This document shows, in pieces, positions 1 to 64,000 of a stretch of 64,000 nt of DNA. Each line of letters begins with the position of its first letter. Within the stretch, counting starts at the first letter, position 1. The notes under the pieces were generated by a model. The model was not told the DNA's origin, made no database searches, and worked only from the letters and a program-made list of their open reading frames with translations. Position numbers and translations under genes: made by a program. Source of the DNA: Phoenix dactylifera (lineage: Eukaryota; Streptophyta; Magnoliopsida; Arecales; Arecaceae); the NCBI RefSeq assembly GCF_009389715.1, contig NC_052397.1, positions 15,944,129 to 16,008,128 of the forward strand. The letters run 5' to 3'.

Positions 1-764
1 AAATCTGAATAAACCCTGATCTTGGCACGGCAGAAGAATCATTATCATTACCTTTATAACCAGAAGTAGCAACACCAAATCTACACTAGGAAGATTTACA
101 ACAACAAAGCGCGTTTTTTTTTTTTTTTTTTTACAACCCACGAACCAAACCACAACGACTCTTTGCTCGCGCAGACCTCAGCCCACATCGTTCTTAAAGT
201 GTTGAACCAAAATTTCAAAAACCATACCATACGATTGTGCCTTCGAACAATAAGACGTTGCACTCACCCCAGCCAAGAGATCTCCTGGAAGACAAAAAAA
301 AAAAAGGAAACGAGACTGAGAAAGAGCACCCCGGGGGATGGGGGAAGGGGGAGACCATCCCTCCATACTCACCAATTCCACACGGTAACTCACACCAACA
401 TCATTCACATCACTCTTCCGACCACAAACCAGATCTCCAATGCAAATACAAGCCCAAAAATACATTACTATTTCATACAACGATCCAGAAAATAAAACTA
501 GTTGCTATACGACATTAGCATGCATATACATATCATACCATACTTGGTTCATAGAGTAAGAACTGCTCCACCAAAGCACATCCGCTTGCAGCTCGGTTAT
601 TACTACTAGCACCACTGCTAACAAGACAGGAACGCAGCAACCATAAATTAACCACATCACAATCTTTATAGTAACTACATAGACACACATATATATATAT
701 AGCAAGCTCCAAGGGAGGAGAAGGAAGAAGGAAGGGCATGCATGATGCATGGTAAACAGCAGGA
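1..764. other. Non-coding DNA downstream of the TPD1-like gene
   Basis: This stretch lies 3' of the minus-strand TPD1-like gene and probably includes its 3' UTR near 500-764. It contains a T homopolymer near 114-132 and a short TA run near 690-702. I see no conserved coding frame on either strand; the short frames present have no recognisable domain. Confidence 0.5.
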
Positions 765-1621
765 TCAAGTGCAGGAGACGGAGGAGACGTAGAGCGGGTA
801 GGGGTAGGTGTTGGCGTACTGGAAAGAGAGGGACTGGCCGGGGCCGAGCACGGCGCCGTCGTTGACCAGGCAGTTATCGTAGCCGATCCGGCGGAACACC
901 CGGGGATTGATAAGACGTGCCGAGCTGAACCACCCGCAGCTCACATGGATGTCCGCCACCGCGCACCCCGTCGAGCACACGTTCAGTACCTGCACCGTGT
1001 ACGTCGGTATCCCGTTCGGCAGCGGCGCCGTCGCCCCCTGGTACACCACCACGTCGTCCTTCGAGCACGACTCCACCCCCATCCTCTCCCCCACTATAAC
1101 ATCGTTTTTAACGCCGTCAGTCGCCGGTTCAACTTAGAAACACACATGCAATGAAGCCGATCAGGGCCGTTTGATCTTACCGATGCGGAAGAGCTTCCGA
1201 GTGCTGCCGGCGCTCCGATTCTTCTCGGGAACAAGGGCCATGGCTCCTCCCGCGTCGTTTCCATCCACTGCAGGTTAGCATGGTTAATTAGTAATTGCCC
1301 CTCGCTTTGATGGAATTTTCCGAACGACCACCATTCGAAGAGTCGACTACGAATTTAAGACCTTCAGATAGCTAGATTCTAGGGATAGTAGATAGATTCT
1401 GTTATAATTTGAATTTGGACCGTCTGATTGGTGATCCAGGTTATCTAAATTGGCATCTACGAGAAGGTTCGATGATCCAAACGGTCGGATGGAAAGGGTT
1501 TAAGGTTAAGGGACGGAATGAAAGTCGACGACTTACCGAAGTAGAGAATGGAGAAGAGCAAAACCAAGCTCATGATGGCTGAAAGCAAGCGGACTTCAGG
1601 GAACCGCGGAAACCAGCCCAT
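765..1621 (-). CDS. TPD1-like secreted signalling protein (TAPETUM DETERMINANT1 family), 3 exons
   Basis: Exons on the minus strand are 1537-1621, 1181-1267 and 765-1093, joining in frame to 166 residues. The last exon carries the diagnostic domain: the PNGIPTYTVQ block, CGWFSSARLINP, DNCLVNDG and SLSFQYANTYPYPL, with six cysteines starting at about residue 67. Residues 11-28 form a hydrophobic segment that can act as signal peptide or anchor. In this family (Arabidopsis TPD1, rice TDL1A/MIL2) the secreted protein binds the EMS1/MSP1 receptor kinase and specifies anther tapetum cells. Donors are GTAAG and acceptors TGCAG and TATAG. An upstream acceptor (TCTAAG, 1133-1135) is also in frame and would add 13 residues, but it leaves only a 48-nt intron. 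The 87-nt intron chosen has a CTGAC branch-site match 27 nt before its end. Which paralogue this is cannot be told by eye. Confidence 0.9.
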
Positions 1622-1776
1622 GAGGGGTAGATCTCGGCCGTCGGATCTTAGGAGACGACTGTACGGAGTACAAAGGGAGGGAAGGACTGAGGAGGGAAGT
1701 CCGAAGTAGAGACGAAAGGGAAATCCGCTTACCGTCTTTACCCGAAACGGTTGGTTGAGAAAGGGATCGCTCGTCG

Positions 1777-1783
1777 TTTTATA
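1777..1783 (-). promoter_or_regulatory. TATA box of the TPD1-like gene
   Basis: TATAAAA reads on the minus strand about 156 nt upstream of the TPD1-like start codon, a usual plant TATA-to-ATG distance. No TSS evidence is available. Confidence 0.5.
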
Positions 1784-4700
1784 CCGGTATTCCCCCGTGT
1801 CTCTGGTACCAAAATGGCCTCGCCTTCGTTCCAAAATTGCGGATCTACCACCGGGCTCAGAAGTTGGGAAATCCCCCGTCGTCGTCGTGCTTTCTCCACG
1901 CCAGGTGCGAGCATTTATGACTTACGACGGCCTCCCCGATATAATTCCGTTTCCGTTACATTTTCCCGTTTATGACGGAAGGATCAGAAGGCCGCGGATG
2001 GGCTTCAAAAGTCGCGTGCCGTTTGGGATGAAACGGAGATTTAATGTTAAATGGCGGTAGGGGGTGGGTGGGGTCATATCGGATGACGTGACCGAGGAGA
2101 AAAGGGAGGGAGGGGGTGGGGGTCCATCGGAAGAGAACATTCCCCAGGGGAGCATCGAATGAAGGGCGTCAGATGCTGGACTGAGATAAACATCCATCCG
2201 TCCATTTTTGATGCCGATCAAAATAAATACGGCCCTCGATCGGGGAGAAACGCTAGGGAGATCTTTGACCGACCGGTGACATCTCACCCCCGTGTGATCC
2301 CTGATGGGACGTCGCATCATAGATCGCTTCACGGGTCCACTGTGATCTGGATTTGACGGCAGCGATTTATATTGGAGCCCGGTCCCTCATGGCCAACAGC
2401 TGTGGCCAGTTACGTTCCAATAACGCCGTTTCCTCTAATAACGAAGGTCGAAACCAGGGTATGGCGTATAGATAGGTCTATCGTGGGAGAATGGCCGTTA
2501 ATTCTGTTATAACGGGCGTTATGTCCGAGCCAGAAACGAACGGCTCAGTGACTCAAAAAGGACGGGAAGCAAGGAGAATAAATGTCAAGGGGGCAGAGAG
2601 AGTTAGTTAATGAGATGCTATGCTATGATTTAGGAGGAGGAGGACAAGTTGAGAGGTGGGTGGTGCATTGGAAAAGGAAACGAGGAAAAGTAATTTAAGC
2701 CGCCAAAAAGTGCAGAGGGTTGGGGGGGGGAGAGAGAGAGAGAGAGAGAGGGATAATAAAAGCTGGTGTAGGCTTTTGGGGTACGAGCGGCGTTAATTAA
2801 GCGTTAGGTCCCAACGATGACAGCGTCGCATTTAACGAGCTCTGGGAAGTTGTCCCCATGAAACGGTATACGAGGAGGAGGGAGAGCCCTTGGGGGGGGC
2901 AGGGAATGCCACGCGTGGGCCGCGGCCCACCGCACGAGCCACCAGGGCAGAGGCTTGCACGTGAAGCGATCAGAAAGATCAGGGATCGGCCGCTCACGGG
3001 CCCACTCGCCAATGCGGCGGAGGATTTGGATTTGATATAAATAAATAATTTAATTAGATAGAAGAAGAGACTTTCTTATTGGGCTGAAAATGGGCCTAGG
3101 CCCGAACCAATCAAATGTTTTGAAGCTCACGTTTGAGCAAAGTGGGCCTTGAGAAAACTGGGCTTGAATTAAGCCTAATGTGATACTTTGAGCCGTGCAG
3201 GGCCCAAGTTGGACCCGTATTTATTTTGAACATTGAACCCAGCAAGAGCCTAGCCCAGTACAAATTGGGCCAATTGCCCTTGTTTCAACAAATCCCAGTG
3301 ACGTACTTTGTGGCTTGCAAATAACCAAAAATATCTCTTTAAAAATAAAGCAAAGTCCTGGGATTGTGAGAATACTGCAACAAGAACCTGGTGATTGCTT
3401 TTGATACATAAATTCCATAAATTTTCTTCTTTTTGTTTTTTTACTTGAGAGTTGCAAGTTTCAACAAAAGGTTTGTGAGATTTTTAAAGATTGTTACCTG
3501 CAAAGCCCAATAAGGTTCTTTGTATATTGATGGTGCATTGTAAGAACCCGTTAGCAAACTCAAAATATCATATGGGGGCAATTAACACCTTGCGCCTTAA
3601 AAACTATAACATTTGCTTCTTGTTACCTCCACTCTATTTCTAACAATCCCTTTTTTGGAGATTTCTCAAAGAAAAGCATACGCGAGAGTTTGTAAATGCC
3701 ATACTAGTAACATGTCCTAAAGTGCCAGTTAAATGAATATATAGAGCGCATTACTCAAGACAACTTAATAATACTAGTAAAATTGCATTTTTGACAATTT
3801 TTTATCCTTTTTTTTTTGTGTGCACTTGTTTATTTGTGTGGGGTAAAGGAAAGGAGAGGATCTCTAAAACTCTTAAGGCCGGTTTGGAAAATCCGTAGGA
3901 TTGGGTTGAATTCCTTATTGGATGCATGAAATGGGCCGTTTACTTGCATAACGCTCATATAAACACACACCCCTCTCAGCCCAAATCATATTGGATGAAG
4001 AAAAAGACCTTCTTGGATATTTTTTTTTTTTTTTTTAATTGCTGTAGTCCAACAGACCTCCAAATGGGATTTAGGCTATCAAGATGGGTCTTTGGAAAAA
4101 CATGAGCTGGAAAGGCCAAAGGTCCGATTTTTATAAAAAAATCCAGCCCGAACCTATTGAATTTTCCAAACATGCTCTCAAGAAAATGTAAATTATGTCC
4201 ACGAAGGATAATGTGAACCATTGCAATGGTTAGCCAAGAAGCACGATGGGATCATTATTTTCATTTACGTAGGAAAAATTATCATGGTAATGGTGTATGC
4301 TAGAATGGATGGGTCCTGAATTGGACAGCATTCTCTCCAATTTCTTCTAATTATTTTCCTTAAGATTTTAAGGAGAAAGGTATATGAGATTCATATGTTC
4401 CATGGTGTTGATGCATGGACTATGTGGTCCTTGTAAAAGCTATGAATCAACTTATGAGTAGTCCTCACACTCTGAGATGCAAAATCATTAATTAGGTGCA
4501 TTTAACATCCAAGTAGACTGCAATGTTCTTAACAATCTTTTGTCATTTTTGAAGACGGGCGGTTTCAAGCTCAAGCTTGAATTCACTCTAAACCCCATTC
4601 TGAGATTTGCTTGATCGTCTTTTTCTTTCTTCAAAGCAAAACCTTCCAAAGTTTTGCTTGGGCGAAGGTACTCTGCAAATGCAGCATTCAAAAACGTTCA

Positions 4701-6233
4701 ATTGGAGCAAACGAAATCTTTTCTCGATGATAAGAATTATGATGTAATTTGCCAGAACTTGTTTGCATTGAATGAATTTTTTTCTCTTTGTTCACCACCA
4801 TCTCACTACACTCCATCCTTTATTTATAGGAGAGTGCTTACCTAGTCAGTGTTCTTTTAGATTTTCTTCGTTGTATGTATGATGGCTAGTGCCAAAAGAA
4901 CAGCTGGTGATCAGAGTCCAACAGCTTAGATCACTGTAATTTTTTTAGCTTTTGGCATAATGTGAACTGGCTGCAGGTCAAGAGTTGCAGAGCTAAATAA
5001 CCAAAAAAAAGTAATGATGTATCTTAATTGAAAGAACTGCTTAGAGTTATTGCTGCAAAGGATCAATCCATTGTCTTACAGAGTCAAGGCACAGAGATGC
5101 CAATTGGATGGGGAGTGGTTGGCATGATTGGAAGCAAAGTGATGCAAATCTGTGCCCCACGCTTCTGAAGACCTTTATGATTCCTCTCTCTCTTTCTCTC
5201 TCTCTATATATTTATATACTTCATATATATTTATGTAGTATAGTCTGTGGACCCAGATTTACATGAGTCCAGAGTCCAGACTCCATAGTATAGTCTCTTT
5301 TATACCAGTCTTGGGTGGGGTAGAAGCTTTATCATCATGATTTCTCTTTAAATTCTCCAAACGAGATTAGGAGACAAGGATGAATTTGAATCCCACCAAA
5401 TTCATTTGATTTAATTGGAGATATATATTCATAGCAGCTTGGTTGGGTGGTGGAAGGGGGAAGACAGACGTAAGAAGTTGTTTCTAGTTCTTGGTGTCTT
5501 CTTATAATTTGAATAGATGAGGAAAGATAGGGAGTGCAAGAGGATATCTAAGAAAATAAGATGAGGACATGGAACTGAGTCATCTTCTATAGTGCAAGAT
5601 GGGGAGAGGCATGACGTGCGAGGAACGAGTCAACATGAAGTCTTTGGAAGGATGAGGAGGTGGACCCCAACAAGGCGAGAGACTGGGTCCATTAACGCAG
5701 ACAAGCCCAAGTTTGAAGTCTGGGTCGCGGTCTTTCATGGAAAAGCAGCGTCCATGAACACATGGGGAAGAATCCGGATGATCTTGACGGACGCCGCCCC
5801 ATGTTTTGGAACATGCCCGACAACTACTTTGACCAAAAGTTTAGAGAGACTTATCATATTTTGTAGGACCTTGCGAGATATGTTTAGTCCCACATCAACT
5901 ATATATTAATTAAATTTTAATTTTTATATTTTTGGCTAGATTTTTTTTGGATAAGATTTTTGATTATGACAAGTGGGGGGAATCCGATCTATGACTCACA
6001 TAGATTAGAAACAACTTCTACTCCCTTCAATTATACAGGACTTTTGTAGGCCCTCAGCAGCTTCCATCTCTCATGTATTGATACCAAAAATCAGGTTTGG
6101 GCCCCTTCATTGAGGAAATACTCGTCAACAAGAGGTTAGCTTATAATTCCGAAAGCTGTTCAGAGTCCAACAACTGATCTATCCCCATACTGAAGGTCAT
6201 GGTCGGACATTTCCCACCAACCACGAGTTTAGA
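1784..6233. other. Intergenic region, no gene recognised
   Basis: About 4.4 kb between two divergently oriented genes. It holds a G9-(GA)10 tract at 2722-2750, an AT-rich 5' half after 3040, a MITE-like motif (GGCCGGTTTGG, near 3876) and T homopolymers near 4020. A TTAGTCCCACATCA box near 5886 resembles the start of the TRIM LTRs elsewhere in this window. The frame at 5592-5909 has no recognisable domain and is not called. Confidence 0.4.
2722..2750. repeat. G9 tract followed by (GA)10 microsatellite
   Basis: Direct reading: a run of nine G followed by ten GA units. Such tracts are often found in plant promoter-proximal DNA; no function can be assigned here. Confidence 0.9.
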
Positions 6234-6239
6234 TATATA
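6234..6239 (+). promoter_or_regulatory. TATA box of the DUF4408/DUF761 gene
   Basis: TATATA stands 74 nt before the ATG at 6308. It lies only 3 nt upstream of an earlier in-frame ATG at 6242. Transcription would begin about 30 nt after the TATA box, so the 6242 ATG would not be in the mRNA; this decides the start. Confidence 0.5.
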
Positions 6240-6307
6240 GGATGTCCCTCCTCCCCTGCAATCATCTTATTCACTTCTCTTCGCAATACAAAGAGATTGA
6301 GAAGGAG

Positions 6308-6940
6308 ATGGGGACCAAAGCAAGGGAGCCAAACCCATGGAAGAGAGCCCTCCGAGTCCTCCTCCTGCTCTCCATCGTCCTGCTCTCTTATTACTCTTCT
6401 TGCCTCCACTCCATCAACCTCTCCTCCACCGCAACTCTTCTCAACAACCTCGACCACTTCATCAATAGGAAGGCCATTTTCCTCTTTTTCAATGCCATTC
6501 TATTATTCCTGGTCAAAGACTCCGGCTTGCTCAGTCCTTGCAGCGAGCCGGTTAACAAACTTGGCGATGAATTCCTTGTGAGGAAAGACCATCAGCAGCC
6601 GAAGGTTGAAGCTCACGTGGAGACTGAAGCAGATGTTTCCATGGCAACAGTGGAGAGTCGTAAGTCTTTAGATTTAGTCATGATAGAAGGAAGAGAAGAT
6701 GAAGAGGGAATCGCTGCTATGGAGATAGAAGCGCGTGCTGTGGAGAAGGCTATAGAGGATAGTGGCAGGTCTTTGGAGTTGGCTGTGATTGGAGGAGGAG
6801 ATGATGAAGGAAAGGAACTTGTGGGTGTGGATGAAATGAAGAACGTAGGAATTGATGAACTGAATAGAAAGATAGAGGAATTTATTGAGAGTGTGAAGAG
6901 AGAAAGGAGGATGGAGGCTCTGCAGCTAGTTAGGGTGTAA
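6308..6940 (+). CDS. Single-exon DUF4408/DUF761-type membrane protein
   Basis: 210 residues without introns. Residues 14-36 and about 55-72 are hydrophobic helices, as in the N-terminal DUF4408 module. The middle is acidic and low in complexity (many Glu, Asp, Gly). The C-terminus has the DUF761 signature, a helix of the form DELNRKIEEFIESVKRERR near residues 180-200. Plant proteins with this pairing are small, often stress- or wound-responsive, and biochemically uncharacterised. The start at 6308 is preferred over the in-frame ATG at 6242 because the TATA box at 6234-6239 would place the latter upstream of transcription; the sequence before 6308 is also unlike the family. Function is not known; the family call rests on pattern recognition only. 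Confidence 0.75.
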   Translation: MGTKAREPNPWKRALRVLLLLSIVLLSYYSSCLHSINLSSTATLLNNLDHFINRKAIFLFFNAILLFLVKDSGLLSPCSEPVNKLGDEFLVRKDHQQPKVEAHVETEADVSMATVESRKSLDLVMIEGREDEEGIAAMEIEARAVEKAIEDSGRSLELAVIGGGDDEGKELVGVDEMKNVGIDELNRKIEEFIESVKRERRMEALQLVRV

Positions 6941-8581
6941 TATAGATGGGTGAATGATTCCTTGTAAGGCTACTAATGTTTATGACTTGATGCGCTGGGA
7001 ATTTACCAACATCAAGAATCATGAGTTGGTACTTTTTAGATTATTGTGATTGCCAGCAGAAATATGAGTAGTTGAAGTGTGCTTGCACCGATCCGATCCA
7101 CTGCACCCGTTTGATATTGCATTTATATTCTTTGTTTCCAAAAATCCCGGGAGAAGATTGAATTAGCTTTGACAAGGACAGAAAAAACGAGACCTTCTGT
7201 TTTCTATATTGTTTCTGAAACCTCCTTTTGTTTAAAGCATTTGGCAGCAAAGAGAATTGGTTTCAGAAAACCAAATTTGAACCTTTTCTCAGAGAGTAAT
7301 CTGCAGCATTTGTTAAACAGAGTAGTTAACCAACAAGTTCTTCATATGTTGGCATCAAACATCCCAACCAAATGTTCATCAAAAACAAACAAAAAAAAAA
7401 TCCAAACCAAATAGCTTCCTTATACGTTTTGAACCAGAATCACTTGGTACCAACAAGTTGTGCCACAGGCCCTATTCCATAATTTGAAAGCCAATTAGAT
7501 ATTGCCAACTTTAAATCATTTAAGTTTTCATAGATTTTAAAAATAAAACTGATAATATATTGTATTATATAATGTAATTCTCCGTAAAGATTATTCCTTG
7601 CAAGGTGACCGTAGCTCGGCAACTAGGCGCGTCGCAAGTTCCCGTCAACTTCCAACACTTCCTTTCTCTGCTCTGTTCTATCCCGGAGGCAACACACTGT
7701 GCCAAGTATAAAAGACCTTATTGTAATCCAAAGCCCTTCTGATCTTGTGAAAACACTAAACATGGAAATTTGCAGTGCTCCAAGGGTGTAGCGTACCATG
7801 AGCTGAGTCAAAGTCATGCTTCCTCGCTATTATTTCCCCTGTATAAAGATGATGCTATGAGGCCTCCATTCTGGTTTTCAAATTTCTTGTGTCTATAAAC
7901 TTCTCTTGGCACATGGTAGTTGAATCTAGATAAACTTGGTAAGTTGCGTTGCATCAAATTCCCTTGGTTTAATATATGGTTGTCCCCTGGAATATGGTTG
8001 TGTTGCTTGCACCAACCAATAATTTGGACTATCCAAATGTATATCTTCCAAGGTAGTTGGCATTGATTAGGTTTCTTATTTTTGGTTGGTTCGCTTGTGA
8101 CTTATTTTAGTCTCGACCTTGTTAGACTTGACCCAAACTGATTTTTTGTAACCTTATTTTGTATTTGGATAAAAATGTTTGGAAAATTAGGCTAGATACA
8201 TATCATATTTTGTCCTACCAAACTAGACCTCTATAGACCCATATATTACTAATCGGGCCTCGAACGTGTCAAACATGATATAGCCTGGACCAACTTGGCT
8301 CGATCTCCCAAGATTTGATCTAACCTAGAAACCCGTATCTTTGAAATCCCTAGCCTCTCAATTCTCATTCACTTACCCATTGTCATGCTTAAGTTTGTAG
8401 ATTTAATAGTTTACAATTTTGGGCTGTAATAGGGATACAAAGTAAATTTAACTGATTTGTCGTTATATTCGGTTGATAATCATAATCCTAACATTCCATA
8501 GGTACACCATTATTTCCCAATGTTTTGTATGTATCACCTTTTTCTTTTTCTTTTTCAAAAAGAATGCAGTGGTTATTCCAC
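6941..8581. other. Intergenic region, no gene recognised
   Basis: Probable 3' UTR of the preceding gene, then AT-rich DNA. Short frames at 7041-7817 on both strands lack domains and look random. Nothing else supportable was seen. Confidence 0.4.
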
Positions 8582-9310
8582 AGGCCCCATCTGGAATTGC
8601 TTTTAGAGGACCCAAAAGTTTCTTGGAGGCTGAGAAACTTTTTCTTGGTGATATTCAGGTGTTTGATGACAGTTTTGAAATAGCCTTTTGGCTCTTCCAA
8701 TAGCTGAAAAGGTTTGCTAGGGAAAAGCTCCAAGGTTTCTGGCAAAAGTTTTAAAAGCTGTTCTTTTTATAAGATCCGAATTCAAGCCTCCATGATTGAT
8801 TTTTAAAAAAAAATAATTTAAAAATAGCTTACAGACCAACAATACAATAGTTTCTAATAACAATTTTTGATAGATTTCAGAGTGGCGGAAGAAGTCAAAA
8901 CAATATAGTTCATGAGCGAATTCATCTTTTTTTTCTTTTTGATTTTGCTATGTTATATTATAAAACTATTATTATATTTTTATAATAAATTTAAAATTTA
9001 TTATTTATTATATTATTTAGGTTAATATCAAAATAAATAATTTATAAATTACAAATATTTTATCATAAAAATTTTGATAGTACAAAATAATTAGATAATT
9101 GAAAGTACTATATAATATTTTTTTATTTTTTAATATTAAGCATATTTTCTTATTTTGGCCATCAAACAATGTTAAAGTTTCACAGTACATTTGAAATACT
9201 GTTATGAAATAGTAAACAATATTTTATTAAAAGTCCTACTAGCAAAAACCTATTGTCCAAAACTCTGTATACAAAAACTCTGTTATTAACAGTAATATTA
9301 GATGGGGCCT
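8582..9310. mobile_element. Candidate non-autonomous DNA transposon (hAT-like MITE)
   Basis: The ends are inverted: AGGCCCCATC at 8582-8591 and GATGGGGCCT at 9301-9310. The roughly 730-bp interior is very AT-rich after 8790 and has no coding frame. GGCCCCRTYTGG-type termini are common on plant hAT-like MITEs. I could not find a matching 8-bp target duplication, so the boundaries and class are uncertain. Confidence 0.4.
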
Positions 9311-11979
9311 TAGATTTGAACATGAAATCCCTTTACTTAGAGAGATAGGCACCAACTAGCTAAGCTAACCCTCATTTATTTGAAAGTACTACAAACTGCC
9401 AATTCTATCCAACTTGGCACATAGGAGAGCCTGGAGCACCAGCTCCAAGCACCGTCAGAAATTTTTTGGCTTGCCTTATCAAGACATAGAAACTCTGGAC
9501 CATATTTAGATAGATCTAAGGCTGACTAAGAGCTTGTAGAATAAATTTAGATTTATTGTTTTATTAATGTACTCCCGCACGCGCATGTTTCGCTCACATA
9601 AGGCTGCTGCAAGGACCAGCCCACAGGTGATGCACTTGGCTTTTTATTATGGGTTACAAGAGTTCTGTCATCAGCTAGTCTAGCCGAGGATATATTCATT
9701 CCTTTCTTCAATTCATTGTTGCTACTTATTTGTTTCTTCTCTAGTCCACTTCACCACCCTTTTGTGCACCATATTTGCCCGAGCTTTCACTGCTTCTTCC
9801 CCATCCCGGCCACCCACTGATGTCCCACATCTCTTCAGCCAGAGCTGTTGTCGGTAGTGCTTTCTAAAAAAAAAGAAAGTTAAAAAAAAACACATAGACA
9901 TATTGTATTATATTCTTATGATCACCATCCATTTTGCTTTGGAGTCCCCATGCCTCCATTCTTGCCTCCTTTCAGCCTAGAATACTTACTGACGTTAAGC
10001 TAACCACTAGAAGCTCACCCTTCGGGTGTTGCTTCTCGTGCAGGAGGCCAAGCATTCTGCCAGACATCCCAGCCTGGGAGCCCCATTCGCCTTTACTATA
10101 GTCTTTAGTTTTTCTTCATTCATGTGAGAGTCCATCACAACTTTTTTCTGTCCATGATCGACCCACCCCTATTTCTAATCTACTCGCTTTTGATGTACGA
10201 ATAAATTTAGGAGTGGCAATCGGATCGGGTCGGACAAGATACACGCCGAATCAAATGAATGATAGATAAAAAAGATTGAAACAAGTTGAACAAGTTAAAT
10301 GGTTAAGCATTACCATCCAATAATGGTAAGTCTTCTTTTTGTTTGGTTGAATAGGAAAACTCTATATGGTACTCATTGTTTTGTCATTAATGAACATGTT
10401 AGACGCCTATGAAATTAGATGCTTTGCAATAGTTTATACTTAGGGAGAAGCTTTGGCAATTGAACAACTCCAATCCACATGCCACCTCCCAGATTGAAGC
10501 ATAAAAATTGTATTAGCATTCTACAGTTTAAGTATACGGCTACGTATAGGGTTTTTCCAGTTTTCATGCAGCGTAATTCAGCTTAATTTTTAACTGTCAA
10601 TGACTAACTTGGATCGTGATACTTTGCGCATGCATCTCCGGTTACATTTTTGTTGATTGTGTTCAAGTAGTGCATGCAATTGCTACAATAGTCCCCAAAG
10701 CTTTTTCACTTGTCCTATTAGAATAACAACATATGGATGATATAATGTCATGGTACCTTATCACTGTATAATCTCCACCTTCATGGCTTGAATTAAAGGT
10801 TGATTTAAGTTTTTCATGCTTTGCCAAGCTTGACAGATTTCACGAACATGAACATGGTTAAGCTTCAAACAAAGATTTGGGCCAACCTTAGGTCACAACA
10901 GTTGGTTGTAGAACTTAATTACAACCATTTACAAGCTTGGCTAACATCACCGCAGATGTTCACAGTTTTCCTTGAAATAATTTCTAACATTCCTCCAGAA
11001 TACGGAAGAAGAGATTGTCACCAACTCCAATTGGGCTTCTTCAGTTGTTGGATAGTGAAGAAACTTAGGCTCATCCCTTATTAGTGTTGTGTAGAAAATG
11101 CTCAGCAAAAGGAAGTATTAACCTTTATGTTTAATTCATCTATAAGATGGAAATCCAAGTGACTGTTGAGATTAACAAATACCTAAGGAAGTCATGGAGT
11201 AAATTGGTGAATGATTTGAATTTGTAGCCTGTCTTCTCCAGAGGAAGTCTTGCAACTACTATGGAGTTTAACAACTTCTTTTGCTTTGTTTGTGTGGAAA
11301 CATTAAGGTTAACAATGTTGCATCTTTTAGTTTGCCAGAAGATGAAGTTCATTAAATTTCTTTTTGTTCTGAAAGATTCACCACATTTCAGAGTAGATCA
11401 GATCGGTACAAAACAATTGTGTTAATAAATAAGTGTAGTTGAGAATAAATGGCATCAGTTATCGAAATAGCCAAGAGTAAAAGTCAAATGTGGGTAGTAA
11501 TTATCAAAATGGGTGGTTATCATGTTTAGCATAAATAAATAGAATTTATACTCTGAAGGGAACCTTCAATAATCCAATCAATATATTATATCTTAGCTTA
11601 TCAGTAGCTTTAACTTCGAAGTAGTATTAATTTAACTTAGTTCTCTATTGTCATAGCCCAGGCTACATCTCTATTCCTATCAAAATTTATCTCTTTCAAA
11701 TGGTAATATGACAGTGGAGTAAGTTCTTAAAGGTCAAGGCATCTAGATCCACACTACTCTCATATCTCTTCTATCACCATCTTTCCAGCTACTTTAATGC
11801 CAGTGGCACATCCAGATATTTATCTATCCAACCATCTAACTTGTGCCAACAAATTTTCTACCATGTTTGTCCTTTTATATGGTGTGAGAGAAACTTAGCA
11901 CTAACAGCACTGGATATACAAATCTTTCATTTTAAATCTGTCAAACAAATAAGTATGTACTTGTTCTAACAAATAAAAA
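9311..11979. other. Intergenic region with a possible hAT end fragment
   Basis: At about 10208 the text TAGGAGTGGCAATCGGATC resembles the terminal repeat of plant hAT elements, but no partner end was found. The frame at 10821-11084 has no recognisable domain. The 11400-11980 part may include the decayed 3' LTR and RNase H end of the neighbouring Copia relic, but this is not readable with confidence. Confidence 0.35.
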
Positions 11980-13740
11980 AAATCCACTATCACACTATTT
12001 CACTTCAAATTCAAACCAATAATTCATCAACCCAAGATTTGTCATCTCAAGCTCATTAATCATAAAAGACTTAAATTCATCAATTTTTTTGTTATTCCGA
12101 ATATCATTCAAATCATCCACATGTAAACAAATAATCAAAATTTTTGTGCCTTCAAACTGATGTAGAGTGGGGACTCACTTTTACCACGTTGAAATCCGTT
12201 ATGAATAAAGTCTGCATCAATCCTATCATACCATGTGCTTGATGCTTGCTTTAGCTTATAAAGTGCTTTCTATCTTTTTTTAAGAGGAAAAGTGAATATA
12301 AATAAGAAAACCAAAGATTTTGAAGTGCTTACCTTTTTTTCCATCTTGTCCATGCTTCATACATGGGAATATCTTCTAAAGATGATGTGAGGCACATGTT
12401 CAAAAAATATAATCTGCTGTAGATGCTGCCTCGGCCCAAAATTTGTTATGAAGTCCTTTAGCTTTCAGTATATTTTTTTTGTCATCTTCACTGAACTCCT
12501 TGTTTTGCTCTCTACTACATCATTCTATTGAGATGAATAGCTGGTTGTCAATTGTCAGCATGTACTATTAGCTTCACAAAATTCTTCAAACTCATTAGAT
12601 ACAAATTCTCCTCTTTTATTGATTAAAAGAGTTTTAATCACATAGAAACTTTCATTCTCTACTAAGATTTTTAAATTTTCAAAACACATAAAATACTTTA
12701 GATTTTCTTCTGAAAAAATAAGCCCAAGTCATCCAACTGCAATCATCCACAAATAAAGCAAGTGAACCTTGAGCCCTCCAATTAATTTTCTTTAGAAAAG
12801 CATTCAATTAATGATGCTTCCTTAGCATACATCCATCACAAATCATATCATCATGTTAGATTAAAGGAAATCCTTCTACCATATCTTTTTGATGCAAGAG
12901 ATAATTGAGCCCTTTAAAACTAACATATCCACATATAAAGTGTCATAACTAATCATCTTCCAAAAATACTTTCATCACAATAAATGATGGGAAAGCATTA
13001 TTTTTAACCACAGAAACTTTAAGCAAAAGATGCTTTCTACTTATTTCTCATAAATAAGACACTTTGAATGTTCAAAAATAAGATAGCATCCTTCACTCAA
13101 AAATTGGCCTGCACTAGACAATTTTGAATCCAATCTAGGAACATAAAGCACATTATGAATTTCGTTAATATTAGAGATTTTTACAACAACTATGTCATTT
13201 TCTATATATCTCTCTCTCAAAGCCATCACCTATCTTCACAGAGCTCTTCACAGACTTGTGTAGATCAACAAATAGGTCTGATTCCCTATCATATGGTTGC
13301 CATAACCACTTTTTTCGTACCAAACACTGTTAGAATTTTCTTTCATAGCACTATAAGCAAAAGGTAAATTTTCAGATTTTTCTAACTCTTGTTTTCTTTC
13401 AATCAATTTAGCATACTGTTATTAACAAAACTTTTTAATATAGCCAAATCTCTAGCAATAATGGTACTGAATATTTTTTTTGGATTGAGCTCGATCATTA
13501 CCTTTCTAATTTCTTTGATTTTGACCATCTGACCCCTTCATCCCTCTTACTGGAGCCATCAGAATTGTCTCCACCTCTCCGTTCACAGCCACGACCATAT
13601 CTTCGGCCTTCGGAGTTTTGTTTGGACTGCTTATCTACATAACTTTTTTCTTTAAATTTGATAGATTCAATTTAGAACTATGGAAAGACTAGCTTAGGAA
13701 GAAATGAACAAAAGTTGAACTCTGGCTCTCATATTGCTAC
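11980..13740 (-). mobile_element. Decayed Ty1-Copia retrotransposon, minus strand
   Basis: Reading the minus strand from high to low coordinates gives broken pieces of a Copia polyprotein in the expected order. These are an Arg/Gly-rich gag tail (about 13540-13680), the protease/pre-integrase stretch with VLYVPRLDSKL and SAGQFLSEGCY (13041-13229), the integrase C-terminal part around a degraded NGVVERKNRT motif and NKFWAEA (about 12480-12800), and reverse transcriptase with YKLKQA and a HVDDL catalytic box (about 12050-12270). Stops and frameshifts interrupt every part. A degraded primer-binding site (CTCTCATATTGC, compare the complement of an initiator-Met site) lies near 13725. It is dead and much older than the intact element at 25614-30478. 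Confidence 0.75.
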
Positions 13741-14149
13741 ATAAAACATACTAACAGTGGAACCTTTCTAGAACTAAAATAATAAAATATTATAAAATAG
13801 GTAACTATTTATAGATGTTATCTTGGACTCTAATACTTGACACTATCTAGTTTTATAATTGGAACTCGAACTCAAGAAAGGCTTGGCAGCATGCTTGGAA
13901 TCAAAATCTACTACATCAGTGTTATGTTCAATGGAATCGAGGAAATTAGTTAATTGGGGGTTGAAAGGGAAGGGCCGAGGCCACCCAGAATCAAACCCCA
14001 ATCTTTTACTGAGAGGGTAAGAGATGTTACCATCCGAACTAGGGTTCGGACCTTATCAGAGGTTTTGGCTTCCAGAAAAGAACACCATCTTATATACTAT
14101 GGCCTTTCTTTTCCTTTCTGTTTCTTCTTCCAAAAAAATATACACTGTC

Positions 14150-16900
14150 ATGAATAATGATGTAATGAAAAACAACTCCCACAGATCATATGAGCAAATT
14201 CTTTTGACTAAGTAGTAGTCATTCTATAACGAGTAATGACATAACCAAGTACATTTCCTACTATTTCGCCATACATGCCTTAAATAAACAAAGTTAGATT
14301 CAAGTAATCATGATTTAAGATATTTTTGTTGGAGTCATACCTTATTTGAGCATAGCTCTTTTATTGTACCAGCCTCATCGAGTTGCAAGAGTTAGATAAT
14401 TTATAGTTGAATCATCACGTCTAAAAGAAAATTCTTATACTTTCTCGAAAGACATTGCAAAGAGACCAACATGAGATTCTAAGCAATCATGTTTAAGAAT
14501 TTTCTAGATCAGTTGTCTCTCATTTGAGCATTTCTCTTTTATCAAACCAACATCATGACTATGCTGCAAGTATTAGAGTAGTGACAACTGAATCATCACA
14601 TGCTTAAGGAAAAACAACTGTTGCTATTTTGCCATACATGTCTTAAAAAACATAGTTAGATTCTAAGTAGTCAAGTTTACTATTTTTTTTTATAAAGAGT
14701 CTTACCTCATTTAAGCATTGCTTTTTTTTTTTTTTGCTGCTATAACGGATGACTCATATACTTCTAGTATGAATACATCCAAAAAAAGTCAAAAAGTAAC
14801 AAGTCTCGGAGTGCTCTAGGCGGCTCCCTCTCACCAACTCAGAGAGCTCCCCTCGAGTGGTCAACTAAGCATTGCTTTTCTGTTGTACTAGCCTTGCCAT
14901 GTTGCATGCTCTAGAAGCAAAAAATAAGTCATCAGATGCCTAAAAAAAAGCTACTCTTACCTTCTCACATTCCTTGCCTCAAAAACAAAAATTAGATTCA
15001 ACATAATCACATTCAAGAATACTCTGGATGAGTTGTACCTTATCTGAACATTTCTCTTTTGTCATGCTAGCCTGATAATTTTGAGAGTATTAGAGATATG
15101 GCTACCAAGAATCAGCACGTCTAGAAAACAACTCCTATAACCTTGCTCTAAATGCCTAGAAAATTAAAATTAGATTCTGAGTAATCACATTTAAGATTAT
15201 GTTTGTAAGAGTTGTACCTAATTATTTGCGCAGCACCAGTCTGACTATGTTGTGAATGCTTGAGAAGTGATAGTTATATCATCACATGTCTGAAAAACAA
15301 ATCTTAGTATCTCAGAATACATAAAATATTAGCTTTAGAACCTAAGCAATCATATTAAGAGTTTTCTAAGAGTCATACCTTATTTGAGCATTCCTCTTCT
15401 ATCGTACCGGCCCGATGATGTTGCAAGCATCAGAGAAGTGAATGAAATCATCATGTGCCTGAAAACAACACCTACTATCTCCCTATATATGCTTGAAAAA
15501 CCAAAGTTAGCGGTTAAGTAACATCGCATTCGAGATTTTTTTTCCAAAAAAAACTTAAGTATTGCTCCTCTTTCATGCTAGCTTGATTTTGCTATGAGTG
15601 TTGGAACAGTGATGATCGAATCATCGCATGCTCAAAAATAACTCCTAATATCTCACTTTATATGCCTCAAAAACCCAAATTAGTTTCTAAGTAATCATAT
15701 TCAAGATTTTTCTGGAAGAGCCACAGCTTATTCGAGCATGGTTATTCTGCCATACCAACCTACTTGAGTATTGTTATTCTACTATGCCAACATGTTGTGA
15801 AAATTAGAGATGTGAAAGCATCATTACATGTCTCAAAAAGAAATCTTGGTATCTCACCACACATAAAATATGAATTCTATATAGAACCTACATAATCACA
15901 TTAAAACTTTTCTAAGAGATATATATCTTAGATTGCTCTTTGCAAGTGTTACAAAAGTGATAATGGAATCATCATATACCTAAAAGCAATCCCTACTATC
16001 TTACCATAAATGCCTGAAAAACCAAAGTTAGAGCTTAACTAATCATTTTTAAGATTTTCTTAGGAGACTTGTACCTTTTCGGAGCATTGACCCTCTTCAT
16101 ACTACCTGATTGTTGCAAGTGTTAGAGAAGTGACAATCGAATCATCACATGCTTGCGGAACAACTTCTAATATTGCACTATACATGCCTCAAAAACTAAA
16201 ATTACATTCTAAGCAATCATGTTTAAGATTTTTCTACAAGAACCATGCTTTATTTAATTGAGCATTGCTACTCTGTCATACCAACCTGTTGTGGATACTA
16301 GAGATGTGACAACCACCATCCGATGTCCAGATAACAACTCTCTGTATCTCACTAGATACAAAAATATTAACTTTATAGCCTGAGTAATCAGATTAAGATT
16401 TTTCTTCTTTTTTTGGAGATAGAGAGGGATTCATCCCTTATTTAAGCATTGCTCTTTTCTAATACCAACCTAACAATCTCTAGAGAAGTGACACTGGAAT
16501 CATCATATGCCTTAAAAAACCAACTCCTACTATCTTACCATACATGCCTGAAAAACCAAAGTTAGAGCTTCAGCAATCATATTGAGAATTTTCTCTTGGG
16601 AGAAAGTTGTACCTGACTAGTTACTGGAACATTGCTTCTCTCCTGTACAAAAATAATTGTGCTGGCTCTGCTGCAAGTGTTAGAGAGGTGACAATCAAAT
16701 CATCACATGCTTAAAAACAACTCCAAATATCTCACCATGCATACCTCAAAAACCAAAACTAAATTCTAAGCAATCTTATTTAAGATTTTGTAGGAAAATC
16801 ATCTTATTTGAGTATTATTATTCTATGATGCCAACCTGTTGTCCCTATTAGATAGGTCACAATTGAATCATCACATTTGGAACATCCTATAATCACATCA
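14150..16900. repeat. Satellite-like tandem array, about 175-bp monomers with trimeric higher-order structure
   Basis: A recurring box of the form GAATCATCACATG occurs near 14410, 14591, 14929, 15110, 15278, 15446, 15619, 15819, 15967, 16139, 16316, 16498, 16698 and 16866. Spacings are 148-200 bp, once a LINE insertion is removed from the third interval. Between boxes each unit has the same order of motifs: a CTCCTACTATCTCACC part, an AAAACCAAAGTTAGA part, TAAGCAATCAT, TTAAGATTTT, a TTATTTGAGCATTGCT part and TGTTGCAAGTGTTAGAGAAGTGAC. From 15278 onward the units fall into three kinds that repeat in order, giving a second period of about 500-560 bp. There is no coding potential. Monomer length is close to one nucleosome. 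Confidence 0.85.
14726..14865 (-). mobile_element. 5'-truncated LINE 3' end inserted in the satellite array
   Basis: The insert is flanked by a perfect 14-bp direct repeat, TAAGCATTGCTTTT, at 14712-14725 and 14866-14879, a target-site duplication. It begins with a T run on the plus strand, that is, a poly(A) tail on the minus strand. Its body (AACGGATGACTCATA, then CATCCAAAAAAAGTC, then GAGTGCTCTAGGCGGCT) resembles the 3' end of the LINE relic at 52607-52740, so both come from one family. Removing insert and duplication restores normal satellite spacing (338 to 184 bp). Confidence 0.8.
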
Positions 16901-17284
16901 CACCAGTACTGCTCTACTACTGTAGCTGCACCTATGAAAAGTTTATGCCCTGAAGACTGGATCTCTTTTACCAAAAAAAAAAAAAAAGAAGAAAGAGAGA
17001 GATAAGTTCTCAAAAGACCAATTTGCCAAAATATCCTTGTATTCCGATGTCTGAGATCTACAACATTTTTTTTCTTAAATCTTTTCTGAATAACCCCTGT
17101 GACCCTGTCTATTCCGTACAGAAAATACATCCAAAAGGCCACAGATTATTTTAACTACCCCGGAAGACACACCCAGGGACGCCTGTCGGATCCGGTGCTC
17201 CGCCGATGATATCTAATCCAATCCCGCCACGGAGACGGGCCGGGTCACATTAAAACGCTCAGGCGGTGCAGCCGGAACAAGTTT
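16901..17284. other. Non-coding DNA downstream of the proline-rich gene
   Basis: Contains an A15 run near 16973-16987 and GC-rich DNA after 17150, probably the 3' UTR of the minus-strand gene. A minus frame at 16804-17142 starts inside the satellite edge and has no recognised domain. Confidence 0.4.
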
Positions 17285-17767
17285 CTACAGGGATTCCGGG
17301 TGCTTCGCCGCCTCATCGGACGGCGGAGGCGGCATCTCCTTCACCGGAGGCGGCAGTGGCGGCGTCTCCTTCACCGGAGGAGGCGGAGGCGTCTCCTTCA
17401 TCGGGGGCTGCGGCGGCGCAATCTCCTCCACCGGCATCAGTGGCGGCGGCCTTTGGTCGAGCAGAAGCGGCGGCGGCGCAAGCTCCTCCGGCATCAGCAG
17501 CGGCAGCTCCTCGTGGCCGGCGGCCACGAAGTCCAGCATGTCGCGGCCTACCACGCCGGCGGCGGCTTCTGGCGGCTTCTGCGAGTAGCGGGCTATGATC
17601 GGAACGGTCCAGAGGACTAGGGCAGTGGACATCAGTAGGGGAGCGAAAAAGCCAAGGATGGTTAGGAAACTGGGGAGGATATGCAGTATGCCGACGGCGG
17701 CGGCGACGCCCAGGGCGGCGGTGAGGAGGTGGTACCGCCACTCATAAAGGGTTTCCGGGATGGCCAT
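17285..17767 (-). CDS. Small membrane protein with two hydrophobic helices and a proline-rich tail
   Basis: 160 residues in one exon, GC-rich and free of introns. Residues 11-32 and 34-57 are hydrophobic and probably form a membrane hairpin. From about residue 90 to the end the protein is a Pro-rich tail with repeated PPP..VKE(T/M) modules (three to four copies), ending in an acidic/polar terminus. A TA-rich TATA region lies about 75-85 nt upstream. Hairpin-plus-proline tails of this type occur in poorly studied plant proteins; I do not recognise a named family and assign no function. The high-GC overlapping frames on the plus strand are shadows of this gene. Confidence 0.65.
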   Translation of the reverse strand: MAIPETLYEWRYHLLTAALGVAAAVGILHILPSFLTILGFFAPLLMSTALVLWTVPIIARYSQKPPEAAAGVVGRDMLDFVAAGHEELPLLMPEELAPPPLLLDQRPPPLMPVEEIAPPQPPMKETPPPPPVKETPPLPPPVKEMPPPPSDEAAKHPESL

Positions 17768-17840
17768 TGGAGAAAAAGCCTCTTTTTTCAGCTAGCTCAC
17801 AAACCTAGGTTTAGGTTTGATGAAATGAAAGCGATAGGAG

Positions 17841-17851
17841 ATATATATATA
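17841..17851 (-). promoter_or_regulatory. Probable TATA region of the proline-rich gene
   Basis: TATATATATAT lies 74-84 nt upstream of the start codon at 17767 on the minus strand. It is the only TATA-like sequence near the start. Confidence 0.45.
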
Positions 17852-18270
17852 CAGAGATTTAATTTAATTTATTTACAGTCGCATTCAAAGAGATTCCGAG
17901 TGCTTGATGACAAGAATTTGTCCTGGTCTTAGCCTTTTTGGGGCTGGGGAGGGAGGGGCAGTGCTTCCTCTTCCTTGTGCAATGTTATTATTTTCAATAT
18001 ATAATATATATATTTCTTAAGTGTTTGAGTTTGCTGTTTATTTTTTTTTCCCAAAAGAGAATGCTTTCCAATATACCATTTGTGATCGTTTTGAGCAATG
18101 CTTTAATCCTCACAAATGTGATCCAAGAATGGTACTTCTTTGCTGGAAAAATAAGAAAACCTATTTGGAGGATAATGTTTTTCGTCACTGAACTAGTTGC
18201 AGCTGTGTATAGAAATTTTGTTTAATTTTTGTAAGCATCACAAAGAATTTTTGGTAAATTTTGCTTAGCT

Positions 18271-18880
18271 TTTCCATGCTTGATGTCGTGTCATGGGATC
18301 GTCCAATATAAACTAGGTAATGTACCATTTACAGAAAAATAATTTTATCGCCATCTTCACCCCATGCCTCCATGACTCTTCTATCGACTCCTTCCACTTG
18401 CTTAATTTTCATAATACTTCTAGGAGATTACATTTTCTTATTCCTATTTGAAAAGAATTTTTTTAATAGAAAACCTATTGTTCTCCATCTTCAAGCAGCC
18501 AAAATAAAAATATTTTATTTTTAAAATTTTATTATTGTAAAAAGATTGGAAATGGTTATGCATAAAATTGTATGTAATTTTTTGGAGGGCGGCAAACGTT
18601 GTCCAACATAATGTTTGGAAGCTAGGAAGGCGCACATTGTTTTCTATGCTTGATGGCACACCATGTGATCATCTAATGCAAAGATAGCTATGTACTATTG
18701 ATATAAATAAAATATTTTTCTTTTCAATTGGGCAACCAAAACAATTTGTTTCATGCATCTTCATCTTACTCTGGTAGCTTTCCTTCTACCCTCTCCTTCC
18801 CCATATGCAAGCTCCACAAAGTTCTAGAAACGACCATCTTCGTAATTCTACTTGGAAAGAAATTACTCTTCTTTTTTTTT
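18271..18880. repeat. Diverged tandem duplication, period about 370 bp
   Basis: TTTCCATGCTTGATG at 18271 and TTTCTATGCTTGATG at 18641 begin two similar stretches. Shared features in the same order are an ATGTGATC-like box, a GTACCATT/GTACTATT box, an ATCTTCA box, a TTCTAG box and a final CTACTTGGAAAG-type/T-rich end. Copies differ at many sites. There is no coding potential. Confidence 0.6.
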
Positions 18881-19929
18881 TCTTTAAAGAGAAAAAAATA
18901 TTATGCCCTAAAAATTCATAATCCATGATTACAAAGTCACAAGGCTTGATTCTCCATGTTCTATTGCTGGCATTAAAAAGGTCTGGACGATAGTTTTCTG
19001 TTTTCTTGATGGAGGTAATTTCTTCTGCCTATCTATGAGAGAAAGAGAGGGAAGCATTCTCAATTTGTATTGAAATCTTCTCAATTTATTGTACCTTTTA
19101 ACTATATGCACTTCTTTTGTGAAGAACATGCAACAATTAAGACATTTATAGAATTTCTGAGATAATTTTTGCTACCCACTTATGATAACCAAACATATCC
19201 ATAAGCTTTTTTTTTTCTTTGGTTGGGGATGTTACCCTAGAAAACAGCAACATTACCTAGGGCATCAAAACATATCCCCAACTCCCAACCTAATGTTAAC
19301 TCGACTATTGTTGTCACAGTAGATGGCGATTTGGAACATTTCAATGCTACCTTATCTATTATTATTTAAGTTGAATGAAAATAATCAATAAATCATTTTT
19401 AATTTGAGAAAACAAGATCAGAAAATATCAGAAAATCCTATGAGTTAAGGTCTGGCTATCCTAGATTAGCAGTGAACAGCCCCATAAGCTCAAGCCTAGT
19501 CTCAGCATATCTAGAGTGAGTAGAGTTACTAACGCATTGCATGGTTATTCTTACATTCTAAAAACGTTTGTTTATTCTAGAGATATTCTATGGATCTGCT
19601 CTGTATCTGTTTTTTTTACCTCTAGTATTTTGTCCTTCGATTTGTATGGCAGTGCTGATGAAAAAAAAAAAGAAAAAAAGAAAAGGAAACAACAACAACA
19701 ACGTTTGTTTATCTCATCTTCTCCTAAACTGGCCGGGCAGTCCAACCCAACGGGCACGCATAAAGTATGAGACTGGATGGGCCACCGGATTCACCGGGTT
19801 ATCATAGTCCGACGAGATTGGCTGGCTACTTTGAGCCACGTGTTTCTTATTTACTGGCTGAAGCGTCGTGGAAGACACCGGAAAGCGCGAGCCGGCCGGG
19901 TCCATCTCGACTCCCTCCCCCTCTTCGCA
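18881..19929. other. Intergenic DNA upstream of the SEC61A pseudogene
   Basis: Mostly AT-rich, then GC-richer after about 19730 where the old SEC61A promoter should lie. A CACGTG box at 19837-19842 could be a relic of an ER-stress or G-box element (inference). No gene is seen. Confidence 0.4.
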
Positions 19930-20056
19930 TTCTCTCATTTCGAACCCTTTGAGGCCAAGGAAGTGGAGAGAGGGAAGAATTCGCTCTCGGTTCCGCTAAG
20001 GTTCTTCGCGGGATCCTCTCCTGCTATTCGATCTTCGGATCTAATCGTATCTGGAG
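19930..20056 (+). other. Probable 5' UTR exon of the SEC61A pseudogene
   Basis: The stretch is GC- and CT-rich and ends at a GGAG|GTATGA donor-like site. The next acceptor is the GCAG at 21241-21244, just before the SEC61A start codon. A non-coding first exon followed by an intron of 1.2 kb before the ATG is a common plant arrangement. The 5' limit is a guess. Confidence 0.4.
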
Positions 20057-22474
20057 GTATGACAGCCTTTTCCAAACAAAAAGTCGAATTTTGACGTTAA
20101 AAAAAGTTTTTTTTTTTTTTTTTGTGCATGGAATATTTTGATTGATTCTTCTTATATTTTATCTTAAATCCGCGGTCTGATAGCTTCGCGGGGTAGCCCT
20201 AGATCTGAATTGGTCCGGTTCTTGATTCCTCGTGGTTTTGTGGAAAAATGTGTTTCCCGTGCTTGTCTTCTGCTTGAGAAATCTTGCTGTTTCTCTTCTT
20301 CTTTCAATCAAATTTCTTCCTTTTGATTATATCTCTTCATCATGTAGTGTTGAGGTGCTTCTAGATCGGAATTATATGCCATCTTAATATGAAATAGATG
20401 AGTTTATGGAATGGGGTTCGTAGAAAGTTCAAGTTATACCAATGCAACATTGCAATTTTCGTTCTCGTAGGTACAAAACAATTTCAAACCATGAAATTCT
20501 GCTGAATGGAACTTTATTGCAGTTCATCGAGGGGTGAAGGATTGAATGGTACCCTTCTGGATCAGTTTTCATATCTGAAATTATCTGGATACACATGCAA
20601 ATTTTAGCATCCAACTAAATCTGTATTCATAGTTGGATCCATCAAAGAAAATAGGATAGGGACATTAGACAGATACCCAATATCTATGTAAACTTCCAAA
20701 TCCATTTTCAACCGTATGTGTTCTCATGCAACTCTTCTAAACTCCCAAATGAAAGAGGTTATAGCATCAACATATTTTCAAGTTAATTTTCTTTCCATAC
20801 GGGACATCTTTAATTTGGTGGATTGCATCCTTGACAGTCAACTTTTTAACTCAAAATGTGTATTTAAGCAAAATTATCGGGATCACTACAAGAGTCATGT
20901 AATTAAATAGATGCTGCTTTTTATTGGAAAGCTTGTATACTTTTTTCGGAAATAAGAAAACATAAAGTGAAACAATATTTTACCTGTAAAGTTCAACTAC
21001 CCAATTTATATCCGTATTGTTTATTTCTGGTTCATGTCTCCATCTGTTTAAAATAAATATAGACACAAATTACAGCATTCATTTAATATAGGTATCCGAA
21101 TTCATATCAAATGAAAAATGAGAATGTGGATTCTAATCTGTTTTAAGGCTAATTCCTCTACCCCTTGTTAAATGATGAATGCAAAATTTATCTAAATTCA
21201 AAGAGTGGTGAATTAAATAGTTGGCTACTCTGATCTGGAAGCAGGAAAATGACGGGAGGGTTCAGAGTGCTGCATCTTGTCAGACCATTTTTGGTGATTT
21301 TGCCCGAGGTACAGAATGCTGATCGGAGAATTCCATTTCGGGAGAAAGTGATCTACACTGTAATATCTCTTTTCATCTTTCTGGTCTGCAGTCAGCTGCC
21401 ACTTTATGGCATTCACTCAACAACAGGTGCCGACCCCTTCTACTGGATGCGTGTTATCCTTGCATCGAATAGGGGGACAGTTATGGAGCTGGGAATTACT
21501 CCTATTGTTACTTCAGGATTGGTGATGCAACTGTTGACAGGATCAAAGATTATTGAAGTTGACAACAGCGTAAGAGAGGATCGTGTTCTACTGTAAGTAC
21601 TGCTTGCTCAAACTGGAACACACACTTAATGATGCTGGGTTAACATCATTTGAGGAAGATTATTCACTATCCTCGAAAACTTTTTACTTGTATAAAAGAT
21701 GATGCCTTTGAAGAAAATTATTTACTATCCTGTGTAACTTTTTTCTTGTGTGAAGGTTGATGTCTTTCCATTTATTTTACATGCTTTTGCAATGAGGGAT
21801 GAATGTTGCTTGCATAGTATGTTTTCAATATTGCGGTATTCTGCTATCATGATCCTTTTCCCTTATGACAAAAAAACTGATAACTAATTTTTAATTTTTC
21901 TGCTCATGCTATGTAGACTGTAATGTGAGCTATATAGAGACATCCTGCATTTATGTACAAGGACGTATAATATGGAGTGTTAACACATGGACAACTTAAG
22001 TAATATGGCAAGCTGAAAGCTACACAAATACCAACTTTTCCTAGTATACCTATATAAACATGAGATGTGCTGCTCTTCAATTATGAAAATGTCATTGAAT
22101 CTCATATTAGTATCCGGATTCATTTTTGAATAGTTGATGGTCATATGAGATGGCTTGATAAATACTTTCTTATCATGTTATTGTTTTTATGGAAGTTTAT
22201 CAACATATATGAATAAAATTATGTTTATGCAAGCTTCAGGTTCAAAGAATATTTGGTGTATAGTTGAGGAATCATGATTTGACCTTATGGAAATCAAGTA
22301 TTTGTATTCGATGTTTTACTTCCAGTCCTTTACATGTGTTGCTGAAGAGGTGGTAAAACAACTCTATTGTAGAAGAATATGTTATTAAGATTATGTATTG
22401 ACAAGTTAGTGTGGATTATTGCATCTTATATTCAGATCTTTGAGGAAGGACGGGCACAAGGCTTATACAAAGGC

Positions 22475-22652
22475 AAGGTTTTAAGTACCATGGGACAGGG
22501 CTGTCTTGATTTTTCCATGGATTGGGAAGTCTTGTATAATAATAATAAAGATGGGAGATATCCCATACCATCTCAAATCCATTTCCCAACTCGTCTTGTC
22601 TCAAACTCGGGATGGTGGGATGCCCCGCCATGCCACTGTTACTTAAAACCTT
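22475..22652. mobile_element. MITE-like element in SEC61A intron
   Basis: AAGGTTTTAAGTA at 22475-22487 is the reverse complement of TACTTAAAACCTT at 22640-22652. The 178-bp interior is rich in short inverted words (CCATGGG, GGATGGTGGG/CCCGCC). No clear target duplication was found. It lies in the intron between SEC61A exons 1 and 2 (coding). Confidence 0.5.
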
Positions 22653-23878
22653 GTATAAATGTGATGTTCATTAGATAACAAGAGGGAACATAGATGATGT
22701 GGTCATCGCTTTGATTCCCATTAGGATTAGACCAGCAATCTGGCATGTTGTTTGGTGGAGATATGCTGTTCCATGTCTTTTCACCATTAATTGTCCTACC
22801 TTTGCTTGAAAAGGGACCTAAAATACAGGAGACCGAGATTAGCCACGAATGCATGCCTTCTGCATTCATTATTGTGTAAAGGGTTGTTAAATTTACTCTA
22901 GAGCAATAAATGTCTTCCTCCTCCCCAAAGGATGGTATTTATATATTGTCGTTTTCACAGAAATGGCGCACGGAAATTACTGGGCATCTTAATCGCCGTT
23001 GGTGAGGCAGTTGCATATGTTCTCTCTGGGATGTATGGCAGTGTCAGTCAACTTGGTGCAGGAAATGCTATACTCATAATCCTACAACTTTGCTTTGCTG
23101 GCATCATTGTCATTTGCTTAGATGACTTCTTCAGAAAGGATATGGTCTTGGATCTGGTATTTCTTTATTTATAGCAACCAACATCTGGTGAGTTAATTGC
23201 TTTTTCTATCTCTATTTTTTGCCTTAAATTAATACACAAGCTTAGATGTTGATAAACCAATTCACATTGTCTTTGTAGTGAAAACATTATCTGGAAGGCA
23301 TTCAGCCCCACTACTATTAACAGTGGAAGAGGTGCTGAATTTGAAGGTGCTGTTATTGCTTTGTTCCATTTATTGATAACTTGAACAGACAAGGTCCGAT
23401 CTCTTCATGAGGCTTTCTACCGTCAGAATCTTCCAAATGTGACAAACCTGCTTGCTACAGTTTTGGTCTTTCTTATTGTAAGCTTTTTCCAAGGTTTTCG
23501 TGTTGTTCTACCTGTGAGATCGAAGAATGCCCGGGTCCAACAGGGCTCCTACCCTATCAAGCTATTTTACACCTCTAACATGCCCATCATCTTACAATCG
23601 GCACTTGTTTCCAATCTTTACTTCATTTCCCAGGTATGAGATATGGCACTTTCAAATTTTCTTTACCTCCAAAAGGTTTTAACTCTTTTCACTGCAGTTG
23701 CTGTACAGGAGGTACAGTGGAATTTTTTTTGTAAATCTGCTGGGAAAGTGGCAGCAATCAGAATATTCAGGAGGTCAATCCATCCCTGTAGGTGGTCTTG
23801 CTTACTACGTGACAGCACCATCAAGGTGATTATGCAGTTTGTCTATTATTCCAGTGTTATTTCTGTTCATGTTGGTGT

Positions 23879-23958
23879 ACCGACCTAAGCTCTTGTTTGA
23901 TTAGGTCTTGTTAGCTTTACCGACCTAAGCTCTTGTTTGATTAGGTCTTGTTAGCTTA
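23879..23958. repeat. Perfect 40-bp tandem duplication in SEC61A intron
   Basis: Two adjacent copies of a 40-bp unit beginning ACCGACCTAAGCTC (23879 and 23919) show no difference up to 23957. It lies in the intron after exon 23698-23825. The identity points to a recent slippage or an assembly duplication. Confidence 0.9.
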
Positions 23959-25221
23959 CTTTCACTAAACTATTCTGTATTCATCATCATTTGTTGGTCA
24001 TTTTTTTTTAATCCTTCACTAATTATTACCTTCTTGACTGAAAATTGTGCTCTATAGCCTGGCAGATATGGCTGCCAATCCATTCCATGCTCTCTTCTAT
24101 ATAGTTTATATGCTGTTATCTTGTGCGCTTTTCTCAAAGACGTGGATAGAGGTTTCTGGATCATCAGCATGAGATGTGGCTAAACAGCTCAAGGTTCATC
24201 TTATCTCTTTTGTCATTTATATTTGTGTTAATTTTTCTTTATAAAAAGTGTATGGATACGGTCATGCCTAATGTAATGACAAATGTTCAGTTTTTGTCTT
24301 CTTTTTTTTTATTATTATTTTTGCAAAAAATACTGTTTTCAGAACACTTATGTCTTCTGAAATTGTTAAACTGTATTGGTCTTTCTTTTTACTAATTCTT
24401 CAGGGCATATCATAAGATTTTCATAGCGTTAGCTACATCTGCCAACTCAAAAAAAGGGTGTTGTTTTATATCTGGGTTGACTTGCTTCATCTTTCATTCA
24501 CTACAACTTGTGACTGTATGTTATTAGATGGGCAGAGGTTTTGTTGGGGATTTTAGATACTTCAGACTCCTCATTTATAAGGTTAATATAACAGAAATAT
24601 AGAACAGTTTAGAAGTTTCTAGAGATCTGTGGTCTAACTGATGAAAGCTTTCTACTATGTCCTAATGTCTTTGTGTAGTTAGCAAGTCTATACTAGGTAA
24701 AGATTTTCTCATTTGTAGCCATTCAAGTTCTAAGTTAGGGAATCCAAGACCCAAGCAATGCAAGTGTTTGGGAGTCTTTGTTCTTTTCTATGATAACTAT
24801 CTTGCTTTAAGGTGTGTACTCTAAGCTTAATTTTGAAGAGTAGTACGGCACCTACCTTGTTTGTTAAAGAGCAGTAAGAGCTTGCACTAGTTTCAAAACA
24901 CGCTATAAACACCAAACTCCACCTTGGGGTCCTGATAATCTGCCATGTTGGCATTAAGCTTGAAATGATCATAAAACTTGTCTTGAAGCTCCTAGTTGAG
25001 ATGCCTGAATGCCTTTATTATCGACTGGATTTCTTGCTCTAGTCCTGGTATGCACTACCTGTGCAAGACCTCAGAGTAGACTACTCAACACGGGTGGTTG
25101 GGAACCATCATATCAATATTCAAGAGGCAGCTTGACAACTTAGATGCACAAGGTGCAAAACATTAAGATATCTCAGATCTAGGTACAAGGCTCTAAGTGA
25201 GGAGAACCTTAGCAAAGTATG

Positions 25222-25300
25222 GTGCAATATATATATACATATATATATATATATGTATATATATATGTATATATGTATATATATGTATATATACATATGT
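25222..25300. repeat. Imperfect (TA)n microsatellite
   Basis: About 80 nt of TATA/TGTA/TACA units in the last SEC61A intron, just before the TRIM-like LTR. Translated frames across it are artefacts. Confidence 0.9.
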
Positions 25301-25343
25301 ATCTGTGTGTGTTCATATACATATATAAAAACATTTTAGACGG

Positions 25344-25586
25344 TGTGAGGCCCAATAGTCCCACATCGGAAAGACTCGTTCCAGAGCTTGGGCATATGAG
25401 GCGGGTGTCTCCTAATCCTGCAGACGCGTTTTGGGTGGAAAACAAAACCGGGGAGGGGTGAAGGACGCTTGTGTGAAGCCCCAGAACCGGACAATATCTA
25501 GCAGGGGAGCCCCGTGTTCCCCCCTCATGTGGCCCCCACGTGGGCACTGGGTGCCTCACGTGCCTCGCAGAGGCGGGGGCGTGACA
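25344..25586 (+). mobile_element. TRIM-like solo LTR with attached primer-binding site
   Basis: The 243-bp unit starts TGTGAGGCCCAATAGTCCC and ends GGCGTGACA, the TG...CA borders of an LTR. It contains the TAGTCCCACATCGG box near its start and a GGACAATAT box towards its end, both shared with the TRIM at 57759-58716. Directly behind it, at 25589-25602, stands TGGTATCAGAGCCA, the initiator-Met tRNA primer-binding site. After the primer-binding site the element stops and the Copia element begins. No internal region or second LTR follows. Confidence 0.65.
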
Positions 25587-25613
25587 TTTGGTATCAGAGC
25601 CAGGTTATTAAAC

Positions 25614-26002
25614 TTATGGTTATTAAACTTGTTTTTTAATATTAGTAACTTATGGTTTTATTTTGTAATTGCATATTAGTATGGTGAGGAGTTACATGTC
25701 TTTTGGGTTTTAGTCATGTGGGAGTTACATGTCTTTTGAGTTTTTAGTCATGTGGGAGTTACATGGAGTTATAAGGGATTTATTTAGAGAAAGTTATTTG
25801 AGATTTATTTGGGGTTATGAATGGTGTAATGACCAATTCAATTAGGAAGGTTAAAAGACAATCTAATGATGCCTATAAATATCCATGTACTCTAGTTGTT
25901 TTAAAAATAAGTGGAATACAAGTTATTCATGTGTGCCTAAAATCCTCTCCACTTTTCTTCCATAGAATAATTTGTGAGTGTGAATCCTCTTGATTTCCAA
26001 CA
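25614..26002 (+). repeat. 5' LTR of the Copia element
   Basis: Ends in TTCCAACA like the 3' LTR. A TATAAATA promoter-like box lies near 25875. Its first bases (TTATGG...AAACTTG) differ from those of the 3' LTR (TGTTGG...AAAGTTG) and instead resemble the 15 bp just before them, so the left border is abnormal. Confidence 0.85.
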
Positions 26003-26005
26003 AAT

Positions 26006-26019
26006 TGGTATCAGAGCCA
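26006..26019 (+). other. Primer-binding site of the Copia element
   Basis: TGGTATCAGAGCCA starts four bases after the 5' LTR. It is complementary to the 3' end of plant initiator-methionine tRNA, the usual primer of Copia elements. Confidence 0.9.
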
Positions 26020-26040
26020 AGACTTTTCTTGTGAGAAAGA

Positions 26041-28473
26041 GTGATGGCAAATGGAATGCTTCCGTTTCTTATGCCGCGGTTCACCAAGGATAACTATGAA
26101 AATTGGTGTATCCGTATGAAGGCAATCTTGGGATCTCAAGATTTGTGGGAGATCGTTGACAAAGGCTACACGGAATCGGAGAGTGAAGATTCCTTGACTC
26201 CAGCTCAAAAGGAGTCCTTACAAGCCACAAGAAAGAAGGATCGGAAGGCCATCATGATCATCCATCAATGTTTGGATGATGGCATGCTACAACGAGTTGC
26301 TAATGCAACTTCTTCGAAGCAAACTTGGGAGATTCTCCAAAACTCCTATCAAGGAGTTGACAAAGTCAAGAAGATTCGTCTTCAATCTTTGCGTGGTGAA
26401 TTTGAAGCCTTACATATGAAAGAATCCGAATCAATCTCGGATTACTCTTCAAGGGTGTTGACCGTCGTAAATCAACTAAGGAGGTACGGCGAAAATGTGA
26501 GTGATACAAGGGTTATTGAAAAAATCCTTCGTTCACTGGATCCCAAGTTCAATTTTATTGTTGTAGCCATTGAAGAGTCCAAAGATCTAGACTCCATGAC
26601 AATCGATCAACTCATGGGGTCACTACAAGCTCATGAAGAGAAGGTTGTCAAGAAGCAAGAGACTTTAGAGCAAATGTTACAAACAAAAGTCTCTTTGAAA
26701 GAAAAAGAAGATCGTAGTTGGAAAGGCGAAAGAGGTCGTGGACGTGGAAATGGACGTGGTAGAGGAAGAGGTGGTTGTGGATCATCCAACAAAGAAGAAA
26801 AGAAGCAAGAATGGTATCAATCAAGAGGACGTGGAAGAGGAAACAATTCGAGATCAAATGGAGGGAGGTATGATAAATCTCGAATTCGTTGCTATAATTG
26901 TCAAAAATATGGTCATTTTGCTTCGGAGTGTAGAAGTTCTTCTCAAAATATCGAAGAAGAAGCTAACTATGCTGAAAATGAAGAGACGGAGCAAACTTTG
27001 TTGTTGGCATGCAAAGGAGAAGAAAATGGAGATCATGATTTATGGTATCTTGACAATGCGGCTAGCAACCACATGTGCGGTGACAAAAGCAAATTTGTGG
27101 AGTTGGATGAAACTGCAAGTGGTAATGTGATTTTTGGAGATTCTTCCAAAGTATCGATCAAGGGGAAAGGTACAATTTTGATTCGCTTGAAAAATGGTGA
27201 TCATCAATTTATTGCTAATGTTTTCTATGTCCCAAGCATAAAAAATAATATTTTGAGCTTAGGACAACTCTTAGAGAAAGGCTATGATATTCAAATGAAA
27301 GATCTTAGTCTTTCGATAAGAGATCAAAAGGGAAGTTTGGTGGCCAAAGTTAAAATGACAAGAAACCGCATGTTTTTGCTCAACCTTCAAACCGATGTTG
27401 CTAAATGCTTGAAAGCTTGTGTTGAAGATCCAAATTGGCTTTGGCACTTGAGGCTTGGGCACTTGAATTTTGATGGGCTAGAATTATTGGCCAAGAAGGA
27501 TATGGTGAATGGGTTGCCCTTTATTGACCACCCAAATCAACTTTGTGAAGGATGTCTCTTTGGCAAGCAATCAAGAAAAAGCTTTCCAAAAGAAGCCAGC
27601 ACAAGAGCAAGGGAACCACTACAACTTGTTCATTCAGATGTTTGTGGTCCATTCAATCCACCATCTTTTGGTAAGAACAAGTACTTTCTTTTATTTATTG
27701 ATGACTTTAGCCGGAAGACTTGGGTGTATTTTCTTAAAGAAAAATCGGAGGTGTTTGAAGCATTTAAAAAATTCAAGGCACTTGTTGAGAAACAAAGTGG
27801 TTTTGATATAAAGGCTATACGATCCGATAGAGGAGGTGAGTTCACATCAAATGCTTTCAAAAATTTTTGTGAAGAAAATGGAATTCACCAACCTTTAACG
27901 GTTCCAAGATCCCCGCAACAAAATGGGGTTGCGGAGAGAAAAAATAGAACCATCCTTAATATGGTTCGGAGTATGTTAAAAAGCAAGAATATGCCTAAAG
28001 ATTTTTGGGCCGAAGCCGTTAATTGTGCAGTGTACTTATCCAACCGGTGTCCTACTAAAAGTGTGCCAAATCAAACACCACAAGAAGCATGGAGTGGAAG
28101 AAGACCAAGTGTCTATCATTTGCGTGTTTTTGGAAGCATAGCCTATGCACATGTGCCGGATGAAAAGCGCTCCAAGCTAGATGTCAAGAGTGAAAAATTG
28201 GTCTTCATCGGTTATGATGCAAGATCCAAGGGCTACAAGTTGTACAATCCAAGAAGTCACAAGATCATCACTAGTAGAGATGTTGAATTTGATGAAGCAA
28301 GTTCATGGAATTGGAATTCTCCAAAAGAAGAGTATGACTTTTTTCCTTTCTTTGAAGAGGCGGAGCCCCCTTCTCCACCTTCAACACCTCCATCATCTGC
28401 TCAAGTGCAATCATCTCCATCATCAAGTGAGGCAAGCTCAAGTGAAGGACCAAGAGGCACAAGGAGTCTTTAA
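26041..28473 (+). CDS. Copia gag-protease-integrase polyprotein (up to an in-frame stop)
   Basis: 810 residues. In order they show a UBN2-type gag domain (about 10-200) and an Arg/Gly-rich tail with a CCHC zinc knuckle (C284 to C297, CX2CX4HX4C). An aspartic protease follows with D338 in a DNAAS context. The integrase has an HHCC zinc domain (H469, H473, C502, C505) and catalytic D533, D596 and E632, with the canonical 35-residue D-E spacing. The frame ends at TAA 28471-28473 just after RSL, at the junction before reverse transcriptase. The following pol frame is in the same phase, so the two were one polyprotein. Elements of this kind make virus-like particles in the cytoplasm and integrate cDNA in the nucleus. 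Activity of this copy is doubtful because of the stop. Confidence 0.9.
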
Positions 28474-28599
28474 GACATATATGATGCCACGGATGAGGTA
28501 ACGGAAAGATTAAGTGATTTAACACTTTTTTGTCTTTTTGCCGGTAGTGAACCTCTAAGCTTTGAAGAAGCAACTCAAGACAAGAAGTGGAGAGATGCT

Positions 28600-30102
28600 A
28601 TGAATGAAGAAATCAAAGCCATAGAGAAGAATGGAACTTGGGAGCTTACTACTCTTCCGGAAGGGCAAAAGGCAATCGGAGTTAAATGGGTGTACAAGGC
28701 AAAGAAGAATTCAAGAGGAGAAGTCGAGAGGCACAAGGCAAGACTTGTTGTCAAGAGATACAACCAAAGGCCTGGGATCGACTATGATGAGGTATTTGCA
28801 CCCGTTGCTCGTTTGGAAACTATTAGATTAATTATTTCTTTGGCGGCACAAAATAATTGGAGAATCCATCAAATGGATGTGAAGTCCGCTTTTTTGAATG
28901 GTCTTCTTGAAGAAGAGGTTTATGTGAAACAACCTTTGGGATATATTGTGAAAGGGCAAGAAGACAAAGTTTTGAAATTAAAAAAAGCCTTGTATGGCTT
29001 GAAGCAAGCACCAAGAGCTTGGAATACCAAAATTGACAAGTATTTCCAAGACAACAAGTGCACCAAATGTCCTTATGAGCATGCCCTTTACACAAAGGTC
29101 AATGATAATGGAGATATATTTGTGGTTTGCTTGTATGTAGATGACTTGATTTTTACCGGCAACAATTCTATTATGTTTGAAGAATTCAAGCAAGCTATGT
29201 CTCAAGAGTTTGAGATGACGGACATTGGCCTTATGGCTTACTACCTTGGCATTGAAGTGAAGCAAATGGAAGATGGAATGTTCATCTCTCAAGAAGGTTA
29301 TGCTAAAGAAGTTCTCAAAAAGTTCAAGATGGATGATAGCAATCCGGTGAGCACCCCTGTGGAATGTGGAGTCAAATTATCAAGATATGAAGATGGAGAA
29401 AAGGTAGATCCTACATTCTTCAAAAGTCTTGTTGGAAGTTTAAGATATTTAACTTGCACAAGGCTGGATATTCTATTTGGGGTTGGACTTGTTAGTCGGT
29501 ATATGGAAGCTCCTACTTCATCCCATTTGAAGGTGGCCAAGAGAATTCTCCGCTACATCAAAGGTACCCTTAATTATGGCCTATTCTATTCATTTGTTGA
29601 TAACTTCACACTTGTTGGATATAGTGATAGTGATTGGGCCGGAGATGTGGATGAAAGAAAAAGTACGACGGGATATGTTTTCTTTATGGGAAGTGCGGCT
29701 TTTACATGGTCTTCAAAAAAGCAACCTATTGTGACACTTTCTACTTGTGAAGCGGAGTATGTTGCCATCTCAAGTTGTGTTTGTCAAGCTATTTGGCTAA
29801 GGTATTTGTTGAAGGAGCTTCATATGTTACAAGAAGAACCAACGGAGATTTTTGTGGACAACAAATCAGCAATAGCATTAGCCAAGAATCCGGTGTTTCA
29901 TGAGCGAAGCAAGCATATCGATACAAAGTATCATTTCGTTAGAGAATGTATGGCTAAGAAGGAAGTGAAGCTCAAGTACATGAAGTCTCAAGATCAAATT
30001 GCCGATATTTTCACTAAGCCCCTCAAGAGTGAAACATTTTGCAAGTTAAGGAGTTTGTTTGGAGTTGCAAAACCAAGTTTAAGGGAGGGTGTTGGTTATT
30101 AA
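28600..30102 (+). CDS. Copia reverse transcriptase-RNase H
   Basis: 500 residues from the first ATG after the stop; the open frame reaches back to 28474. It begins with the WELTTLP and GVKWVYKAK blocks, has QMDVKSAFLNG and the catalytic YVDD at residues 179-182, then the RNase H part with YSDSDWAGD, STCEAEY and DNKSAIALAKNPVFHERSKH. The terminal stop TAA at 30100-30102 lies 11 bp inside the 3' LTR. No frameshift or further stop is present. Without readthrough or internal initiation it would not be translated from the gag start. Confidence 0.9.
   Translation: MNEEIKAIEKNGTWELTTLPEGQKAIGVKWVYKAKKNSRGEVERHKARLVVKRYNQRPGIDYDEVFAPVARLETIRLIISLAAQNNWRIHQMDVKSAFLNGLLEEEVYVKQPLGYIVKGQEDKVLKLKKALYGLKQAPRAWNTKIDKYFQDNKCTKCPYEHALYTKVNDNGDIFVVCLYVDDLIFTGNNSIMFEEFKQAMSQEFEMTDIGLMAYYLGIEVKQMEDGMFISQEGYAKEVLKKFKMDDSNPVSTPVECGVKLSRYEDGEKVDPTFFKSLVGSLRYLTCTRLDILFGVGLVSRYMEAPTSSHLKVAKRILRYIKGTLNYGLFYSFVDNFTLVGYSDSDWAGDVDERKSTTGYVFFMGSAAFTWSSKKQPIVTLSTCEAEYVAISSCVCQAIWLRYLLKELHMLQEEPTEIFVDNKSAIALAKNPVFHERSKHIDTKYHFVRECMAKKEVKLKYMKSQDQIADIFTKPLKSETFCKLRSLFGVAKPSLREGVGY
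30081..30089 (+). other. Polypurine tract of the Copia element
   Basis: AAGGGAGGG directly precedes the TGTTGG start of the 3' LTR and would prime plus-strand synthesis. It overlaps the last codons of the RNase H frame. Confidence 0.85.
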
Positions 30103-30478
30103 AGTTGTTTTTTAATATTAGTAACTTATGGTTTTATTTTGTAATTGCATATTAGTATGGTGAGGAGTTACATGTCTTTTGGGTTTTAGTCATGTGGGAG
30201 TTACATGTCTTTTGAGTTTTTAGTCATGTGGGAGTTACATGGAGTTATAAGGGATTTATTTAGAGAAAGTTATTTGAGATTTATTTGGGGTTATGAATGG
30301 TGTAATGACCAATTCAATTAGGAAGGTTAAAAGACAATCTAATGATGCCTATAAATATCCATGTACTCTAGTTGTTTTAAAAATAAGTGGAATACAAGTT
30401 ATTCATGTGTGCCTAAAATCCTCTCCACTTTTCTTCCATAGAATAATTTGTGAGTGTGAATCCTCTTGATTTCCAACA
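30090..30478 (+). repeat. 3' LTR of the Copia element
   Basis: 389 bp, begins TGTTGG and ends CCAACA, thus with proper TG...CA borders and a short terminal inverted repeat (TGTTGG/CCAACA). The flank after it is AAGTGCACC. Confidence 0.9.
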
Positions 30479-32407
30479 AAGTGCACCCTTAAAATGATCT
30501 ATATTATGAAAAAATGCCTAGAAATCAAAATTCATGTGCTTTGTAGCCTTTAACCTAAGAACAATGAACGATTTTAATAGCATGGTACCACATTTTGCTA
30601 TGATTTGGTCATCAAAATGCATTAATGAAATCATGATTAATGAAGTGGGCCATCAATTAATATGGTCTATAATATATTTTTGATCTGATTCGGGAAAAAG
30701 AAGGAATTCGCTCTCAAATCTCTTAAAAGCATATTATATAATAGGAAAATAGGCAAAGTAGGGTCTAGGTTCCTTTTTTTCACCAGTGATGATAAAATTA
30801 AACTACAAAATCTTTATTTATACTAGTGAGATCTGCCCTTTAATAGTCCAGGTTGAATTCCTTTTTCAGTTAAAAGAGATTACAACTTTTCCAAAATAGA
30901 CATGATTAATGGAAATGACCATAGAAAATCTAAAATCCTATATCAACTTCCACATCAATTTTGTCTTTAGCTACCTTAATTAATTCTTTCTGGATTGAGA
31001 GATATGTTTGGATAAAGTTTCTCCCATAATGAAAATTTTTCACTTTGACTGACCTGTTTCAAGGCCCAAATGATGGAATTTGGCACTTGAATACTAGCTA
31101 TTCCAATATCTTTAACGTCATATTGTAGATCTTGAAGAGTTTTATGATTTAGAAAAAAGAGCATATCGTTCAGATATCATATGAGCAAGTTAGGGTCTTT
31201 AGAAGTTTGACATGCAACTTAGCTTTACAATATAGCAGATCTCGCTCCTAGATTTTGCCTAGACCTACCTATAGTTGCTATAGTGGTCCACATCTAGTAG
31301 GGTGATCCTACTGGATCGATTTTAGCCCATTAATGCAATTAATGCTATTTTTATTTTTACTTGATATGTATGTTAAAGATCCCTAAAAATATATGATTTT
31401 TTAATGTCCACCAATTTTTGAAGGTGTAGATCAAACTCAATGGTGGGGATCTTCAATTTGAGTATTGTTATTTTTAGAATTGTTAGATATTTTATCAAAT
31501 ATTTAACATTTATTGTCTATTCTCACTCATATAAGTAATAAATTCATCAAGTAAATATATTTGATGTCAAAAATAATAGAAATACAATGCAAAAAAGTAA
31601 TAATTTATTGTTCCTCCCCCCCCCCCCCCCCCCCCCCCCCTCCTTCCACACACACATACACACTAAATACACTCACTTAAAACACACTCATATAGAGACA
31701 CATACGCATGCAAACCACATGAACAGTCTTGAAGGCGTGCTTTTTTGGCCTAGGCACCTTTCTGAGGTGCTCATAAGATACGCATCTGGAGTACCTGGAT
31801 GAGTTACATTCTCTTGTGGTAGGCAAGGAACTTGGGTTGTAGACGGGCATGCCTTGCACCTCAAGTTCACCATAGACATGCTCATAACAAGGCTGGAATC
31901 TCGTGCTTCCTCCTTGAGCCCTTAAACTTGCTTATCTGTTCATAGTTTGGTGGTGGTCTGTGTGGGTCTTGCAATAGACCTTTGGCTCACAAGTGGTCTT
32001 TCTTTTTTTCTCTTCATAAGCATGTAATGAGACAGCAGGTTCAATCCTATAATTATAATTTTATACCTTGCATATGCAATTCTGACCTGTTCGGTGCATT
32101 CATACAAAACTCTTATGGTCTCACTGTGAATTCATTCTTGAAGCTAGATAAGGTCCATGACCAGTACATAGCCCCATAGTCCAGATCATGTCGTGAGGAT
32201 AAATAGAACAATTATGCTCTTTATTCCCCCTAGTTGCATCATACAAGAACCAGTTTATGAGTCACAAAGTAATTCTTGTTCACCTGAAAATCTATTACTG
32301 CATAGGTGTTTTCTTAACTTCTACTCTTTTATTTGGAAATTTTCACCTTATCTATGCTGATCATTTGACAATGACATTTTATTTTAACTTTTATTGTTTT
32401 GTTTTAG
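30479..32407. other. Rest of the last SEC61A intron, no feature recognised except a C tract
   Basis: AT-rich sequence with no coding frame of note. It includes the C homopolymer at 31616-31640 and a CA-rich stretch after it. The acceptor TTTTAG at 32402-32407 ends the intron. Confidence 0.5.
31616..31640. repeat. Poly(C) tract, 25 nt
   Basis: An uninterrupted run of 25 C. On the minus strand it is poly(G), able to form G-quadruplex structure. Length may be inexact in any assembly. Confidence 0.9.
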
Positions 32408-32647
32408 GAACAACAAATGGTGATGCCTGGTCATAGGGAGTCCAATCTACAGAAGGAGTTGAACCGCTACATTCCAACTGCTGCAGCATTTGGGGGCATG
32501 TGCATTGGTGCCTTGACGGTTCTTGCAGATTTCATGGGAGCAATTGGTTCTGGAACGGGGATACTACTTTCTGTGACTATCATATATCCATATTTTGAGA
32601 TGTTTGAAAAGGAGAGAGCAACTGAGCTTGGGTTCTTCGGATTTTGA

Positions 32648-35600
32648 TTCTTGGAAAGTCGCACGGAGGACAATCTAGATGAAGGCTAAAAAGAGAGCCA
32701 TTTCTTGCAGTTTTGGGGAAACATGAATGTGGGACAGATACAACTATACAAGGCCTTTTTAACATCAGGTGTAGGAGTACAAGAAGTTTAGCTTTCGCCA
32801 GTGTAGTTTTTTTTGTTCACACAGACTATTCTGACGCTGGATAGACCAAGTTGAAAGAAAGATGTGTTGTGTCCAGCCAAAGTAGACAATATATTTTTAG
32901 TATTTCAATTCAGTTTAATTTCGTTTGATCTTTTAAGAAGCTAACAGATAAATGTTGATCTCTAATTATCTTTGTGTCCAGCCAAAGTAGACAATATTTT
33001 TTTTAGCTTGTTAATCTGTGCTTCTCCATGCTTCAGAAACTCCACTCTTTTACTGCTTGACTAGAACTCAAAACAGATTTTGATATTTACAGTCATGCAA
33101 TTTATACTGAACCTCGGGATGCTTCATGAAATCTCTAATGCAAAATATGTGCAAAAGATATTATTTGACAATTTTTGTTCTGCATTGGAGTCTGACAGAA
33201 TCCTTAATAAGATCAGCAGAAAGTAGATTATTTATGAAGAGAAGAAGGATATTATGTGGCCATTCTGTTCATGATTTAAGAGGATCAGAGTACACACCAT
33301 ATTTGTGGTTGGTAATGTTTTTCTTCTTGTGATTAACCAGTTTGAAGTCTCCAATTATAAAAAGATCCTATCGACATCATCATTCTCATTAATGAAAAAG
33401 TGGTCAAAGATTTACATAATGGAACATGCTACAATCGCTTTCTCTTAAACTTGCTTGAAAAACAATTAAAGAGGAAAGGCTTGCCTTGACAAGGACTACA
33501 CTTGAAAGGAAAAGAGGAAATAGCCAAGAAAGAATCAAAGATGTTGAAGTCCCGGGAGGATATCAAATGTTGACGAATCTTGATGGATGTCAAGGATATA
33601 TTTTTAAAGCGCCCATCCTTTATATTTCATTGCAATTTTTCTGGCCGATCTATTGTGGTGGGTAGTGAAGATTGGTAATAAGTGTCAGATAAAATTCAAC
33701 AGCTTAAAAGTTGTCCTTCAGAAATTGCTGATGAAGGCAGTCCATCACAAACCACAGATAAAAGCTCATCAAGGCCCCCCAATTTTTTCTCACAGAAGTG
33801 TTAAAGGTCCCTAAAACACATTCCTCCAGATTCTATGTTGTAGAAAATCTCATGTAAAGCTTCCCCTTAAAATACATTTTGTTCCATTAAGTATCCTTTA
33901 TATATTGTTTATTTCTTCAAAATCTAAATATCTTTTTTAATACTTTTTGATGAAGAAATAAACACTGAATTGTTCCATGCTGAAATTTCCATGGACTATG
34001 ATAAATCTGTAGTAACTGGTCATGATGCATGCCTGCGTTTTAAGCCTGTCGACGCCAATTTTACCAGTTCATGATGTTCATTGTCGACAGCACCGCGATG
34101 ATCATGCCATTTCTCTGTGCTTATCTCCACAGCTTCTAAATCCAGAACCACCTAAGCTACCCTTCCCTTGCCACACAAAATGTCACTCTCCTCACCTACC
34201 TCAGTGTGTACAAGTTTAGACCCAATCTTCTTTGGGCCACATGATTTCTCACCGACATCGGTACACTAGATCCTTATCTCATGCCATCATTGAAAACTTG
34301 CAGGTTGTAGGATGCATGTTCTTGTCATCAAAGAATCACCATTAAGAAAATTATCTTTTCATGGAAGAAAAAAAATGAGGAAAAAAAACAGTTCATTTGT
34401 TCTTGATATTGTTCCATGATGTTATGATGGATATGAATCTTTTCCAAGAAGTATATTGAAGGTTTTAGTATCTGTGGCGTAGCCTGAGACCACCTACCAC
34501 TGCCAAGAACTTAGATAATCTTCATATCATTGTCTTAGCTAAAGTAAGAAAACGTGTCAGTGGAAACCCCACTTCTTGAGATGTCAAACAAAGTATAATT
34601 AATACTGTGTTCTCATCGATTCGCACCAATTGTTTGTTCCAAAACTCTCCATGCTGTAAAGGAAGATTGCGATATTCAGTGATGTTTGTGGAAATGTTTG
34701 TGATGGCTTCTGACTTTATCATGGTGTTGGTGAATGATAGACCCTTTCCTTTGTCTTCTCAACAAGACAAATAAAATGGAACAAAACAACAAAGGCCATA
34801 TGGCAAGGTGTCCCAGGGAGAGCAACCCTGGTGTTACGGGACAGTCCTTCAAGCAAAGGAAGGGAGATTGGTCTAGTTTTTAGTGATATCTTTCAAGCTA
34901 CTTCAGCCTTCAAAAAACAAACGTCCGGATGATCTTTGCATGACTGCAAACAGATGTGAGCTAGGAAGTGTTTTTTTTTTGTGTCAAATGTTGGTTTCTC
35001 AAAATAAACAATGAACGGGTCTAGAAACAAGGTATTCTAAAACAGCAGCTGCCAGGAGACAAGAACTCAAAGCTTGGTTTTTTGTCGGAATTATATTGTC
35101 CTGCTCTTGCTGTGTTGGTTACTGCTGTCTGATAATATTCATAGAATCTGATATCATTTTGTTTTCTAAAAGTATATATATATATAAAACTATAATCCTG
35201 GGCTTGAATTAAATTACAAATTTGCAAATCAAAAGTGATATCAGTAATTGAATCCATTATGTCAGCAGACTGAGGGTATATCTTACAAGTCCAGCTAATT
35301 AAAGAAGATAAACCATTTCACATTGATATTTTTGACACAAACAGGGTAATAGCTCAAATTAAGATCAGCCTTCTCCATTTGGAGGAGGCTTCCATTTTGT
35401 TTTCCATTGAGATGCTCTAGGATTTATGTATCATTGTAGATTGACTAGAAGTTATCATGACAAATCTGTAAGACATGGAGGCCTTGCATATATCATATGA
35501 TTGAACTTTTTTTACAAGAGTTGGAGCTCCTGAGCTCCATCTTTCAGAATAAATTCTAGAGCTTTTATCTAGTTAAATTGAATAATTTAAAAACCCATCT

Positions 35601-35733
35601 TCATCTTTTTTTTATTATTATTAACGACGGCCGACATAAGAAAATGTGCAAACACAAAGTACTAATTGAAAATAAACTGCACACCATTTCTTATACACGC
35701 GTTTTCTCTCTCTCTTTTTTTTTTCCCTTCTCT

Positions 35734-35820
<87 letters not shown>

Positions 35821-36224
35821 TAAATAGAAATTTGGCTTGGGACTTCTTGTTCCTTGGTCCCCTGGGAGAATCTTCCCTCGAACGAGAGTTAAAGCTAGCC
35901 ATCATCACCAATCCTCCAAATCATATATGAAACCGGTGGAAAATAGACCTAGCCCATCTTTTCTCTGGTCCTGTGGGGTTTATTGCCCTGATTCCCATAT
36001 CTAAAACTTCAGACAGAAATCTTATTAACCACTTGCACCAACAAATTGGTACCTATTTACCAATAAAACAGCCGGCTTTCTCTTCAGTCTACGTCGAGTT
36101 TTTCTTTCTCTCTTTTTTTCTAAAAATCTTCTCCCTTCTTCTCAGCGACGAAACGCGCCTTCTCTCTCTGTCTGTGGAATCTAATTCCATTGATAAAATG
36201 GCTTCTTCTACACATGATCCATAC
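32648..36224. other. Intergenic region between SEC61A pseudogene and MAP70 gene
   Basis: The first 150-250 nt are the probable 3' UTR of the SEC61A copy. A 17-bp phrase, GTGTCCAGCCAAAGTAG, occurs twice (near 32868 and 32973). The rest holds no recognisable coding frame. The (AT)n tract at 35736-35816 lies near its right end. Confidence 0.4.
35736..35816. repeat. (TA)n microsatellite, about 40 units
   Basis: 81 nt of uninterrupted TA, about 530 nt upstream of the MAP70 start. Repeating IY frames seen across it are artefacts. Confidence 0.95.
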
Positions 36225-36232
36225 TATAAATA
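36225..36232 (+). promoter_or_regulatory. TATA box of the MAP70 gene
   Basis: TATAAATA lies 111-118 nt upstream of the MAP70 start codon at 36343, a typical distance allowing for an 80-nt leader. Confidence 0.6.
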
Positions 36233-36342
36233 CCCCAAACAGTCTCCTTTGTTTGCTGGGCTTCTCTCTTACGAAGTTCGAACAGGGGAAGCAGGGGAAG
36301 CAGGGGAAACAGGGGAGTCTGGAATAGAGGACTGCGAGGGAG

Positions 36343-39300
36343 ATGGGTAGCCTGGGCGAAGCTGGTGAAAAGGAGATGTTTCCGAGCCCTCCAGATCCTG
36401 TTATGATCGAACTCAATCGATTGGAGGACCAGCTTAGAGGTATGTTTATGTACAAGACTCCTTTGCTCTTGTTTTATACTGGGTGTTCTGCTTCAAGTGT
36501 TTATTGTCTTGCATGAAGGAAAGGTCGTTCCTTTTATAACGAAGTTTCATGGACATCGTTAATTCTTATCAAAAAATTGTCCTTGAAGGATTTTTTTTCC
36601 TTTTTAAGGTTTCCTTGAGGAGGTGAACTTCGGTTTCCATTTCATTTCGTCTGTTCTTCTAATCGACAGTATTTTGTTTGTAATTTCTGATTGGCTTACT
36701 CTTTATTTAGTTCTTATGTCCCGGAGATTCTATGGTTAAACATTGTTCTAGTTTAACGTTCTATTTCCATGGAGGAGTAGAAATAATTCGTACAAAAGAT
36801 AGGGGAGCTTAGCACCTTTTTTTCTGATTGACTTGTACTTCTGACTCTGCTGGAATTTGTGGCTTTTCTTTCTTTCTTCTTCTTTTTTTTTTTTTTGATG
36901 ACTGGATCGAGATTACTGTGGAGTCATGTAGGTGGTTTATTTTACAGTATAGATAATGACTGAAGGAAAATTCATTCAGAATTAGTTGATACTTGATGGC
37001 TGCTTGTGGTCTTCTGAGAACAGTTTGAGGTCATAAGGAAACAAATTTTACTGTTGGAGACCTTGTGGCTACTTGATGCTACTAACATGTAAAATAAAAC
37101 TTATATGTGCCTACAAAAAACCGACCCCCTTTTTGGAACATTGGTCTCAGGTCATTGATGGTGTAACATGACTTGATTTGTATTGTTAGTTAAGAACCAA
37201 GTCACTGAGTTTTCTTTTTGGTTATCGGTTCAAGGACGCAAGGTGACCCTGCTAGATAACTTTCCCATGAAAATGATGTATACGAATATGTAGTATACTA
37301 GAAAGCCATAATTTATCGCAAAACAAACTAGACTTAAAAAAATAGAAAAAAAAAACCCTGCTGAATATACTTATTTTTTATCACTTTTAATATTAATCAT
37401 GTTCTTCTTGACATTAGATAACTATTTCTCCCTTAGTTCTGGTTCATTTCTTCCGAGTAAGCCTGAAAAGAATCTGAAAATTGTAATACGTCATAACCTA
37501 AAGCTTGACCCTTGTTATTAACATGAAGGTATGGCAGAAATACTGGTGCAATTACTTGGGCATTAGGCATAGCAGAAAGCCAAAGTTACTGTACTTCCAT
37601 TTTAAACAACATGGACAAAAATTTATAGCATAAGAAATTTGAGAGGAAAATTTTTTTTAACTCCTACTGCCTATTCTTATTTTTCTCTGCAGTTTGGTGC
37701 TGCATTCGTTCTTGGCCCTCTTATTATTGTTTTTAGCTGCAAAATTCTTTAGCCAGACTTCTTTGTTTCTATAATTTTACCATAGGGTTTTGCTCCTTTG
37801 CCATTTTATGGGATAGCATGGGAGATGGGCAACCTAATCAGTAGAGAGACGATATATTGGATTAGTTCTAGATTAGCACATATGAGTTTGAGATTCGTCA
37901 TCTAATATATCCTATTGACTCTACAGAATTTTCATTTAATATCTGAGATCAAGAAATGGATACGCTTTGTCTACACCTTTTTGCTAAAAAGAAAAATGGT
38001 TTTTATTTTTTTTGGGTCCGAGTTTTTGTTGTGACTTAGGTATGCCATTTGTGCATATGAAACTTTTGAATGTCAGAGGTGCCTATACTGTGTTTATACC
38101 AAGACCTAAATATAAATTTATTAGTAATGATACCTAATCTTCACAAATCTCATGACTTGCCTGCTTTTTTTCTCCCATATATCCATGTGGCCTGATTCTG
38201 ATACAATTTTTTAGAACCACTTTGAAAGCGAAATATCATTTAGTAAAATTTCTAATTTAAGAGCTGCTTTATATGTCAAATGATCTTAATATGAAATGTG
38301 GGGATGTAGGATGAGTGGTATTTAAAAGCAAGGTTAATATTGAGACAGAGGCACTAATCATCCTTTTATAATGTGGTACTGGGTTTAATCACTGAGGGGA
38401 TAACATGACCGACGTGACTTCATGTTCAGGTTAGTGCAAGAGGCAATTAGAGATCCGGATTTCCCAATAAAGCTTATTGGTTGTGTTTATGTCTTGCAGT
38501 TTAAGAACACCTCCTTCTTACTATGAATATTAGTAAGAGTTGTTGGTTACATGTCAAGAGAGCCAATAGTTATTTGAATTATGAATTATAAGTTAGACTA
38601 CTAATTTGCCTATTTAATTGGAGTGAGTTCTTAGTTAAATGTAGCAATACACACCTCCAATTCATTTGCTTGCTTAAGTCCTTATTTTGATCTGCAGACA
38701 AGGAGAGGGAGTTGGGACTTGCCAACTATGAAATCAAGGCTTTGAAAGCGACGGAACTTATGAAAGATAAAGCTGTAGTGGAGGTAATGAATGTACTGAA
38801 TTCCTCTGAAATTTAATTATTTGGATATCGTGGGTGTTTATTTTAAAGTGATTCTATGTCTTATTCTTTCCAGCTTAATAATGAATTGAAGAAAGTTGAT
38901 GACAAACTCAGAGCTGCCGAGAAGCAACTAGAACAGAAGGTGTTCTGTTTGTTTCTTTAGATTTGGAATCTGTGAATATAGTTCACTTTAGATGGATAGC
39001 CTTTTTACAACTTAGATATATTGCTTAACAGAATCTTGAGATCAAGAGGCTAATCGATGAGAAAAAAGAAGCCTTGGCTGCACTGTTTGCTGCAGAGGCA
39101 GCTTTGAGAAGAGTTCATGCATGTCAAAAGGATGAGGAATACCTTCCAGTTGAGGCTGTGATTGCCCCACTTGAGTCTGATATAAAAAAGTACAAGAATA
39201 AGGTATGAGGCATAGGTTCTTCTGATACCATTATAACAAAAAACATCTGTAGTGTTGGTGTTTTTTGATTTTGTGGACTTATACTGCAGATTACGAAACT

Positions 39301-41974
39301 TCAAGAGGATAAAAAGGCTCTGGAACGGCTCATAAAGTCTAAAGAGGCGGCTTTGATTGAAGCAAAAAATATATTGTGTATTGCTCTTGAACGGGCACTG
39401 ATAGTAGAGACTGTGCAAAACAAGAACATTGAATTGAGGAGGCAAATAGAGATATGCCAGGCATAACCATAGATGTATCCTTTTTGTTTGTGCACAAGCT
39501 GTGGGAAGTTAGATCACTAACCTTTCTGGATTCCTTTATCATGGTGCAGGAAGAAAATAAGCTTTTGGAGAAAACAAATCGTCAGAAGATTGTAGAAGTG
39601 GAAAAGCTTACTCAAACTATTCATGAACTTGAAGAATATATTCTTGCAGGCGGTGCAGCTGCTAATGCTGTGCGTGACTATCAGCGGCAGGTTGCTGAAT
39701 TAAATGTAAGGTTTTAGTTTGTCATCATCTGTTCCTCTATGATTCTTTCTCCAGAGGTTAATTTGGGGCATTAATTTATCATCATCTATTTTCTAGGAAG
39801 AGAAAAAAACTCTTGAGAGAGAGCTAGCAAGAGCTAAAGTTTCAGCAAATCGGGTGGCAACTGTGGTCGCAAATGAGTGGAAGGATGGCAATGGCAAAGT
39901 CATGCCTGTCAAGCAATGGCTGGAAGAGCGAAGATTTTTGCAGGTACTTTTGATTTGAACAAAATGCAAGAATTTTCAATGGTTTTCCTGACTGTTTGTA
40001 TTTTACCTCATTTTCATGAAATTCCAATGCTCTTGATGTTATTTGAAGGGAAAGAGGAAGCCTTTCTATTTTCCAAAAGCATAAGAAATTACTGATGCTA
40101 TTTAAACATGGTCTGAAAAGATAGCAAATAGCATAGCCATAGATCATACATGCATTATCATTTTAAATTCTGTCTGTCTTGATAAACTGATGGATAACAT
40201 TAGTTACATTTAATGTCTTGACTTAAATGGTGATGCATTTGTAGGGAGAGATGCAACGGTTGCGGGATAAGGTAGCTGTAGCAGAAAGGACTGCCAAGGC
40301 AGAAGCCCAGCTTAAGGTATGAAATCTTACAGCTCACTTTTTTGGGTAAGTCTTTTTGTACTATATTTTACATTTATTCCTTGGCTTTTCATGTGAATTT
40401 AACGTACAGGATAAACTAAATTTGAGGCTGAAGACATTGGAAGAAGGTCTAAAGCAAGCACCAAGCTTATCAGCAAAGCAAGTTGAGAACTCCAAGAAAA
40501 AAATTGGGTGCTCTTCAAATGAGGAACCAGAAAAGAGACCAACATTTCATTCAAGGGCTTCTGTTTCTGCCTCTAGACTCTCAGTTTTACAACAGCCTAA
40601 TTCCGCATCAGAAGATGTTATCACCAACAGAAATATCAAGCCAACAAATAGCTTGAAAAAGAAGTTTGCTATTGGAGAAAATCTGGTTAGAAAGAATTTC
40701 TGGGCTCCAAAAAGCAAAGTTTTTGATGATGATGGGAAGGATAATGCAGAAAGAATTGCTAACGCTAATGGTAATATAAGTGATTCTATTGAAGGAAATA
40801 CGGAGCCTTCACAAGAAGTTAAAGCCAAAGGTTGTGGTGACATTGAGTTGCAAAACAAGGGTGGTTCAGAAGATGACTGTGATGTTACTGTGCAAAGAAA
40901 AAAAGTGGTTCCACAAGAAGTTACAGTCCAAGGAGTTGGTGACATCAAGTCAAAAAATAAGCGTGGTTCAGAAGATGCCTATGAAGATATGGTATCAGGT
41001 TTTCTGTATGACAGACTGCAAAAGGAAGTCATCAACTTAAGAAAATCACATGAGGAGAAGGATCATATGTTGAGTGCTAAGGATGATGAAATCAATGTGA
41101 ACAACAAACTTTTAGATAATTAAAAGCATTCCTCAGTTTCTTTAATTCTTCCTCTATGTTTTTTGTGACATATGCCTGTATTCCTATGCAGTTGCTCCAG
41201 AAAAAAGTTGATGCAGCAGCGGCGTCTAGAGAAAAGAAGATGAGGAGAGTAGCGGTGTCTAGAGAAAAGGAAGTGTTTGTGAAGTCAGAGGAAACTAAAC
41301 CAAGAAGCAAAACCCCAATCATCTCAAGAAGGTATATACTTGTTTCGCCAATTTGCCTCTTGGAGTGTGTTAAACTAAATTTTATCATGATTTGCTTCTC
41401 CTTTTGACTAAAATGTTACCTGTACTGGAGAAAGAGTGTCTTAAGTTCCCCTCAAAGAGAGAGAGAGACTGTCTAAAGTGTTTCATAGAGGAAATATATG
41501 TAGGGTCCCTCTAAACAGTAAGTTCACATTCTGTTTTTATAAAATGGCAGAAATATCAATCTGGAATTAGGAGTAGTCAACTTCTCCTATCTTCAAGCTC
41601 TGTTTTTTTGTTTTTTTTTGCAGTTCTTAATCCTTTTTTTAAATTTAGTGTAATTGAGTCTACTATGTTTGCTTCTAAGATCAGAAATTAAGGCAACTCC
41701 TCTTCATTTCTGCATAGGGATAAGTTGGTGCTCCTTTATATTCACAGTTTTAAATTAGTCTTTTGTAAACCACACAAAGTTGCAGAAACTCTGCCCTTCA
41801 CTATTCCAGTTTCCTGAACTGTTTACTTTTATTGAATTCTTATGACTTCGTAATACTACTAAGCAACCGAACTTTACATTTAGATGTCTCTTTTCTTTCT
41901 GTAATTATGATATGGCCATTTGGTTTTACAGAGCTGTGAATCATCTGGAAGCCTTGAAAAGCTCAAGAGCTTAA
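36343..41974 (+). CDS. MAP70 family microtubule-associated protein, 11 exons
   Basis: Exons: 36343-36439, 38698-38783, 38874-38939, 39032-39202, 39290-39460, 39550-39705, 39797-39943, 40245-40316, 40410-41096, 41192-41331, 41932-41974. They join to 611 residues, within the size of MAP70-1 to -4. The protein is almost wholly coiled coil. Family blocks are DPVMIELNRLEDQLR near the N-terminus, AALFAAEAALRRVHA, LAGGAAANAVRDYQR, NRVATVVANEWKDG, VMPVKQWLEERRFLQGEM and, in exon 9, FLYDRLQKEVINLRKSHEEK. MAP70 proteins bind cortical microtubules and shape secondary walls. Oddities: the intron after exon 5 begins with GC (39461) instead of GT. Exon 9 has an in-frame 34-residue duplication. The exon 9 donor is weak (GTGAAC), and retention of that intron would end the protein nine codons later at 41121-41123. 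Intron 1 is 2.3 kb. Confidence 0.88.
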
Positions 41975-43131
41975 AATTTGCTTCAATCCTCGTCTCATCA
42001 TTCGCATCCAGTGAGGTGCTTATGTACAGCTTGGGAGAACATGATTGTTCCTAGTTAAAGAAATTTGTGTTTATAGAGGGAGGTAGGGTGCAATTATGTA
42101 AAACCTTAAACATGCATATCGTAAATTATATTCACATTATGCAATGAAAGCAAATTCAGTTTTCTATAAATAACCTTTTGAGTTGGTGTCAAAAGCATTG
42201 CAAGCTGCAAATGCTGCTGATTGCTTGGTGAAATGGTTAGGACTTTTATGTCTCGCCTGCAAAGCACTATTTTTCTTGTTTGAGATAGAATATCCTTTGT
42301 CTCCACTGACCGAGTAGATCTTCTGTATTCTGGTTAGAAGCGAACAGTTTGAATATGCCTTTCTTGATCTTGTTCAAAACTGAGACATATCTTGCTTGGG
42401 GGAATGCTAGAAGCAAACCAAGAACAAAAAAAAGAGAGAATAAAGTTTAGTATCAAATTTGTTTGATCAATGCATTTTGAAGAGTGTACTTCACAGAAGG
42501 CCGATCAAAACTGTGTCTCTTCATAGCAAAAAGTTAAAGGGTGCTGAAATCAATTAGATGCACCATTGGAGGTCAGATGCTCCTTGCTCTCACTTCTCCG
42601 TACTGCGTATTGGTGCTTCAGCACAGCTTCCTGGGGTTTTTAGTACTAATTCTTGTCAGCCTCTATAACCTCTACCAATGAATGCTTACATTTAATAGAT
42701 TTCTCTTATCGGCATCCGGAGCTATTTGCATTTCATAGTCTGAATTTATCCAACTTGAAGGTGCATGGTTTGATGTTTCAGACAAGCATAAAGTATATGA
42801 TATATGAAGATGTAAAGGTATATGGTTTTCCCAGAAAAAATGCATGTGCACTGGGATAGAGGTCGTCTCGCAGTTTTTGGCATATAGAGAATCCAACAAC
42901 AGGTGCTGCGAAAGATGGAAGGAGGATACAGCTTCTTTATCATGCATGTATGGTATGAATGGTTCCACAGGTAGGCTTCTGATTATTATACTACTATGTA
43001 ACTTGGGCATATATATAGAGCCCTCAATTTGTAAAATGTGAGCATGAGAGATATTGTGAAAGTGTTATTGTCATGATTAAATCATTAAAGATTCCTGATT
43101 CTTGTCCATATCATGTGTTTGTGAGTGTTCT

Positions 43132-43132
<1 letters not shown>

Positions 43133-43171
<39 letters not shown>
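43133..43171. repeat. Poly(C) tract, 39 nt
   Basis: Uninterrupted run of 39 C between AT-rich flanks; poly(G) on the minus strand. Confidence 0.9.
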
Positions 43172-44741
43172 TAGTACTTTAAAAAGCAGTTGTCTTGGAA
43201 CTCATCTAGCAGTCATACTATTCTGTCAAAAGAAAAAAGAAAAAAGGAAAAAAAAACTAACAGTCATACTGCTCTTCTCTATTGCATTCTCTGGATAAAT
43301 CGAGCTAATAGAGCTGCTGGATATCAGATAATTAGAAATGGCACATGTTTGGCCGACTCTTAGGTACGTACTACCACTGCAATAAGATCATAATGGAAAA
43401 AGGTGTTGCTACATTCAGCAAGTTCACTAATCATGGAATTTGAGAATGAAAGTGTACAATCATACGCCCTTCTATTGTTTATTAGAGATAAAACAACGCA
43501 CACGTTTGGTATTAAGATACACTAAAAAGCCAACTTCGGATCATACTGCTACTCCCTGACCTCCAAGTGCCAAACATTTCTATACTTGCAATCCACCTGG
43601 CTAAAGATGTCTGGATTTAATTTCACGTTCAGATGCATCACTGGCTTTTGACCATGCCCGGATGTCTGTAGCATTTTATGATGGATAAATTAGCCTAGAT
43701 AAGCTATGGAAAGCCTCTTGTGCACAACTACTCATGACCAAGGAGAACTGAAGCAGCAAGCTCGTGGACCAAGGGAAGCTCAAAGAGAGCACCAAAAGAC
43801 GATCTCTGCCTAATGATAATGTGTCCTCCAAAAACCTCGACCGTGCTGGAACATCTTCTAAAACCAAGTCATTGTAGACTTCTGAGTCGAATGAGACAAT
43901 CCTGCAAATGGCTTTCACTAGATTGAAATGAACATCGCGTAAATGCGCTGAGAAAAAAGAATTCCAATATGATGAAAATTCAAAAGATACAGAATGCTTT
44001 AGTTCTAAGAGACTGTACCAAACAATGCAACCTATGGGGATACTTTGTCTTTACAATCAGATACATTTTGACCAAGAATGTTGAATCCTATGGTTCTAAA
44101 GCACTCAGAACACAAGGAATAGGAGGACAAATTCCATGTAGAAGCTACATTTTCTAGTTTATTTTTGGGATTCATTATTGTAATTCCCTGCATTCCTCTT
44201 ACAGTACATAATATTTCAACCTTGTTGATCCAGCACAAAGCTTGGAGCCGATAGATACATTATTTACAAATAAGATTACATTAATAACATAGCATAATTC
44301 TACTTACTCATCAAAATCAAGTTTCATATCCTCACTTTGTTTAGAGAAATGCCAAGGTATCCCAATCTATAGAAAATTTTCCCTACACAGCTGCCTTGCT
44401 ATATGGCATAATGGAATTGGTGCTGCATGAATTGGAGAGCCCCTTTCTAGTTCACGGTTGAACTGGAGAGCCCCAATTCCACCTTACCCATGCCCATGTG
44501 TTACACAAGGCAGTCCTGACCCTGTCCAATCAGATACCACAGCACAATACACAGCAGGTGATTAAACTCGACCTTTCCAGTATTTGTGACGGTCCAAATT
44601 ATGGTAACCCCGCTACCCATCCACCTCACTCACCCCCATTCCCTGTCCCCTGGAACCAAAAAGGGGAAAGAAAAGGAAAGGAAAGAAAAAAAGACATGCA
44701 CACATGCACATTCGCGCACAGCACACACGCACACAGACACA

Positions 44742-44744
<3 letters not shown>

Positions 44745-44774
<30 letters not shown>
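44745..44774. repeat. (AG)n microsatellite
   Basis: About 15 AG units preceded by a CA-rich part (44700-44740) and a purine-rich part (44655-44695). Confidence 0.9.
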
Positions 44775-44775
<1 letters not shown>

Positions 44776-47654
44776 CAGGGGGAGGAGGGAGGGAGCAGAC
44801 AACAACTACATCGATGATATGCCAAGCCAAACATTGTAAGAAGCTCTGAAACTACATTAAACATATATACATGTACCTGGAACAACTGTAAAATGATTCA
44901 GAGAGAATTCCCTATTCCATTATAAAGTTCTTGTCAGTTTATCTCACTAGAAGATTTTTTTACAAATGTATCTTAATGAGACATTAAAAACTAGTGCAAG
45001 GAATTCACAACTATCATGAAAATTTCAAAAATCATTCAAATTTTTTTCCAAGATGTTCTGCAATATAATGTACTCTACTTCTTTCTTCTAGACAGCTTTT
45101 TGCTAAATAAACTATTTATTTTGATGAATTTGAATTGTGACTTGTTGATGATTCAGTCAAGCACAGTATAAGAGTTTCAGATGAAGGTGAACAAAACCAT
45201 AGTTCATACAAAGAGACTAAAACTAAATCTACATGGAAAATGGTGACAATAAATCTAAAGAACTTTTTTCTGATAATAATATGCCTAAATATCAGTTGTT
45301 AATAAAGTCTTAACGAAAAGTTTGCATAGCAAAGCTGTAGTAAGATGATTATGATAGCTTTCAACTTGTGTTACCTAGTCACTCATGTCCAGGTCCTAGA
45401 ATCTATGTCGAATACATATTTAAATCACATACACATTAGACATTTGGATACTTATAAAAAAAAATTAATTACACTTTCATTTTTTCTAGAAATTGGTCAA
45501 AAATATATATTTCAAAATAACTTTGTAAAATACTATTTCTCAAAAATCCTTATACTAATTACAAAGTTTAGATGAGAAACATGTATATTAGAAAAACTTG
45601 AGATATATCAACTTTTAATACTTTTGTATGATTAAAAGATATATATATTTTAATTTAAAATAATCTTTTTCTATGTATTCCAATATGTCCCTTTTCTTTT
45701 CTCCTCTTGCCAAGTCAGACGCTTGGACACTTGTTCGGATCTGGTTCTCATGTTTATATCCATGCAACATTGCTTTCAGCCATGGCAAAAACTGGCCCTA
45801 CGAAGAAAGGGTTAACAGGACTGAGGAAACTTGATACACATGGTAAAGTCCTAACCGTAGCTTAAAGCCTAGAAACAGTATTTTGCTGGCTTCATGATAC
45901 ACATACTATGATCTGCTCCTATCTAAAATAATATGATGTCATACTAAATGCATCTCCAAATTGTTTCTCATAAGTTTCATTAAAATTTCTCATCACTTTT
46001 TCAGCCTCTAAACAGCATCAAGTTCCTCTAGAATAAGGCTAATTATGCCTTTGCAGCACAAGACATCTACGATCACAAATAGCACACACCACTCTGGTTT
46101 CTGATGTCACCCTAGAATGTCTTATTTCAATCTCCATCTGAATTTTGCATCTATAACGAGCTCATTATTTGTACAACTCAGTTTAGCTGTACAAAATCAT
46201 CCCTCTTATATTTTGAATTTTTTTGATCGGGCATAATTAGTACGTGAAGGAGATTCAGGCAAAATGTTTCTGCAAAAGGCATCATGCAATAACATTGCTA
46301 TGATCAACCTCATCCATTAGCCTTATAAAGTTGGACCACCAATGTTATTCTATTCATCTTCTTGCTACTAAATTTGACCAGAGTCTCCATAAAACTACTA
46401 AATTAAAATCCATATACGAAATACATTTTTTCCTGCTTCCATTTTCCAAGGTGTTCCATCATGATTCTAGGTTAGCATTCACCCCCATAAAAACTTTACT
46501 CAACACATTATCTAAAAATAGTATAATCAAGTGTATAATATCAAGCTATTTAAATGCATATGTGATGCATGAATAAGAGACAAGAATGTTTTTTACTTGT
46601 TGCTTGGAGAGTGTCAATTAATACCAGCCAACTTATCAGTTGTTACCTATAAGACAAGTCATACCGGCCAAAATGAAATTTTGGCAAAGAAAGAAAAAAT
46701 CCTACAGATAAGTGCATTTATTTGATTTGATAAGCACATTCAATGACTCCAGGCTCCAGCTGTCAGACGACAGGTCAAAAACATATTGATATGGTTACTT
46801 CAATATTAATTGATTTATAATGAAAATGTCCTTTATTTTTTTTTTGTTTATTACTTTGTTTGACAGGACAAAACAAGCATATACACGCACACATTTTTTA
46901 TTGAAGCATTTGCAATAATGTGATCACTGGCAATGTTTCTTACTAGTAACAGTGGTATTTATCTGTCAACCAGGTAATTGCAAGAAAATTTATGACGCGT
47001 GGGGTAACTCAATTTATTATTTTTTATTTCCAAGGATGTAATGTAAGTATTATGAATTTTCTTAATCAAATGAAGAAAAACACATCCGTCCCCAACTTCA
47101 TGCATGTTACAATGTGTGCTTCCTGACTTTCAACTTCTACAACAAGGAGGAATAGAAACAGTTAATGAATAATCAATGACAAATCCATGAAAATTGAAAA
47201 CAAAAATTACTAGTTTCTAGATGGAGCTGCAAAGATTGAGCTTACTGCAATAGAATGGCAAATTTATTACAAAGAAAACTCTGCATATAGTCAGACATCT
47301 GAAACATATTCTTCCAGAGGGGCACAGTGGGTGGAGGGGGTCAACTTTTTCATTGTCACATCACACCATATATATTAAAAATATTAATAACCAGAGTTCA
47401 TGATTACAAAAATGAAATGTTATGGAAATGCTGAGACACAGCAAACAAAGGAACAGATAAGGGATGAACAGAAGAAAAGAACAAGAATCAAGTGATATGC
47501 ACCTCTGATTGTAAGCAAGCAACATGTGCTAAAGCAAACATTTAAAGCACTAAAATGATATTCTGAATATATGCCAGAAAATCAAAATGATATTTCAATT
47601 GCAATAGAGAAAAATGTTGCTTACAGACAAGATTCTTGTATCTAATGATGCAAA

Positions 47655-49823
47655 CTAAGCAGCAACCGACTCTGACAAATTCCTCGACTCCAACCATGAT
47701 TTAGCAGCAACTTTTGTGGTCAGAAACCATCCAACCTTATCTGGTGCCTCATGAAATGGTGCATTCAATTCTCTCAAGTGTGACTCAAACACAGATGCCA
47801 ACCCTTTTTCTGAATATTTATGCTTCCCATGTCCTGTATGAATACCCAGGAGTGGAGGCAACTCCTCTCCATTCTCTAAGGCCTTGGACAAATCATTCAT
47901 CCAGACATGCAAAGCAGTCAACGCTGCTCCAAGAGAAAGACTCTTCACATGTAAAGACCACTGTGTAGGAGATTTTGACTGTAGATCTGTATATATCTCA
48001 AGCCGAAGTGCCATATCCAGGAGCACACAAGCTTTTTCTGATTGACTGAGGTTTACACAGAGATCTATCAAGCAATTACAGTAAGCCTTCTTCACTTCAT
48101 TACTGATGTTCTCGAAGAGCTCTTCAGCTTCTTGTTTGACTGCCTCATTGGCAGATCCTTCATCCACTAGTAGCTTCACTAAAGAACCCAACTGGACATT
48201 AGCTCTCTCAATACAGCTAATCACCTTCCCTAATTCTTCTGTCGGTGTCTGAGTCAGCACATTCAAAAGACAGCCACAAAACCGGTCATCTGGTGTTATC
48301 CCCAACTCTAATAGCTTGTCAAAACTTCTCACAACATCATCAGTCTGCCTAGCTTTCCCATAACACTGGATGATTGATGTAAGCACAAAGATATTTGGCT
48401 GATATCCAGCTTCTAACATCTCATTTAACAAGCCTTCTGCCTCCAAAACTCGTCCACTGCAAGAGTATGCAGTAATCAGAGCCGAATAGCTCCAGCTATC
48501 AGGCTTACAGTCATCAGGCAACCCCTTCATCTCCGCAAAAATCTCAGCAGCTTCATCAACACAACCAATATCAGCACACATCGACAAGAGCATGTTATAC
48601 AAGATCACATTCATCTCCATCCCTTTCTCCTTCATCTGCCTATAAACACTAAGCGCATCCTCAGCATAACGAGCCTTGCAATATGATCTTAGGAGAGCAG
48701 CATATGTCGCCCTGTTGGGCACCAACCCCTTCTTATCCATCTCTTTAAAGATAGTCTTCACTTGCCACGGCCTCCCGGCCCTGCCCATGGCATCGAACAA
48801 GGTGTTATATATGACCACATTTGGCTTCACACCAAGCGCCTTCATTTCCTCATACACATTAAGTGCACCATCAAAATTCCCCGAATGACTGTAAACTCTG
48901 ATCACCGTCGCGAACGTAACAGGATCAAGACGCCACCTTTCCTGGCGGGCACGATCATACAGGCCAAGAGCCTTCTCGATATTGCCCGACCGGCCATAAG
49001 CATCGATCATCGCGGAGTACGTAACATAATCCGGGCTGCATTCGAACTCGGGCATCTTCTCGAACCACTCCACAGCTATCTCCGGCAAATTACAGAACCT
49101 GGCGCAGCTAATAATGGTCGAAAACGTCACGTTATCCGGCTTAACTCCCCTCTCCAGCATCTCCTTCCAGAGGGCCTCCACCCCATCCCAGTTTTTAGAC
49201 TTCCTCAGTACCTTGAGCGTCACATTGTACAAAATCACCTCTTTGTCGATCTTGATGCTGTTCTGGAACCACCTGAGCGCGAGGACGGCGTTGGCGGAGT
49301 TCTCCATGCAGTTGAGGACGGTGACGGCGTCCTGCTCGGTGGGGCGGTCGGCGAGGGCGGAGATGGCGGCGGTGACGGCGGCGTCGGTGGGGTCGGAGGA
49401 ATCGAGGGAGGCGGCGAGGACGGCGAGGCGGGCGTAGCGGGAGTCGGAGGAGTGGTGGCGGAGGCGGGCTGCGCGGGGGCTGTTGGGGTTGACCCAGATG
49501 GAGTTTTTGGAGGGGGTTTTGCGCTTCTGGCCGTCCAGGGGCAGGGATTGGGGATCGGACTCCAGAGAAGTCTGGGAAGAGGGGTCTTGGAGGGAGACTT
49601 TAGTAGGGGTATGAAGCGAAAGGAGGGGTTTGGGTGGAGGGGAGGAGAGGGAGGGGAGAGGGGTTTTGATAGGGTTTTTGTGCTTCCAAGAAGAGAGGAA
49701 AGGGGAGGACAAATGGAGGATTTGGGCAGAGAAGGAGAAGAGGGGATGTGAGGGGTTGTGGGGGAAGGAGTGGAGGTGGTGGGATTGAGAGGAGGGAGGG
49801 GTGGAAGAGAGGTGGAATGCCAT
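47655..49823 (-). CDS. Chloroplast PPR-SMR protein, SVR7/ATP4-like
   Basis: 722 residues in a single exon. Residues 1-55 are Ser/Pro/His-rich and lack acids, a chloroplast transit peptide. Nine P-type PPR motifs run from about 197 to 513. A C-terminal SMR domain (about 620-710) has WSLHVKSLS and the TGHGKHK loop. The region VKPDNVTFSTIISCAR, DPVTFATVIRVY and NIFVLTSIIQCYGKA reads like Arabidopsis At4g16390 (SVR7, P67) and maize ATP4. Those proteins act in chloroplast RNA metabolism and ATP synthase subunit expression. The start is supported by the transit peptide. The coding sequence is very GC-rich near its 5' end and AT-richer later, a gradient typical of monocot genes; this creates long antisense frames which are not real. 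Orthology is inferred from remembered family sequence. Confidence 0.93.
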   Translation of the reverse strand: MAFHLSSTPPSSQSHHLHSFPHNPSHPLFSFSAQILHLSSPFLSSWKHKNPIKTPLPSLSSPPPKPLLSLHTPTKVSLQDPSSQTSLESDPQSLPLDGQKRKTPSKNSIWVNPNSPRAARLRHHSSDSRYARLAVLAASLDSSDPTDAAVTAAISALADRPTEQDAVTVLNCMENSANAVLALRWFQNSIKIDKEVILYNVTLKVLRKSKNWDGVEALWKEMLERGVKPDNVTFSTIISCARFCNLPEIAVEWFEKMPEFECSPDYVTYSAMIDAYGRSGNIEKALGLYDRARQERWRLDPVTFATVIRVYSHSGNFDGALNVYEEMKALGVKPNVVIYNTLFDAMGRAGRPWQVKTIFKEMDKKGLVPNRATYAALLRSYCKARYAEDALSVYRQMKEKGMEMNVILYNMLLSMCADIGCVDEAAEIFAEMKGLPDDCKPDSWSYSALITAYSCSGRVLEAEGLLNEMLEAGYQPNIFVLTSIIQCYGKARQTDDVVRSFDKLLELGITPDDRFCGCLLNVLTQTPTEELGKVISCIERANVQLGSLVKLLVDEGSANEAVKQEAEELFENISNEVKKAYCNCLIDLCVNLSQSEKACVLLDMALRLEIYTDLQSKSPTQWSLHVKSLSLGAALTALHVWMNDLSKALENGEELPPLLGIHTGHGKHKYSEKGLASVFESHLRELNAPFHEAPDKVGWFLTTKVAAKSWLESRNLSESVAA

Positions 49824-52606
49824 CTTCCCTTCTTTCTCTCCTTCTCTTTGGTTAGAATGTTGGGGAGAGGATTTAGAACAACCCTTGGGGAGCCATAAAA
49901 GATCTCTTATCAGTTAGCATCCAAGGGTGGTGGTGCTTCAAGGGCTTTTATTTTAATAAGAGAGCTGGGTTGGGCCAGTGAGTGAGTTGGGCTGGATGGG
50001 CTTGGTGAGGCAGAAATATGGAAGACAAATAAGTAACATTTCCAATTACTATACCATGAAGATGGTTTGCAGCAAAACATGTAATAAGTTCACTAAAATA
50101 ACAAATCTTGCTTCATCCAATATTTTGACCAAGTTGTCAAAAATAAGTTTAAATACTTGAAGAGATGGAAGTTCTCACCAAAAATAACAAGATAGCTCTG
50201 AATATGAGTCTTGCAAAGAAGAAAGAAATCTCTGGATGTGATGCACAAGCGTGTTAGTCGGAAAATATATACTGATTGGCATCTCATCTTTCTGGACTAG
50301 ACCTGCACACATGTAAGCAAGCTAGCAGATATATCGAAATGCATGTTATATATCACCACAGTTCTGTTAAACACATCATATATCACCAAATCAGCAATTT
50401 TATTCAACAGTAATTCAGTGAAATTACATTTCATTAACAAGTTAGCATACGTCCGACTCGATAATGTTATCATGCTAGTATTGGACTAGTTTCGCTCACA
50501 CTTCAACCCATGGCAGGCCAAAACATATAACTAAATATAATTTATCATCTTGATTTGATTTTGGCATTGGACTAGTCATAGCATGCTCCAGCTCGTGGCA
50601 GGCCAAATATATGCCATGCTTTTGCTCATGGCCGACAACAATAATATTATATCTTAACCCACGGCTAACATGCCATGTTTCCCATATGGCCAGCTAGTCC
50701 ATATGCCCCCCTCTTTTTTTCCACTGTTATAATTATGAAAAATTCATTTTTATTATGTCACAACTATGAGTAAGTATAGTTTGTTATCTAGAATTGACTT
50801 TCCGACATTGGATTAGTTGCAGCTATGTTTCAGCCTGTGGTAGGCCAAACACAATGCTGCATTTTAGCCCAAGGTTAAGACAATACATACACCACATTTT
50901 TTGCATGACCGATCAGTCCAAATGCCGCCGATGCTTCATTGTAAGTGATCCGAACCTGCCCGGAGCGAGCCCTCCTTAGAGGCAAGTGAAGTTGGTGAGC
51001 CGTATGATGGGCAACTATCTCCTGCGTCATACAATCATAATTTTCTTTGAATCATTTACACTCTACGTGATTACTATACTTAAGCACAAATTAATAAGCT
51101 TTATACAAGGCTAGACTTAGTAACATCATAATCCATGCAACATCAAATTCATCGGCACATAATACAGAACTTCAATAATTATGTAGATGATTGTGTTGAG
51201 AAATTCTTACCTCTATCAATCTCAGACTCAAATACAACATCGATCCACTTTTCGATCTACGAACTCGGAGGCAAGAAGTTGGGCAAAGTGTTCTGCTTAA
51301 CACCTTCTTGCCCTGACCATTGTTCACCTATGGAGCCAAATCTCGTTATCAGAATAATTTTAACCATCCATGAATTATGACAGATGATCATAGCAAGGTT
51401 GGTTTGGAACTCTCCTTCTAGGGCCACATAATGCTGACATGGGATCCTTGGATATGCAATACCAACTCAAAGCTTCTAGTTGCACAATGTTGGCCTAGGA
51501 TCCCTCCAAGGGTCAATTGATCTACAAGGTGTTGGGTCTTTTCCTCGGGTCCATCCAGGCATCTAGAGAGAGAATAGAGAAAGTAGGGAGAGAGAAAGAT
51601 CCCCAAAGAGAGAGCAAGAGAGGAGAGAGAAGGCAAGAGAGAGAGAGAAACTTACGGTTCTCTTCTCAAAAGAGAGGAATGAAGAGGGCTCTAAGGCCGA
51701 TCATACCCTTGGCGGCAGCGGCAGTAGCAATGGCCCTCAGCAACCAAAATATGGCCATGTTCGGCAATGGCGACTAGCCCGACGGAAGAAGAAAAGAAAA
51801 AAAATAGGGGAGAGGAAATAGGGCATCCAAATCTAGTGGTGACTCTTCGGTAACAATCGGGTCGATGAAGCCATCGATGACAACCAAGTGACTCAAAGAT
51901 AGGTATGGAAGAGGGATTAGGGTGGATTATCTTGTTTCTGATAATGAATCGATGGTGACTCATTGAGAATGATCAACATAAACCAAAGGAAAACTCGAGG
52001 TACTTCGCCGACAGTTGATCAGAGTTTGGGCGAGGTGATTAGAGCGAAGAGGGGTCCTTTTATAGGCTAAGTCTAGGGCTCCGACGAGCTCTAAGCTTCC
52101 CAACATCTGACGGAGTCAGGGAAGAAGACCGACTCCTTCTAGGAATCCGCTTCTTTCTTCTCACTTGCGAGCCACATGACATACAGGTTTTTTTTTTGTT
52201 TGTCTCATGCTAAAATTCATGCTAGCTTATGGGCTGATCAATGGACCGGGCCTTACACCTTTGAATAGCCCCATACAAATCTTGCTGTTCATGGCCTCAC
52301 ACTCATCTTTGGACTCTCACAGTCAGACTCGTTATAAGTATTAAACAAGTAAACTCTATGAATCAAAAGGTGCTTCATTTATTCCCTTGCTCTCCTGTTT
52401 TTTTTTTTTTATTTTTTTGGTAAAAACAAGGAGCTCAACTCTGGATTGAAATAGAACAACCAAGTTTAAAATCACATCATACATACTACTAAAGTACAGC
52501 CAAATATTCACACACAGATTTGAACGCTTCCAATAATAAGATTTAGAGCTAGTAATTGGTGTAGATAATCCGCTCAACTAGCGCAGGATACAGAAACATT
52601 TGGAGG
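49824..52606. other. Intergenic region, repeat-rich, no gene recognised
   Basis: The PPR promoter occupies the first few hundred bases. From 50470 to 50945 there are diverged repeats (listed separately). 51580-51660 is GA-rich. The part from 50950 to 52200 has a mixed composition like that of retrotransposon LTR or leader DNA, but no diagnostic end was found. Confidence 0.35.
50470..50945. repeat. Diverged direct repeats with a shared CATTGGACTAGT / TGGCAGGCCAAA module
   Basis: The module (TATTGGACTAGT or CATTGGATTAGT, then CA(A/G)C(C/T)...TGGCAGGCCAAA) occurs near 50479, 50563 and 50806. The last two copies go on with TATGCC/AATGCTGC, a T-rich word, an AGCCCA or ACCCAC word, and CAGTCCAAATGCC or TAGTCCATATGCC. 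Copies are strongly diverged. Confidence 0.5.
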
Positions 52607-53240
52607 CTATGGCTCTTTTTTTATTTTTTTGGTTTTACTAAAACGGATGTATCATACAATATGGGTATGGATACAATAAAAAAATCGAAAAATAATAACT
52701 TCCAGAGCACACTGGGCAACTTTCTCTCCCCCACCTATAGGGTATTTTCAGAGTGATTGGCTACATACGATACTACCCAATCCGCAGCCTCGTTGGCATC
52801 TTTGTATACATGCTTCGCCTGAAAGACCATCCCATCACAAATTATGGCTCGGATGCTTCTAAGCAGCAGGTGGTAGTCACCCACACCATCCGAGCTCCAT
52901 TGGATCCACTCAATAACCATCGCCGAATCGCCCTCGAGCAGGACATCTATAGCTTGCAGTGCTTATCAGGCATAACCAAAGCCAGCCCAGGCCGCCCTCA
53001 ACTCAGTCTTCGGAACCGAGTTATCGAAGATCTAATAGCCTCCAGCTGCAATCATCCTAGAATCCGGATCCCTGATGATAAAGCCAGCACCTCCTCTCCT
53101 ACCGCCATCCAGCACGCAGTTATCAAAGTTGATCTTAAGAAAATTCGAAAATAAAAGCTTCTAGGTGAAAAATACTGTAGCTGTGGCTTCACACCGAGAG
53201 ATGCCCACCGAACCTGCTGCCCTTGCTCTCCCATTTAATG
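52607..53240 (-). mobile_element. LINE (L1-type) 3' relic with RNase H-like domain
   Basis: On the minus strand, reading down from about 53220, broken frames give a plant LINE RNase H (RVT_3-type) domain. It has a NFLKINFDNCVLDGG start, GGAGFIIRDPDSRMIAAGG, VPKTELRAAWAGFGYA, LLEGDSAMVIEWIQW and HVYKDANEAADWV (the last two in 52735-52920). Stops occur after IAAGGY and after GFGYA, and a frame change lies near 53160. The 3' UTR (52620-52740) ends in an A-rich tail near 52610. The same 3' UTR type is found at 14726-14865. Only the 3' part is present, as with most plant LINE copies. Confidence 0.8.
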
Positions 53241-54210
53241 TGACTCCCATTTGTCTATTTCATCAAAAAAGAATACCCGTCCATCCACGCAAACCGACTA
53301 AACGACAACATCCTTAGTTATCAAAAATGTTAAGAGGGCTTATGGTCATAATACTAGATGCTGACTAGATTTTTAAGTGAGCAAGGCTGGAAATCTTGTT
53401 TCAACTTGCTTTGTCAAGTACCTACTGGCAAGCGGCAACGGCACGGGCATTGTCAATATGTGCTGGTGAATAAAAACGCTGTCAACTCCAGCTGTCCCAC
53501 CTCCAATCAAATTGAACTTAAATGTAGTTGGGAGCAATATGGCCAAGAAGAAAAGACACAATCCTGAAGGTCTTTTCGATTGCAAGCCATGATAATAGTA
53601 TGAAAGAGAACGGCAGCCGTGGATGAAATTCCAGGGTTTGAATTTTTCATGCAATTAGTAACTTGACAACATACCTAACAAGTTGACATTTTCCCGTCTA
53701 TTGAAGAAACAACTCTTAGGCATTGTTTTAAATCCAAAAAAAAAACTAATGCATTGTTCATTGAGATCATAAGAAATATGATAGCAGAGAAGGGTGGATT
53801 GAAGTGCACATTAATTAAAGAAATTGCTTTAAGATGTGCCATCTGAATCATGAGTTGCCGGCCATGACTATGTCAATCAACGTCACGCTTGCTCGGAAGA
53901 AGAAATAAAGTAGCAATAGAAAAATAGGGATTAACCAAATGAAGGCAAGCCTCTCTCACTTTGAGAGAGACGCTTATTTACTATTCCTTTAATTAGTTTT
54001 GAGTCACAATGCTGTCCAAGTCCGAGTTTGAAACAGATTGAAGAAGACCAATTCTCGAATAATGAATGGCCATCCATGCATGCTTTGCATGATGACCATG
54101 AGTAAACAAACTTAGATGGCATCAAAAACAACATTTGGAATCAAGTGATGGGTCCACCATGGATGGTCATGAATTTTACGAACTGATCATAGGCTACTAC
54201 TAATTAAGAT
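53241..54210. other. Intergenic DNA, nothing recognised
   Basis: Mixed-composition sequence with short random frames; no domain, RNA gene or element end could be supported. Confidence 0.4.
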
Positions 54211-54463
54211 CTGCCGTACCGACCATACCGATGTATCGGTGGGCGTCGGTACCAGTTCGGACTAGTACTGAATCGGTACCACTGGTTCGGCTTGATTCAT
54301 GCATTCAAAAGCCTCCAAAAAAATTGGAACTGGTACAGGCGGGTACCGAACCGGTACCGATCGGTATGGGTCGATACTAGTTTTTAACATCGAATAGGAC
54401 CGGCCAGAACCAATATTGGTTCGGTACGGGCTGAACCAACTGATACGGATCGGTTCAACATTC
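54211..54463. repeat. GGTACC/CCGGTACCG-rich repeat with imperfect inverted structure
   Basis: The 250-bp stretch is built from degenerate words such as CCGTACCGA, CGGTACC, GGTTCGG, GAACCGGTACCGATCGG and ATACGGATCGG. Both strands carry the same words, so it can fold back on itself. Its ends (GCCGTACCGACC and GGATCGGTTCAAC) are roughly inverted. It resembles low-complexity MITE-type repeats of monocots. There is no coding role. Confidence 0.6.
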
Positions 54464-54958
54464 CTTATTACCAATAAAGAAAACATAAATAGCAATGCCG
54501 AATGCAACATAAAACATGGGTGGAGAAATTGGACTCCTGACAGCAACCAGTACCAATCCCAACCATACTGAAAACAACCAAGAAAGGGTTCATGTCCCAT
54601 CTCCTACCAACCTATGTTGAGAAGACCATCTTCACTGCTATATGCAGTTTCCTGCACCACCCGGCAAACCCTACCAACTTTCTGATAAGCTTCCAAATTC
54701 ATCATTCATCAACACAAAATCAACGAGACGTCCAAATAATCTAAAACGATTAAAGCATTAGTTTATTTGTCCATGCAAGATGATTATCCAAAACAGACAA
54801 CTTCACAATAGCCTTTATATATATATATATATATATCACCTCTTTACTCCCTCATAGATCTGACATCCCCCACCTTATTTAATATTCACCCAACAAGACA
54901 TGAAATAATAAGATTATGTAATAAATATTTTAAGCAAAAAAGAGAAATGGGAACATGA
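54464..54958. other. Non-coding DNA downstream of the Pi21-like gene
   Basis: AT-rich, with a (TA)11 tract at 54815-54836; the right part is probably 3' UTR of the minus-strand gene. Confidence 0.4.
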
Positions 54959-56240
54959 TCACATGATGGTACATGACGTTGATGGATCCTCCTCGCAAAA
55001 GAAATAGCATGGCTTATTCCCTTCATAGGATGGCCCACCATGGGCCATGGGTGGACCATTGGCAACCCATCCATACACCCTTCCACATGACCAGCACCGG
55101 CACCCCCCATAATACCCCTCGTAGTATGGCGCACCGCAACAAGCCGGCCAGACCGGTGGCTGACCCGGGACCGGACCGACCGTCACCGGTTCAGGCTTCG
55201 GCGGCTTTGGTTCACCCTTTGGCTGTGCAGGCTCGGTCTTTGGAGGGTCCGGTTTTGCGGCTGGTGGGTCGGCTTTGGGCTTCGGTGCCGGTTCAGATGG
55301 TGGTGCGTCAGCTTTTGGCTTTGGTTTTGGTTCTGGTTCGGATTTAGGTGGCTTGGGTTTCTCCTTCTCAGCTGGGGCCGGTTCAGCTGGCTTAGAGTCC
55401 TTGGGAGGGTCTTTTGGCTTCTCCTTGATCTCTATGATTTGGATGTCTTTGATCACCTTGCAGGCCTTGCAGCGGAGCTTCTTCGAAAGCTTTTGGGGAT
55501 CAAATGGGCCAGAGATCGTGACAGTGTTGTTCTTCTCATCGTAGGAGATAGTTTTTATGTTCTCTCGATCTTAATGGTTCGAAATTATGGAGAGAAAGAA
55601 GGTGATTAGTAGAATTGTTAGTTGTAATATGGAAATAGAATGGAGTTGAGAAGCTTTTTTGGGGGGAGGAAGGAGAGGAGTGGTTGGTTACCTTGGAGCT
55701 GGCAAATCGTTTTCCTGATCTTTTTATAACAACGGTGGCATTCTAGGTCAACTTTCAACACCAACGTGGAGATCTGCGATAAGATTTATAAAGTACTAGC
55801 AGTTTAGTGAAAGTGAAAACAATTTTTAGAAGACCCAGCCGTAAAATATATGAAAATAGTTAAAAATTAGAAATGATAACATGGTCTTGATATGGGGATT
55901 AAAAAGAAGGGAAAAGAAAAAGAAAAAAAAAACCGAAGTAGACGCATGTACCGGTTTAAATTTCTAGCACATAGCATTTTTTATACTATATTTTTGGGAG
56001 AAAGTGCATGCGCAAGAACCCCATCAACTTTCATATCACAGAGATAATGAAACAAAATCATCTCCAATCCTATTAGAGAGAGATTGACTCTCAGAGATAG
56101 AGAGAGTACGTGGTTCATAAAGGAAATAAGAAGCCGCTTATTAGAGAGAAGAAACAGAATGGTGGAAACTTGTAAACAAGAAATAGAATTCAGAAGTTCT
56201 TCTTGGGGTGGAAGAAAGAAGGCCGACTTGCAGATAAAAT

Positions 56241-56280
<40 letters not shown>

Positions 56281-56660
56281 GTACTAGAGAAATTGGACAG
56301 TGAAGAAAAAAACAGCAGATTGGTCTAATTTCAACGGAGAAGAGAAGACAAAAGAATGATAACTTTGTACAGCAATTTAAGATCTAAGTGAGAAGGAAAG
56401 ACAAGATCCAAGTTGTGACATGTGATTCCAATGATAGTGGTGAAACAATCAAGTTCTAAGTTTCTACCATATGACAAATAATAATGAGTAGCAAAGTTTC
56501 AAAGTATCATTGACATAAGTAAACTTTGATACAATGATAGTATGAGAATTATAAGGTTAATTTAGTGAGGACAAACCATCACAAGCCTTTGAAAATTACT
56601 TGCAGAAAATACAATCAAATGGCTTTTGGAGAGAGGAGAATGCCTAACCTTTCCTGCCAT
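54959..56660 (-). CDS. Pi21-like proline-rich heavy-metal-associated (HMA) protein, 3 exons
   Basis: Minus-strand exons are 56649-56660 (MAGK only), 55692-55773 and 54959-55569, joining in frame to 234 residues. Residues 5-75 form an HMA domain with a C16-H-R-C19 metal site (VDLECHRCYKKIRK) followed by YDEKNNTVTISGPFDP and KLSKKLRCKACKVIKDI. Then comes a long Pro/Lys/Glu tail with repeated EP(A/K)PKPKAD-type units (about 85-165), a Cys/Tyr/Gly-rich part and a terminal CTIM, a CaaX prenylation signal. The architecture, including the four-codon first exon, matches rice Pi21 and its relatives among HIPP-type proteins. In rice Pi21 is a negative regulator of blast resistance; the role here is unknown. 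The 0.9-kb first intron holds a (TA)n tract. The frame from 55456 alone misses the HMA domain. Confidence 0.88.
56243..56278. repeat. (AT)n microsatellite in intron 1 of the Pi21-like gene
   Basis: About 18 AT units, inside the intron between the four-codon exon 1 and exon 2. Confidence 0.95.
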
Positions 56661-57753
56661 TGCTAGAGTGAAGCCAGATCCCAACTCTGGATAGGGGAAG
56701 CGAGCGAGCGAGCGAGAGAGAGAGAGAGAAGGGAGGGGGAGCGGTGGGAGAGGGGAACTTGTATTAAAACGTGTCCAGGCACCTACCACCCAATCACATG
56801 GGGTCACGTGTCCAAGAACGTTGAGAGATATCGTCTAAAGCATTAGACTTCTAGCTTGTTTGCATGCGCCACCGCACTTGAAATGGACACGTCCATGAGT
56901 TGGCTACCTTCGCGTTCACTTGTGCAGCCTTCACGCTTACGCACGAGAGCCCAACATTATTGACCTTGGAAAGAGAGTCGGACAAAGAAGGGGTTGGAGT
57001 TAGCTCACCTCATTCACAGCATCTATTTAAAATATATGATCTCTGGAGGAAATTAAAGGAGAAGGAACAGAAGGAATTGCCATGAATCTAGCTAGTAAAG
57101 GGAAATCTTAGTGTATTAATAATGATGAATGGTCTACTACGGAGGTCAGGAAGACAATTAACATGAAGTTCCAAGCTTGTATATATCTCCTAATCTTAGG
57201 ATACTTCCACCATATCGAGATAGGAGTGTATGCTGCTCGTCGTCAAAATCCATGACAGGAAATTTGTCGGTGTCCATAGATATTGATGGAGATATCGATA
57301 GATGTCAGAGATTTAGGTGGCCGGTCATGATGTCAGAGATTTAGTACCCAACTAGCCTAAAATTGGGTGTCAAACCATTCCCACTAAATTGTTTGGGGGT
57401 TTGTGTGAACCTCAAAACAATAGAAACAATGGGTGCTAGTAAAAAGAATTTGCTTTTAAGTGTAGGATTTGAATTTGAGCGCATTGGTTTCCTTTTTCCT
57501 TGTATCATATCATTCATTGTACAAAAGATTCTAGGTTCCCCACTCCCTCTTTCTTCGGCAAGAACTTTTGAAATACATTTATGGTTGAACCTTTAGGCCA
57601 GGTTGCAAACTATGGTCATTGAAAGCCATAAACCAACTACCAAAAGAAAGCCATAAAAACCCTAGTAATTTGTATGACAATACTACGTACACATGATAGG
57701 CATCTATAGAGAAGTAATATTGTACTCCTCAATAATCTATATATACGTCCTAC
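56661..57753. other. Promoter side of the Pi21-like gene and intergenic DNA
   Basis: Begins with the 5' UTR of the minus-strand gene, including CT/GA-rich DNA (56700-56735: GCGA and GA units). The rest up to the TRIM array holds no recognisable gene. Confidence 0.4.
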
Positions 57754-57758
57754 CTTGT

Positions 57759-58716
57759 TGTTACGGGGGTTCCCCGAATTTAGTCCCACATCGGCTAATC
57801 AGCGGGAAGGTCTGTGCCATATAATGGGGGGCTCAATCACCCTTCCCTTAGGAGGCGCCTTTTATGGGGCAAAACCGTGAGGCGCCGTGAGGAGGGCTCC
57901 GGGTACGCTCGACCCCCAAATCGGACCCAAAGCGGACAATACCTTCTGAGGGACACTCTCTCTTCCCCTGCTCGGCTGGTGTGTGGGCTCTGCTGGTGAC
58001 GGGGTGCAAATCCCGCATCAGATGGCGCTAGAAGGAGGGCCTCGGCCCTCCGCCTATCCAGTAAGGAGCCGACCCGGGCACAGGACCTCCCCGCTGGGGG
58101 GGCTGTGTTACGGGGGGTTCCCCGAATTTAGTCCCACATCGGCTAATCAGCGGGAAGGTCTGTGCCATATAATGGGGGGCTCAATCACCCTTCCCTTAGG
58201 AGGCGCCTTTTGTGGGGCAAAACCGTGAGGCGCCGTGAGGAGGGCTCCGGGTACGCTCGACCCCCAAATCGGACCCAAAGCGGACAATACCTTCTGAGGG
58301 ACACTCTCTCTTCCCCTGCTCGGCTGGTGTGTGGGCTCTGCTGGTGACGGGGTGCAAATCCCGCATCAGATGGCGCTAGAAGGAGGGCCTCGGCCCTCCG
58401 CCTATCCAGTAAGGAGCCGACTCGGGCACAGGACCTCCCCGCTGGGGGGGCTGTGTTACGGGGGGTTCCCCGAATTTAGTCCCACATCGGCTAATCAGCG
58501 GGACGGTCTGTGCCATATAATGGGGGGCTCAATCACCCTTCCCTTAGGAGGCGCCTTTTGTGGGGCAAAACCGTGAGGCGCCGTGAGGAGGGCTCCGGGT
58601 ACGCTCGACCCCCAAATCGGACCCAAAGCGGACAATACCTTCTGAGGGACACTCTCTCTTCCCCTGCTCGGCTGGTGTGTGGGCTTTGCTGGTGACGGGG
58701 TGCAAATCCCGCATCA
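57759..58716 (+). mobile_element. Tandem TRIM retrotransposon: three LTRs, two internal regions
   Basis: LTRs are 57759-58020, 58106-58368 and 58454-58716 (262, 263 and 263 bp). They are almost identical, start TGTTACGGGG and end CCCGCATCA. Between them lie two 85-bp internal regions (58021-58105, 58369-58453). Each internal region starts GATGGCGCTAGAAGGAGGG, where TGGCGCTAG can serve as primer-binding site, and ends in a G7 polypurine-like tract just before the next LTR. The whole is bordered by a 5-bp target duplication, CTTGT, at 57754-57758 and 58717-58721. There is no coding capacity. LTR, tiny internal region and no ORF define TRIM elements, which need proteins from other elements. Orientation follows from the PBS/PPT order. 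Confidence 0.93.
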
Positions 58717-58721
58717 CTTGT

Positions 58722-59578
58722 ATATGATAAATAGATTAAAAGAACAATCAGTAATCTCTTTCACACACAAAAAAAAAAAATTCTGCGTAATTAGCAATAT
58801 TTCGAGAATTATAATATTAATTTTAATTATCCCAACATGGAGAGTCTTCTGATCCATTACACCATATTTGTGATCTTGAAAATAATGATTAAGAACAGAA
58901 GAGAAGATAGCAATATTTTTTGAGGGGGAGGTCGTGACAGATTTCTTTCTGGTTGACATGAGCATGACTGCGGTAATTTCAGCCGATCATCTGGTTGTTG
59001 TAGTCCAAATATTTGCATCCATGTATGTACGAGCATGAGTTATCAAGAGAGATGTCATCTCAAGATCAGCTCAAACTTTCTCCACTTTTTTTTTTTTTTG
59101 CTTAAATCTTTCTCCACTTTGGGAGCGAAGAAAGCGATAACCATTGCACTAGAAGTATCAAACTAGGAAATTTAAGATAAGATGTGAAAGAAGATCCATA
59201 AAGTACATATAGATGTGATAGAAGACTCGTTGTACGAGGGAATCGAATTTGATTTTCTCTGCAAGGAAATACTGCACCTCTTGGCCTTAAACATTCTGCA
59301 TGAAAATCCACACAAATGATGTAGGAAAAAATGTCATTGCAATGGTGCCAATGGTTGGATGAGAATCGACAGACTGAGATTGGGGGCAAAGTTTCTTGCA
59401 CTCTAGTCCTCTTGCTACAAGTCCATATCATAATTAATCAGAAGAAATTATATACTACATCGTATGCACCATATAGCTATGCACCGTGCCAATCACCTTG
59501 GCTCATTCCTGTGGCTCAAATTTTATTAGGTCTGACCTAAAAATCTCTAATCAAAAGAATTTATCAAGCCAGGCAAAG
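58722..59578. other. Intergenic DNA, nothing recognised
   Basis: AT-rich, several A/T homopolymers (58769, 59085). No conserved frame or element end is visible. Confidence 0.4.
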
Positions 59579-61990
59579 TGTTACACCTCGAACCTAGAGC
59601 ACAACAGACGCCGCATACCTATAGAGCGGACCATACGAGCATGCAATATTACTGATTAAATCATATTATCTCAAAGTAATAATAATAATTCTTCGATTTT
59701 TAAAAAATTATTTAATCAAGAACTAAACAAATCATTCTTATATTCAATTGTCACATAAGAAAAATATGCTGACTATTTATTATTATTCAAATCAAAAAAA
59801 AATTGTTCAAACCAAAGTAGTCTAACTAGTCTAAACTAGAACTTCGGTAATTGCGAATATCTTCAGAAAATCTAGCATAATTCCCCAAGTTCCGATCAAT
59901 TATGATTCAGGATCTGAAAAAGAAAAAAAAGAAAAAGTAATGAGCTATACTAACTCAGTAAGTAACATAACACCACAAAATGGGGTCTACGCATACAAAT
60001 TAAATAATTAAATAGCATGATAATGACTGAAAATAAATCAAATTTTAAATAATACATATATATCTTTTAAAATTTATTATTATTTTTATAAACTGATACT
60101 AAAGTCCAACATCAAGCTATGGCTACATAACTTAGTGGCATGGGTCATTTACAGGATGCACAAAGTACCAGATGTCACTATTCTAATCACCGGTAGTTTG
60201 GTGTCGAAATCAGTTTCTCATATTATAAGTTGATAGGGCATTGGAGGGGCTAGATCATAACCGTGTTGAGAGTACATAAATATTAAACAAATTTCCTAAT
60301 TTATCTAATTATATTATCTAAATTTCATAACATAATACATATTTTTTAAAATAAATACTAATAATAACATGCCTGACCCATGTAATTAAGTATAAAATAA
60401 ATACCACAATCAAATATAATAAACTAATTACCACAATCAACAAGATTTTTTTTGTCAAAACATCAACTAATGTTAATTTAATTGATCTATCACAAGATCA
60501 TAAATTATAGCACATTATCCATCGTAGAGCATTTGAGCATAAAATATTCTTCAAGATTGATAATTATACTCAAATTCTTTCAAAAGCATAAGCTAAAAAT
60601 CTAAGAGAAAAAAAAAGGTTCATAATAAAATATTCAAATTCGAGATCAATTAATGCTAGAACCAACATTCCAGTAATCATAGACTTCAGTTGCTAGAAAT
60701 TTTCTTTGCATGGTAGATAGGAGAACCTAATAATGAAATAATATAATGATAACCTAATCAATCAAGAATCAAAAATACCATCTTTTTCTTTGACAACGAA
60801 ATTCTCCCTGATAAGAAAAACCATCACAAACTTTTCCAAAGCAAAGCGATGCTATTTCTAACCAGCCCAAAAATTATTCAAACCACCAACATTTTCGAGA
60901 TTTACTAGTTAACTTCCAATCAAAATACCAACCTTCATTGTAAACTGAAGAGAGAGAATTTTAGTCTGGGTTCAATCAGGAATTTGGTCTTGGTTGTTAA
61001 TAGCACGGGCCATCCTTGCATCTAATCCACAAGCCCAAGAGAAATCAGTTTTTTTTTTAAATTAATAAATAAATAAGGACAAAATGGGGAGAAAAGAAGA
61101 AATAAGAAGAAGAAGAAAATGAGACGAAATAGAGGGAAGAGGAGAGATGAGACCAAGGAACGGTGGTGGCAGCCAAGTTGTGGTGGTAGGGGGTCAATGG
61201 CCAGCCGGAGGCGATGGTGGCTGGTGGAAATGGGTCGCATGGCCAAAACTAGAGAAGGGAAGCGAAGAGTGGCAGCACCCCAAGCTGCCTCGATGGCAAG
61301 GAAGAAGCAAGAAGGTGGAAAGAAGCTCTTCGACGAGCTGTAGTGGTGGCAGCACTCAATTGTAGTAGTAGATTTTAGCAGATTTTGGTGATATAGGTCT
61401 CAAAACAAAAAACAGAGCAACAGAAAAAATAGAGTGAGGACGAGACTTTGGGTGACAACACTTGGCTGTGGTGGCACGACGGCCACCGGAGAAAAGGAAG
61501 AAAGGGAGGAGGGGGCTCGGAGATGGTCCGTCGTGGGGGATGAGGGGAATTTGAAAGAAGGTTTTTGAAAAGGATAAGTCCGATATAACAGTGATAACGC
61601 CAGCCGTTCGCCGGTTGGAGTGACCCTAACGGTTGGCAGCCATTGGCACCAGCCCCGCGGAGATCACGTCGACCGTTCTCTGCGGCCATATCTCCAATGA
61701 ATAGGAGATCGGGTAGAGGAATGCGGTTCCTTTATTCCGATCCTTTTTCTCCCTTTTTTTTTTTGAAGTTCTTAACTGAAGTCGGTTGGGCCTGCCAACT
61801 TCAGTCCAGAATAGGCCTACTAGGCCAATTCTCATGCAAAGACTAAACACAAATAAGTTGAGTAAGCAAGGAGTCTGCTTTTAAGCACATTACAACAAAA
61901 TTAGGAATCCCTAACATTATTTTAGTGATATTTTTCAAAAAATGTTGGAAAATGCTTGTTTAGCCCGCATTTAAATCAAATTACTGGGTC
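59579..61990 (-). mobile_element. Probable retrotransposon-derived non-coding DNA (Gypsy-like LTR)
   Basis: The left border TGTTACACCTCGAACC resembles, in reverse, the GGTTCG(G/A)GG(C/T)GTAACA-type LTR ends of plant Gypsy elements. The following text has the features of such LTRs: AT-rich DNA, GATCTGAAAAAGAAAAAAAAG, and a GAGCTATACTAACTCAGTAAGTAAC phrase near 59940. A purine-rich part follows at 61080-61370. No primer-binding site lies next to 59579 and the right border was not found, so length and class are uncertain. Confidence 0.35.
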
Positions 61991-62996
61991 TTTTGTGAAA
62001 TCCATTGAATTAGCGATATTATTTTCTGGTATTTTTGGAAAATGCCACGGAACTGTATTTTACCCAAAATTTTTGGTGAAATGCTGGCTATAGAAATATA
62101 TTCTTATTGTATGATTAGCCCATACGAGTTAAAAATGCCGGTTAATAATGTATTTTTGCCAGCTTTAATAAAGTAACTAATTAAAAATCTGGATTAAAAT
62201 TAAAAAAGTCCTAATTAAAAACTAAAACTCCACGCCTAATTTCTCCCCCTCCCGTGCTCCATCCTCCGCCCAAATCTGCCACCGTTCAAATCACCACGAA
62301 CAGATCCCTCCCACCAGCTGGATCGCAATCCCGGTTGCAATCCGAGTTCCATGATCAAAGGAACCACAAATTATTGTAGTCACTTTAAAAAAAAAAAAAG
62401 ACTCGATGTTACAATCTAATTTGAATAATATTTTTTCTTTTCCTTTGAAAGAGTGGGAGGCTAAGGTATAAAGCAAACGGTACGTGCTCTCTAATCCAAA
62501 TCTATAGGCAGCCATATCCGCCAAACGATGGCGGGGAAGAAAGAAAGCAAAGCAAGTGAAGGTAAAGGAAATGACAAATGATAAGATTTTGGGAGTGAAA
62601 GCGAATGAATCTAAAACCTACTATGAGACTTTATATTGCAACACTGCTTATGATAAGATTAAAACCACGTTCATCATGAGCTCCATTGCCCCAACTGAGG
62701 CAGCGTATCAATATCTCACAACGAATTCGGCATGGGGAGGACGAGATGGGATATTGAGGTTCTCTACCAACATATGGGGGGAAAGAGAGAGGGGAGGCAA
62801 GGCTACAATTCGGTTTCACAAGAGGGGAGCCGAAGACCACGGTGACCTCGTCGCCAAGGAGGATTGAGCTCCATCCCGCAAGCTGCAAGGAAGCCCTTCT
62901 CCCCCATCGCCGGCACCAGAGGGGATTTCTACCTCAAAATCATAAAACCCAGCTCGGATTCGTCAACGCTGGGGAATGAGAGATTCGGTTCTTTGC
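61991..62996. other. Intergenic DNA, no gene recognised
   Basis: AT-rich to 62220, then mixed. Frames at 62556-62888 on both strands have no recognisable domain. Confidence 0.35.
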
Positions 62997-63179
62997 CTTG
63001 ATGGTGCTTGCGAAGCACAAGGAGTCGAAGAACATGCTGCCGGGGTAGCCTTGGTTGCTGGAGGCAATGGCAAAGTTCTCAACAATGCAGGACTCGAGGT
63101 TGAAGAAGTTGACCCAATGCTTGGACCTGACCTAGCCCATGAGGGGCTGGGTGCCGAGGAGGTAGCCAAAGGAGGAGGA
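62997..63179 (-). pseudogene. LHCB6 (CP24) chlorophyll a/b-binding protein gene relic
   Basis: The minus strand reads SFGYLLGTQPLMG, stop, VRSKHWVNFFNLES, then ENFAIASSNQGYPGSMFFDS and CFASTIK. This follows the LHCB6 order (SFGSLLGTQ, MGW-ESKRWVDFFNPES, AENF, QGYPGGKFFDP, LAGTIK) of the minor photosystem II antenna protein CP24. An in-frame TAG stands at 63132-63134 where the family has Trp. About a dozen residues are missing before ENFA, and several conserved residues are changed. Neither the N-terminal half nor the third transmembrane helix was found nearby. It is a small dead fragment, about 60 codons. Confidence 0.7.
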
Positions 63180-63735
63180 CCATGGTGGCCACGGCCCATC
63201 ACTCATGGATTAGGCGTCGAGGGTGGACTGTTGGGGAGGTGAGGAGCCAAGGAGCCGAGGAAAGAAGGAGACAGCAGCTCGGGCTTGGGTCGGGCTTGGG
63301 CCAGGTTGATGTGAACCTGAGCCCGGCCCATTTAATGGGGAGCTCAAACTTCAGGCCCAGCCCGGCCCGTCTACAATTCTCCAACCACAAGCGGGCCAGG
63401 CGAGCCACCCGGGATTTGAACAGGCTAATTAGGCCTCAAACCATATGGGGAACCCTCAGGGAAGGAATTGGAGACTCAAACCACCTAGCTGGTTTGTGTG
63501 TGAGAGAGAGGAGTGGGAAAACGGGCAAGAGAAGGAGGAAGAGAAAGGTACAAGGTTGGGGGCGGGTCAGAGGAGGAATAGAGGAGAGAAACCTTGGGGG
63601 GGAGAGCAAGAAGGGGAAGTGCTATAGGGGTTCCCTAGCCACAACGGACCAAGGAGCCTAAGGGAAGAATGCTTCCAAGAGATTCTCTCTCTAAGCATGG
63701 GGTTGAGAGAGCCCTGCCTATGAGAAGTCTAACAA
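63180..63735. other. GC-rich intergenic DNA with GGGCC words
   Basis: Includes a GGGTCGGGCTTGGGCC / GCCCAGCCCGGCCCG inverted word pair near 63286-63370 and purine-rich DNA at 63500-63620. No supported gene. Confidence 0.4.
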
Positions 63736-64000
63736 TAGAGATGGGCACTGGGCCGGGCCGCCCACGGCCCGGCACGGCACGGCACGAAGCGGGCCGTGCC
63801 TGGCACGGCCCATTTGATAGGGCCGTGCTGGGTCACAGGGTACTGGCCCGTGGGCCGTGCCTGGCACGGCCCGCTTCGGGCCTGGGCCGGCACGGCCCGG
63901 TCTAGGCCCGCGGGCCAAGCACGGCACGGCCCGCGGGCCAGCACGGCACGGCCCATAAGGGCCTGGGCCGGGCTGGCACGCGGGCCTGGCACGGTCTGGG
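63736..64000. repeat. GC-rich degenerate repeat of GGGCCG/GGCACGGCCC words, cut by the window end
   Basis: Starting after GATGGGCACTGGGCCGGGCC, the sequence consists of shuffled words GGCACGGC, GGGCCGTGCC, CCCGCGGGCC and GGCCTGGGCCGGG on both strands, about 75-80% GC. GATGGGCA-type starts are seen on non-autonomous hAT-like repeats. The frames crossing it (RAVPGTA-like strings) are artefacts. Confidence 0.75.

Follow-up and report, generated by a model that had tools for sequence, protein, structure and literature searches.

What is a run of nucleosome-length repeats, partly arranged in a trimeric order, doing between genes in the date palm genome? The window, a stretch of 64,000 bp of Phoenix dactylifera DNA (NC_052397.1, positions 15,944,129 to 16,008,128), contains such a run, and an initial annotation had described it as a satellite-like array of nucleosome-length monomers with a trimeric higher-order repeat, features that it linked to centromeric or heterochromatic satellites. 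The layout of the units, the distribution of the monomer in the genome, the divergence of the copies and the tests for constraint were examined to decide which parts of this description hold.

The array comprises 14 full units and a partial unit at each end (Table 1), in agreement with the earlier count of about 14 units of roughly 175 bp. The mean unit length is 177 bp (range 148-200, unit 14590 being counted without its SINE), and the consensus spans 178 bp. Scored against a profile built from the other 13 units, each of the 14 reached 33-112 bits, while the shuffled controls (50 dinucleotide-preserving shuffles per unit) stayed at or below 4.5 bits, identifying all of them as head-to-tail units of one family. 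The eight top peaks of the smoothed autocorrelation, at 518, 1039, 866, 1213, 693, 173, 337 and 1255 bp, lie near multiples of 173 bp, except the one at 1255 bp, which is out of register. Thus, the two expected periods are recovered at 173 and 518 bp by autocorrelation but not by Tandem Repeats Finder, which returned no row for 14000-17000, as is expected because the copies are strongly diverged.

Table 1. Coordinates of the array, its parts and other features (positions in the window unless a contig is given).
Feature	Position	Strand	Remarks
TPD1_C	768-1133	-	Pfam, above curated cut-off
HlyIII	6233-6937	+	Pfam, below cut-off only
Left flank, old dispersed repeat remnants	13000-13931		Diverged copies elsewhere in the genome
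Copia Pol_BBD	13044-13229	-	Pfam, below curated cut-off; in left flank
Tandem array	14152-16877		14 full units of ~177 bp, partial unit at each end
Partial first unit	14152-14230	+	79 bp; start similar to unit start by eye; outside nhmmer matches
Five full units not in trimer order	14231-15275	+	Starts 14231, 14409, 14590, 14926, 15109
SINE in unit 14590	14713-14879	-	Poly-T on + strand; dispersed copies; 13-bp target-site duplication at 14713-14725 and 14867-14879
Trimer 1	15276-15817	+	B 15276, C 15445, A 15618 (additional partial duplication from ~15761)
Trimer 2	15818-16312	+	B 15818 (148 bp, shortened), C 15966, A 16139
Trimer 3	16313-16864	+	B 16313, C 16497, A 16697
Truncated start of next unit	16865-16877	+	
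168-residue reading frame, right flank	17285-17791	-	No Pfam match at E <= 0.1
Sec61 plug	21234-21593	+	Pfam, above curated cut-off; SecY there below its cut-off
MAP70	40350-41120	+	Pfam, above curated cut-off
Inverted array copy	within C6:16870866-16873618		From genome-wide search rows

The last nine full units fall into three kinds, B, C and A, which follow each other in this order three times from 15276, as had been claimed, and the labelling ranks first among 280 possible groupings both by multiple-alignment identity and by pairwise alignment. The resulting trimers measure 542, 495 and 552 bp. Within kinds the units share 74.4% identity on average in the multiple alignment (66.9-80.2%, 9 pairs), compared with 64.4% between kinds (56.6-70.3%, 27 pairs); the expected excess is therefore present on average, with a slight overlap of the two ranges, as the weakest within-kind pair lies inside the between-kind range. 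Multiple-alignment values were used because pairwise global alignment inflates identity, shuffled pairs averaging 65%. In the maximum-likelihood tree, the clades of A, B and C received support of 95, 99 and 80-83 (the last varying with the model). The first five full units stand outside these clades, units 14409 and 14926 leaning towards A with a support of only 66-67, and the 55 pairs that involve the first five have a mean identity of 62.6% in the multiple alignment.

The monomer was then sought in the whole assembly (773.08 Mb, 2391 contigs) and was found only at this locus and in an inverted, ~99% identical copy 0.9 Mb away. All 26 rows obtained genome-wide at E <= 10 with a 207-nt consensus probe lay at the array locus or its inverted copy, and so did 8/8 and 9/9 rows for two stretches of the array used as probes. 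With the SINE-containing probe, for which the best 40 of 688 candidates were scored, 40 of the 56 rows were dispersed SINE copies and the remaining 16 again fell at the locus pair, although SINE copies may have displaced others. Since the search passes over words of very high frequency and scores no more than its top candidates, far more diverged relatives of the monomer could be missed.

Aligned over 2773 columns, the array and its inverted copy are separated by 23 substitutions and 4 gap positions, and the same 16 profile matches occur in each. The copy belongs to a mirror image of window positions 1-63738 at about 16.824-16.888 Mb of the same contig (C6), with 95-99% identity in pieces longer than 300 bp; as the mirror covers nearly the whole window, an independent second array was rejected. 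The mirror is interrupted, among other places, at 25342-30478 (where a Copia element lies), at 43000-43164, at 50940-51161 and at a 348-bp tandem at 57759-58716. Mirror identity drops to 95.3% in pieces neighbouring the window, and a sample at 15.900 Mb still had its counterpart, while samples at 15.800, 16.100 and 16.300 Mb had none, each compared with ~30 kb around the expected place. The inverted copy is probably a haplotig left in the assembly, with the other haplotype set down in reverse orientation at a distance of 0.9 Mb. PMC6794320 gives 772.3 Mb for the BC4 date palm assembly, which combines haplotigs with 2706 primary contigs and has 49.9% of its sequence anchored and 29.2% oriented.

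A Pfam scan of ten stop-free frames of the window found gene-family matches to the left and right of the array, which places it amid genes as first described, with a length of ~2.7 kb; five of the ten frames, the 168-residue one of the right flank included, had no match at E <= 0.1. This setting, together with the confinement of every consensus-probe row to the locus pair, lends no support to the proposed centromeric or heterochromatic link, while the satellite-like organisation, the nucleosome-length monomers and the trimeric repeat are retained. The array also lacks the abundance of a classical satellite, being one locus with a near-identical inverted copy, and at the identities given above its monomers are not homogenised. 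No description of the array was recognised, by title or opening of the abstract, in literature on palm or plant satellites and higher-order arrays, a search that covered few subscription journals.

The divergence of the copies gives a rough time scale. The K80 distance averages 0.324 for units of one kind and 0.511 for units of different kinds, and rises to 0.537 in the 55 pairs with the first five units. Ages were calculated by T = K/2r with the two rates given in PMC7822834, 2.61e-9 per site per year for a palm gene and 7e-9 as used for retrotransposons. Roughly, the block would have been amplified 23 million years ago at the rate of 7e-9 or 62 million years ago at 2.61e-9, and the split of kinds A, B and C would date to 37 to 98 million years ago, estimates for which the alignment is uncertain at such divergence and which gene conversion would render falsely young. 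Homogenisation of the array has perhaps been over for tens of millions of years. Decay is also visible in unit 14590, whose 336 bp consist of a 182-bp unit and the SINE inside it.

Taken together, the locus is probably a short, single-locus, non-coding intergenic array that grew, amplified one B-C-A block, stopped turning over and is now decaying. A seed of ~177 bp may have been duplicated head to tail via slippage or unequal exchange. Later exchange in a three-unit register could then have turned one B-C-A block into three; the order of the units is plain, and such an exchange is the mechanism we infer for it. Turnover would have ceased afterwards; the sequences themselves show that the copies have decayed, via substitution, small indels and the SINE insertion.

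An alternative source for the array is a retrotransposon or other transposable element, as tandem repeats within such elements are a known origin of plant satellites, according to PMC7004042. The left flank fits this origin in being an old dispersed repeat with a weak Copia match. However, 15 of the 17 rows of that flank are copies elsewhere in the genome, yet at the sensitivity used the monomer occurs nowhere else, and hence in none of the other element copies. The right flank (16866-17800) produced four match rows, just two of them outside the locus pair and 35-40 bp long, and is otherwise unique. Derivation from a transposable element is therefore considered unlikely, and at this search sensitivity an origin inside a dispersed retroelement was rejected.

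It is also conceivable that the array was retained because it acts on a gene nearby, as a cis-regulatory, small-RNA or chromatin element. The array end lies ~400 bp from the reading frame at 17285-17791, and PMC10048060 describes short satellite arrays beside genes in Drosophila and Tribolium for which regulatory roles have been proposed. The tests for constraint point the other way. Gamma-distributed rates on the unit tree improved the log-likelihood by 0.43 (2 x delta lnL 0.86, alpha 17.3), so that no clear rate heterogeneity among sites of the units was detected by this test. Its power was moderate (8/15 simulations with a 13-mer at 0.15x rate exceeded 2.71, versus 0/15 null runs), which means that constraint weaker than that simulated could remain. 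The 13-bp GAATCATCACATG box, singled out in the initial annotation as conserved, proved unexceptional: it ranks 9th among 162 sliding windows, and 95% of 5000 column shuffles contain a window that scores at least as high. The proposal of a protein-binding box under special conservation was accordingly rejected, and conservation above the rest of the monomer, as in the CENP-B box of some centromeric satellites, was not seen for this box against the column shuffles. Nucleosome phasing by AA/TT dinucleotides (~10.2 bp) was rejected as well, since among 111 overlapping control windows as long as the array, 28 match or exceed it. RNA folding gave no signal over the 14 units (mean z 0.01 on the plus and 0.34 on the minus strand). 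Retention for a regulatory effect thus appears quite improbable. As no constraint is detectable, the array itself probably serves no function at present; it has the look of neutral DNA in decay and resembles neither a centromere nor a new kind of element. Should the rough age be correct, survival over tens of millions of years would be mildly surprising for useless DNA.

A third explanation takes the array for a relict of a formerly larger centromeric or pericentromeric satellite, left by a dead centromere or at an old breakpoint. The ~177-bp monomer, the trimer order and the out-of-order units beside the trimer block are what such a relict would offer. Primate alpha-satellite higher-order repeats likewise combine nucleosome-length monomers with a fixed order of kinds repeated blockwise, and in arrays of this type units outside the block order may adjoin it. 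Alpha-satellite monomers, according to PMC8122249, are ~70% alike and are arranged in blocks up to 97-100% alike; in contrast, unit pairs of one kind in the palm array are just 74.4% alike on average, and there are only three blocks at a single locus. Against a centromeric past also stand the gene-family matches on both sides and, at the sensitivity used, the want of any further genome copy, which make it very improbable. The specific version in which the array is the last remnant of an extinct palm satellite, kept at an ancient inactivated centromere or breakpoint and lost elsewhere in the genome, is hardly credible either.

Further parallels are the short euchromatic arrays of the Drosophila 1.688 and Tribolium satellites (PMC10048060), which also consist of a few tandem monomers near genes; these are scattered members of satellite families that abound in other parts of the genome, while the palm monomer was found at a single locus only. 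Among plant satellites of ~176-178 bp, PIVE-180 of pistachio, a named satellite used as a FISH probe (PMC4669136), shares the monomer length.

Splice-like motifs and a GTGATGA sequence resembling a snoRNA box C caught the eye in some units on the minus strand. Decayed exons in tandem or a cluster of RNA genes nevertheless deserve next to no credence, and both a row of tiny exons and a cluster of snoRNA-like genes were rejected, because each of the six frames over 14152-16900 contains 52-83 stops (longest open stretch 66 codons), Rfam yielded no match at E <= 1 over 13900-17100 and none at gathering scores over the window, neither a stable fold nor rate heterogeneity was detected, and the splice-like sites, compared by eye in 13 of the 14 units, are not conserved from one unit to the next.

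A clean three-unit order and nucleosome-length monomers occur here at a single gene-side locus with no sign of centromere function, and hence these two features alone do not mark centromeric satellites. If the rough age holds, the array is a record of growth followed by arrest and would lend itself to comparison among palms; in other respects it is ordinary.

Several other elements were noticed in the window. A short SINE-like stretch at 13930-14060 adjoins the left end of the array, and its motifs are, as we presume by eye, tRNA-promoter-like. Copia-like frames lie within 25617-30478, an element with 386-bp terminal repeats 99.7% alike, and the stretch 25342-30478 is missing from the inverted copy; this element, which lies past the Sec61 plug exon at 21234, would be a recent insertion that varies between haplotypes. 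The tandem at 57759-58716 consists of 2.8 copies of the 348-bp unit with 99% matches and is without counterpart in the inverted copy, where the alignments of its left and right flanks have 5 bp in common. The pattern is as for a recent LTR-type insertion with target-site duplication, and the element may be a TRIM.
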